DNA from: Dillenia suffruticosa
Lineage: Eukaryota; Streptophyta; Magnoliopsida; Dilleniales; Dilleniaceae
DNA: 64,000 nt
Reading direction: 5' to 3'
Assembly: GCA_033439265.1 (NCBI GenBank)
Contig: JAVTVX010000010.1
Coordinates: 27,517,056-27,581,055 of the forward strand
Below the pieces are notes generated by a model. It worked only from the letters and a program-made list of their open reading frames with translations. It was not told the DNA's origin and ran no database searches. Shown here piece after piece: positions 1-64,000 of this stretch (positions within the stretch are counted from its first letter, which is position 1; each line of letters opens with the position of its first letter). The translations under genes were made by a program, and so were the position numbers.

Positions 1-1478
1 CTTGTTAAGACAATGTAATCTATGGCTGTTTCAGTTTATTAACCCTGCCTGTCTTGAAATGTTGGTGCAGATATTTGATTTATTTGATTTGAAACGTAAT
101 GGCGTGATCGAGTTTGGCGAATTTGTTCGATCATTAGCTGTCTTTCACCCTAATGCACCTGTGGCAGATAAAATTGCCTGTAAGAACTGATGTTCTTTAT
201 CTGGTACATATTGATGACTACAAGTATGGTTTTGTTCAGTTGAAACTAACATGCTCGAGTGATATTATTTAGAGCTTCTATGTAGAAAGTAAATTCCATC
301 TACTAACCTAGAAAACTTTTGGCAGTTGCATTTAGATTGTACGACTTGAGAAACACTGGTTTCATTGAGAGAGAGGAAGTAAGTTCTTCATTGAAAGGCT
401 AGATACGTCCTTTCCTTATATTGTACAATCTACAATGTCTTGTATTCACCGTGTTCTCCTTGTTTGTATTACATGATAGTTGAAGGAGATGGTTCTGGCA
501 CTTCTTCATGAATCAGATCTGGTACTATCAGATGACGTCATCGAAGAAATAGTTGATAAGGTACGAACAGCTCTTGCATTTTAGTCACCAAGTATCTCAA
601 GTGTTGCATGAATATTAATATAGTTCTATCTTGTCCAGACATTTGATGAAGTTGATTCAAAGAGCGATGGAAAAATCGATCAAGAAGAGTGGAAAGAGTT
701 TGTGTCCAAGCATCCATCTTTAATAAAGAACATGACTCTTCCATACTTAAAGTGAGTATTAAATTATGAGTCCCGCTTGTTTATCATGTGGACTGCATTG
801 AAAACATTTTCTCTCTGTTATTTTTTATTTTTTAAGGGACATAACCTTGGCATTTCCGAGTTTTGTGATGCACACTGAAGTTGAAGATTTCAATGTGTAG
901 ATGACAATGCTATGCAAGATTGAGTATAAATAACCTCAATCTATATATGGCTTGAGATTCCTCGAACTGTTTTCTTCTGGAGAAACTAGGAAGTCTTTAT
1001 TGAACAAACTACTATGTTATATCGATGACAAGATCCCTAAAGTGCAGCAAGCTGCTGACTGGGTTTACGAGTGCAGACACTTAAATTTTGCCATCTGAGT
1101 TCTTGTAAAGAGTGTTTGATATATAGGCTTAGTACAAGTTGGTTCATATGTTTTTAAATATGCAACACGCCTATCCTTTTTGGCATTTTTTCTTTTCCTT
1201 GGCTGAAATGTATGAAGTGAACAGATGTGAAGTATTTATTACCTGGGTCCATGCCCTTACCTGTTAGCTTTTCAAATCAAAGTAATAAAAGTTGTTGGTG
1301 TCATTTTCTTCATGCTCCATTGCTTCTCAATGTTAAGTTGCTTTTTTGGGGAAAGTCACGCACCAAAGCGCAAGGACTAAGAGAGTGGAGGGTAGGGAAA
1401 CCATAAAAGGACTCCCGAAATCTGTAGTTCCAAGAAACCCGGAGGTGATTATCAGGCTTGAACTTGGACCGGACTTGA
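1..1478 (+). repeat. Left arm of a large inverted duplication (CBL4 3' half plus downstream tail)
   Basis: This segment is repeated in reverse complement at about 8,600-10,085. The match covers exons, introns and the CBL4 3' flank with only scattered substitutions and small indels, so it is high-identity genomic DNA rather than a retrocopy. It continues about 170 bp past the 3' flank, from the GCTCCATTGCTTCTCAATG block to GGACCGGACTTG near 1,475. There it abuts coding sequence of the dipeptidyl-peptidase pseudogene. The left limit is outside the window. Confidence 0.9.
71..900 (+). CDS. CBL4: CBL4/SOS3-type calcineurin B-like calcium sensor, 3' part (left copy)
   Basis: Five exons are readable: 71-179, 326-378, 480-560, 639-751 and 837-900 (stop TAG). 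All have GT/AG borders and consistent phases. They encode the EF-hand body from [12 protein letters not shown] to the end [14 protein letters not shown]. Motifs include [35 protein letters not shown] and [19 protein letters not shown]. In plants CBL proteins bind calcium and activate CIPK kinases; CBL4/SOS3 with CIPK24/SOS2 activates the SOS1 Na+/H+ antiporter at the plasma membrane. The wording here is closer to CBL4 than to CBL1/9, CBL2/3 or CBL10. The 5' exons, including the myristoylation start, would lie left of the window, so intactness is unknown. No frame break was found in the visible part. It converges on the dipeptidyl-peptidase pseudogene and is the left arm of an inverted duplication. 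Confidence 0.85.
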
Positions 1479-2844
1479 TACTGAACTCTCATGCTAACCG
1501 TATTAGCCCAAGACTCACAATCAAGTTGCACACCAGGACCACTATATACACTTATCAAGGTCCGTAAGGTGGTGGTCCAAACCTTCTAGAATCAAGTTTA
1601 TACAACTTCCCGTAAAATCCAGTCCTATCATCTGCCTTTATTGAAACAATTTCTGGAGGCTCAAGTTTAAGCCGTTTAAATCTTGGGATGGTGAAATGCT
1701 GCTCAAAAGGTGGAATTAGTGCAGTCCCATCACTCAAGGGGCAGAGTAAAACCTAGGTGGAGAATCCAAAGAATCAAGAACTCTGCATCTGATGATCAAG
1801 CACAACGACATGCTTTCCCTTGCCATGAGTCAATCTCTGCTGAGCCTGCAAGGGACTGCTCTCATCGGGAAATAGTTTTGCACAGTAGAGATGAGATTCT
1901 AAAGGCCCATCAGCAATCCCTGTAAAATACACAAGCCCTGTAGCCTCATTTACACCATCAATTTGCTCCACCATTAACTCACCTTGAATTATAGGACTTA
2001 AGCAAGCCACACTTTTGTCATGTAAGTAAAGATGTCAAAATCCCATCTTCTCACTAGCCCATAAAAATCCCCCTGAAAATTTCGAAACAACTTTGTCTAG
2101 GGGCGTTAAACAGTCATGCAAGTTCACCCACGAATCTTGTTCTTCCACCAACAGAACCGTCATTTCACCTGTTCTGATATCAAACTTCAGTATTTTTAGT
2201 TTGGTGTGGGACCCATTAAAGACTTGCACTGTGAGAATGTTGCCATGCATCCAAGTGACTCTGGCCAAATATTCTTCATCATACTTTTCTTGATTCCTTC
2301 CCCTACAGTTAAGTGCCATCCAAACAATAGAGTTTCCAATCACAGAAAAAACTCCAAGGCGTACTTTGACATTTGAAGCCCCAGAAAACGGACATGCATG
2401 ATCTTCCTTGAGCTACGGAACCAACAGTGTTTTTGCTTGGTGTATGATCCTGAAAAGAGGTACGTTACTGGAATCAACCTCAGTAAATGCAATGAATTTG
2501 CTGTCAAAGGACCACCAGTAGCCATTCTTCCTATCTATCTCTTCCCGAAGAAAGAAGCAACAGAACAAGTGGAAAATAGTGAGTGATGAACTGCTCATAA
2601 ACAAATATGGTTAGCATCATTTTGTTGGCATAGGCACATTGCACAAAAAATATATATACATATATATATCACGCCTTTTGAGGGGCACCATTTTGCTCGG
2701 GAAAGTATTTCCAATATACCATTCTAACCACCTTTTATATTGAAACTTGGAGAAGACTGATTCTAGTCTCATCTGTGCTATATACTCAGCAAAACCATGA
2801 GTCTGAAACACATGAAGAACTGGTATCAGTATATAGATACAAAC

Positions 2845-5600
2845 CATTTTGGGAGGATTTCAATGAATTTATACAAACCATACCATACATAGTAGAAAGA
2901 AGCTATTTATTGGAGGAGACTTAAATGGACATGTAGGAGAGAGAAATGAAGGATTCGAAAGCGTACATGAAAATTTTGGATTTGATAGTAGGAATGAGGT
3001 AGGAGATACCATTTTAGAGTTTACCACAGCATTCGATCCGGTACTTATAAACACTCTTTTTAAGAAAAAAGAAATGCATTTGGTTACATATAGAAGTGAG
3101 TCTAATACTAGCAAAATAGATTTCTTTCTCATTAAGAGAGGTGATAGAATGATCTGTAAGGATCGTAGGGTTTTTCAGGGGAGAGTGTAGCAACTCAGTA
3201 TAGACTTCTAGTTTTAAATATACGTGTGTCTAAAAAGTAAAATAAGTATCGTCCATTTGTGGAGTCAAAAATTAAATGGTGAAACCTGAAAAGAGAAAAA
3301 GTGACGATCTTTAGAGATAAATTAATTCAATTAACAAATTGGTCCACAAACGATGATTCGGAAATAATGTGAAAAAAAGATGTCTACTAATATTAAGAAT
3401 ATAGTAAGGAAGTTCTTGATGTATCTAAGAGTCAGACCCCGATAGGCAAGGAATCATGGTGGTGGAATGAAAAAATACAAACTGTTATCCAAATCAAGTG
3501 TGAGTGTTATAAGAATCTTAAAGGTGATAGTAATAACGATACATATAAAAAATACAAAAATGCAAAAAAAGTGGTGAAAAAGATTATCCAAGAATCGAAG
3601 AGCAAGACATATGATGAACTATACAAGAGATTGGAGACTAAAAACGGAGAAAGAGAGCTCTACAGAATTGTCAAACTAAGGGAGAGAAAAGGAAAAGATT
3701 TAGATGGTGTTAGGTGTATTAAAAGTGAAATCAATAATATACTAATAAGGAAGGAAGACATAAGAAAATATTGGAGAGATTATTTTGATAATCTCTTTAA
3801 TGTTAAGAGCACAACGGATATAGAAAATATCGAGATACCTATAGAGAAGATTAATAGAGATTTTAAACGTATGATTCGTCCTCATGAAGTGAAGGTGGAT
3901 TTAAAAAGAATGAAGAATAATAAATCCATAGGACCTGATGGTATTCGTATATAAGTGTGAAAATATTTGGGTAAATTTGATATAATAATATTAACGAATT
4001 TTTTTAATAAAATTTAGCACACTAAGAGAATGTCACAAATATGGAGGAAAAGTACAATTGTACCGCTATAAAAGAATAAAGGAGACATACAAAATTGCTC
4101 CAACTATAAAGGAATTAAACTTATAAGTCATATCATGAAACTATGAGAAAGAGTGAAGGAGTATAGATTGAGATTAAAAATAAATGTGTCCTAAAATCAA
4201 TTTAGATTTATGTCAGGAAGATCCACCACAAAAACAATCTACTTGTTGAGACATTTAATGGAGACATATAGAGCACAAAAGAGAGATCTATACATGGTAT
4301 TCATTGATCAAGAAAAAACATATGATAAGATTCCTAAAAGCGTATTGTGATGGGCGCTGATAGAAAAAAGGATCTCCTTGAAATACATTAATCTTATTAG
4401 AAATATGTATGAGCAATTTGTAACCAATGTAAGAACATTGCGGGGGTCTGAGCGATAGCTTTCCCATTAACATTAGACTCCATCAAGATTCTGCGTTAAG
4501 TCCCATTCTCTTTACAATAGTGATAGACGAAATCACAAAAAACATTCAAACTGAAATACCATGATATATGCTTTTTGCGAATGATATAGTATCGATTGAT
4601 GAAATTAGAGAGGGTATTATGCTAAATTAGAGTTATGGAGGGTTACACTGGAATCCAGATGGTTTAGATTAAATAAATAGAAAACTGAATATACGAGATG
4701 TAAATTTAACGACAGTCATCAAAATGATGAAAAAAATATTAGATGAGATGGACAAAATGTATCTAAAATATGAACGAATTAGATATATTGATTTTATTAT
4801 TCAAAATGATAATGATATAGATGGAGATGTAAACCATAGGATTCAAGCGGGTTGGATGAAATGGAGAAGGGCATTCGGAGTTCCTTACGATCGCACGATG
4901 CCACTGCATTTGAAGGGAAAGTTCTATAGAATCGTGGTAAGATCTGTATTATGGTATGATACTGAGTGTTAGGTTATTACAAAAAAAAAAAAAACAAAAA
5001 ATGGCTATAGAAAAAATGAAAATATTTAGGTGGATACGTGATAAGACTAGAAAAGATAGAATTAGAAATAAAGAAATTCATAACAAGTTGAGAGTTAATT
5101 TAATTATAGATAAAATACGAGAGTGTCGACTGAGATGGTTTGCTCATATGCAAAGAAGACCCAAAAACGCACCGGTCAGAAGAATCGAGAATTTCAATAT
5201 AGAAAATCTAGTAAAATGTAAAGATAAACCGTTGAAAATTTAGATACAATTTATTCGAAAAGATATGATAGTTAAGGGTTAAGACGAGAAGATGGTTTTG
5301 GATAGGAATGAGTGACGTATAAGAATCCGCACAAATTAAATCAACATATTATATATATATATATATATAGTTTTATTATTTTTCATTATTTTTCATTATT
5401 TTCATTATTTTCATTATTTTCATTATTTTTATTATTTTTATTATTTTTATTATTTTTATTATTATATATATTTTTTGTGTTATTATATATATATTTTTCT
5501 TTTTTCTTTTATTTATTTATTTATTTTTTATATCCATATTTGTCTCTCAAATGATCGATCCAAATTGTTAGAATTAAAGCTCAGATTGTTGTTGTTTATT
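2845..5600 (+). mobile_element. 5'-truncated, decayed RTE-clade LINE in an intron of the peptidase pseudogene
   Basis: The element runs antisense to its host gene. In order it shows the C-terminal endonuclease (FIGGDLNGHVG-like near 2910, then SKIDFFLIKRGD near 3115) and fragments of reverse transcriptase. The latter include IGPDGI near 3935, RSTTKTIYLLRHLMETYRAQ near 4220-4270 and LFANDIV in place of the FADD/YADD catalytic box near 4572. The RTE-typical C-terminus follows (GWMKWRRA..RTMPLHLKGKFYR, then MKIFRWIRDKTRKDRIRNKEI near 5020). Many stops and frameshifts make it inactive. The 3' region holds an internal simple-repeat block (5,350-5,530, AT and TTATT units) and ends with a short TTG tail near 5,600. 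Two related pieces occur at 34,885 and 58,338. Confidence 0.82.
5350..5535. repeat. AT / TTATT / TTTA simple-repeat block inside the LINE 3' region
   Basis: An (AT)n run is followed by TTCATTATT and TTATTTT units and ATTT repeats. The same position in the related element at 58,338-59,095 carries AAT and AAAT repeats. The block is therefore a regular part of this LINE family's 3' untranslated region. Confidence 0.8.
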
Positions 5601-7752
5601 TTATTTGTCTGGCTCAAGATATCAGGCATCATAGGTGTTGAAACTCATTATGAGAATCATGCAGCGTACCAGACCAAATGTTAGGAGACATGCAAACAAC
5701 CAGACATGGTACAAAGGCCATAAAAAGAAATGACACAGTAAAGTTCATATTGAAAAACCAGCAATTTAGAAATGAATGATTAGCAGATACCTCCACTAAA
5801 GCATCGCTTATTTCAGACTTTTCAACATAATGTTCCCTCTATTTGAAAGGCAGAAAAATTAGAGCTCAAATCAACATTGACAAATAGAGCTCACCAGAAC
5901 ATTTCTGTTGGCTCCAAACGTCAATTTTGTTGCTTCATTTGACAGGAGATTCAAGACAGAGATCTCATAATCCCTCACATGAGCAATCACAGAGCCATCT
6001 GGAGAGAGATGTGGATCAATAACGGGTGAACATGATGTGCTTGAAAGCATAAGCCCTGGCTCAGAACAAGAATAATTCTGCAAATAAATCTGTCCACATA
6101 GAGATATAATTAGTGGAAAAGTGTAATCCAGGAAACTTCTAACTGAGAAAAATCTAGATGAAATGAAATAATCAAATTCCTCCATGCAAAAGTGAGAGTC
6201 CACAAATAATCAACGGGGTAGAAACTTCTTTTTGTTCATTTTCCCCCCGGTTGTTTTCCACCAAGAATTCGTTTCCATCATATCCTTGTTAATGAATGGG
6301 TAAGAAAGAGGATAACTTTTCCTCTTTCAATCCACCACATTTAATATTCATCCTCCGAACCACATTCCAATCTAATGTACACAATATCAAAACGATGGTA
6401 GTCTTATGCTACACACTATGCTCTTCAATGCACATTTTCTCTAGATAAATTACTCAGTTCTCTTAATTTGAGCTACAAAGCAGACATAAGAAAATCATTT
6501 CTGGATGTTGCACCCATACATTAATGATTGCATGAATGACAACAGCTAAAAGGCAAAACATAACTCTTTCATTTAATAAAATCCCATCAACACGGCTACA
6601 AAGGAAACAGATTTCCTAAGCACTAAATTGTGAAATGTGGGAAGCAGAGAAAGGAATCAAATGTAGCCGTCATATAACACACTTTCCTTTTTTGCTTTTT
6701 ATTGTTGCCCCACTAACATGGACAGATATTCCGTGGCACTTTTTTCATGTTCCCCATTAGCTTATTCTAGCAAAAAACGACATCTAAGCTTGGCTGAATC
6801 ACATCAAATTTATCTCTTTCCTCTATAATTTTCCCATAATTACTCCCACATCATCTCACTCTTTCCATTTTCTCCAAGATAATAGGTAGCCCATCAATCC
6901 ACTGATTCCCATCAACAACGAAAATCAACTTCTTACAAAACTAACCAAAGTCCCATCTCTCTTTTTCCCTTTCCTTTAAAACAAAGTCCATTTTCTTTTC
7001 AATAGTCCAATTTCCAGCTTCAGGAGGTATAACAAATCGTCATGGTCTTGCATTTCAAAGAAAAATACCTTGGTTCAGACGAGATTCAATCCTAGGACGT
7101 TTGGCCATTATGTCAAGAGAGACATGAACTAGCTAACCTCGCATTCACTTACAATTACTTACAATTTTTAAAGAAGAATACGAGTAATCTAGTACAATGC
7201 CATCCAATGACAAGTTTCATCCTTTTCAACATTAAACACTATATGCCAAATTAGCAACAAAGCAAAACAATCACATAATAAAAATTCATATACTCATAAC
7301 ACTAGCTAGCATTACAAGCATCAAAATCAAACAACACATGTTCATTCACATACCCCAGCAGGCAAAGGCACCATAACAGTCTTCCTCTTCGAAGACGACT
7401 TGACCCACTCATACCAAGTAACATCCAACCCTTTCTCCTTCGTTCTCTCTCCTCAACTTCTCTTCCTCCGACAGATTGCTCTCATCAAGCCCACCACCAA
7501 ATGGGCTGAAAAAAGACTCCCGCTTACCACTCTTCAAATCAAATGCAACCACTTCCTTGTTCAAACTATGATCAGGACCCAACAAATAAGCGATCAATGA
7601 ATCGTCTGGCGAAAAACTGATCGTCGACAGTGCTACATATCCCGGTAAAGGATACTGCTCTCCTCGGGAGGAAAGAAAATGCAGTCGTCTAGGATTTGCG
7701 ACACGCTCGATTCATTCACCGGCATTTTCAATTTGAATCTCTTCGGTTGCAT

Positions 7753-8598
7753 TAGAAAACAAGATTAAACATAACAAGCACGAACAGAACATATAATTAC
7801 AATTGGGTATCTATTAAAATTGCAGATTGAGAGTTAAAAATTAGGGTTTGAGGATAATTACCTGACAGGAGATCATGGAGATTAGTTGGCGAAAAAAAGA
7901 TTCGAGTGAAAGGTATTGGCGACATGATTGGGTGCTTGTGCAGTGAGGTCAAAATCAGAGTTGTTTATGAAAGGTGTTGAGAATAGATTGGAATCAAAGG
8001 TGGTAACGAAAAGGGGATTTTGGTTTGATCAGAAAATTTCAGTAAGAGAAAGAATAGCAGCACCGGTGGTATGGTGCTTAAATACCAATTATTCAAAAGA
8101 AAAGATGAATGTTTGCTTAATTAATTTTTGAAGAGTTGGGTTCTTCACAAAATTTATTATGGTAAAAATAACTTATTTTAATTTAATGTTAATATAAATA
8201 TATATTATAATTCAATTATCTTATTTATTTAATATAACAATATTTAACAAATACCCCCAAAATATTTTTAATGGAGAAGATTTTTATATCAAATATCCTT
8301 AAATTCTTATCATATTTATAATATTTTAAGGCTCAAAGGTTTTAGCAAGTTTGAGTTAATATAAATTATATTTATCAAATTCTTTTATATTGAATGATCA
8401 GATATTTTATTTTTTTAATCAAAAATTACAGTTTAAGTTTTGAAAATGGTAAAAAAAGATTTGAAAAAGTCAATCGCTAAAATAAATTTCATAATATTTG
8501 AATTGGATTAATCGAGTAAAATTGAAAAAAAAAAAAAAAAAGCCATGTCTAGGTACTGTCAAATTGGGCTCATACTCGAACTTATTAGCGAGTCTAAC
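7753..8598. other. Upstream flank of the peptidase pseudogene and AT-rich spacer
   Basis: On the minus strand 7863-7926 begins ATGTCGCCAATACC and ends at a GT donor. It could be a 5' exon or UTR of the peptidase gene, but no acceptor clearly connects it to 7752. From about 8,140 to 8,540 the DNA is extremely AT-rich with no coding signal, followed by a short poly-A run (8,524-8,541) and then the right arm of the inverted duplication. Confidence 0.5.
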
Positions 8599-8599
8599 A

Positions 8600-10085
8600 A
8601 GTCCGGTCCAAGTTCAAGGCTGATAATTACCTCCGGGTTTCTTGGAACTACTGATTTCGGGAGTCCTTTTATGGTTTTCCCACCCTCCACTCTCTTAGTT
8701 CTTGCGCTTTGGTGCGTGTGACTTTCCCCAAAAAAGCAACTTAACATTGAGAAGCAATGGAGCATGAAGAAAATGACACCAACAACTTTTATTAGTTTGA
8801 TTTGAAAAGCTAACAGGTAAGGGCATGGACCCAGGTAATAAATACTTCACATCAGTTCACTTCATACATTTCAGCCAAGGAAAAGAAAAAATGCCAAAAA
8901 GGATAGGCGTGTTGCATATTTAAAAACATATGAACCCAACTTGTACTAAGCCTATATATCAAACACTCTTTACAAGAACTCAGATGGAAAAATTTAAGTG
9001 TCTGCACTCGTAAACCCAGTCAGCAGCTTGCTGCACTTTAGGGATCTTGTCATCGATATAACATAGTAGTTTGTTCAATAAAGACTTCCTAGTTTCTCCA
9101 GAAGAAAACAGTTCGAGGAATCTCAAGCCATATATAGATTGAGGTTATTTATACTCAATCTTGCATAGCATTGTCATCTACACATTGAAATCTTCAACTT
9201 CAGTGTGCATCACAAAACTCGGAAATGCCAAGGTTATGTCCCTTAAAAAATAAAAAAATAACAGAGAGAAAATTGTTTTCAATGCAGTCGACATGATAAA
9301 CAAGCGGGACTCAAAATTTAATACTCACTTGAAGTATGGAAGAGTCATGTTCTTTATTAAAGATGGATGCTTGGACACAAACTCTTTCCACTCTTCTTGA
9401 TCGATTTTTCCATCGCTCTTTGAATCAACTTCATCAAATGTCTGGACAAGATAGAACTATATTAATATTCATGCAACACTGAGATACTTGGTGACTAAAA
9501 TGCAAGAGCTGTTCGTACCTTATCAACTATTTCTTCTATGACGTCATCTGATAGTACCAGATCTGATTCATGAAGAAGTGCCAGGACCATCTCCTTCAAC
9601 TATCATGTAATTCAAACAAGGAGAACACGGTGAATACAAGACATTGTTGATTCTACAATATAAGGAAAGGGTTAACCGGTGTGTATCTAGCCTTTCAATG
9701 AAGAACTTACTTCCTCTCTCTCAATGAAACCAGTGTTTCTCAAGTCGTACAATCTAAATGCAACTGCCAAAAAGATTTTCTAGGTTAGTAGATGGAATTT
9801 ACTTTCTACATAGAAGCTCTAAATAATATCAGTCGAGCATGTTAGTTTCAACTGAACAAAACCATACTTGTAGTCATAAATATGTACCAGCTAAAGAACA
9901 TCAGTTCTTACATGCAATTTTATCTGCCACAGGTGCATTAGGGTGAAAGACAGCTAATGATCGAACAAATTCGCCAAACTCGATCACGCCATTACGTTTC
10001 AAATCAAATAAATCAAATATCTTCAGCAACATTTCAAGACAGGAAAGGTTAATAAACTGAAACTGCCAGAGATTACATTGTCTTA
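8600..10085 (-). repeat. Right arm of the inverted duplication (CBL4 body and 3' flank)
   Basis: This is the reverse complement of 1-1478. Exon and intron lengths agree exactly for exons of 109, 53, 81 and 113 nt. Small differences include a missing stretch near 8,850 (the left copy reads GAACAGATGTGAAG, the right copy is shorter), a GT insertion near the ACGCACC motif and several substitutions. The CBL4 gene continues rightward to 10,815; its left counterpart would be outside the window. Confidence 0.9.
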
Positions 10086-10815
10086 ACGAGAATAAATCTT
10101 GCAGGTGAAAGAAGCATAAGAAAATTTTAGCATGAAGAACAAATTTAAATCACTCAAATATCTGTAATTACAAAGTGAATTATTTTAGAGAGGGAGCAAA
10201 TGCACTACGGAGAAATGCAGAGAATGGTTTCAACATGTGAAAAATTTATGGACTAAATGATCCCAGAGGAGTCAAGTATTGCATACCCTGTCAGCAAAAA
10301 GATTGCGCTTGTTTTTGTTCCTGAAGAGTGCAAGCTGTAGTTCCTCCTGCTCAGAGATAAGATACAAGAATCATAAGAATCAAATGAAGAAAGGGATACA
10401 CCCTATAAATTTCCTCACAAATAAGAATAAAATCAAGCATATATCAACTAGGTTTCTGTACCTTGTGAATAAGACCATCATCATTTATGGAACTACTTAA
10501 TTTCTTAAATAGCTCATACAATGCCTCAACTTCACTCACAGTGACTGCAGAAAGGGCAAACAAGACAATCATATCAATTCCCACCTTCGACGTTAAGAGG
10601 TATTCCATTCCACTTGGTAAGTTCACCCCACAAACAAAATTCAGAAGTACCACCAAAAAAATGGATCAATCGGAATACTAATTATTTGTCCATAAACCAC
10701 AAAAATTCAATCATCTTGAGAAAGATACATCAACACTCACAACGTGTTTCAGAAGCAAGAACTGTAGGCTCCTCATAGCCAGGTGTTTCTCTACTTTTGA
10801 GCCAATGCAGCCCAT
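9178..10815 (-). pseudogene. CBL4: CBL4/SOS3-type gene, full set of exons, frameshift in exon 1 (right copy)
   Basis: Exons on the minus strand are 10815-10741, 10544-10462, 10346-10287, 10020-9912, 9763-9711, 9599-9519, 9441-9329 and 9241-9178 (TAG). All have GT/AG sites. Exon 1 starts MGCIGSK, a classic N-myristoylation/palmitoylation start of CBL1/4/5/8/9 proteins. It then continues TPGYEEPTVLASET in another frame. From the ATG, exon 1 is 75 nt, while the phase of exon 2 ([19 protein letters not shown]) requires one more base; reading from the ATG ends in a TGA two codons into exon 2. One nucleotide has been lost after GAGAAA near 10,785. The rest, with four EF-hands and the FPSF-containing tail, is open. 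One change against the left copy is Leu to Phe before KDIT. It is either a freshly broken gene or an assembly/sequencing error. Confidence 0.8.
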
Positions 10816-12166
10816 AAGAACAGTTACCAGTATCACTAGAAAGATGTTCGGGAGGTTTGCAAGCTCATTCTAGTGGTGTTGCTAATCTACCAAGCCTGGA
10901 ACCTGCCAATGAGCAAAGAAGAATATATCTTTCAGTATTAACAACAAAACATAGACTAAGAACTGAAATATGAAATCACAATAAGAAGAAGTTGTATTTA
11001 TTATTTCTACATTGCAATTCAATTTTCCTTAATTTAAACAAGTTCCCGTTTCAAATAATGCAACTTATCTTATTTTTCTACTTAAGATTTACAGAATTGA
11101 ACATGGGTAAAAATCACAAATTTAACAAAATCCTTAGATGACAGCTTTGTTTCATTAGATTTACAAGGTCAAGTTTACTGTGGAATGCAATTCTAGTAGA
11201 GATTAAACAAGCAAGCAAAAGGATACATCCTACAAAATCCAATGATTGACCAGGAAAGTGTAGCATTATACCGATCTATCTACATCTTCAATGCTAATTA
11301 GGCACCCACCTCATTCTATTTACCTAAATTCAACTCCAACAAAAGTACCTTTCAAAATACATATATACATATATCATTGCAAGGTTGAAGAGAATCTATA
11401 TTTTTATGCAAGTGTGTGTATTTATGCACCACATGGGATAAATCCACTTTAAAGGGTGCCATACATTCAAGTTGAAAGAAGAGATGCAACTCATTGAGCA
11501 GTTTACCAGGAGACCTGAATTATACTTCCTAAACAAGAAACGGCATCCAATCAGCCAGTTGACCTTGTAATCACCATAGGGGAAGTCAACTTATCTATTT
11601 CTATTACATGACACAAAGAAAAAGAGAATATGGGAGTTCGTAGACAGGAACTTGCGAGAAAAAATTTGCTGTTTGATCCCCCTTGTGAGTTATTTAAATG
11701 AATGGGCAATCATCCTTGGGTCGAGAATCAGCTACTGGCCTATCACCATTCACTGAGATTGTTCTGTGCCCTTGGCTGAGAAGCACCACATTTATCCAGC
11801 TCACTTATATCCTGGTTCCTGGGAGAAGTCTGAAATGGGGATGTGCAGCCGGCCACAGGGTCACTAGGATTAGAGGCTCTATGATTATTTATAAGAGGCA
11901 TGATGTCTGGAACTTGAGGAGTTCCATTAATTTCTGATTGGAGAACGCGAATGAAGGCTGATTTTTCAGCTGTCCGTGAGCTTTTCAAGCCTGACTTCAC
12001 CTCTTCTGATCCTGCTGTGAAACTGGGTTGCAAGTTTCGGCTCTCTCTCTAGAGTGTCCCCACTAGAAAGGTAGTGTGGGAATGAGTTAGCGCTTCCTCT
12101 CTGGCATAAAAAAGTATCGGTCAATGAGTTTTAAGTAAGTGACACCAATTTCCCTCTTACTATGAA
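10816..12166. other. Upstream region of the right CBL4 copy, no recognised gene
   Basis: AT-rich flank with pyrimidine/purine tracts. It contains one uncharacterised minus-strand reading frame (see 11743-12033) and nothing else coding. The CBL4 promoter should lie just above 10,815 but no clear TATA element decides a start. Confidence 0.45.
11743..12033 (-). CDS. Unassigned 96-aa reading frame, possibly an exon remnant
   Basis: The frame is open from MQPSFTAGSEEVKSG to the stop after RAQNNLSEW. Composition is balanced (Ser/Pro/Asn-rich, few of the Lys/Ile/Phe runs of random AT-rich DNA), which makes it look like a piece of real, probably disordered, protein. No domain or family is recognised. 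It could be the last exon of a neighbouring gene truncated by the element boundary at 12,167, or a chance frame. Confidence 0.25.
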   Translation of the reverse strand: MQPSFTAGSEEVKSGLKSSRTAEKSAFIRVLQSEINGTPQVPDIMPLINNHRASNPSDPVAGCTSPFQTSPRNQDISELDKCGASQPRAQNNLSEW

Positions 12167-12479
12167 CTAGGAGGTGTACATCGCGTATTGCGCGGTGTAG
12201 AGTTTTGATTTTGATTACAAAATAAAGAGAGTTGCCCAACGTGATTTTGCTGACCCACAACGTGATTTTGCATTTTGGAGAGCCAGAAGGTGATCTACGT
12301 TTGGCAGAACCACATGTGATATATTTGAATATGTATATTTAGATATTTGAGATTGGATTGAAATATTAAATTGAAACAGAATGTGATAATATTAAATAAT
12401 AAACCAAAACTAAATTATTATTTAACTATAGAGTTTTTAAATTAGAGTTTTAATTTTTAAAGAATCTTTATCTATCTAA

Positions 12480-13390
12480 AACTTTTACTTTAATAGTTTT
12501 AATTTTTGTCTGTGTCTAACTAAAAGTTTTAAAAATTGGAGTTTCAAATAACATGTTAATCGTAGAATAAAATATAAAAATATTAAAAAATAAACCAAAA
12601 CTAAAACCTATAAATATGAATATGAAATTTAAAATTTTATAAGAATAAAAGTATTTAAATATTTAATTTAAATATATAGATATTTATTTAAAATTAAATA
12701 AATTATATATTAAAAAAATCATATCCGAAAAAAAATTATCTGTGTAATGTTATGTTTAAACGACATAATTGTTTTTTAGTGTTTGTATATTCCTTGTTTT
12801 TTTTTTATTTTTTGGGTCTTTTTTTTCTATATAGAGGGAGACGTGACAAAAGGTAGTTTGTAGTGTACGTGGTGTGCGTGCTTTATATTAAAAATTATAT
12901 ATTTAATCTGTTAATTTTTATTCTTATACAGTTTCAAATGATAAAAATATTTATAAGTCTATTTAAATAAAAATATTAATAATTTTGTTTTGGTTCATCA
13001 TTTAATATTTTCACATTTCATGTTATAATTTCATATTTTATTTAAATAAATATCAAATATCCAAATAAATTATTTTTAATATTATAAAAAATTGAATATT
13101 GGAATAATAAGGTGGTACGTAGAACCACAAGGTTTTGGTACGCAGAACGACATGGTTATGCTATTATTCCCCGTCAAAAAGCAAAACCTTTTTAATCTTC
13201 CAAAATATTATTATTATTTTTAAAATACCCGAAAACATATTTTTTATTTTGTTTATGGTTGTGATGGTGTAAATTTTTGAGAAATCACATCTAAATGATT
13301 TAAAAAAGTTTAAATTCGATTTGTTTCTATAAAATAAATATAGTTTTTCTTTTTTATAAATATTAAATCTTTTCAAAAAAAAGTGAAAGA
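12480..13390 (+). repeat. AT-rich segment, copy 1 of a direct duplication
   Basis: Matches 13,850-14,710 in the same order at an offset of about 1.36-1.4 kb. The GC-richer landmarks are GACATAATTG near 12,760, CTATATAGAGGGAG..GTGACAAAAGG near 12,827-12,855 and TGGTGTAAATTTTTGAGAAATC near 13,265. No coding capacity. Confidence 0.75.
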
Positions 13391-13849
13391 TTATTAAAAA
13401 CCATAATATGGTAGATATTCTTATAATTATAATTTTTATAGATTGCATTTTTAGGTTAGCTAATATTTAAATATTTATCTAATATTAAACATTCTAAATT
13501 TAAATTAAAAAGACATGGACATAACATGTATAACGTTAATATTGGTGTGAAATAAAAAATACATAAATATTAATTTGAAATCATAATATTTAATAATTTA
13601 ATTCTAAAAAATAAATAAATATTAATATTTAATTTAAGGTTTGTAAAATATAAAAATACAAAAAATAATTTAGTTATTTAAAGATTTCATATAATAAATC
13701 AAATATTCTTTTGGTAGACATTACATATGAATTCGTGTCAATCAATTTATATATAAGTTATCTAATTTTATAAATTTTACCTATAGTTAACTATGAAGTT
13801 TTTAAATTATAGTTTTGATCTTTTAAAGAATTATTGTCTATATAAAATT

Positions 13850-14710
13850 TTTACTCTAATAGTTTTAATTTTTGTCTAACTAAAAGTTTTTAAAATTGAA
13901 ATTTCAAATAAAATGTTAATCGTAATATAAAATATAAAAATATTAATAAATAAAACAAAACTAAAACTTATAAATATAAATATGCAATTTAAAATTTTAT
14001 AAGAATAAAAAATTTAAATATTTAATTTAAATATACAGATATTTATTTAAAATTAAATAAATTAAATATTAAATAAATTATATCTGAAAAAAAATTATCT
14101 ATATAATGTTATGCAATGTTATGTTTAAACGACATAATTGTTTTTGGGTGATTATATATTCATTTTTTTTTATTTTTCGGGTCTTTCTTTCTATATAGAG
14201 GGAGGCGTGACAAAAGGTAACTTATAGTGTGCATGGTGTACATGCTCTGTATTAAAAATTATATATTTAATTTGTTAATTTTTATTCTTATAAATTTTAA
14301 ATGATAAAAATATTTATACGTTTATTTAAATAAAAATATTAATAATGTTGGTTTTGTTCATCATTTAATATTTTAATATTTCATATTATAATTTTATATT
14401 TTATTTAAATAAATATCAAATATCTAAATAAATTATTTTTAATATTAAAAAAATTGAATATTTGAATAACAATGTGGTACACAGAACGACATTGTTCAGC
14501 TATGTAGAGCCACATGATTCTGCTATACAGAGTCTCATGGTTCTGCTATGCAGAACGACATGGTTCTGCTATACAGAACTTCATGATTCTGTTATTTTTT
14601 AATCTCTCAAAATATTATTATTATTTTTAAAACACCCAAAAATATTTTTCTTTATTTTGTTTAGAGTTGTGATAGTGTAAATTTTTTAGAAACCACATTT
14701 ATATGATTTC
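13850..14710 (+). repeat. AT-rich segment, copy 2 of a direct duplication
   Basis: Second copy of 12,480-13,390. It carries the same landmarks (CTATATAGAGGGAG near 14,191, GACAAAAGG near 14,210, AGTGTAAATTTTTTAGAAACC near 14,670). CAGAAC/GTTCTG motifs have been added at 14,475-14,595 where copy 1 has only two short GCAGAACGAC/GTAGAACC motifs near 13,115-13,150. Confidence 0.75.
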
Positions 14711-15420
14711 AAATATAGAACCACCAAACTTCAAATCACAAGGAATGAGATATATCATTTATTTCAAATATTTTTTTATATTTTTGGCTAATTATATATT
14801 TTTTTAATAAAAATATTAGTAGTTCTGTACTATGCAAAATCACAAAATAGTTCTGTATTATGCAGAACCACCAAACTTTGAACCACATGGAATGAGCAAA
14901 AGCAAAATGTAAAAATATTAAATAATAAAGCAAGGTATACTATTCAATTCGTTAAAATAGTTTCAATAGTAAAATATCTAAGTACTAATATTTAGAAATT
15001 TTGAAATCTTAAATTTCAAAATATTATATTTTAGTATTATAAAATTATAATTTTATTCGTATTATAATACTATAGTATTTTTGCTATATGCAAAAATATT
15101 TTGTATATAATAAAAGAATCTATATAATATCTTTTCTTATCTTTATTATAATCGGTTTTGTTTTAAAAATATCTTAAAATATTTTTCATTTAATATTTTC
15201 ATAATTATAACTTTTGCATTAATATAATATTATAGTAAACTTATTATACGTCATCAATTTCAAATATTTTTTATATTAAGCGTAATGATTTATTTTTAAT
15301 AAAAATATCGATAGTTCTGCTTTATGTAGAACCATAAAATAATTCCGCACTTTATAGAATTACATTATATCTATGCCATGCAAAATAACAAAGTTCTGCG
15401 CTATGCAGAACTACCAAGCA

Positions 15421-15459
15421 GTGCTGCACTATGCAGAACAGTTCTGCATAGTGCAGAAC
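15421..15459. repeat. 39-bp near-perfect palindrome
   Basis: Two arms of 19 bases (15421-15439 and 15441-15459) are complementary at all but one position around a single A. The inner arms are GCACTATGCAGAAC and GTTCTGCATAGTGC. It is the best-preserved instance of the GTTCTG..CAGAAC family in this block and could extrude a cruciform or form a stable RNA hairpin. Confidence 0.85.
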
Positions 15460-15949
15460 TATCAATGCGGAACCACATAAAATGACTACAACTATAATGT
15501 TAAAAGTAATCTCAGACACGAAATATTTAAATATTAATATCTTCATATTTAAAATTTTGACAGAATTTGAAATTACAGTTCTGTATTTTGGTAGTTCTGC
15601 ATTAGATCCACATGTAATCCTATACCTTGGCAAGCTCTATAAATTGGTAGTTCTGTACAAGCATAAGTTTCTGGGTTGGAGGAAAAGGCTATCATTTTTA
15701 AGAGAACATTGAAAATAGAATCCATCATAGAGAGTATAGGTGTTCAAGATAAAATCATTATAGCAATGTTAAAATTGTCCATCTCTCCACACCTTAACGA
15801 AACTATAGGAAAATCCAACCAAACAAGGCAAAGGTATGAGAAAAAATTTGGCAAAGAATCAAGTACAGAAATAGTAACAGTTGCAGATATTAATCATCAT
15901 TCTCAAGAAAAACTCATCAAGTTATGAAAAAATTTACAAAAAACAACAA

Positions 15950-17010
15950 CTCAACATAGGAGTGTGGACTAAATTTCTATTCTTTTTCTAAAAAAGGGAT
16001 GCAGACATATATAACAAAAGCAAAAGCCAGAATCAATGTGACAACTAAATCTCTCAGGTAAAACACAAAGAAAATATCTATCTATTGTGAGGTCAATATA
16101 GCATCACAGAGAGAAACTTACTTCTAAGAGTTACACGTTTATTGGAATGGATACTGTATACATCTTTTTCCAAATATCCATAATATATTCTCTTGGGACA
16201 CCTCCATAATTTAGAAGAGCAATCAGATGCCGGGACAGAATTTGTTAGATATTATGGAAGCTATAATTTCTTCTAAATTAATTTAAATATTAAAATATTT
16301 TTTAGTATTAAAAATAATTTCAAACGTGAAATATTTAAATATTAATATTTAGATATTTAAAATCTGAATATAAATTTAAATTGTAGTATAAAATGTAAAA
16401 ATATTAAACAAACTGATAAATATTTTTATGTAATCTAAAACTGTATAAGAATAAAAAGATTTAGATATTTATTTTTAATATCTGGATATTTATTTAATAT
16501 TAAATATATTATATTAAAATAAGAAAAGTATTTGTTTAATTTTATATTTGTATATATTTAAATATAAGTTCTGTTACGTAGGAAAACTTCAAAATTCTGC
16601 TATGTAGCAGAACTACATAGGTCTGTTAAATAGCAGAACAATGAAGTTTTGCTATAGTTCTGTTACATAGCAGAACTATGAAATTCCGCTATAGTTCTAC
16701 TACTTAACAGAACTATATAGTTCTGCGAAATAGTAGAACTATAATGTTCTGTTAAGTAGTAGAATTTCATAGTTCTATGTGTTCGTCAATAATTTTTTTT
16801 TTTTTTGGTAAAATTTTGTAAAACTTTTGAATGACAATCCACTGGGCTCATACAGTAAGAAATTTTTAAATTTTTTGGGATTTTAATTTTGCTTTTATTT
16901 TTCAGCTTAAGTTTGAGTATCAATGAAGATAAATTTTTAATCTTATGAAATTTAAATTGGTTTTTTAAATTTTCTTAAATGTCATTTCTAAAAATCTTTT
17001 TTTTTTCTGT
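15950..17010 (+). repeat. Segmental duplication, copy A (with a short CAGAAC array)
   Basis: Begins AACATAGGAGTGTGGACT and matches 18,887 onward, including AAAATATCTATCTATTGTGAGG and CTTACTTCTAAGAGTT. The shared order continues through AT-rich DNA, a CAGAAC array at 16,565-16,785 (about 220 bp) and a closing block with GGCTCATACAGTAAGAA near 16,845. No gene content. Confidence 0.8.
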
Positions 17011-18886
17011 TCTTACCTCACTCCATATTAATTTTTTCTTTTCGATATATTTGAATGATATCATTGAATTATTTTTTATTAATATCAATAAAATTTGAAA
17101 TTAAGGATTTTAAATAGAAAATAATAACATAATAATAAATTGATTAAAATAATTAAATAATTAAAATAAAATAATATTAAATTAGACATCAAAAAAGAAA
17201 TTAAAGAATTAAAAAAAAGAAACAAATCCAGCGATCAAGAAAAAAGAAAAAGAAAAGTAAAGATTTGACCCAAAATTGTCATTGTTTAGGATATATATGT
17301 GTATAACAAATTAATTATAAAACTTATAAAATCAAGTTTCTCAGGCAAAATGATTTTTTACTTTTTTGTTTTAGTTAAAATATGTCTCCAAAAATAGGAA
17401 TTGATCTTTGTAATATTAAAAACATTAATATGAAAATTTTTTAATATTAAAATTGTAACTTGCTAGCGGCGGTAGATACATATAACAAATTTTTTAATAT
17501 TTTAATATCATATATTTAATATTAAATAAATATTTAAATATTTATTATTTCTATAAAATTTTAAATTAAATAATAATATTTATAATTTTACTTAAATTAA
17601 ATTATTCAATAATAGAGTTATAGTTTATTATCTAATATTTTAATATTTTATATTACAATTTAATATTTTTTTTTAAATATAAAATATCTAAAAATTAATA
17701 TTTAAATAATTGATATTTAAATTATTATTTAATATTATATAAATATTTAAAAATATTACCCTTCATCTATTTGAACCTTTTGCCTATCACGTTGTGGTTC
17801 TGCTAAACGCAAAATCTCATTGTCGTTCTGTAAAGTGCAGAACGACCTTGTCATTATGTAACTATAGGACTACACTTTTTTATTTGTTTAAAATAATGGC
17901 ATTATTGTAATATTGATAGTTTTTCAATTTTGTACAATATTAGTTTTTTTATTTTTTTTCTACTTTCAGTAGTTCTGTGGTTTCGCAGAACTACTACCCA
18001 TTTTTTTATTTTGTTAGTAATTTTTTATAATGGGTATATAATATTGTGTAAGATACCCATATTTTTAAATCTCTTCTAAGAAAAGAAAGGGATCTATTAA
18101 GGATAGTGAGCGCACATATTTTCATTGTTCTGCTTAAAGTATTATGTGTAACTGTGTAAATTTGGGCATGTATAGTGCTGATTTTACAATGTGTGTTTTT
18201 CTTTTCTTCTTTATACATAAAAAAAAATATATTTTGCCTTTAGAATTATCTATAACTCCTTCAGATTGCTTCTGTTCCAAGCCTGTAAGGATTAATTAGG
18301 TGCCCATGTTTTCATATGTCTATAGGAGCTCGAAAAACTATTGGCAGATCAACAAAAATAGATAAATCTTATTAAATATTTCATACCCACCTAAGAGATA
18401 AAGAATATGATTCAGGAATGACAATAAGGAATAAAATTAAATATGGAAAGATGTACATGGCAAACGTTTTATTTTATTTAATGTTTATTTTTAAACTGAA
18501 ACGACATTGTGGAACGAACTACATAGGTTGGTATTGATTTCAGAAAGCAAGCCCAATTTTAGCTGCACTCAGTTTTTTTTTTATTTTTATTTTTTGCTAT
18601 GCAGATGTTAGTCACATACTACCATACATATATGTACAACTTTTCAGTTGGGTATGTTGGTACTAATTGGTGGACTGTTGTAAAATTCCAGAGATGTTAA
18701 CATAGGTTATAAGTATTTATGAGATGAAAATATTAATTGGGAAGAAATTATAATATAATAAACCTCCGGTGTTATTGCCACATCACATGTTATTATATCT
18801 TGCTCTTTGTTATAAAGGGTCATGTATATCGGAACAAGCAATTTAAATGCACATCATGTTTGCCTTTCTGCTTGCTAAGAACCAAT
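17011..18886. other. AT-rich spacer between the two segmental copies
   Basis: Very AT-rich with isolated GC-richer islets carrying CGTTGTGGTTCTGC and GTGCAGAACGACC (17,790-17,850) and GTTTCGCAGAACTAC near 17,980. No coding frame stands out. Confidence 0.5.
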
Positions 18887-21185
18887 AACATAGGAGTGTG
18901 GACTCAATTTCTATTCTTTTTAGAAAAAGGGATGCAGGCATACATAACAAAAGCAAAAGTCATAGTCAATGTGGTAAAACACAAAGAAAATATCTATCTA
19001 TTGTGAGGTCAATATAGCATCATAGAGAGAAACTTACTTCTAAGAGTTGCACGTTTATTGGAGTAGATACTGTACGCATCTTCCAAAACATTGTTTGAAT
19101 TACTGCTTGATATCTTCTAGTCTAGATAAACTATAAAAGTGTAGCAGAGTTATGAATCATAGAATTTAAAACTATATTGGTTCATCATTAGAAATATGAA
19201 AGTCTAATAGAAATATGAATTATGAAAGTCCAGCAGAACTATGAATTATGGAATGCAAAACTATATAGTCCAACATAGTCCAGTAAAAGTATGAAAATTT
19301 AGTAGAACTGTGAATAATGAACGTCGAGCAAAACTACATATAAATCATTTAAAAAAATTTAAATTGTATTTTTTTTTCTGGAAAACAAATATAAATTTGC
19401 TTTTTTTTTAAACAAAATCTTTTAGAATTGTGATAATGAATAAAATATTATGGAATCTATAATCTTTTCTAAATTCATTTAAATATTAAAATACTTTTTA
19501 ATATTAAAAATAATTTCAAATGTGAAATATTTAAATATTAATATTTAGAAATTTAAAATTTGAATATAAATTTAAATTGCAATATAAAATGTAAAATTAT
19601 TAAACAATAAATTAAAACAAGCTGATAAATATTTTTATGTAATTTAAAGCTACATAAGAATAAAAATATTTAGATATTTAGTTTTAATACTTGAATATTT
19701 ATTTAACATTAAATATATTATATAAAAATAAGAAAAATATTTGTGTAATTTTATATTTAAATATGTTCAAAAATATAAGTTCGGTTACGTAAAAAAAGTT
19801 CATAATTTTGCGATATAGTAGAGCTATGTAGTTCTGCTACATAACAGAACCATGTAGTTCCGCTACATAGCAGAACCATGTAGTTCCGCTACATAGCAGA
19901 ACCATGTAGTTCCGCTACTTCACTACATAACAGAACCATGTAGTTCCGCTACTACATAGCAGAACCATGTAGTTCCGCTACTACATAGCAGAACCATGTA
20001 GTTCCGCTACTACATAGCAGAACCATGTAATTCCGTTATTTAGCAGAACCATATAGTTTCGCTACTACATAGCAGAACCATGTAGTTCCGCTACTACATA
20101 ACAGAACCATGTAGTTCCGCTACTACATAGCAGAACCATGTAGTTCCGCTACTTCGCTACATAGCAGAACCATGTAGTTCCGCTATATAGCAGAACCATG
20201 TAGTTCCACTACTACATAGCAGAACCATGTACTTCCGCTATATAGCAGAACCATGTAGTTCCGCTACATAGCAGAAGCATGTAGTTCCGCTAATACATGG
20301 CAGAACCATGTAGTTCCGCTACATGGCAGAACCATGTAGTTCCGCTACATGGCAGAACCATGTAGTTCCGCTACATGACAGAACCATGTAGTTCCGCTAC
20401 TACATAGCAGAACCATATAGTTCCGCTACATGGCAGAACCATGTAGTTCCGCTACATGACAGAACCATGTAGTTCTGCTATTACATAGCAGAACCATATA
20501 GTTCCGTTACTACATAACAGAACCATGTAGTTCCGCTACATAGCAGAACCATGTAGTTCCGCTACTACATAGCAGAATCATGTAATTCCGCTACTACATA
20601 GCAGAACTATGTAGTTCCGTTACATAGTCGAACCATGTAGTTCCGCTATATTGCAGAACCATGTAGTTCCGCTATATAGCAGAACCATGTAGTTTCACCG
20701 CTACATAGTCGAACCACGTAGTTCCGCTACATTGTCGAACCATGTAGTTCCGCTATATAACAGAACCATGTAATTCCGCTACTACATAGCAGAATCATGT
20801 AGTTCCGCTACATAGCAGAACCATGTAGTTCCGCTACATAGCAGAATCATATAGTTCTTCTACTACATAGCAGAACCATGTAGTTCCGCTACATAGCAGA
20901 ACCATGTAGTTCCGCTACATAGCAGAACCATGTAGTTCCGCTACATAGCAGAATTTCATAGCTCTCTGCATTATTTGATAAATTTTTTTTAGGGGCTAAA
21001 TTTTGTGAAGATTTAGGATGACAACCCAGTCGGCTCATATAATAAGAATTTTTTTTAATTTTTTGTGATTTTAATTTTGCATTTATTTTTTATTTTTCAA
21101 TTTAAGTTTGTATATGAATAGAAATAAGTTTTTAATCTTATGAAATTTTAATTTATTTTTAAAATTTTCTCAAAGATCATTTTTA
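18887..21185 (+). repeat. Segmental duplication, copy B (with the expanded CAGAAC array)
   Basis: Matches 15,950-17,010 in order: the ACATAGGAGTGTGGACT start, the TATCTATTGTGAGGTC block, AT-rich middle, array, then GGCTCATATAATAAGAA near 21,033. It differs by an insert of roughly 350 bp at about 19,090-19,440 and by an array about five times longer. Confidence 0.8.
19801..20953. repeat. Tandem array of 26/29-bp self-complementary monomers
   Basis: About 40 units of consensus CCATGTAGTTCCGCTACATA followed by GCAGAA (26 bp). A common 29-bp variant has an extra ACT before ACATAG. The core GTTCCGCTACATAGCAGAAC pairs with itself at 16 of 20 positions, the rest being C-A or, on the other strand, G-T wobbles, so every monomer can fold. 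Substitutions are scattered between monomers (TATATAG, ACATGGC, ACATAGTCG), suggesting local amplification. Monomer length is not a multiple of three and no frame stays open. Confidence 0.93.
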
Positions 21186-23235
21186 AAAAATATGAAAGTT
21201 TGTCAAAAAAAAAATATTTCCTTTGTTTTAAACATCATATATTTCAAATGTTTTTTATATTTTTAATATAATTATAAAATTTTTTATTTTAAAAATGAAA
21301 AGAAAGATTTTCAAATATTTTTTAACTTAATATTTTTATAATTATAATTTTTATAAATTGTAATTCTACCATACACATTTTTTAAATATTTAAATATTCA
21401 TTTAACATTAAATATATTAAATTAAAATGAAAAACACATCATTATAATATTAATATCTTTGTAAAATTAAAAAAATATAAACATTAATTTGCAATTATAA
21501 TATTTAATAATTTAAGTTGAAAAAATATAAGAATTTTTTTGTTGAAAAAATACAATATTTTTTTAATGCAAAAAGTGATTGCATCTGGGTTCGAACATGA
21601 GACGCAATTTGATTGTTCTGCACTATGCACACAGAGCAATGAAGTTTTGCTCATGCAGAATGAACTTTTGCGTTGCAGAACTTAGTTCTGTATGACTGCA
21701 GAGCCGTAGAACTTTGTAGTTCTATAGTGCACTATGCATAGCTTAATTGTGCAGTGCACTATGTCCATTGTTTTTCCTTTTTCATTCTCATTTGTTTAAA
21801 TTCGATCTAAATATCCTAAATTAAAATAAAAAAATATCTGTATAATATTAATATATGTGTAAAATCTAAAATATAAAAAAAATGAATGTTCTGAGGGGAT
21901 AAATTATAAAAAATATCTAAAATATTTATAATATCTTAGTTGATGAATTATTTTTTTTAGATGGGTTACATTATAATATTTTGAATTCTGCATTGCACAA
22001 CATGGTTCTTTTAGCAGAATTATTCTGAATTACGTTTTTTTTAGTAAAACTATTTCTTTAGCAGAACAATGCAAAACCATGTTGTTCTACACCAGGCAGA
22101 ACCACATGGTTCTGCGTGGTGCAGAATCATACCGTTTTGTATTGTGCAGAACCACATGGTTCTTTTAGCAAAAGTACTTTTGAAAAAATTTTTTTAGCAG
22201 AACTATTTTCTTTTTTTTTAATGACATTACATAACTACTTTTTTTTTTGTTGCAGAATTACATTTTTTTTAACGTACTTAATTACAGAACTACTTTTTTT
22301 TTTGTAGATAATTTTTTTAACGGTATCACAAAACCCCTTTTTTTCGTATCAGTTCTACTTTTTTTTTTTAATATATCTAACCACAAAACCACAGAACTAC
22401 AATTTTTTAAACATACCTAACTACAGAACTATATAGAACTATTATTTTTTAATAAAACTATTTCTTTAAAAACATAACCGACAGCATATCCAACAACAGA
22501 ATTACAAAAATATTTTTTTTAACATACCAAACTATATAACTATTCTTTTTTAACAGAACAACTTTTTTTTTAAAGGCGGTACAAAACTCCTTTTTTTGAA
22601 CATACGTATCTACAAAACCTATTTTTTCTTGCAGAACTACTTTTGAACTATTTTTTTTAGTAGAACTATTTTTTTAATGGGATTACAGAACAATTTTTTT
22701 TTTTGTAGCAGAAGTCTTTTTTTTTTCGAACATACTTAACTACAGAACTATTTTTTTTAATGGCATAACATAAATATTTTTTTAACAGAACTATTTCAAT
22801 TTTTTTTTAACATACCCAACCACAAAACTTTTTTTTTTTAATATACCTAATGGAAGAACTATTTTTTTTTAGCAAAACAATCTTTTTTTAGCATAACAAT
22901 ATAGTTCTGCACGGTGCAGAACAATATCGTTTTGTCTTTTAGTAAAACTATTTTGAACTTTTTTTTAGCAGAATAATTTTTTTTAGTAGCATTACAAACT
23001 ACTTTTTTTTGTTGTAGAATTACCCTTATTTTTAAACATACCAAACTACAGAACTATTTTATTTTTTAACAGCATTACAGAACTACTTTTTTTTCATATC
23101 AAACCTATTTTTTTTTTCAACATATCTAACTACAAAACTACAAAACTACTCTTTTTTTTGAACATACAGAACTACAGAACCACAGAACTACATTTTTTAA
23201 GAGAACTATTTTTTTTTGAAAATATAGCCGACAAT
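21186..23235. repeat. T-tract / CAGAAC interspersed degenerate repeats
   Basis: From about 21,590 the DNA alternates CAGAAC or ACAGAACTA words with T-runs of 7-10 and phrases such as ACATACCTAACTACAGAACT. Short open frames here arise from the repeats and do not look like genes. A cluster of pairs (GTTCTGCACTATGCAC, AGTTCTATAGTGCACTATGC) sits at 21,615-21,765. Confidence 0.7.
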
Positions 23236-25029
23236 ATATCTAACTACAGAACTATAGAAGCATTTTTTTTAACGTACCAAACTATATAACTATTCTTTTT
23301 TAACAGAACCACATTTTTTTAATGGCATTACAAAACACTTTTCTTGAACATACCTAACTACAAAACTTATTTTTTCTTGCAGAACTACTTTTGAACAAAT
23401 TTTTTTGTAGAACAATTTTTTTAATGGCATTACAGAACTACATTTTTTTGTAACAGAACTACTTTTTGTTTTTAACATTCCTAACAAAAAATCTTTTTTT
23501 AGCAAAACTACTTTTTTTAGCAGAACCATGTCATTCTGTGTGGTGCAGAACCATGTCATTCTGCACGGAGTAGAACCATGTCATTCTGCACGGAGCAGAA
23601 CCATGTCGTTCTATGCTGGGCAGAACCAAATCCATCAATAAAAAATTCCAGACTTTAAACGCTATTATTAAAAAAAAATGTACTTCTGCAACTCCTTGTA
23701 GTTGTTCTGCAAAATCAATAGTTTTGAAGTATCAATTGCAAATCCACTAATATATTATAACACACAAAGATCCATGACATATGTAGAAACCAAACGATAA
23801 CGGTGGCCTGTATAGAAAACAATATAAAGAAAAACTATACAAAAAACAACCAAACAAGTTTTTAACAAAGCAGCCAAACAAACTATGGAGTTCTGTAGAC
23901 CCAAGACTCACGATTGCAGAACAACCGAGCGAAGCTATTGCAGAACTGAAAGTGCTATTGCAGAACTACCCTAAACCCAGAACTACAGAGTAAAGTTATT
24001 ATAGAAATGAGTTTTTACATAAACTATTGCAGAATCACTAAAGTGCTATTATAGAAAAAATCACCGGCAGAACTACAGAACTGGGCTATTGCAGAACCAA
24101 CAAAGTGTAATTGCAGAAGAAAAGACAAAGACAAACCATCACAACAAAGAAGAATAACTTCCATAATCAGTACTTGAAGCTAAACGTCTCCATTCCCCCC
24201 ACCCAGAAAGGCAAACCTTCAAAAGGAAACATAAAAATAAACCATTATAACAGAGAAGAGAAGAATAATTTTCATAACGCATCCCAAAACTGGGAAAATA
24301 AATACAAACCTTGAACACGGAGGGGATATATATTCGGCACACTCAGAAACACAGCAAGAGAAAACCCAGTGACCATCGTCATCAACACCAAAAAGCGAAT
24401 ATAAAAAAGAAACGGAAAAAGTCCCAAGCCGAACGTCTCCATTCCTCCTACCTAGAGAGACAAACCTTTAAAAGGAAAGATAAAGACAGACCATCACAAT
24501 AGAGAAAAGAAGAATAACTTTCAAAATGCATCCAAAAATAGGAAAAATAAACACAAACTTTGAACACAGAGGGTAAATATATTCGGCACAGTCAGAAACA
24601 CAACAAGAGAAAACCTCAGTGGCTATCTTCGTCAGCGCCAAACAGCGGATATAAAAAAGAAGCCGAACTTGAAACCGAACGTCTCCATCCGCCCCATTGA
24701 GAGAGAGAGCGAGAAATAGATAAAGAGAGCACCGTCATACTTTTATGCAGAGAAGAAGAAGAGAACATATAACAAAGGAAGATACAAAAAACATAGAGGG
24801 ATGGCCTCATACACTTTTTTTTCCCCTCAAAAGTACAGAAGTCTAATCGCAATGAGTACCAAAAGAATGACCTTACATACTTTTTTTCCCTAACCACTCT
24901 GTGCACGTCTTCCGTGAAATCAACAACAAAATCTATTTCATTAATGTTTTTGACAAGAGAGAAAGAAAGAGAAAGAAAGAGAGAAACCACAAGGAAAAGA
25001 CCAAAAAAAGACAGAAAAAAAAACCAAAA
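23236..25029 (+). repeat. 1.79-kb unit, copy 1 of a direct tandem duplication
   Basis: Nearly identical in order to 25,030-26,822, with an offset of 1,789-1,794 bp measured at several landmarks (AACGTACCAAACTATATAAC at 23,271; AAGAAAAGACAAAGACAAAC at 24,117; AGAGAGCGAGAAA near 24,704). It starts in the T-tract/CAGAAC zone and continues through a GC-richer CAGAAC zone into three ~250-bp subrepeats and a purine-rich tail. Confidence 0.9.
24111..24860 (+). repeat. Three ~250-bp subrepeats within copy 1
   Basis: The landmark AACGTCTCCATTCC or AACGTCTCCATCC recurs at about 24,183, 24,433 and 24,679. It is accompanied each time by AGAAGAATAACTTTC, a GCATCC-AAAA block, ATATTCGGCACA, AACAAGAGAAAACC and GGATATAAAAAAGAA. 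The same triplet occurs in copy 2 near 25,978, 26,227 and 26,476. Confidence 0.8.
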
Positions 25030-26822
25030 AAATTACAGAACTACAGAAACATTTTTTTTAACGTACCAAACTATATAACTATTCGTTTTTAACAGAACCA
25101 CTTTTTTTTAATGGCATTGCAAAAATACTTTTCTTGAACATATCTAACTACAGAACTTATTTTTTCTTACAAAACTACTTTTGAACAATTTTTTTTGTAG
25201 AATAATTTTTTTAATAGCATTAAAAAACTACATTTTTTTTGTAGCAGAACTACTTTTTGTTTTTAACATTCCTAACTAAAAATCTTTTTTTTTTTAGCAA
25301 AACTACTTTTTTTTAGCAGAACCATGTCATTCTGTGTGGCACAGAACCATGTCATTTTGCGTGGAGCAGAACCATGTCATTTTGCAGGGAGCAGAACCAT
25401 GTCGTTCTATGCTGGGCAGAACCAAATCCATCAATAAAAAATTTCAGACTTTAAACGCTATTATTAAAAAAAAATGTACTTCTGCAACTCCTTATAGTTG
25501 TTCTACAAAATCAATAGTTTTGAAGTATCAATTGTAAATCCACTTATATTTTATAACACACAAAGATCCATGACATATGTAGAAACCAAACGATAACGGT
25601 GGCCTGTATAGAAAACAATATAAAGAAAAACTATACAAAGAACAACCAAACAAGTTTTAACAAAGCAACCAAACAAACTATGGAGTTCTGTAGACCCAAG
25701 GCTCACGATTGCAGAACAACCGAGCGAAGCTATTGCAGAACTGAAAGTGCTATTGCAGAACTACCCTAAACCCATAACTACAGAGTAAAGTTATTATAGA
25801 AATGAGTTTTTACAGAACTATTGCAGAATCACTAAAGTGCTATTACAGAAAGAACCACCGGCAGAATTACAGAATTGGGCTTTTGCAGAACCAACAAAGG
25901 GTAATTGCAGAAGAAAAGACAAAGACAAACCATCACAACAAAGAAGAATAACTTCCATAATCAGTACTTGAAGCTAAACGTCTCCATTCCCCCCACCCAG
26001 AAGGGCAAACCTTTAAAAGGAAACACAAAAACAAACCATTATAACAGAGAAGAGAAGAATAACTTTCATAACGCATCCCAAAACTGGGAAAATAAACACA
26101 AACCTTGAACACGGAGGGGAAATATATTCGGCACACTCGGAAACACAGCAAGAGAAAACCCAGTGACCATTGTCATCAACACCAAAAAGCGGATATAAAA
26201 AAGAAACGGAAAAAGTCCCAAGCCAAACATCTCCATTCCTCTTACTTAGAGAGACAAACCTTTAAAAGGAAAGATAAAGACAAACCATCACAATAGAGAA
26301 GAGAAGAATAACTTTCAAAATGCATCCCAAAATAAGAAAAATAAACACAAACTTTGAACACAGAGGGTAAATATATTCGGCACAGTCAGAAACACAACAA
26401 GAGAAAACCTCAGTGGCTATCTTCATCAGCGCCAAACAGCGGATATAAAAAAGAAGCCGAATCTGAAACCGAACGTCTCCATCCGCCCCATTGAGAGAGA
26501 GAGCGAGAAACAGATAAAGATAACACCGTTATACTTTTATGCAGAGAAGAAGAAGAGAAAAGATAACAAAGGAAGATACAAAAAACATAGAGGGATGGCT
26601 TCATACACTTTTTTCCCCTCAAAAGTACATAAGTGTAATCGCAATGAGTACCAAAAGAATGACCTTACATACTTTTTTTCCCTAACCACTCTGTGCACGT
26701 CTTCCGTGAAATCAACAATCTACTTCATTAATGTTTCTGACAAGAGAGAAAGAAAGAGAAAGAAAGAGAGAAACCACAAGGAAAAGACCAAAAAAAGATA
26801 GGAAAAAAAACCAAAAAAGAAA
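25030..26822 (+). repeat. 1.79-kb unit, copy 2 of a direct tandem duplication
   Basis: Second copy, with scattered substitutions and small indels against 23,236-25,029. It ends in the GAGAAACCACAAGGAAAAGA / poly-A stretch where copy 1 also ends. Frames at 25,905-26,296 mirror those at 24,111-24,502; they differ by substitutions that do not look selected and are not called as genes. Confidence 0.9.
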
Positions 26823-26945
26823 AAAAGAAAAACAGGCCACATCAGCTCCATCTCACCAACGACCAATCACCCTGCGTCAATTGGAGGACGACGAAATCCA
26901 GGTGCCAGGGGGTCTTTCTCACTTATATCTATATTGTTAATAATA

Positions 26946-28007
26946 AAAATAAAAAAGTATGGGGCTTCACCAAAGAAAAAAAATAGTATTGGGCCAATTT
27001 TGTTTTGTATTTTGGCCCCCCATTTAGAATTGCTGCATCGCGTCCGGGTGGATGCAAATAAGCAACATTTTTTTTTTGGTAAGACAAATAAGCAACATTT
27101 GGTTTTTTTTTTTTTAATTACACGTGAATTCAAATCTGAGATCACAGCATTTGGTGAAACTGTAGAACTGAACATTCGCCATGTATTAATCCTATACTAT
27201 GTATCTTGCAAAGCATTTTATTAATCAACTTTCACATGCTCTTCGCATGTTAATGGATTTGGGGTCGTCCGTTCCTCTTCCCATGGTGGATCAAACTATT
27301 GGGCCTTGGGTAGTGTGGGAATAGACCGACTGCCCAATGCTTGCGGGCAAAATTGGCATAATAAGAAATAGGTTTTAGAGAGTTAATGTCATAAATAGAA
27401 TTTTTTCATTTCTCATAAGCTGAAATGAAAACATTACCCTGGCATAGGATACAAGCAAAAGAAGCTGCGTGTGGGTCTAAAGCGCCTACAAGGAATGTGG
27501 TTTGGCTCTAGCTAAGCCAACTAATTGCAGCTACCTACAATTCGTGGAAATGATCAAATTTAAGTTTTGGTCTAGTGGGTACTGACTCGGAAAATTTTCT
27601 CCCTCGCGCTTAATCTTCTCTCTCCCAGTAGTAATTTGTCCTACTGAACTACCCCTCTCTCACTCTCTGTGAACATGCGTAGAAATTATGTGGGATGCAC
27701 AACAAAACACAAAACAAGAGTATTTAATACGGTTGAGGTTTTGGGTTTGTCAAAATGAAGCAAAGGGACGGGAGTTTCCTCTTACCTTCAGATGTTTCGC
27801 TTTCAATTTTGCGAAGACTTGGTTAGTCAAATTGCCAAATCGACCCCACTCCTCAACTGGGTTGGTCATATTTTGTTATATATCTGACGTGGTGATATCT
27901 CATTTGTGGAGTGTCTCTAACGTGACAAACACCTTGACGTTTTTACAAAAAGAAAGAGAAAAAGAAAAAAATAATAAAAAAATCTTAGAGACCAAGTTAC
28001 AAAGCAG

Positions 28008-28043
<36 letters not shown>

Positions 28044-29455
28044 TTTTTTCCACACGTCATATTTCCGTCCATCTTAACGCCAGACGTGCACGTTTTCGTT
28101 TGTATTATCCGTGACTCATACCCTCGTCAAGTGAATCCCCATAACTCATGTCCACCTCCAAATGACCAAAATACCCTCCTTTAACCCCCATTCCATTTTT
28201 ATAATTACTATTTTTTATTTTTGAACCCCCGCGTAGCTGAGGAAGGAAGGAGCGTTTGGTATATCTCTTCGGAATATTTTTATCCGTTTGACTTTTCAAA
28301 CCCCAAGTATTTCGTAATTCTGTTAACAGCCGATGAAAATTACAGTCAATGATTTAAAAATAGTTAAAAATCATCCTTTCTCCTCGAACCCCATTCCATT
28401 TTTATAATTACTTATTTTTAAGATTAATTCAAATTATTGTTATAGTATTTATTTTGAGTAATTTATTGTCTTTTTTAATAGTTAAAAATTTTCTTTTCTT
28501 ATAAAGTCATCGATTTTATAAGATTTATATTAATTTTTTTATAATATAATATGTGTTCAAAACTAATTATTTTTAAAAAATTATGAACATTATATTTATG
28601 AATAATATACAACAATAATGTGAAAAATAATAAATTTAAATAATATAAAATTATTTTTTATTCATTATATATCGTAACAATAACTATTATCAACTAAACA
28701 ATCAAACATAATTAATTGACAAAATATAACCATTAGTGATCGGCTATATATTCACCTGCTTGCAACTATCGTTAATATTTAATGAAATTTGTATACTCAA
28801 TCTTAGGTATAATTTTTTTATTTATTACTTTGCTGAGTTAAAAGAATAAAATCAAATTATTAATATCGTCATAATTTTAAATATTATATCATCATAATTT
28901 TTATTATAATTTCATTATAATTTATTTATATTTTCTACAAATCCTATTATTTAACTTTTAAATCTAGCTTAGAGATTATCTTTTGTAAAAATATGATAAT
29001 ATTATTTCATGATTTCATGTCATATTTTCTATTATATATTACTAATTATTTCATTTTTCGATCATATCCGATAAAAAATAAAATTTTCTAATAGAGTAAG
29101 GAAAAATACAACTTTTTTCTCTGAGTTATTTATGCAGACTAAATATGGCAACTATTTATTTGGTGATTATCCATTGTTTAATATTAATCACTTGATTATA
29201 GAACTATTAATTAATTAACTAATTCTCTTAAATCTTGCCTTATATTTCTAAGTAAAGACTATATCTTAAAATGGAAATACGAAGTAAATTTATGATTTAG
29301 TTTAATAATTTCCATTGAAACATGGAGGGCTATTTCGTCTTCAAAGCCCTCATTTAAACTTGGAATTATCTTTTGTTGGTCACAACATTGAGTGTTCTAA
29401 CGTTCGTCGGATATAATGCTAACGTCGTTAACGGCAAAAGCTTCCGTCAGAAGGT
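26946..29455. other. Intergenic region, no gene seen
   Basis: Mixed AT-rich DNA. It contains a (CT)15 tract at 28,009-28,038. A 129-aa plus-strand frame at 27,688-28,077 runs into that microsatellite and has no recognisable domain, so it is not called. Around 28,080-28,300 there is a moderately GC-rich stretch without coding signal. Confidence 0.5.
28009..28038. repeat. (CT)15 microsatellite
   Basis: Perfect dinucleotide run, one of many GA/CT tracts in the window. Confidence 0.97.
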
Positions 29456-29462
29456 CTTCTCA

Positions 29463-29468
29463 TATAAG
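29463..29468 (+). promoter_or_regulatory. Probable TATA box of the PI4K gamma gene
   Basis: TATAAG in the context CTCATATAAGTTCC lies about 30 bp before a pyrimidine-rich leader (TTTCTCTCTTTTTC near 29,500). That leader is followed by a GC-richer segment that looks like a 5' untranslated exon. The assignment is positional; other starts are possible. Confidence 0.5.
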
Positions 29469-29489
29469 TTCCATGTGTAGGGCTGGGTG

Positions 29490-30209
29490 ATTTTTTATTT
29501 CTCTCTTTTTCAGCCATTTGCTTTTTCTTTCTCTAGAAGATCATCTCTCCGAAAGCTGTGAAGAAAAGTCCAGAGAGCTGATCAAAGATAAAGAGGAAGT
29601 GGATGAATTGGCTGCAATCTTCGGCCTCGTTTAGATGGAGAGTTGGCATCAAGATTCGATCTTGATCGCAAGCCCCAACTCAATTTCAACTCTCTTCTGA
29701 GGCTTTCTCTTGGTGAGAATTGTTTTGGTTTCTGTATTTTGATTATTTCCACCATTTTGTTCATGTAATCTTTGTTTCTTGTATCATTTTTTTGTTGATG
29801 AGATGTTATCCAACTTTTGATTAAGTTTTAGATTTGAATACTGACGGACAAATTTTGGTGCTTCAAACCCTAGTTTTTTTTGGGTTAAATTTGTTTGTTA
29901 ATTTATTGATTTTTCTTTTTTGGTTTGTGTTTTGTTGTTGAAGGTTTGTGGAACACTTGGGTTTGACATTTTAAGTGTAATGTGGTGACACTGTTCTCTA
30001 CGTTGGGTGGAGAAAGGAAGTATGAAAATCTAGGGTTTATCTGGAAAGAGAGGATTTTTTGAAGGGCCTTTATCTGTGTTTGATCTTCTTGTAAGACCCT
30101 TTTCGAAATGGGTTCTCTAGGAGGATCATTGGTGACCCTTGATGAATTGTAGATATTTAGGTATAAACTTAGTTCTGATTAGGTTAGAGCTTTTTTGAGG
30201 TAGTGAAAA
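29490..30209 (+). promoter_or_regulatory. PI4K gamma 5' UTR with a probable UTR intron and two short upstream ORFs
   Basis: A leader exon appears to end at 29,712 (TCTCTTG before GTGAGAATTG). The following T-rich DNA to about 30,182 looks like an intron, with a candidate acceptor GATTAG near 30,182. The leader holds two overlapping upstream ORFs in different frames: 29,603-29,665 (20 aa, starts MNWLQSS) and 29,635-29,700 (21 aa, starts MESWHQDS). Upstream ORFs commonly reduce main-ORF translation. The acceptor position is uncertain. Confidence 0.55.
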
Positions 30210-32781
30210 ATGTCAAAGGCAGCTGTAGCGCTAAGTCCGGTTTTCGAGGAGACTGTAAGTATTGCAGGTTGTCTCTCTGACCGGCATCTTCCATGGTCAA
30301 GGGATTCAATTCTGATTTACCTGACTGTTGCAAACTCTGTGATTCCAATGCGTGTTTTGAAGTCGGATTCCATTGCTTCAGTTAAGCTGAGGATTCAGAA
30401 CTCCAAAGGGTTTTTTGTGAAAAAGCAAAAACTGGTGTTTGAAGGTAGAGAGTTGGCACGCAGCAATTCTCTTGTTAGGGACTATGGGGTCACTGATGGG
30501 AATGTGCTGCATTTGGTAGTTCGCTTATCAGATCTTCAGGTCATAACTGTTAGGACTGTGTGTGGCAAGGTGTTTGAGTTCCATGTTGAGCGGAGTAGAA
30601 ATGTGGGTTATGTCAAGCAGCAAATTGCTAAGAGAGGGAAAGGTTTTGTTGACCTCAAGGATGAAGAATTAATTTGTGATGGTGAGGAGCTTGAAGATCA
30701 GAGGCTTATACATGATATTGCTAAGAGGGGTGATGCTGTTATTCACTTGCGAGTTCGTAAATCTGCAAAAGTTAGGGCTAAGCATATATTGAATGATTTA
30801 GAACTTTCTATTGAGGCATCTAACTTGACTTACGATGGAACTGAGGAACTTAGGATGACATGCGGGGAGCCGTTGCAGAGAGATTTTTGTTTGGATCCAC
30901 TGATTGGTAACCCAAAGGTTGAATTGCCATCAGTAGTTAAGAAGCTTATTGACTCTACATTTGCTGGGTTGGAGATGGGAAACCAACCAGTAATCTCCGC
31001 AGAAGGATCTGGCGGTGCATACTTCATGCAAGATTCATCCTGTCACAGTTACATTTCTGTTTTCAAGCCGATGGATGAGGAGCCCATGGCTCAGAATAAC
31101 CCTCGAGGGCTGCCTTTGTCCACTGATGGTGAAGGGTTAAAGAAGGGGACACGTGTTGGACAAGGGGCATTCAGGGAAGTAGCAGCATACCTTTTGGATC
31201 ATCCTAGATCTGGACCTCGTTCAATAAAGGGGGAGGAGGAGGGCTTTGCTGGTGTTCCTCCAACAGTTATGGTTAGTTGTGCACACAGGGGATTTTTCAA
31301 TCCAGATGGTTACTTGGATGCATCAAAGAATATGAAGATTGGCTCCTTGCAAATGTTTATGAAGAATTCTGGAAGTTGTGAGGACATGGGTCCTCGTGCC
31401 TTCCCAGTTGAGGAGGTCCACAAGATTTCTGTGTTGGATATCCGTTTAGCTAATGCAGATAGGCATGCGGGTAACATTTTAGTCAGCAAAGAAGGTGAAG
31501 GGGGTCGGATAGTTCTTATTCCAATTGATCATGGGTACTGCTTGCCTGAGAATGTAAGTATCTCACTCTTCTCTCTATTTTGTACATACACACGTTGCAT
31601 TGTCTTATGGTGAGAGCATGCATTTTTGAACCCTTTTTACTGCCTATGTTACTTGTCTAAATAAGCGTATTTGAGTGCACATAACAGAGTGCCTTGCAAT
31701 TTGAAGTAAAACTGCATATTGTCTTAGAGATGGGCTAATTTCTGATTAATTTGTATAAAGTGGTATCATATTGTCATGGCAATGTTTTCTCTAGTTGAAA
31801 ATATATATTGAGACCATTCTTGATATTCTGAATGCAACGATGTATGTATTATGATTAATTACTGGTGTTAATCGCAGTACTATCTGTATGGTTGAACTCA
31901 ATGATGAGTATATGAGAATGAGGTTGAAGGTTCTACCTAATTTTGCAGGTTTGGTTTTGTCATTTAAAAATAGATAAAAATGTGTTTGTGTGTTGTGTCT
32001 AGATAAACTCCTTTATGTTCATTTATTTTATTTTCATTCATTTTATAAGGTTTTGTTCTAGATTGAAAAAGGATACTTGTTCTATTTGAATCATCAAGAC
32101 CTTCCAAGTTCTGGTTAATGTCTATGAAATGAGTCAAGGAGAGCTACTTGATCTTCCCATGAACCGCAAACTTACTGGTGCTTTGCTTCCATATTGTTGG
32201 CGAAGCAAGCAGTTTTTGCAGCACAATTTTTAGCTTTGATTCGGGAGTTGTCTTGCCCTTTTTTTTTTTGAGCCAAGTCCAAACATCACTTGTGTGTTCA
32301 TTTTGTAACATAATCTGGGCACTCTAGAATTTATTTCAGTCCTCTTAACTTGTATCACCCTAGTTGTCGCTCACTGTTGTCTCAAATTCAGTTTGAAGAT
32401 TGCACATTTGATTGGCTCTACTGGCCACAAGCTCGCCAGCCTTTTTCATCTGACACTCTCGACTACATAATGTCACTCGATGCCGAACAAGACATTGAAA
32501 TTCTGAAGTTTCATGGGTGGAACTTACCAATTGAGTGTGCTCAAACTCTTCGGATTTCCACCATGCTGCTCAAGAAAGGTGCAAAGAGAGGGCTTACTCC
32601 ATTTTCCATCGGAAGCATGATGTGCAGAGAAACTTTGAAAAAGGAATCTGTTATTGAGCAAGTGGTCCAAGAGGCTCAAGATTCTGTGCTTCCTGGAACA
32701 AGTGAGGCTGCATTCCTCGAAACTGTCTCACAGATAATGGATCGCTGCCTTGATGAGCTCTACCCTAAGGCCTCTGAATGA
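30210..32781 (+). CDS. PI4KG3: Phosphatidylinositol 4-kinase gamma with two N-terminal ubiquitin-like domains
   Basis: Two coding exons, 30210-31553 and 32392-32781, joined across a GT/AG intron, give 577 aa, the usual length of plant PI4K gamma. Ubiquitin-like domain 1 spans about residues 34-105 (SVIPMRVLKSDSIASVKLRI) and domain 2 about 110-184 (VERSRNVGYVKQQIA). The PI3/4-kinase core follows: glycine-rich loop GSGGAYFMQ near 266, KGTRVGQGAFREVAAY, catalytic loop LANADRHAGNIL near 415-425 and metal-binding DHG near 439 in IPIDHGYCLP. The C-terminal exon carries FEDCTFDWLYWPQAR, LLKKGAKRGLTPF and GSIMCRETLKKES. The family was named for PI4-kinase similarity, but characterised plant members act mainly as protein kinases in the cytosol/nucleus. 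Wording is closest to the gamma-3/gamma-4 group, and the neighbourhood favours gamma-3. The retained reading frame past 31553 would end after about 19 extra residues. No damage is seen. Confidence 0.93.
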
Positions 32782-32787
32782 AGATAG

Positions 32788-32864
32788 GTGCGTATTTTTT
32801 GTATATGTGCATATGTAAATATAGGGATAATGATTTGACAAATCCATCTTTTGGTGGATTGCAG
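32788..32864 (+). other. Possible short intron in the PI4K gamma 3' UTR
   Basis: Seven bases after the stop, AGATAG is followed by GTGCGT; 77 nt later GGATTGCAG precedes GGCTCTG. Length and borders suit a plant intron. Its junction would be far less than 50 nt after the stop codon, so it should not trigger nonsense-mediated decay. Confidence 0.4.
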
Positions 32865-34637
32865 GGCTCTGTAATTTGAGTTGGCTGTTGGCACTCGTGT
32901 CAGCATCAAAATTTGCTTTTAGTTCATACATATATGACCCTTGTGAATCAACCTCGCTCTCTACTGTCTTCTCGCCCACACCCTAGCCTTAAAAAGGAAA
33001 AAAAGGGAACCATGTGAAACATTTCCCATATATTTTGTTTGGGCTATGAATTTTAACTACCAAGGAAAAACTAACACGAACTACTGTTGCCACTGTACTT
33101 GTTGTATGGAGTGCTAATTACATCAGTCTGGTGTGTGTTGAGCTGGCACAGTGCTCATGGCCATGGAATGTATGTCGTGTATGGTCTGACTATATCACTT
33201 GGAAAGATTTCTTCTCGATTATCTTGCATTATTGGCGCACTCATGCTCATTGGGCTGGTTTTCTTTTTTCATGAGCTCATCTCACGTGGGTATGGCATAT
33301 GAGACACAATCAAGTTGACATCTCTTTTTTTTATGTGCATATACTGGGGGTTCAAACTCAAGCATATTACATGGGGAGGGAGAATGTGTCACTTGAGCTG
33401 AAGCTCATTGACATCAAGTTGACTTCTCTTGTACCAAAAAAAAAAATCAAGTTGACATCTCTCTCTCTTACTCGCGCCATTGCATATTCACGATACTTGA
33501 GCACAACACATCAATTTCCGCCCTGATTCGCCCATATTCTGCCCTTCCCAGCTTATCATTTATCCCCAATCATTGGATTGTGGTATTAGACGATTGTCGC
33601 AAATTCACTCGTTTTTTGTTCTTTATTTGTACGTTTGTATTAGAAATATCCATTAAAACCTTGTGCTTGACAAAGGGTGCGTCCTAAACAAATAATAATC
33701 TTGGGAGGGTTAGGTGGTGTGAACTTGCCTTTATTTTTTACTGTAATATTTTAACACGAAAATCTTAAGTAGAAAATGTGATGTTTAGTGAATAGAAATT
33801 AATTTTTTCTTGTAAAAGGAATTATACAATCATTATATCCATAATTTTTATGTTAAATTATTAATGAATTTTAGTTGAATCTAATCAAATTTCAATTAAA
33901 ATCTACTATAGCTGCAAAATTAATTCGCTATGGTAGCTTATGTAAGGTTTTCAGAGCCCAATAGTGTTGGGGTTAATTCATTAGATTGGATTCGATAAGA
34001 TTTTTAGTGGAGCCTCTGTCTTGCAGAGCCATCCAACAGTTGCATTATTCTAAAGAATAGACATCAACGATGAGTTAGTTTAATAGAATATGATAATAAA
34101 TTTTTTAATCAAAATCTCAAATTTTACTCGTGATTTAAGTATGGAATAGACAATGTTAAGAGGATAATTTTTCTAAATAGGTTATTTCAAATTTTAAACT
34201 GAATAAATTAGAATATAATTTTAAATATGGGTCAGTATAGTATTAAAAAAAATTCTAAGAATAGTCGTCCTGGTTACCTTGTCTTTCTCTCAATTCTCCC
34301 ATTTTGTGGCTCTCACAATAGTTTGAATATGGGGTGACGACTTTAATATAATATTTGAGCCACAGAAATTCTGCGTAGACACAGATGGGGGACATATACA
34401 AGACATCAGAACCAGAACCATATATATACAAGCTCATTTTCGTCGGTAGGACATGAAATGATTGAGCCAACTTAACTCAACAAGACCCTGCCTTTTTGAG
34501 CGAACGTTGGCCCATAATTTAATGTGGACTCACATGGATCAAGTTTGGTGCTGTCATTTCATGTCACCAACAGATCCGCATCATCAACATAAACCATATG
34601 TTCGTTCATGCATTTCCCTTCGTTTCAAATGCCCAAC

Positions 34638-34702
<65 letters not shown>

Positions 34703-34884
34703 TGTGAAGCTAAGAGTTTAACTCCCTTCGTCCCATAATCAGATCGTAAGTTTGACTCTTTCTGGACACGAAAAAAATAATATTGGGAGACCTGTCTCCA
34801 CAAAGTGAGCCCTGCAACGGTCGATCCAGATTAGTCGGGACGAAATTTAGGATACTCGGTAGTGGCCAAGGTAAGGTACCAAAA
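32865..34884. other. 3' flank of PI4K gamma and intergenic DNA, no gene seen
   Basis: The first few hundred bases are probably the 3' UTR. A 71-aa hydrophobic frame at 33,087-33,302 has no recognisable family and is not called. CAAGTTGACATCTCT recurs near 33,311 and 33,448. A perfect (AG)30 tract lies at 34,641-34,700. Confidence 0.5.
34641..34700. repeat. (AG)30 microsatellite
   Basis: Uninterrupted 60-nt AG run; the longest perfect dinucleotide array in the window. Confidence 0.98.
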
Positions 34885-35090
34885 AAACTTGGATACAAAT
34901 TATCCGTAAAAGTATGATAGTTAAGAGTTTAGATGAGAAGATTATCTTGAATAAAAATGAGTAACGTAAGAAAATCCATACAAATTAAACCAACATTCCT
35001 TTTTTTTCCTCTTTCCTTCCCATATTTGTTTCTTAAATGACAGACTCAAATTGTTATGATTAAAATTCAAATTATTGATATTGTTGAAAT
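34885..35090 (+). mobile_element. 3'-terminal fragment of the RTE-type LINE
   Basis: Matches the 3' untranslated end of the element at 2,845-5,600: GATACAAATTATCCG, AAGTATGATAGTTAAG, AAAATGAGTAACGTA, ACAAATTAAACCAACA. A T/C-rich tract replaces the AT/TTATT block, then CATATTTGTTTCTTAAATGA and a short TTG end. This is a strong 5' truncation typical of LINE insertion. Confidence 0.75.
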
Positions 35091-35222
35091 GCGTTAACTA
35101 AAATTATTATCAGTATTACATTATGACAATATTTGAAAAAATATTAAAAGAAATAGAAAATTCATATTTCACACAAATTAAGGGGGAAAAAAAGGAGAGA
35201 AAACTCTTTAGGAGTTTTTTTT

Positions 35223-35241
35223 TGGGGCGGGGGGGGGGGTT
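35223..35241 (+). other. G-run just downstream of the pectinesterase stop
   Basis: GGGGCGGGGGGGGGGGT follows a T-run. It lies about 45 bp beyond the pectinesterase stop, so its C-rich complement would be in that gene's 3' UTR. It could form G-quadruplex or i-motif structures; homopolymer runs like this are also prone to length errors. Confidence 0.5.
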
Positions 35242-35282
35242 TATTCACCTGTGCAACAAGTGTTATTTATCTATGTAATTTT

Positions 35283-38200
35283 TCATTCAGATAGTCCTGC
35301 TAGAAATGCAACTCCAGTTGAAGGCAACCACGATGACCCATAAATAAATTGTCCCACTGTAAATTTGCTGGCTTCCTCGGCCAACGTTATGACCCGGTAC
35401 CCGGGCCAAGTGACCCGTTGGCCCACTGCCGCACCAGGCCCATAATTCATATACTCCCCGTAGTACAATGTATCGAGTGCAAAATTTCCATTCCACTCTA
35501 GCCAACCTCTAGGGTGAATGTGGTCACCCATGTAGGATAACATGTATACTGTCCTAGAATACAGCTTCCACGGACGCCCAAGATACGTTGGAAAGCTTTC
35601 CTTGGATGCCTCCAGGTCCGAGGTAGCAAGGATCCGACAAGCGTGGATCGAAATGCCGGTGTTCTGATTCGGGTCCTTGCGGCTTTGGGCAGTGATTGTG
35701 TTCTTTTGCATAGCAAGAGGCTTTCTTGCATAAAGGCTACAGTTTTGGAAGACCACAGCTGCGTTGCCAAATATGTAGTCAACCGTGCCATAAATGTCAC
35801 ATTCTCTGTAAAATTGACGTTGAGAGTGAACGTATAAGGTGTCTTGATATCCCATGATGTTGCACCTGTAGACCACGCCGTGGTCTGCGCCAACGCGCAA
35901 AGCCACGGCTTGGTGCTTACTTGGCCCGGCGGTGTTCTCGAACGTCATGTCCCGGGCTATAAAGCCCATCCCCGTTGCAGCTGCATTGGGTTTATTAAAA
36001 AAAAAAAAAGAATTTTACAATCCGAGAGATGGATTAAACAAATTTAGAAAGAATAAGAAAATCTAAAAACAGATATTTTATTGCAAAATTTATGGGACAA
36101 AGTTATATATTAATGGTTGGAAATGTTCATGTAACAAACAGCAAATTTTTAAAATTTACATCAAATGGGTATTTATTTTTTAATTTTCTTTTTCTATAAT
36201 TAACATATTGTTCTTCTCTTACAGACATGGATGGACCCACGATTTCCTCTAGCATTTCAAGATTCCTTCTCTGTAAAATATAAATTAACATTCACGAACA
36301 TGAACCATTTGAGCAATTTCATTTTTTTATTCTGCATGTGAATATCCCTATTGAATTATTAAAATACTAATCCAAAATCAATAATATAAATTTTTTTTTG
36401 AAAACAAATAGCATTATTGTTGATGATCAAAGTCACAGGAACCAATGAGTCTATCAAGTTGAGTTTCCCTATTAGACTCGTGACCCACCCCCAGTCATGC
36501 TATTGTCACACTTCCATTCTTCCCCCGCCCAAGCTTGTGGACAAACACTTATTCCTCATTACTTTAATAATGCCTCCAAAAAGTCGGTTTCCAAAATTGA
36601 AAATCCTAAAAGCCAAATGGAATCAATATTTCTCCTAGGGGTAATTTAGTCAAATCATTTGTTTTAGCCAATAGATGACATAAATGCTTTACCAATTGCT
36701 AGTAGATTTTGTGTTTTGACTTTTATCTACATTTGTATTAACGAGATGTCCCTCACCCACACGAGGGGGTATTTTAGTCCAATCGCGTGACTAATCTAAA
36801 GGTTCAGAATTTTAGAATTGTCATGACGTGAAGAATCATGTGATCAGTCACTCGTTGTTAGGCTAAAAAGTTGTCGAATTTTGGCATGAGACAATTTATT
36901 TCCGTTTTTTTTTTTTTTTTTTTATTTTTGAAAAAAAAAAGGTTGGGTTAATTTTTTCTTTTACCGAAGGACGCGGTGTGGAAAGTCGTCATTTTGTCGA
37001 ACACGCTTTTGCTCCCCGAAATGACTGTTTTGCCCTCACCGTCACCTATAAACATCAGATTTGTTTTCTTCCTCCCCACCTTCAAATTATCTTCTTCGTA
37101 CCTTAAAAAATTAAAGTAAAAAAAATTTAAAAAATCCCTTTATAATACTTACGGCAAAGAAACCAACGAACCTAATATATCATCATGCATTAATTGACAA
37201 GATTAAGGAAAAAAAAAAAGCCACCGACACAAATCCACTTAAACCTTGAAAAGTCAAATCTAACAAATCACTCGAAAGCAAAATCGATTCGTAAATGTAT
37301 AATAATTTCGAAAAAAAAAAATGTTAACCATAGAAATCAGAAAGTTACCTTCCGGCCTTAACGTAAATAATAGTCCTTCCACTGCTGTGCTCGGGCGCTT
37401 TCTTAATGGCCTCCGAAATAGTCTTCACCGTACCATTCCCATCCTGGGACACAATAATGTCGGCCTGAATTGAATTTACCGGCATATCCAGTAATTCTCT
37501 CTCACTCCTCGTCATCCACGTCGGATATCCATGTTCATGATGCAATTCTACGACATCGGAGTCGTCTTTTGTGTTCATTAATCTTCTCTTGTTCTGTATC
37601 GGAATCCCCGAAAAGTCCTCGTCCCCACTCGCGGCCGCAAATATGGCCAAACAATTACTCACCAGCTCCGACAGGTCTCGGAGCCGGTCCAACATTTCAT
37701 TCTTCACCGCACCGCTCACTTCCCCCAATCCGTCCGTGCACGTGTCCTGATTTGTGAGGGCGGCGCTCAGCCAAGTCATCACGTCCTGGGTTGACCCGTG
37801 CTCAGATGTTGATGGGGAAATTGAGTCGAGAGATCTGCTGAGAGCGTCGACGGAATCTTCCAGAAGCTCCATGCAATCCTCGTATGCTGATCGGACATGT
37901 GCGTCCATGTTGAGGTTTGAGATCTCCGAGGTTAGGTAGAGTGCTTTTCCGACGTGTTGGAGAGTCATGTTGACGGAAATGTGGACGAGGTCGCGCTCTC
38001 CGGCGCTCATTGAACCTGGGAAATCTAGAAGGTAGTTGATGCAGAGCGAAGGGTACAAGGTTTTGCCGCAGGTCCGGGATATGGCTTGGGTGGGTTTTCT
38101 GTTAATGAGTGGCTCGGAGTTGTCGGAACCAGCTCTGGTGCGGTTCCGAACCACTAGTGTTGCCGAGACCGCAGCTGCGATGATTAGGATGCCGGAGAGG

Positions 38201-38334
38201 AGGAGGAGAGAAATTACGAGCTTCTTGCGAGGTCGTTTTGGTGAAGGGGATAAAGGGACGGCATCGTTTTGTTGGGTTTCGGGCAGGGGGGGAGCTTCTC
38301 GAGGCTCGGACTTCCCGAGCCTACCGTATCCCAT
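35283..38334 (-). CDS. PMEPCRF: Type-I pectin methylesterase with PMEI pro-domain, membrane-anchored
   Basis: Three exons on minus (38334-37349, 37101-36965, 35980-35283) have GT/AG borders and phases that fit exactly, giving 606 aa. A short basic cytosolic tail precedes a signal-anchor segment at residues 39-62 (LVISLLLLSGILIIAAAVSA). The PMEI-type pro-region is about 82-245. Processing motifs RRLM (250-253) and RELLD (279-283) follow, then the pectinesterase domain from about 290. Catalytic features are present: AGRYEE, QAVALR (Gln398), GYQDTLY (Asp421), GTVDYIFGNA (Asp442) and LGRPW (Arg510). It de-esterifies wall homogalacturonan; the pro-domain is normally cleaved by a subtilase in the Golgi before export. 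The start MGYGRLG and overall wording match the Arabidopsis PMEPCRF group (At5g53370/At3g49220). No defects are seen. Confidence 0.95.
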
Positions 38335-38397
38335 TGTCCTTCGCTCTGTGTTCTGTTGTTAGTGACTGAATAATGTGAGTAATTTGGGGATGACGAG

Positions 38398-38446
38398 GAG
38401 AGAGAGAGAGAGTTTGGGGCAGGAAGAGAGAGAGAGAGAGAGAGAG
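38398..38446. repeat. GA/CT tracts in the pectinesterase 5' UTR
   Basis: Two GA runs on plus (CT on the transcript) lie between the TATA box and the ATG. CT-rich leaders are common in plant core promoters and can bind BPC/GAGA-type factors. Confidence 0.75.
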
Positions 38447-38478
38447 GCAGATGGAAAAGCGAGAGCGGGGGAGAGGAA

Positions 38479-38486
38479 TATTTATA
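38479..38486 (-). promoter_or_regulatory. TATA box of the pectinesterase gene
   Basis: On the minus strand TATAAATA sits about 145 bp upstream of the ATG at 38,334. That predicts a transcription start near 38,450 and a leader of roughly 115 nt containing the CT tracts. Confidence 0.7.
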
Positions 38487-38499
38487 TGGGGTGGGGATA

Positions 38500-38700
38500 T
38501 AGCGCACAGGCGGAGGATCGAGGGGAAGAGAGAGAATAAATTTTTTTATTCAAGTGATTGTATATTTTATTTTTTTAATTATAGATTTTAAATTTAAATT
38601 TTAAAAATAATAAAAAATGATATGAGAGAATTAATTTTTAAAATAAATTTTACAATGAATCATAATAATTAAACAAAGATCAAATATCAATGGTGTAGAA

Positions 38701-38738
<38 letters not shown>

Positions 38739-40619
38739 GATTAAAAGGATGGGCTGGGTTGGTGCGATGTCGATGTCGATGTCGATGTCGATGGCATTAG
38801 CTGTATTCTACTTGGCAGTCTCTGGTCATTGGTATTGAGCTTAGTAGTGTTTGTGTGTTTTTGATTTAAGACTAGACTTGAGACTACTTTACGTTTTTAC
38901 TGAGGCCCACCGTTATCCCTCTTCCACTATAATATATAATTAAATTACCTCTTTCACATTTCTATATCCATTATCGACTCTCCTTCTCTGCCTCCCCCAA
39001 GTTATTGTTCGACAGAGTAGAAAAAATTAAATAAAATTACTCAGATAATAATTTTAATTTTTTAATGAAAAATTCTAAACTCGCCAGAAAAATTTCAAAC
39101 TCTTAGTTTTTCTTTCCTTGTTTATCAGGTTTGGAAAAATAAAAATAGGAAAGAACTATCAGGAGAGTAATCTCCACTTCAGGCGATTATAAGGGTCTAC
39201 TAGAAATGTTGGAATTAAGCTAAACTGGTGAGAGCAGTTCTTTGTAACTGTGAATTAGTTTCCATTATTGCAGCAGAAGCAAGAGCTCTGTGGTAAGGTC
39301 TTATCAAGGCAAGTAAAATGGGCAACATTAAATAATTAGAAAGCAATGAACTGTGGTTGAACAGTTTGTAGGACATTCACATCCAAGGGCAACAACTTTG
39401 ATGAACAAGGTAAAGATGGACCCATGTGCTGATAGCTTTTATTTATTAACCAGAGATGGCATAATTGACCTGACCATTAACCCTTTTAAGTATACCTCAT
39501 CTAACTATGCAACTTTTATATCAAGTAAAAGGAAATGGAAAATACATTGCTTCTTCCTCAATGATTGATGCTTAGCTTTGTCTTTAGAGGCAGTATTGAT
39601 ATATTTTTCATGCCGAATGACCTTGAAAATATTATTTTTCTTGGGAGAAATAAAGTTGAGAACTCTTTCTATGAGTTATAAAGACTAAAGTGATCATTTA
39701 AAAGACGAGAGCTCTTTTCAGAATTCGAATCTCTTTTTGCGTCCAGCAGGGAAAGGAATTCATCCTCCTTTATGAATAGACGCCATTAAGTTGAAGATGA
39801 ACAATCTCTTTTATTACCAAACGCAATTCTCAATTGTGAATTGAGTAGAACCAAGTTGGCCATTAAATTCAACTCGTGGCACTTAATGTGCCCAAAACGT
39901 TAGTACAATCTTTTTTTCCAGATTAACTTCACTACAACCAGAATCTCAGCTTTCTCAGAAACCCATTTTTGTTGTATTTCAGCAAATCCAGCCAACCCCA
40001 TAAAGGAACCACCCGTTTTTCATTAAAGTAGGGGATACCCTACCAAGCTACAAAGAGATAGCTGTTGTGGGCATTGTTATAAGTATTAAAAACACACTTT
40101 TAATTTGTTCTAGACGCTGTACTTCAATGGGGCAAGTAGTATAAATATATGGGAAAAGCCATTCACTACTGATTAGAGACGTTGATGCGGAAAAAAAAGC
40201 TATAACTATGAGGCTTTTTACACCCCCACCACTCCATGGAATGTAACTTTAGTAGGTTCTCCAGTACTTTGTATTTAGATAATCCTATCCTATCCTATTA
40301 CCTTTACTTGCTTGAAGGGGACAATTATTATTTTACTAAAATGGTGTGTGTGTGTGTGTGTAAGTTTATTCAATTCCTTTTGTGTCATTGTCAATATAAA
40401 AAGAATGAAAAATCCAAATCTACAAATTGAAATTACTTCTTCAAAATTTATTGATGCTTATGTAAGAAAAACTCAAAAGTGCTCTTGTGAGTCTCTCTCT
40501 CTCTCTTCTCTAGAAGCTGTATTATTTGTCAAATTCTAAAATATATATTTTTTTAATTTATATAATGAACCAACTAATCACAGGGCATATGGCCTCAGAA
40601 ATAGGTCTAAATCTCAAGG
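38500..40619. other. Intergenic DNA with microsatellites, no gene seen
   Basis: Contains a GA tract near 38,700-38,738, a GATGTC hexamer repeated about five times at 38,766-38,794 and a (GT)n near 40,343-40,361. Frames at 39,353-39,568 and 40,236-40,539 lack any recognisable domain. Confidence 0.5.
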
Positions 40620-42530
40620 TCACAAAATAAAAATAAAAAATAAAAAATTACGATTCAGCAAGAGTGTTAAACCATATGGAAAAACCAACTACAAGATCAT
40701 GCCAAAAGATCCGCAAACGTATCACTACATGTGCTCTCATGTCCTACTGGCCTTTACGCATGTAAGCGTTGTCAATCCGTGCTATACCCTCGCGCCTCAC
40801 AAAACCCGGAAGGGAGGAAAGAAAATGGTTAACTCGTGAAAACTAAGCAAAGAATAAAAAATATGATATAACTTATAAATATGATATTGTAGAATAAAAA
40901 TCATTAATGCAATCATGCTAACTATGACTATAAACTAGGGGATACTTATCAAATGATCCAATCAATTCAAATGCTCATCAATTGGTACCCATATGTGACA
41001 TCAAGTAATAGAATCCGACTCTAGGTTCCCCTTGACCTGATAGCTTTAGATTATCCAAGATGTAGTCTAGAGCTCTCTAAACAGGATATAAATCAACACG
41101 AATGATATAAGACAGATATCAGACAAAGAAGAGGTACAATCACAATACATCCACAACATAAAATACACATTATGCATTTCCAACACAGCGTACATGAATC
41201 AACAAATAGAACACCAATAAGGTAACTATAACTACGTTCAATGCGGGTCCCACTAGGACTAAACGGGCCAAACCTAGTTAAGCTGGCTGAACTAAGTTAA
41301 TCGGATCAAACAAGGTCAAGTTAGGTTAAGCTGGTCAAGTGGGATCAAGGTATCTCAATTTAAGTTAAACTAGATCCCACTAAACCAAACTAGGTCAAAA
41401 AAAAAAAAAAAATCTCCTAGGGTAAAAAAACACAGATTGGGCCTTTTGATCTCAAGTTGTCATAATGACTTTGTCGTAGTCGGGATGAAAGACAGAGGCA
41501 TACAAGAAACTTATCGTAACTATGATAGGTCATTGTAATTAGGATGAGCATAGTTACAATGAAGGGTAGAGAAATACTATGATTATTATCATAAATACGA
41601 TAGAGATATCGTAATTACGATTTGGGACAAGACCTTTTGTAGGCCTTTATATAACTATGATGAGGTCATAATTACAATAATTCTAACAGAATGGAGGAAT
41701 ACAACTTTCATAGCCTCTAACCCTAGCAAACACCAATATCTCAAACCTAGGGCGACTCTTAAACTTAGATGGACACAAGAAGACATGTTAAACAAGATCT
41801 AACACACGAAGGGCATATAGAGCATACAAAGAAAATCCAAATCAAGGGAATGAAAGAAGAGTACATCTAGGCGGGATTCTAGAGCCAAGAAAACAGTCCT
41901 TGAGGGGACCTCTAGACCTAAGCACAACAAAATCCATTTGTACAACAATGAAACTGACTAAAGATCTATACAATGATAATAGAAGGGAAGATCTTACCAC
42001 ATGTTACTAGATGAACAAGGTGGCTAAGGTTTTGTTGGGGTGTGAGAGAGACAGAGAAGGATGACGAGGAAAGAGATAGAGAGAGACCACTGAAAGTACA
42101 AAAGAGTGAACTTAAGGGGAGGGAAAACCTATTAGGTTCAACTTTTGGGGCAATTTCAAAAGTACCCACATGAGATACTTTAGTAATTTGGATTTCTCAC
42201 AAAGAACACAATAAAACCTTACATGTGAGTGCTCCTAACTAGAAAGGAGGTTGTAAGGGAGTCCATAGAGAGTAAATGAAGTGTCTCGACCCTCCGGATA
42301 AGAGTTATTGTACAACACAACACATGTAACACCCAAAAGGATAAAACACAACCCGACTATACAAGAAGGAGGTTCCCAAACTTGGAAAATCTTATAGAAT
42401 GAGTCGAATGACAATGTAGTTCTCATGTATTTATCTTAACTCAAAAGGTATCGTGGTATAAAGATTTCGGGACGTTACCGTTTGTTTTTACATACTACTA
42501 TTATATTTGAAAAGCATTTTTGAAATTTTA
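40620..42530. other. Repetitive intergenic DNA, possible LTR-retrotransposon remnant
   Basis: Base composition is more even than in the flanks. The stretch 41,240-41,400 repeats variants of AACTAGGTTAAG / GGTCAAG. Further on, CTATGATAGG / CGTAATTACGA phrases recur. Near 42,325-42,480 ATGTAACACCC and TTTCGGGACGTTAC resemble ends seen in some plant LTR elements. No gag-pol coding or paired LTR was found, so this is only a suggestion. Confidence 0.3.
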
Positions 42531-42532
42531 AG

Positions 42533-43178
42533 ATTAAGTTCTACCACATTTTTTTGTGGTGTCCTTAACTGCACAATTTTTTCTTTTTTTTATTGATGGT
42601 GAGGCCCGAACCGGAGTTTATTACAAGGAGGAGGGGGATTGGCGGTCAATGCTTTTTTCTTTTGCTTTATCAAATGAAGCATTTTGACATTGTATTTTTA
42701 CTTCTTGCGTTGCTTTAAGTGTTTCTTTTTTCAATCTTCTTAAACAAAACTAGAAGCATTCCAACGACGGAATTCAATTGTGCTTTTCTCTTCCCAATAT
42801 TTCCCCTTCCATCAACGGATATGTAGGGAAGATTGCATATGGATCCATCAACCAAACACAATCGTCCAAAATCGTAGGGAAGTAGAAGTATAGGCCAGAG
42901 GAAAGCACAATCAATTTGCTTCTTATTTTCGTGGAAAGAGGAAAGTGCAATTGAAACTTTATTGTCGGAATGCTTCTAGTTTTCCCCAAAAAAAAAAAAA
43001 AAAATTACAAAAGTGCATGAAGTAAAAGCAAAAAGGAAAAGATAAAAATACTTCATTTGACAAAAAGACAGAAAATTTTAACCATCAGAATGCAGAAAGA
43101 AAAAAAAAATTGTGATTAACGGCACATTAAAAGGGTAATGAAAAGTCTTAAAATACTGTACAAAAATTCTACTAGAAC
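42533..43178. mobile_element. Fold-back / MITE-like element with long imperfect terminal inverted repeats
   Basis: The left arm (about 42,533-42,790) is complementary to the right arm (about 42,900-43,178) at many places. Shared parts are AAGTTCTA at both outer ends, a short CCTTAACTGCACAA / CGTTAATCACAA block followed by a T-run, TCAAATGAAG, and AAACTAGAAGCATTCC (near 42,747 and 42,963). No coding sequence. A target-site duplication could not be fixed by eye. Confidence 0.6.
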
Positions 43179-43831
43179 TTTAAATATAGTTTTTGAATTT
43201 TAGAATGATATTTGTTATTTAGAATATATTTAAGATTTTAATAAATAATTTATTCAGATACAATACGATCGTATTACAAATTGTAATATTCCTAAGAATA
43301 AAGATACATACCAAAAAGGGTGGAAAATGATTAAAACAAATGCGACACGATTTTATTAATTAAAAATATTATATTCTTTGGCGACAAAAAAAGTTATACC
43401 ATATAAAGTTCAACATAATATAATCCGTTCACCAATCTCTTTTTGCTAAGGAGAACCGATACCCATTTGTTTTCTTTCTCTTCTCTAGAGTGTTTAAAGT
43501 CCTTTTGTTTTCCACTTTTAATGGGGATGTTACAATTTAATTGGAGAAAACTTTAAAGAAAGAAAAAAGGAGTCTTCTTTTTGAGGAAATTATTTATTTT
43601 TTGAAAAGTGAATTTTAGCAAAAAGAAGACATTCCTACCAACCATCATGGTTAAAATAATCTCTCTCTTGACTGCCTTAACGAGGAAGATATGTTTTTGG
43701 TGTCATAAAGTAAAAGGGCTTTGGATTCTAATTAACAACCCTTTGAGAAGATCACACGTACTTGCAACGATACAAAATATTAAAAAGGTGACCTCAAAAA
43801 GATGACCAATGCCACGTCACAATGTTAGGCA

Positions 43832-43894
<63 letters not shown>
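43832..43894. repeat. (AAT)21 microsatellite
   Basis: Perfect trinucleotide array of about 63 nt. Confidence 0.97.
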
Positions 43895-43896
<2 letters not shown>

Positions 43897-46800
43897 ATTT
43901 AGTCATCATGTGGAAGGTCAACCAAACAAGTGTGTTACAAAATGGGAGAAATTTTGTTTTTTTGACTTGATCATTGGATTATCTAATTAATTAAATTTAA
44001 ATATTAAAAAAATCAATTTAGAATCACCAAACTCTTCCATTTGTTATTTTTCTATTTCTAACACTCTAACAGGAGGTTGGTAAATTCTCATCTTCTATGA
44101 TAACATGTAGTTGGTTTATCACCAAGAAACAATATTTGACATCTGATGGATACATCTGCTCCTAGTATATATATAATTTCCCAATGATAGTGTAATTCGA
44201 AAGCTTATGCATATCTAATGGTGGGTCATATTAATTTTGGGTAGGGCAAAACTTATAAAATGTCTAGTTTAAATCTTTCAAAATAAAATTCGAAGTTCGT
44301 AAGCATTTTAATTTGTGATTGATATTTTATACTTTTAATCTTTCATTTGTAAGTAGTTTTTATTTTACAAGTCAATTTAAAAATAATAAGTTTTGGTGTG
44401 TGTTAAAATTATTAAAAAATTGCTTTTAAATAGTCCTAAATATTTGTTTAAAAATATTAAAAATAACCAAAAAGGGTAAAAGTAGGGGAGAAATAGCAAA
44501 TTGTTAAGGATTGCAATGGTGTGCGAAAGTAAAAGAAAAAAGAAACCACAGATTGTGGGGGTTTGTCTGATTTTAATTGGAATGATGATAATTTTGATAT
44601 TCTAAAGAATTAAGGATCATGATGTCCTAGAATTGAGAGTAGGTACAATAATAATTAATAATAGAAAATAAAGGATTTTATTTCTAACTTTTTTACTTTT
44701 CTTAAATAGTTTAATTTACCTACCACCCCAACTAGAAACCTATTTTTACTTTATTTTTAATTAAAAATAGATTTAATTATTTTACAAACCTAATGTTATA
44801 TAAATTGATAAATGTTTACGAGTGATCTCTTTGTGAAAATGTTACTATTATGAAATTGTCATTATTGTGATGACTTTAATTTAAAAATCTATCATAAAAA
44901 ATTTTTTAAATTGGGTTCTTTTGTAAATTCTCAAAGATATTAAAATTATTTTGGGTTTATGTGGGTAAATTCTGAAATTAAATGGGGGGATTAAATCAAT
45001 AAGTAAAATTGAAGGCAAAAGTGACCTTGTTAGGAATCCACAGACTGACGTATTTATATTACATGATGGCATACGTGGTGTTTCGTTATTGGACGACAGT
45101 GCCTTTTCCTTTCCACACTGCATATTGATGGCTCATAACTCATCACCCTTTAAGATTAATTTTTTTTTTCTTTTTGAAAAGTAATTTTTAAGGGATTATT
45201 TATTGTGTATTTAGGGTTCGTGGTGTGCAATTGAATGGGCTTGCCTTGGACTGTAAAGATATTTGCGCCATCACCATTAAAGGCATGCTCTTAAAGACTC
45301 CTTTTTTAGAACATGCAAGTAGAACTTTCTGTAAAAAAAACACTCTCTCTTGCATGAATTGTACGTACGAAAATTCATTAAGGAATTTGACTTTGTTTGT
45401 AGTATAAATAGGATTCAGCATAAGCATAAAATCGCTCTTACTAAGTGTCCTTTTTTCGCCCCGGGGGTCCTAAGGAAATAATTTAATACTTATAACTCTC
45501 TTCTCTAACGTAGTGATTTCAGATTTAAATAACAAAAAAAAAAGAGAATTTATTCTTTGCTTTTAATGATAAATAAACATTTAATGCTTCGAGTAGAATC
45601 CCATATGTTGTCCACTAAACAACATGAGTTTCTTAAGCAACCATGCAAGAAATTGTGGGAATTATTTTTAATGATTAATAAAAAAAAAAAAAAAAAACTC
45701 AAAACGTACTTCAATCAAATAAATGAACTTTTTTGAGAATGTATGAATAAATAGCAAAATAAAAGCATAGTTTTTTATGAGCATTTAATTCATTGGACTC
45801 ATGTGTTAGTATATATGTGGAGTAGGGAGTTATAAGGCTTAATATGGGGGTGGGGTACAAAAGAAAAAATAGGAAGTTACGTATGTTTTGGTGATGTGTT
45901 TCACTTTCATTAGAACTAATAAACAAGCCTCCTCTACCTTGCTAACTAAGTAATACTTGAACTGGATGCTCATCCACATTCAAGCTTTACCAAATAAAAG
46001 ATACATTTCTTTTCCTAGTTAAAGTCCAATGTGCATGTGTTTAATCTGAGTTTACGACGAATATTATCTATATAGTTTGTAACTGTTGTACGATTGATTA
46101 ATCTCGTGATATGCACTAAAATGAAAACAAAATCATTTTAGACTTTGGACTATTTGTTTCAAATGCATTATTCTAGCATTTGGTTGATGTTATCTTCATT
46201 TTCTTTTTTGGGACTCAATCATTGCAGTGATCCAATCCAATAGTTGTCATCCTTAAGATTAGAAATTCACTTTCTTTTATCCATCAGAAAGTTCATGAAT
46301 CTAAGGTTATACAAATAAGGAATAACATTTTTCATGCAATAACGGAATAAATTAAAATTATTAAAATTTAAACACGCCCGTAAAAATAGTATTCAAGTCT
46401 ATGTCTGCTAAATTATGCTTATTTGTGTTCAAATTGTTTTATATTTATTTTCGGTATTTAGTAATTATGTTCGATCAAATTAAATTCGATTTGAATCGGG
46501 TCGAACCCTTAAGAAATAAAATTTTATCGATATCTGTTTTTGTCATATATAAAATTTGAATTCAAGATTTTGTTTAAAAAATATTAATATTTAGTCGGTG
46601 TCCATCTAGGCGTTGTTCTTTAAATTATTGTATACTTGCAAATGGTATGCGTACAGGGGGTGACAGTAAGTTAAGGGTCCAAACGAGTATGCCATCAATT
46701 CAAGGGAAGAGAGGAGCTGGACAGAGGAAAATAAAGTAGGCAAAAAGGATGGGTAAAAGTTGAATATTGAATGAAAAAAGGGGTGAGGTTAAATGCAAGA

Positions 46801-48300
46801 AGACCGGAATGAACAAGCAGCCGGACAGACTGCCCTGTGACCTCTCAATTTAATACCCATCTCCCAAGCCCTAATTGAATTGAATAAGTACTGCAAAAGT
46901 GAAAAAACAAAAGTAGCTCCTTCCCCCACCATTGAACTCTCCCAATGACTCAAATGCCCTGCTTACTTTTATTTTTGTGTTCATTTGATCTTTTAGGGAG
47001 TTATTTCTATTTCCAGTCAGAAAAATCAATTTCAAATTAAATTTGTTTCTTTCTCTATTAATTTAATACGAAATGTCTAGGGTTTCTGGATGCCCTGATT
47101 ATTTCATTGACAGAGAAAAAAGGTGTAGAATGAATTTGGAGAGTATAGAATAAATCAAATTCAACTTTAAACGTGCATGTCACTATATCGTACAGGGCAC
47201 CCGATACTGGGGCTGTATGCTTTGCAACTGAAAAAAGGTGGATGTTCTCCAATGTCCACATTCCTCTACTGCCCTATGCCCTGTCCAAGCTAAGGAGCTA
47301 GTCCAGCCCTAAACGTGTGGCTAATATTTTAAAACTTTTAAAAGCACTACACTCACTTCCAGAATAGCCATATTAAAAAGTGGAAGGTAGTCTATTTGAT
47401 TTGTAATACAAAACAAAATCATGAGACAATAGGTATAAAATAAAAATAAGGAGTGAGATGAAAATTTTTGAAAATGGATTGAGGCAAAGTTTGTAGTATT
47501 GAAAACATGATTTTTTTTTTTTTTTTGTTTTTATAGCAAAAGTTTAGTTCTGGGTTAAAAGCTTTTCATAAGATCTTGACTCAACTTAAGTGGGAGGTTG
47601 CATCTATTGATCTGATCAAAGCTATGATATATGATTAGTAATTAGATATTTTACGATAAATACAGTAATGTCTATTTCAAATGATATCCATGTTGTTTGC
47701 AAATACAATTATTCATTTTTGATTTTGAAAAAATTTCTTATAATTTAAACTTAATCCATGATAATTTTCGTATTGAACCCACAATATTTATATCTTTAAG
47801 TTATATCGAGATCATTCGAATTCTCTTTTGTTCTTTCGTTATCTCTTTTTCTTGGTAGAAAGAAAATAATAAAAAGAAACGTAAAGTTTGATGGGCTTTA
47901 TAAGGTTAGGACATAGAGGGGAGGTGAGCTTGATGAATTGGGCACATCCTAGTGGCGTGTTGACTTGAAAGTGAGAGGGGGTTAGGCACGAGTATAATCC
48001 AATCCAAAAAAATGTTGAGAAGAAAACCAGAACTAGATGAAGATGCTATCATATACTTTATTTGCAAATCAAGCAGTTTACTTGGGAGAAAAGAGTTTTG
48101 AATGATCAAAAAGGGATTTAGTGTTGCCAGACAAACATTGACCATACACACCAGGACAAGTGCTTAAATCCAGCAGACTTCCAAAACTTTTTGACGCCCT
48201 CTAATCTTGGTTTAAAGAATCTATTTCTTAAAGCAAATGATGACTATATATTATAATTCCTGGATCCATATCATCATAACTGATCAGTTTCGGTATTATT
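43895..48300. other. AT-rich intergenic DNA, no gene seen
   Basis: Read on both strands, this stretch shows only short frames without domains, several poly-A/T runs (for example 45,683-45,700) and no RNA gene. The slightly GC-richer parts at 46,660-46,930 and 47,060-47,310 also lack coding structure. Confidence 0.5.
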
Positions 48301-48302
48301 TT

Positions 48303-48376
48303 AGGGTGACATGGTATAGCTAAGAGCGTAGAGCGCTCACTTAGCATGTGAGAGAGATACCAACATCGATACCCTC
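48303..48376 (+). pseudogene. tRNA-Ala(AGC)-like pseudogene
   Basis: The stretch TAGAGCGCTCACTTAGCATG followed by TGAGAGAGATACC and ATCGATACCC matches the D-arm to T-arm part of plant tRNA-Ala(AGC). The anticodon is AGC at 48,343-48,345 and the anticodon stem is a perfect CTCAC/GTGAG. The acceptor and D regions are disturbed (GGTGACATGGTATAGCTAAG) and the 3' acceptor strand is missing, so it should not give a functional tRNA. It may be a tRNA pseudogene or the head of a tRNA-derived SINE. The following bases repeat the phrase GAGCATAAGACATGATTCAG at about a 92-bp interval. Confidence 0.7.
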
Positions 48377-49164
48377 GTTTGTTTTATCGAGCATAAGACA
48401 TGATTCAGACTTAAAAAATAAAGCTTTTTTTTTATATATATTTTCAATAAATTTAAAATAATAATTTCATATTTCAAGCATAAGACCTGAATCAGACTTA
48501 AAAAAATAAAGTATTTTTTTATATTTTTAATAAATTCAAAATCATAATTTCATATTTAAAGTAATCGAAAGATTTATGATTAAATAAATAAATAAATAAT
48601 CCACTAGAGCCCTAAAGTAATTGAATTCTATTAATATAAAACATGATCCAATACGAGACGGCAACAAGATATTAAAAAAAAGTAATAATAAAATAAATTG
48701 TCAGCTTGAGAAAATATTATAATAGGGACTACAATGATATTGGAAAACAGCAAGAGCAGCCAACAAACGAACAAATAGCGAAAAGTGATTTTTCAAGAAT
48801 CGGATTTTGAAATGAAAGAAGTGAAAGAAAATATGAAATGATGGTCAACCAATTGAACCGGAAAAGATTGGCCAAACGCACAGAAAAGCATTAAGGTTCT
48901 TCGAATGGGGTCGCGCGCATTCCTATGTCCTTATGTAAATGTTCTTTTTTGCTGAATTGGAGTGATGCATAGGGCCTGTGGTTATGCATTTGCTTACTTG
49001 ATGCAACTCGAATTCTTTTTTTATTTTTGTGTCAATTATCGTTCAATATTTAAAATTTTATCTTAATTAATTTGAATCGACTGTTATAAGGTCTATTCAG
49101 TGAGAGTGAGTCTCTCGAGGTCAAGAGCTCAGGCAAGTAAGATTCTGCACATGGCATGGGTAGG
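48377..49164. other. Intergenic DNA with a short tandem repeat, no gene seen
   Basis: About 48,389-48,570 contains a duplicated unit (CATAAGAC..GATTCAGACTTAAAAAATAAAG and CATAATTTCATATTT). The rest is AT-rich without coding signal. Confidence 0.5.
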
Positions 49165-49245
49165 GTAGGGACACCAGATGTCTGTAATAGCTCGTTGGTT
49201 AAAGCTATTGAACCCGCACCCTGAGGTACGGGTTCGAGAACTGGT

Positions 49246-49279
<34 letters not shown>

Positions 49280-49290
49280 AAAGAGAGGAT
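49165..49290 (+). mobile_element. tRNA-derived SINE-like sequence with a GA tail
   Basis: Box-A-like TAGCTCGTTGGTT (49,188-49,200) and box-B GGTTCGAGAAC (49,231-49,241) are spaced as in a tRNA promoter. A perfect 7-bp stem GAACCCG/CGGGTTC encloses ACCCTGAGGT. It is followed by a (GA)n run with interruptions (about 49,244-49,284). This fits the head of a plant SINE or a degenerate tRNA; the body and terminal repeats were not delimited. Confidence 0.5.
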
Positions 49291-50374
49291 AGGGACGTCA
49301 CGATCACAAAACGATGGGCGTCATGACGGAACAATATTGTGGGCCCAGTTTGGCCCAGAACTCTCTAATTTTTTGTCACATTCCATTCCAAGTACTGGGA
49401 CCCATTTGTGCTTCACTCGTTGTGCTTCCAGCGGACACAATTATTTACCCCCTTGGCTGCAAAATATTTTCATACTTTTTTATTATACGGTGCAAGTGTA
49501 TATTATACCGATCGTTATCAAAATTTATCTACCTAAATTCAATCTTATCATTGTATAGTTTATTTGGAGATTAACTCTTTCAACGTTTATTTTTCTATTC
49601 ACTTGTCTCAAAGTTTGATCAAAAGAGATATAATGTTAAGTGCTTCTTCTAAAAGTTGATCATTTGAATCCGTAAAATGAGATGACTCTCTCTCTCTCTT
49701 ATATAATTTTTCAATTTTCATAACTGAATATTCAAACTCAGGCAATTGTTACTTCCCTTCGATTCCAAAAATTGTTTGTGGAAAAATATTTTCAGCAATC
49801 GCTCATGGGGTGGAGCCATAAATTTAATGACAGGTGGGAGGAATAGGGGTAGGACAAGTCACATGTTTAAAGCATTGTGTTGATGAAATTTGTTGGGTGG
49901 GCCACAAAGTTCACAAAGCGAGACTATGACCCAATCAATATGGTCCAAAAATTTAATAAACTCATTCACATATCATGGGTAGTCCTGATCATCTCAAAAT
50001 TATAACATCAAAATCAAGCTGAAGCTGTCTTAGGTCCTTTCTCTTAATCGTACAATGCTACAATCACAATACTATTTTTGGCCTACACATTCATGCTTCA
50101 TGTACCAACCCCGTCACCTGATGTTGAAATCCCATAATGAATTATTAAAAAAATATATATGCTTATAAAAGAAATTTTCTTTTAGGAGAAATTTTACTTT
50201 TCTTAATCAGTAGTTTACTCAAATTCAATTTAATATTTTTTTTTTTAAAAAAAAAGGAAGTGTCAAGATACTTGGTATTAGCAAAGGGATTGTCAAAGAC
50301 TCTCATAGAAAGTTTGTTAATTGTTAGAATGATGAAAGTTTAAGCCATTTCAAATCGAGTAATTAGAGGTTGAG

Positions 50375-50424
<50 letters not shown>

Positions 50425-52400
50425 TTACGCATGTTTGAGAATAAACAAATGGTATTTAGGCTCTTGTTTGGAAAAGTTATGATTAGGGTTCAACTTAGAT
50501 AAATTTTTCAATAAAAATTAATATAATAGCAATAATGATAAAATTCAAATCTAATTTTGAATTATAAAATTCAATATTTTTTATTAAAATTTTTTTAGTT
50601 TAGTTAAAAAAATTACAAATACAATGAGATAAAATAGAGGTAATGTAAGGTAAATGAGGTTTTAAAACACCCTCTTAAACACTTCTTTTTCTCCAAAGTC
50701 GATTCAACCACACTATAAAGGGTGAATTTTTCTTTACTAATAAACCTTACTTCTATCAAAAATAAGGGGAAAAAAAAAAGAGTAGCCGTAATCGATTAAG
50801 AGTGAAAAAAAAAAGGGAGACCGATCAATTGATTGATATCCTGAAAGAGGAAGGAGAGGGGAGAAACAAGAAAAGAATAGGGAGAGAGAGAGAGAGGTTT
50901 ATTTTGTTTAAAGTGAAAAATTGTTATTTAACTTAATACTAATATTATTTTAAAATTTCCCACTAATTGTGAAAAAAAAAATCTAATTTTATCACCCGTT
51001 TAATTTTGTAAGCTTTGACTCGTACAAGTCTCTTATTCTCACTCATTTTCCACTCATACAGCTTGGAAATGGACCCACTATCTCTATCAAAAATAATTCC
51101 ACCGGCACTGACTGTGGCCTTGTGAGAGTGGAAATATATGTACTATAGCGTTTGTGTGTTGACTCTGGTAGCTACAAACGAAAATGTTCTTTCACATTTA
51201 TGTATTAGTCTAAAATAGATTATGATTTTTCATGCCTGTTTGTCACACTTAGTGCCCGTTTGGGAAGAATATTTTTCGACTTCTTTTCCCCTTTATAAGA
51301 AGAAATCCTAATAAAAATTTAAAAACTCCTCGGAGGATATTTTGTTTCTCCTTGTTTTTTATCTTTCAACTTTTTAACAAATATGTTTCTTTTTTTTTTT
51401 TTTTTTCATTTATATCTTCACTCGAAAGATATACAATTTCAAATATATTTATATCATAAATTCATTTACGTTTATATCTTTTCTTTCTCTTTAATTTTAA
51501 TTTTTAACTTTTAATTTTATTTTAAAAATTATGAAATCAGTTTATTTTTAAAAATAAAATTATCAAAGAACTTTTAATTTTATTTTAAAATCTATTAATT
51601 TTTATTTTTCATTACAAGGAGAAGAAAAGTAAAAAAAAAAAGTTTTATCAAATGGACTCTCGGGTTCTTGCAATTTAAGATGCTAATATTTTTTCTTTTT
51701 GGATTCTAATAATCGGGTATAATTTAGTTTTTTTTTTTTTTTTTTGGGGAATATGCATGTTGGGCGTTTTTGGAATTGCATTGAGTATGAAATTTTTGAC
51801 GGAGTAGGATTGGCATACATTGAATTAAAGTAGTATTTTTATTAAAAGTTGACGATTGATATATGTTGTGTAACATACTGCGCTCCGTACATGACTTTAA
51901 TGTCATTTTGAACAATAGCCATCGCTTGCGGACTTGCGAGGAGTCCCATATCTGACCAGCTTCATCACTTCAATCAAAAGGAGTGCCAAGGGGAAAATGA
52001 TTTCAATATAAATTTGATTTTACTCTTATAGTTAATTACACGTAATTAAACTGAAATTCTATGTAAAATAATTAGGGTCGTGCAAGATATAAGCATCTGC
52101 TTTATTATCGTAGCATTATGAGCCGGCAAATGTCTGGGGAACAGATGATGATCGACTGTTTGAGAGAGAGAGACAGAGAGACAGAGAGACAGAGAGAGAG
52201 AGAGAGAGAGAGCATACCCAGTAAAAAATTTGGGCGAGTTTTATCTATGTATATGAGTTAAAGTTAAGAATAAAATTAATCTCTTTCTATACTTTCAAAT
52301 AATTTAGTTTATTGAAAAATGGAGCACTTTATTAGTTTGCTAATTAATTTTGGTGCTATAGTGCGCTTTGCCTAATGTATTGTGTCAATGTGTGGTCACG
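49291..52400. other. AT-rich intergenic DNA with GA tracts, no gene seen
   Basis: Microsatellites: (GA)22 at 50,379-50,422 and a mixed GAGACA/GA tract at about 52,163-52,212. No frame with a recognisable domain on either strand. Confidence 0.5.
50379..50422. repeat. (GA)22 microsatellite
   Basis: Perfect dinucleotide run of about 44 nt. Confidence 0.97.
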
Positions 52401-52401
52401 G

Positions 52402-52840
52402 ACCCAATTGATGGAGTCAATCTTAATAGGAAAACTCAGTCCAAAAGATCGATCTATTAGATTTAAGTATTATTTTACGATTTTTTAGGGATCCGATATG
52501 AGATTTATAACATTACCATTTTCTTGAGAAGCTGGACATCCACGGACGGCTCTCACTCTAGACGACTCTCACTCTGGCAGGTAACCCTTTTCCTTTTTGG
52601 ACGGCTCTCACTCTGACACTAGATAGTTATTTTTCATTTTAGATGGCTTTCAATCTAACACTAGATAACCCTCTTTCAGGTACAGAGACTCTGATACCAA
52701 TTTGTTAGAGACCCAAGTGATAGATTCAAGTCCAATAGGAGAATTCAATCCAAAAGATCGATCTATTGGGTGAGAGAGTTTATTGGATTTCAATACTATT
52801 TTATAATTTCTTAGAAATCTAATATGAGATTCGTAATAAA
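52402..52840 (+). repeat. Direct repeats flanking an ATACCAATTTGTTAGAG motif
   Basis: A block containing GACCCAATTGATGGAGTC and AAAAGATCGATCTATT..GATATGAGATT at 52,402-52,506 recurs at about 52,711-52,836. The spacer holds three copies of ACGGCTCTCACTCT-like text and the phrase CTGATACCAATTTGTTAGAG. This looks like a small direct-repeat element or part of an LTR. Confidence 0.5.
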
Positions 52841-53160
52841 TTGTTTTGACTAATTTGGATCGACTATTATAGGGTTCATTTTGAATACGAGTCTTTTAAT
52901 ATTATTTTTTCATATATATAAGGAGTTGAATTCCTAACCTAATTAAATGAAGAATGTATTGATCCCATCTATATCAATAAATAATGTATTGATCCCACCT
53001 ATATCAATAAATAAGGAGGAGACGTGCCATGTGCATGAACAGCAATTGAGTACTTCGCTTTGCAACAAGTGGACTTGTCTCTCTCTTTATTGTGACAACC
53101 TAACCTCTCCCATCTATCGACAGATTGCAACATCTTAATCATGTATTTAGTGGAGCCATT

Positions 53161-53880
53161 CACTGCCTATTCCATTATTGTCTCCAATCGTTAAATCTGC
53201 ACACAGACCTCCCACGAAATTGATCATTACATTTAAAAAAGTTCACCCCTTCTGTCACGACAAGTACAGGTATTTTGATTCAAAAATTAGCTAGTGCAAC
53301 GTAACAATCCAATAATTTCCTTAATAATATAAAGTCATTTGTTGCGGTTAGCATTTCTCCCGAGAGAGAGAGAGAGAGAGATGAACGAATTCAGGAGGTC
53401 AGAAGGGTCCAGACTTGGGAAGAAGACAACTGGTGTGATACCCTTTGCTAGGCTCTACAACTTTGGAAATTCTGTATAAAAAATACGGAATGCTTAAACT
53501 GACACTCAACCCCACTACCACACTGCCTATTCCATTGTTGTCTCCAACCCTTAAATCTGCACACAAAGCTCCCTCGAAATTGATCATTACATTTAAAAAA
53601 GTTCACCCTTTGTGTCATGACAAGTACAAGTATTTTGATTCAAAAATTAGCTGGTGCAACATAACAATCCAATAATTTCCTTAATAATATCAAGTCATTT
53701 GTTATGGTTAGCATTTCTCCCTAGAGAGAGAGAGAGAGAGAGAGAGGAACGAATTCAGGAGGTGCGAGGGGTCCAGACTTGGGAAGAAGACAATTGATGT
53801 GATACCCTTTGCTGGGCTCCACAACTTTGGAAGTTCCGTATAAAATGTTGGGAATACTTAAACAGACACTCAACCCCACC
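53161..53880 (+). repeat. Tandem duplication, two 360-bp units
   Basis: CACTGCCTATTCCATT starts at 53,161 and again at 53,521. The units share AATCTGCACACA, AATTGATCATTACATTT, a (GA)n tract (53,361-53,380 and 53,722-53,746), GAACGAATTCAGGAGG and GGTCCAGACTTGGGAAGAAG to the end. The second unit runs into unrelated DNA near 53,880. Frames here are not gene-like. Confidence 0.9.
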
Positions 53881-55770
53881 ACCACCGGTAATTTTATTGA
53901 AGCCGTGAACGGGGAAAAAAAGGATCTTTATCTTACTAAAATTGGTCCCTACTGACACGTCCCATTCCGTACAGAAAAAGGAAGAACTCAGGTTGAAGTT
54001 GTTTCCAGACCTAAAGTTAATCATTCCAAAAGAAAAAAGAGATTCTTACACACAGTCCGCATCACATTGATGTCACCTGACCCAGATTATTATAAACCGT
54101 TGGATAAGGCTGTAAAATGCATCAACTCACAATGCACTGCGCAGACATCCATGATCATATAATTTTGTACTTTGAAAACCACAATCCTGGGAGCCAAAAA
54201 AGTCGTAAACGATTTCGTGGCCAATTAGTAATGGACTCATTTTACAACAATCATGATGGTTCATAGTTTATAATAAGTAGGGTCTTTTTACAAACAATTT
54301 ATGATGGTTCATAGTTTTTAATAAGTAGGGTCTCAAAAATTGTTCAATGGTGAGAGAGTGAGAGAGAGAGAGAGAGAGAGAGTTATTTAAGACGTGAGGA
54401 AGAAATAAGTAGATACATATTGTTTTCAGTCTAATTTTGGATGATGTTTCAATTAATTGCAATTATGTTAAGTTCATGGAAGGCGCCTAGAGCATGATGT
54501 GGTGATCACGTTTTGTCGAAAAATGGACCCTCAAGATGTTGAGTTTATGGTGATAATGATAAGACCCTATTATCACATCTACTATTGTAAGAAAAAACCA
54601 GAGAAATCCAAATCATTATTTTCCCCAAGTATTCTTTGTCACCCACCTCGATGTATAGTATTTAGTATCAATTTATTGCTCAAGCTACTCTTGTACTCAT
54701 CTGACAGGACAATCCTTTTCGTGGGGTCCCTTTGGTATGTTACGAAGACACTTGTAGAAATAAATTGTATCCAAATTGGAAACACTTTTAGACATTTCAC
54801 AATATAATTATGCATATTGTATGATAATAATTTTTTGCTATATAAATATTTTGTCAATACGACTCTAATATGTTCATGCTTGAATAAGCCTGGCCCTGAA
54901 CTGGATTCCCTGTTTCCAATTTCTTGAGGTTTGATTGAACCCAATGGACCAAAGATGAAGAGATCCCAAGTTGACCATGGAGGAGGGTTACCCTAGAATC
55001 TAGATATATGGCTTTGTCCACGATCTGAATTGTGTTCGTTGGGCATTATAAAAATAAAAAAGGAAACTTTGTTCATTTAGGCCCATTAGGGTTTGCTACA
55101 AGCCTGGGGGGGGGGAGGGTTTTGAGTTCAGAGTGAGCTAGATCCACAAATCAAATATCTGTTTTACATAATCAATCGATATTTAAAATCATATTTCTAT
55201 TAATTCAATTTAAACGTTATTGAATTTAATTTAAAAGAGTTCTTTCAACATAATATTTATTATTTTTAAATTTTGAACCGGATATTTGGTTAAATAATTT
55301 AAGACTCCTACTCACTTAGCCGTCTATTGATGATCCACAAATTAAATATGAGTGGTATACCATCTATTCTTCTTCTAATTGATTTTAGATCTATTTGAAA
55401 AAGTTAAGATAAAATTAAAATAAATTTAGATAATTTTTAATATAAAAATTATATAATATAATAATAATTAGATTTTTTTATAGAAAAGTTTAGTTTCTAT
55501 TTGCAAAAGCCTATATATTTTGTTAAAAATTTTTAACGTTGATTAATAAAATATATGAATATAATAAAATAAAATAAAAATAAGTTAACATAAATTGAAA
55601 CTTCTCAAATGGTTTTAAATGCGTAAGTTTTATACCCTTATCTTCATGCGGGACAAACAAGCCTAGTTGCTTGAAAATGAAAACAGTGAAATGAAAATAA
55701 ATACGAAATAATATAAAAAAATGATTATAAAAATACAAAAAAAAAATATGAATAAATATGTAAATATAAA

Positions 55771-55809
<39 letters not shown>

Positions 55810-56440
55810 AATTTATATATATCAATTATTTTATGAAAATAATAAAATAATAATCTTTTATAATAAAAAATTAAAACAATCAAATATGTAATTATTAATT
55901 ATAAGATAAATAATATAAAAATTAAAAATTATAATTACATAAGTAATTTATTAAATATGAAAAAATTTATAAATATAAAAAGTATAAATATTTTTATATA
56001 AATATTAATTAATTTAATGTGTTGAAATATTTTGAAAATATTTCAAATATGAAAAGACAGAAATGTTATTAGAGAAATACTATTATTAAGAAGTTTTCAT
56101 GATAATGACCAGTACATTATGTTCTCTGTCATCTCAAATAAGATCGTTAGCAAAAGCCCCCTTTCTTTGCATGCGTTTGTATTCCGCGGACAGAGAGAGA
56201 CTAAAAGAGGAAATCTTCAGTTTAGTCTAGGGGACCATACAAAGAGAATCTAGTGAATATCATGGAGAGCACCTTGCAAAGACGGTGAAAAATGCATTCC
56301 TTCTCCACGATATAAAGTCTATCTAGGAAACTAGGATACTGAGAAAAATCTTAAAGCAATGCAGCCAATTACAGTTATATGATGTACCCGAACTCAGGAG
56401 CGAGCGAAAATAGATCAAACAGATCACTTGCCAGAAACAT
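53881..56440. other. AT-rich intergenic DNA, no gene seen
   Basis: Includes a 49-bp direct repeat with ATGATGGTTCATAGTTT near 54,253 and 54,301, a GA tract at 54,353-54,382, a G-run near 55,107-55,119 and an (AT)n run near 55,774-55,810. No coding frame with a recognisable domain. Confidence 0.5.
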
Positions 56441-56447
56441 TGACATG

Positions 56448-57948
56448 TTATCTTGACTGATGAAGTTGGGACTGACCCAAAAAATTTGCTCCCCACCATT
56501 GATGAATTCCGTGTGCGGTTTTAAAGTCTGGTGAAGGACTCAAGTTAATAGTCAGATACGCCGATGGAAGGAGATGCCAAGTATTTTGTGAGGCTAGCCT
56601 CTCAATCCCTCCGATTCCCATCTCCTTCATCTTTTTTTGATGTTCAAAGTACCCAATATACTCCGAGCATATATGGTCACTTGGATTGACAAACAGAAAG
56701 GGGATCCAAGCGGATAAACTAACAAGGGACTGGTCCTCCTGATGCCCGTACTGACCTTTGACAGCAAGGGCAATTGCAGCTTTTATTGTACTTTTAGCAA
56801 TGCGCAGGTTATTCTTCACCTTTTGATCCCTGATCCTTTCAATTGGGATCGCAACAAAAGGTGGATTAAATAGATAAGTTTCCAGCATAGACCCCATTTT
56901 TGCCATGTGCCTTCCCGCAAGTAATGCAATGGCTGATCCAAGAGAATGTCCTGCTAACCATACATTGGCAGCACCCGCTACATCAACCATATCATGGACA
57001 GCCTGCAAGGCAAGCCGATAGCGGGAGCTGTTCTCAAGTTTGTTGAAGATCAACTTGATATCCAATTTGAGATCCCTTGACATGGTTTCCCTCTTATTGA
57101 TTGTGCCACGAAAAGCCAAGACAAATCCTGGGGCATTTTGGCCAAAACAGTTGTACATGGATGCTGTAGCTGGAGGTTTAAATTTGAAAATGGCACCAAA
57201 GATGGAGAAATCAACATCATCCGCAAGTGTACCGACTAGTTGGAAATGGAAGGAGGACCACCAAGGTGGACTGAGAGCTTCGTGCCCTTGTCGATTCTGT
57301 TGGTGGTCCTTTTCTAAAACATATACCCCCTGCACTAGGCTTGCTGCAATAGATTTTCGATGAGATGTATCTTTCCTGTGATAGAGAACACCATTTTCGA
57401 GTTATGCATTTGCTGAAATAAGAACTTCATCACTAAAATAGCAGTTGGATAGAAGCAACTATTTGATAAGTACAGAAAGTGGGTTAAGAAGCAACTAAAC
57501 AAACGCACAAAGATGATCTTTATAAACATTAAGTTCATTTTTTTTTACCCCATTCTGGCACTTTATTGGTAACATATTTATCTAAATTTTCCCTTTTTTA
57601 GTCATTATTCATCAAAGTACCCCAGTGACCAGTAATATTGTGACATAATCCAGATTCCAAAACCCCTGTCAATACAAAAACTTGTCAAGGGAGTACCTGC
57701 ACAGGTAAGAGCTCCTGTAATCCATAACAACAAACAGTTTACAGTTTTTTGATTTCATTAAATCTTGACCTACAATAATGTATAATCCCCTTAACTATTT
57801 TCATGGTGCCCTAAAACACATCATGTTCAGGATGTTGAGATTGCTTCTTTCAGAATAGAGTGAGGGAAACAGATAAGATTCTATACCAGTCGACAGCATT
57901 AAGATGAACTGGTCCTGATAGGCTGAAGATTTCGTTCTTGGAGGCCAT
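56448..57948 (-). CDS. Class-3 lipase-like alpha/beta hydrolase (At4g10955 type)
   Basis: Two exons on minus, 57948-57887 and 57375-56448, joined in phase, give 329 aa beginning MASKNEIFSLSGPVHLNAVD. That N-terminus matches the conserved start of the plant family often labelled GDSL esterase/lipase At4g10955, which actually has a class-3 lipase fold. Features are FVLAFRGT (oxyanion side), nucleophile elbow GHSLG (Ser165), NPPFVAIPIERI, NPSDHICSEYIGYFEH (probable catalytic Asp254) and AHGIHQWW near the end (probable catalytic His309 or 312). Substrate is unknown. The frame is open throughout and the length is normal. TATAAATA on minus at 58,183-58,190 is a plausible core promoter. Confidence 0.92.
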
Positions 57949-58182
57949 GCCCCTTGTGGCCTTCTTTTGCTCTCTTTCTGACATAAAAGAAAACACAAAT
58001 ATATCACAAGAATAGCGTGGAGAATCCTAACTGTACTTTCTATAAATGAATTGACAGCGTACATTATATGAATGAAGTACAATCTTCAATAGATCCTTAC
58101 ACGTTACCGCAATGCTTCCATGGGCACATATGGGAAAGCTGACGTGAAGCTCAACTGAGATTTGTTGGAGTTCTCAGTACAT

Positions 58183-58190
58183 TATTTATA
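58183..58190 (-). promoter_or_regulatory. Probable TATA box of the lipase-like gene
   Basis: TATAAATA on the minus strand, about 235 bp upstream of the ATG at 57,948. The retroelement fragment begins about 150 bp further upstream. Confidence 0.5.
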
Positions 58191-58337
58191 TAATGATAAA
58201 TTTAGTCTCTTTTGATAGAGAAATTTAACTTCTACTAGAAAAATCTTATATGTACTAAAAGTTTTTTACTTTAGCTGGAAAAAAAAAAGACAAAATAGAA
58301 TCGAATTACAACCCTGCCTCTTTGTCATTCCACATTA

Positions 58338-59095
58338 CAACAGCAACGACAACAACAATTTGAGACTTAATTCCAATAATTTAGCGTTAGACATTTGAGA
58401 GACAAATATAAGGATTTAAAATAAAAAATATAAATAAAAGTAATAATAATAATAATAAAAGAATAGATAAAATAAATAAATAAATAAATAAATAAATAAA
58501 TATGATGATTTAATTTGTGTGGATTCTTCTGCGCCACTCATTTCTATCCAAAATCATCTTTTCGTCTAAACGCTTAACTATCATGTCTTTACGGATAACT
58601 TGCATTCAAGTTTTTAGCGTTCTACCTCTACGTTTTACTATATCTCCTATATTCAAGTTTTCGACTTTTCTAACCGATACATCTTCGGGTTTTCTTTGCA
58701 CATGTCCAAACCATCTCAGACGACACTCTCGCATTTTATCCACAATTGAAGTAATTCTCAATTTTTTATGAATTTCTTCATTTCTAATTCTATCTTTTTT
58801 AATTTTACCATACATCCACCTAAATATTCTCATTTTTGTTACCATCATTTTTTGTTTTTGTTATTGTTTAATAACTCAATACTTAGTACCATACAATTGT
58901 ACAGATATTACTGGGGTTCTATAGAACTTTCTCTTCAAATGTAGTGGCATCGTGCGTTCACAAAGAATATCGGATGCCTTTCTCCATTTCATCCAACCCG
59001 CTTGAATCTTATGATTCACATCTCCATTTAAATTATCATCATTTTGAAAGATAGATCCAAGATATAAAAAAATAATAATTAGGATCATAAAAAGA
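58338..59095 (-). mobile_element. 5'-truncated RTE-type LINE fragment (C-terminus and 3' UTR)
   Basis: Read on minus, it holds IQAGWMKWRKAS..RTMPLHLKRKFYR, then MRIFRWMYGKIKKDRIRNEEI and RLRWFGHVQRKPEDVSVRKV. These are clearly homologous to 4,830-5,240. The 3' UTR continues through AAT/AAAT simple repeats (58,438-58,500) to a TTG-rich tail near 58,338. A frame break separates the two coding pieces near 58,860. Inactive. Confidence 0.85.
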
Positions 59096-61404
59096 ACAAT
59101 TTTTTATTTTCCCGTTTGACCGTTGCAGTCTATTATGAACCCAACCAGACTGAACTGGAGAGCCAAAAAAGAATATAAAAGGCAAGAGCATAGGCATGCA
59201 ATGCATTGCAAATGATGTTTAGTAGAACATTTTGTTACAGCCTATAAATATGAAACACAGTGGTGAAAAGGTTGCAGGGCTGCGAAAGCTCTGAGTTACT
59301 TAAAGCTTAATGAAACAATTGCGTAGGCTTTAGAAAGATCCTCTGACTAAAAGCTCTACATGACAAGCCTGCAAAATGCTATGGCCAACCAAAGAAAGAA
59401 CAATAACACAAAAGTTCAAAAGCAGTATGAAAGCATAATTACTTCAAAACATCAAACAAAGTTGCATTTCTACATTGAGAAATATACCAGGGCAACCAGT
59501 ACAGGAATAGACTTTTAACAAGGTCAAGTCTCAGGTTGCCCCTTTCAACTTTCAATATGAAAAATAGAAAATTTTAATGGAAATCTCAGAAGCTACAGCG
59601 CAATTGGAGCTATCTTAAACATGGTAATGGAAATGTGGAAGATATGCATTCTGATTCTCTTGCTCTTGTTGCAATTTGTGCATACCAAATGGCATCTCTA
59701 CATAACCAGACGCTCAAACGATGAACACAAAATTTGTCAAGCATCTTTGTTCTCTGTAGAAATGAAAGCTAACGGGCATATGTCGCAGAACTATTTACCA
59801 TGAAAAGCAAAGAAAAGAAAAGAACAAATGGCAGAGTAGAATAGTTGTAAATGGATTAAGGCTGTAAAAAATGAAAACCATTTAAAGCCAAAAATAAAGC
59901 TTTTGAATAATATATATTCTGATAACATATTTTAGACAATTTCTGCTCAAATTCTAAACTAATATTGGTACTCAACCACTGAAATTGGCTTCTTTTCTTC
60001 TCTATAATCATGTCATGAGAAAATAAATCTGCATGAACAGAGAGAACAGAAGCAAACAATTGAAACAAGACAAAGCGTCCAAGACCTAAAAAACTTCACA
60101 TATCTACCTAATACATAAAAAATCCATCCAAGATAACAGACATCATGTGGGTTTGAGTCATTTAATAGTCTTTTCTTAAAAAGTTCTTTCTTGGATACGA
60201 GTAAAAATCACATTAAAAAAAAAATTTGTTGAGCCAGGATTGCACAGAGAGTTAAGGAATGGTATTCGAAATTTTAAATATGTGAGTTATGACATCAAAT
60301 CTTGACCTACACATAGGAAAAACTTCAACCACAATTGAACAAACCATGTTTAAATTACGGTGAATAACTTGTTTGTGATGAAATTTCAGTATGCCCACAT
60401 TTAAAGAATGAAAAGGGTTAGAATTGATGATTCATGATCCATGATTATGACATAATACACTAAGGAAGCATAGATTCGAAATTCTGAGATTAGATATACC
60501 CAGAAAAGGGAAATGGAAAACAAAACATACCCGGTTCAAAAGACTCAATTGGCGTTGAACATGCTACAATCGAAACTTCATCTTCACCTTTCTGAGCTTT
60601 CTAAATGCAAATCGCACAGAATCTTGCCCCGAACTTCGGTGAGAAGCAAAAATGTAGACTTACACAACGCGTTGACTCTCAGCGAACCCAAGTTGCCAAA
60701 TAAATTAAAAATGTAAATGGACAAAATTATATTTAAAGAAAAAAGTTTCTTGGTGTTAAATAAAATAAAATAAAAGGAAAACACGGTTTTAAAGAAAAGA
60801 CACAACCTAGCAATATTGCAAAATAGAAGACCCACTAGAACTGAAAAAAAAAAGAAGAAGAAAACCCAACAATGTCTTTTCAAAAGAAAAAAAGAAAAAA
60901 AAAATAAGGAATATACTTGGAAGTTCGTAAAATCAAACGAGACAAAATTCTTAAAAGAGTTAATCAATCATCTGGGAAGATTCATGTTCTCCCGCGCACG
61001 CACACACACTCTCTTTCAGAGCGAGAGAGGGACAGAATCAACTCTCATATGAATGAGGTGAAGATGCATATACTACGCAGAGGGGTTCAAAACCAAAGAT
61101 GGGCCGGACCTTAAATATTGAAGTCCAAATGAGACGCTGTGGCCCAACAATGAAATTTGTTTAGCAACATTATTTTTCTGCAGCAAAATCTGCAATCATA
61201 GGGAATTTCTGTTTTTGTAGATTCTTGAAACTCACCCAATGGCACAAACCATGATTGAGCGACAGAAATATATAAATTCAAAGTCATATATTATTATTCA
61301 CTGCACCAAAAATTTAAAAAAAAATAATGAAAAAGGCTACTAACAGATAAATATCAAATTGACCAAGAATTGTTGTTCTAAATCTCATCCCCTGCAAATT
61401 CACA
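59096..61404. other. Intergenic DNA, no gene seen
   Basis: AT-rich; frames near 59,621, 60,513 and 60,584-60,967 are short and domain-free (the last is driven by A/T homopolymers). Possibly contains the 3' UTR of the B3 gene at its right end. Confidence 0.5.
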
Positions 61405-62085
61405 TCAAGCAGAAACTTGAGGGTGAGATGATGATGAAGAAGCCACGTCAGCTTTGCCGCTAGAAGTGCTCTCTTGTTCTTGCTGTTGCTTCTTCCCTGC
61501 TCTTCTAACTCTGACAAGTGCAAAACCAAGAGTACTCTCTGTCATCTCAGTCCTGAAGGCCCACAACTGCACTATGTCTCCTTTCTTAATATGGTTGTTC
61601 ATCACAACTTCATCCCTCTTAGTCTTCAACATATTGGAACTGCTTACTTTCCCATTCTCCTTGGGCATAACCCACGTCTTCATATTCAACTTTATTGACT
61701 CCAAGCAAGGCTGTATTAAGACCACTGATATATCCTCAGAATTCAACTTTCTCTTCTCTTCTTCTGTCAAAAACTCTGTTCTCACTTGTCGAACAGGCAC
61801 CGAGAATCTGTTGCGACCAAGATTGACATCGGTGCTGAAAATTCGCTTCTGAATCACCAACACTATCTGGGTTCCTCTGTATTGCTCTGCAATTGCATTC
61901 CTGATTTCTGCTGGCAAATCTGGAGGTGCGTTCGACCCAACGTCGATTACTCCGCTTCGCTTCTTCTTCTGCTTGCTTGGGTTTACATCGGCCTCTGCTT
62001 CTTCCTCGTAGTCTTCATCTTCCTCTTATTGATTCTGGGCTTGTTCTGTGTGGCAATTGTTGGTGGCTTCTTTCCTGGCATCCAT
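61405..62085 (-). pseudogene. B3-domain (DUF313-type) transcription-factor-like gene with an in-frame stop near the start
   Basis: From ATG at 62,085 the frame reads MDARKEATNNCHTEQAQNQ, then TAA at 62,028-62,026. In the same frame it continues EEDEDYEEEAEADVNPSKQ, a Lys/Arg-rich stretch, PPDLPAEIRNAIAEQ and on to the stop at 61,405. The B3 part includes QIVLVIQKRIFSTDVN, NRFSVPVRQVRTEFLTEEEK and KGDIVQLWAFR, as in the small REM-like/DUF313 B3 family of putative DNA-binding nuclear proteins. Without the TAA the protein would be 226 aa, a normal length. No in-frame ATG precedes the B3 region after the stop. It is either a recent nonsense mutation, an assembly error, or translation begins in an unseen upstream exon. 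Confidence 0.75.
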
Positions 62086-62099
62086 CTCTTGAATTAGGA

Positions 62100-62503
62100 G
62101 ATTGGAAATAATCTTAGTTGCATCTTATTTTTGTTTCGACTAGTTTTTAGGAAACTTTTGAGTTCTTTGATTTAATTTAGGAAACAAAAATATGAGACAT
62201 TACTTGGAAAGAAAGTTTTTAATCTTTCTTCGATTGAGTTGAGAATGGCTTGGGCCAGGTGCCCAACCTTGTTCCGGTTAACGCAGAGCTAAGTCTTAGG
62301 CCGTGGCTCATAAAGATGCCCAAATTTTGCATTATTTTTATTTTTCGGCAAAAATTTGGGTAGTTTTTTGGGTTTATATTATTATTTTCATTACATATAT
62401 ATACACACACATATATATTACAATATTTAAATATCTTTTGTGTCAACCATATTATAAAGGAATTGGGAATTATAATCCGTTTAATAATAATTTGTTTTTA
62501 CTT
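62100..62503. other. Spacer upstream of the B3 gene
   Basis: AT-rich with an (AT/AC)n run at 62,394-62,417; no gene seen. It would hold the B3 promoter. Confidence 0.45.
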
Positions 62504-63081
62504 GTATTAAATTGGAGTGGCTGTACTCGTATCTATTTTTAGTGGTCTCCCCAGTTGTTTGCCAGTGTCCAAAGGGATCTCATTATCAAAGTATTCAGGA
62601 CGGAATCGTGGAAGTCTAGCCCAGACTGCCGTTCTTTTGATCTTACTCCCTGACGGTTCAAAATGTGGCCGCCACCTCATCACCGCCAAGTAGTGATCAT
62701 GTATCAACCATGGTGCCCTAGTGCCCAAGCAAAATCCGACCTATTAGACAATTTCGCCACATAAAATCTCTCGCCAATATCTATCAAATCCATCTCCCCC
62801 TCAATGCTCCACAGGGATCTGATGCGATTGCGAAGGTACTGATAACCCACTGATTTGCCCCACAGTTTTACAATGACGGAGGATTTCCATCTCCGGCAGA
62901 GACTTCGTAGTTTCTCCTCAGATATCCATACCGTCGGAATTTCTCCCTCTGTGCCATCCTCTCCCTCTTCGTCACTCCAGTCCTCGTTTTCAGAGTCCAA
63001 GAAAGTGTCCTTTCCCTTCTGCATCGGACTATGGTGGGATCCTAAACGGGTGTCCTTGAAGCTTCGAGACATTACTGGCAT
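62504..63081 (-). pseudogene. LINE ORF1 fragment (DUF4283 domain)
   Basis: Minus-strand frame 63,081-62,704 reads an acidic leader (SENEDWSDEEGEDGTEGE), then VWISEEKLRSLCRRWKSSVI and the DUF4283-like VKLWGKSVGYQYLRNRIRSL. A one-base frameshift near 62,715 moves the reading to 62,728-62,507 (APWLIHDHYLAVMRWRPHFEP, AVWARLPRFRPEYFDNE, LGRPLKIDTST). DUF4283 is the RNA-binding part of ORF1 in plant L1-type retrotransposons. The zinc knuckle, endonuclease and reverse transcriptase are absent; homology ends near 62,507. Confidence 0.82.
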
Positions 63082-63230
63082 TGTAGCTCCATTGTTTCCC
63101 TTAATCTTTTTAACACTCCAGCAGAGTTGATCGTCCTCCTCTTGTGAGCTCCGTCCTCACATCTGCCTCTCCTTGATGAGAATTTTTTTTTTTTTTTAAA
63201 AAAAAAAGCCTGATTAAGTCAACTTGATTC

Positions 63231-63260
63231 GACAGTAATAATAATAATAATAATAATAAC
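63231..63260. repeat. (AAT)n microsatellite
   Basis: TAA/AAT trinucleotide run of about nine units. The T/A homopolymer block at 63,183-63,208 lies just upstream. Confidence 0.9.
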
Positions 63261-63506
63261 CCAATGATTATTTGTCCACAAGCTCAATGGCATGAAAGTT
63301 GAGCACCATATAAGCTCCTTCCTTTACAACATTAATGTCAGCACCATATATGCTGCTCCATCCGTAAATACCCCACATGCTAACCAAAATCACTAATTTC
63401 ATTCCCTAAAAATAAAAATAAAAAATAAAAACAGTAGATTCAAGTTGCTAAATAAAACTAATAAGCAAAGCCCCCCCCACCCTAATAGAAAAGATTTGAG
63501 GAAATT

Positions 63507-63752
63507 TTACATGGGGCAGGGCATGAGTAGAGGTGTGGTTGATGAACAAGCCATGTCAGCATACGCATGACGAATTGAGTTCAACTCATCATCTTCTTGT
63601 ACTTGTTCTTTTCCCTTCTTTGCACCTCTAACTCTGACAAGAGCAAGACCAATTGAGTCGTCTCTTATTCTAAAAGCCCACAACTGCACAATGTCTCCTT
63701 CCCTAATCCTATTCCCCACCACAACTATATCCCAACCAGTACTCAAAAACAT
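63507..63752 (-). pseudogene. B3-domain (DUF313-type) C-terminal fragment, second paralogue
   Basis: The 81-aa frame matches the C-terminal third of the B3 protein at 61,405-62,085: GNRIREGDIVQLWAFR against NNHIKKGDIVQLWAFR, then LALVRVRGAKKGKEQ against FALVRVRRAGKKQQQ. Homology begins at STGWDIVVV (about 63,740). Upstream the expected DNA-binding half is replaced by unrelated sequence with a (CTT)n tract, so this is a truncated copy unless an exon lies beyond the window. The tail (IRHAYADMACSSTTP) is unlike the first copy. Confidence 0.7.
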
Positions 63753-63884
63753 ACATATGATTAGCCTTTCTCAATCCCCAGTTCTCTAAAAGAGGTACTT
63801 ATTATTTCAGCATAAAACCACAACCCAAGAACTGCAAATTCCCTGCTTCTGGAGAACTTACACCAGCCTACCCACTTGGCGGTG

Positions 63885-63930
63885 CTTCTTCTTCTTCTTC
63901 TTCTTCTTCTTCTTCTTCTTCTTCTTCTTC
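63885..63930. repeat. (CTT)15 microsatellite
   Basis: Perfect trinucleotide run of about 46 nt; produces a poly-Arg frame on minus that is not a gene. Confidence 0.97.
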
Positions 63931-64000
63931 CCCCCGCCCCAAAAGAGCAAAACAATTCCATAAGAAGTCTTTGAACAATTGATACAGCAAAAGAAGCAAA

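Follow-up and report, generated by a model that had tools for sequence, protein, structure and literature searches.

Palindromic minisatellites in a very probable non-autonomous Helitron of Dillenia suffruticosa and in its RepHel-bearing relatives

The 64,000-nucleotide stretch of Dillenia suffruticosa DNA analysed here (the window, C10:27517056-27581055) very probably contains, at positions 12167-26940 of the minus strand, a 14,774-bp non-autonomous Helitron that belongs to a large plant Helitron family. An earlier reading of the letters alone (the sequence-only reading) had proposed a Helitron of about 14.8 kb at this place, and the proposal is borne out by the recurrence of both ends in the D. 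suffruticosa assembly (596 Mb, 37 contigs), by the correct pairing of these ends, by empty sites of sister copies and by RepHel-bearing relatives. As judged by comparison with sister copies, which share the ends and have unrelated flanks, the element runs on the minus strand from a 5' end at 26940 to a 3' end at 12167, between host A (12166) and host T (26941). The left boundary, foreseen as a minus-strand hairpin followed by a short spacer, CTAG and T, was found at 12167/12166. At the right boundary there is indeed a Helitron 5' end, but it lies at 26940 rather than at 26945, that is, 5 bp further in: the sequence shared by the family stops at this base (...ATATTGTTAA|T), and the next bases, TAATA, are flank.

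The 3' end carries the terminal CTAG (12167-12170, minus strand) and a hairpin (12177-12199, minus strand), whose stem in DNA folds is imperfect in the window copy and a perfect 10 bp in the autonomous copy L061; the fold z-score of this left (3') end is -4.4. The 3' terminal segment (12167-12238, minus strand) is 81-90% identical to non-autonomous sisters and 82% identical to L061, and over the terminal 109 bp L061 is 78-90% identical to 20 copies that we fetched from among 71 genome matches. About 410 bp present in all 20 fetched copies are missing from the window copy near 12239-12244. The adjoining body segment (12245-12743, minus strand) is close to non-autonomous sisters, with 91-99% identity in most of the 27 matches starting near query base 79. 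Over about 500 bp, the window body departs by 0.8% from the majority among 21 sequences, the mean pairwise distance being 3.3%. The 5' terminal region (26560-26940, minus strand), which starts TTAACAATATAG, is family-wide among the best 40 of 352 candidates, which were scored.

At the 3' point, the fetched copies show exact CTAG in 18/20 cases with unrelated flanks, the exceptions being L013 (CCGG) and L019 (CCAG), and the flanking base is A in 19/20, with T in L019. Together with the folds, this is the CTRR following a GC-rich hairpin that marks a Helitron 3' end. The 5' starts were TT in 26/29 ends and TC in 3/29; the window copy starts with TT and thus does not have the usual 5'-TC terminus of Helitrons. 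All three TC starts (L054, L056 and L058) sit in RepHel-bearing pairs and have different flanks, so they represent separate insertions. We did not treat 5'-TC as defining, because one RepHel family contains both TC and TT starts. The host base preceding the 29 5' ends is A in 25 cases, G in two, T in one and C in one. Helentrons have no CTAG end and insert at a T-T target; a Helentron identity is ruled out here by the CTAG end and by insertion between A and T.

Other copies with these ends, which the sequence-only reading had set as a test, are plentiful. A 51-base pattern of the 3' end (at most 3 mismatches) occurs at 50 places in the genome and a 23-base pattern of the 5' end (at most 2 mismatches) at 295, and both reversed controls gave 0. 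Pairing was carried out with 59 3' ends (the 50 pattern places plus nine added by hand, three of them shifted 2-5 bases to the expected end), with 116 5' ends (100 of the 295 pattern places merged with 23 of 40 matches to the 5' region) and with 56 of 149 PF14214 matches. In 43/59 cases a 3' end has a 5' partner no more than 60 kb away on the right strand and in the right order, and pairs on the wrong strand or on the wrong side numbered 0. The remaining 16/59 3' ends, some with RepHel matches near by, are unpaired, perhaps because the pairing used 100 of the 295 5' ends. The 23 pairs lacking a RepHel match among the 56 used span 5.4-49.8 kb (median 15.2 kb), and the 20 with RepHel span 21.4-44.2 kb (median 31.4 kb), 19/20 falling between 21.4 and 38.7 kb. 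Mispairing or nesting may account for the two longest spans, 44.2 and 49.8 kb.

When the flanks of 12 insertions were joined (the pair L023/L046 being excluded), A stood on the left and T on the right in 12/12. Eleven of these joints (all but L011, and L016 without its first 17 bases) were searched in the genome, and for 6/11 an empty paralogous locus was found across the junction. The L017 joint matched three such loci (89%, 79% and 78%); the alignments are exact through A^T in two of them, and the third has T -> G. A^T is also kept at the loci matching L025 (78%, with an adjoining one-base indel) and L022 (75%, with adjoining substitutions). Three bases are absent at the L026 joint (80%), the L016 locus (75%, with 13 bases only on the right side) has G for A, and the L009 locus (67%) combines G for T with a gap of 17 bases. 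The aligned empty sites of the six joints showed no target duplication, and the family thus inserts between A and T without duplicating its target, base-exactly in two loci. Empty-site breakpoints had likewise been named in advance as a test, and the empty sites of sister copies indeed break where predicted, some of them with small indels there. For the window insertion itself, which has its A and T flank bases, this one genome yielded no empty site, nor did the genome search of joined flanks find any for L010, L018, L024 or L028; the L018 joint gave a paralogous match to the left flank alone, which stops at the joint (C4:1249536).

The interior of the window element had been described as free of transposase. 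Indeed, a RepHel piece searched by tblastn was unmatched there (best E inside the element 3.0), and a RepHel remnant anywhere in the window was rejected, the best E being 1.1, outside the element. The further claim that host genes are absent held for long reading frames, none of the five window ORFs of at least 150 aa lying inside the element, but a short captured gene fragment is possible, as 10 of 25 stop-to-stop frames of at least 75 aa were scanned. In these 10 frames, Pfam gave two matches, both below the gathering score (MatK_N, E 0.04; FANCE, E 0.0009), which leaves a gene-capture element unsupported. Elsewhere, the window holds genes for a pectinesterase with PMEI and for an At2g31720-like B3.

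Tandem and segmental duplications built on one motif family had also been noticed from the sequence, and arrays, duplicated blocks and enrichment of the motif were all recovered. GCAGAAC/GTTCTGC occurs 80 times in the 14,774-bp element and once in the other 49,226 bp of the window, against a first-order Markov expectation of 0.73 on average and 3 at most (100 simulations). When GTTCCGC is included, the 20 fetched copies contain 2-231 motifs per 8.5 kb of element, against one in all their flanks together (20 x 1.49 kb). The main palindromic minisatellite (19815-20953), with about 41 copies of a 26/29-bp unit, differs in length between sisters, and like all the following features lies on the minus strand. 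Further palindromic arrays are located at 14481-14595 (period 23/46, from the repeat scan and fold), 16617-16776 (periods 37 and 26; fold z -7.5 for 16560-16700), 22096-22163 (short, period 25), 23519-23628 (period 25, inner copy) and 25315-25424 (period 25, outer copy). The duplications comprise a diverged tandem segmental duplication at 12419-14713 (12419-13305/13784-14713, 81.8%), duplicated blocks within 15953-19968 (15953-16166/18887-19082, 85.0%, and 16249-16742/19445-19968, 81.0%) and, in the 5' part, a 1.79-kb tandem duplication at 23242-26818 (23242-25031/25031-26818, 94.8%).

Genome-wide, the 26-bp unit occurs at 863 sites with at most 1 mismatch (control 0). The 100 of these sites that we placed form 17 clusters, and 17/17 belong to this Helitron family: in a comparison with 27 5' ends on five contigs, 16 clusters lie inward of a 5' end of the correct orientation, at a distance of 5.2-12.5 kb, and 0 near one of the wrong orientation, and the 17th lies in L013, a copy whose 3' end is known. 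In this sample, therefore, the satellite travels with the element. The earlier picture of a single element amplifying its own minisatellites gives way to satellites that are family-wide and vary in length among sisters.

RepHel is encoded by members of the same family, with a PF14214 match in 20/43 end pairs and in the element orientation in 20/20. The copy L057 (C35) matches the Pfam families PIF1 (4.8e-69) and Helitron_like_N (1.2e-57), and L060 (C13) has the Rep and helicase motifs HAH, KYLYKY and GGTGK. The RepHel regions of L057 and L060, the one pair compared, are 99.9% identical over 4,000 bp, and their frame is broken at the identical place, at CAGGTAATCC, which to judge from its letters looks like an intron donor. 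RepHel lies 10.9-12.7 kb from the 3' end in 19/20 pairs and 29.8 kb from it in the last, and the leader between the 5' end and RepHel ranges from 10.5 to 26.9 kb among pairs. The autonomous copy on C13 ends with CTAG|T and starts with A|TC; in the 3.2 kb of its leader that were read (L058, L059), the repeats resemble the 5' part of the window element, with five motif copies in 2.5 kb of L059. A 717-bp palindromic array located 3' of RepHel in L057 is shared at 100% identity by five copies on four contigs, the query included. Among the best 40 of 247 candidates, which were scored, 16 matched this array at 88% or more; comparison by eye placed 14 of them in RepHel-bearing pairs and two within about 6 kb of a RepHel match. 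A second array, 74-77% identical to the first, is found upstream of RepHel in several copies.

Several observations were counted against the Helitron reading: the TT starts of the window copy and 26/29 5' ends, with 4/29 lacking the preceding A; the substitutions or indels at the joints of L026, L016, L009 and one of the three L017 loci; the 16/59 unpaired 3' ends; and the five joints, that of the window among them, for which no empty site turned up. The first call was moreover made from sequence alone, and AT-rich DNA often contains such short end motifs, so one might suppose AT-rich intergenic DNA with a local satellite whose edges resemble Helitron ends by chance. We give this practically no credence: both ends recur with differing flanks and reversed controls of 0, sister copies have empty sites, and 43/59 3' ends are paired, and chance ends are ruled out by the recurring copies and the end pairing. 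It is also very unlikely that we are looking at a Helitron remnant interrupted by nested elements, its satellites having arrived as an independent repeat. Such a history would be in line with the 20 fetched sister copies differing in large blocks, as in L015, where about 500 bp of body in common with the window are followed by 7.5 kb unlike it. However, the 26-bp clusters all fall within the family (100 of 863 sites), arrays also occur within RepHel-bearing elements, and collinear stretches of 7.4 kb at 95-96% identity are present in 6/20 fetched copies (L009, L010, L012, L013, L016 and L018).

With a Helitron that carries its satellites as the preferred reading, the window copy would be an element that keeps its ends (5' TTAAC..., 3' hairpin-CTAG) and has no RepHel gene. 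The RepHel of autonomous sisters would most likely nick it at the shared ends, from which we infer this action in trans, and would then copy one strand and insert it between A and T with no target duplication. The palindromic minisatellites would be inherited family cargo, moving with the element, and local duplication and loss would alter both the copy number of the arrays and the order of neighbouring blocks. The arrays may change by single-strand slippage or by unequal exchange. Lengthening by hairpin slippage during rolling-circle copying, as opposed to unequal exchange after insertion, seems to us possible but doubtful. The units fold strongly as single strands (fold z -3.7 to -7.5 for three array stretches of the window), complete 26-bp arrays in sister elements range from 14.7 to 151 units, with 41 in the window, while the bodies are about 3% apart (this range leaves out L009, L010, L012, L013, L016 and L018, whose arrays reach the end of the fetched stretch), and monomer distances of 0.146 within and 0.154 between arrays point to little local homogenisation. 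Unequal exchange fits equally well, however, and the 717-bp array came through recent jumps unchanged in the autonomous copies; a jump thus need not alter the array, and this speaks against arrays changing each time the element transposes. A bolder and rather improbable suggestion gives the palindromic minisatellites a function in a Helitron that is giant and recently active, with selection favouring, rather than just tolerating, a long repeat-bearing leader in the autonomous element; single-strand hairpins might then assist in rolling-circle copying or its regulation, or provide input to small-RNA control.

According to the sources cited here, canonical plant Helitrons likewise comprise autonomous RepHel elements with a 3' hairpin and CTAG that insert between A and T without target duplication, the autonomous ones measuring 8-15 kb in A. 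thaliana and 10-15 kb in rice (PMC6591975). The present RepHel pairs differ in spanning 21-39 kb (19/20), in their internal palindromic arrays and in starting mostly with TT instead of TC. The Brassica non-autonomous Helitrons located in BrTT8 (4.3 kb; PMC3439492) and in BnSP11-1 (3.6 kb, inserted at A^T, with a relative of 10.4 kb; PMC5030654) resemble the family in the CTAG end, the hairpin and the sharing of termini by related elements, but both are smaller and are reported to start with 5'-TC. Maize gene-capturing Helitrons are comparable in total size, reaching 39 kb (PMC6431247); their size comes from captured gene fragments, whereas here it comes from repeats and leader, with no captured gene in the 10/25 frames scanned. 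The satellite-carrying Cg_HINE elements of the Pacific oyster are also a rolling-circle family that spreads tandem repeats (PMC7492417), but they are non-autonomous animal Helentrons, whereas the present family is a plant CTAG/A^T Helitron with arrays in autonomous members too. In A. thaliana, AtREP21 similarly consists of non-autonomous Helitrons with variable internal modules; palindromic modules are absent from it according to PMC2955051, whereas palindromic units dominate here.

No title or abstract describing this Helitron family was found, and it may be catalogued in Repbase or the subscription literature, which lay outside the scope of the search. The very large autonomous Helitrons, the arrays in autonomous members and the mostly 5'-TT ends appear to be new. 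In spreading and reshaping a palindromic satellite of its own, this plant Helitron family links transposons with the birth of satellites. Empirical evidence for plant Helitron movement is described as scarce (PMC10095026), and this family, with near-identical RepHel copies (one pair), defined ends and many non-autonomous relatives, allows direct tests of movement. EAHelitron, as described, requires 5'-TC (PMC6591975), and finders with this requirement would put the 5' end of most of the present copies in the wrong place.

Lastly, in one of the two cases with G before the 5' end, L051 (C24), the CTAG of another copy directly precedes the element. The two elements stand head to tail, the arrangement expected if one inserted at the A^T of a 5' junction already present. 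No more than this single direct CTAG|TTAAC junction between genomic copies was seen, and it need not point to a circular intermediate of rolling-circle transposition, since insertion at a re-formed A^T would produce it too.

At one locus of the host assembly (L051, C24:10160901-10206807 of G000), a RepHel-bearing element directly adjoins another family copy, its 5' end touching the CTAG 3' end of that copy, so that the two lie head to tail with 0 bases between them; an additional 5' end is found 13.6 kb upstream. At the 3' terminus of the copy in L011 (C8, near position 16488291), the terminal hairpin segment appears to be partially duplicated in tandem. At the opposite end, the host sequence beside the 5' terminus is (TTA)n or TTAATTA in many of the copies L030-L058, which suggests either a target preference or the growth of short repeats at the 5' junction.

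The sister copy L015 (C19:4925880-4935879) has the 3' end and approximately 500 bp of body in common with the window copy, at 98% identity, and beyond this common body carries 7.5 kb that match nothing in the window region. No RepHel was found when we looked for it in L015. In the autonomous copy L057, an open frame of 451 aa (8229-9584, minus strand) lies in the 3' part of the element, on the strand opposite to RepHel, and gave 0 matches to Pfam at an E-value of 0.01.

The window also contains ordinary pieces of plant genes, namely those encoding PI3/PI4 kinase and ubiquitin domains (30210-31613), a pectinesterase with PMEI (35283-38334), a class 3 lipase (56448-57335) and an At2g31720-like B3 protein (61405-61917).
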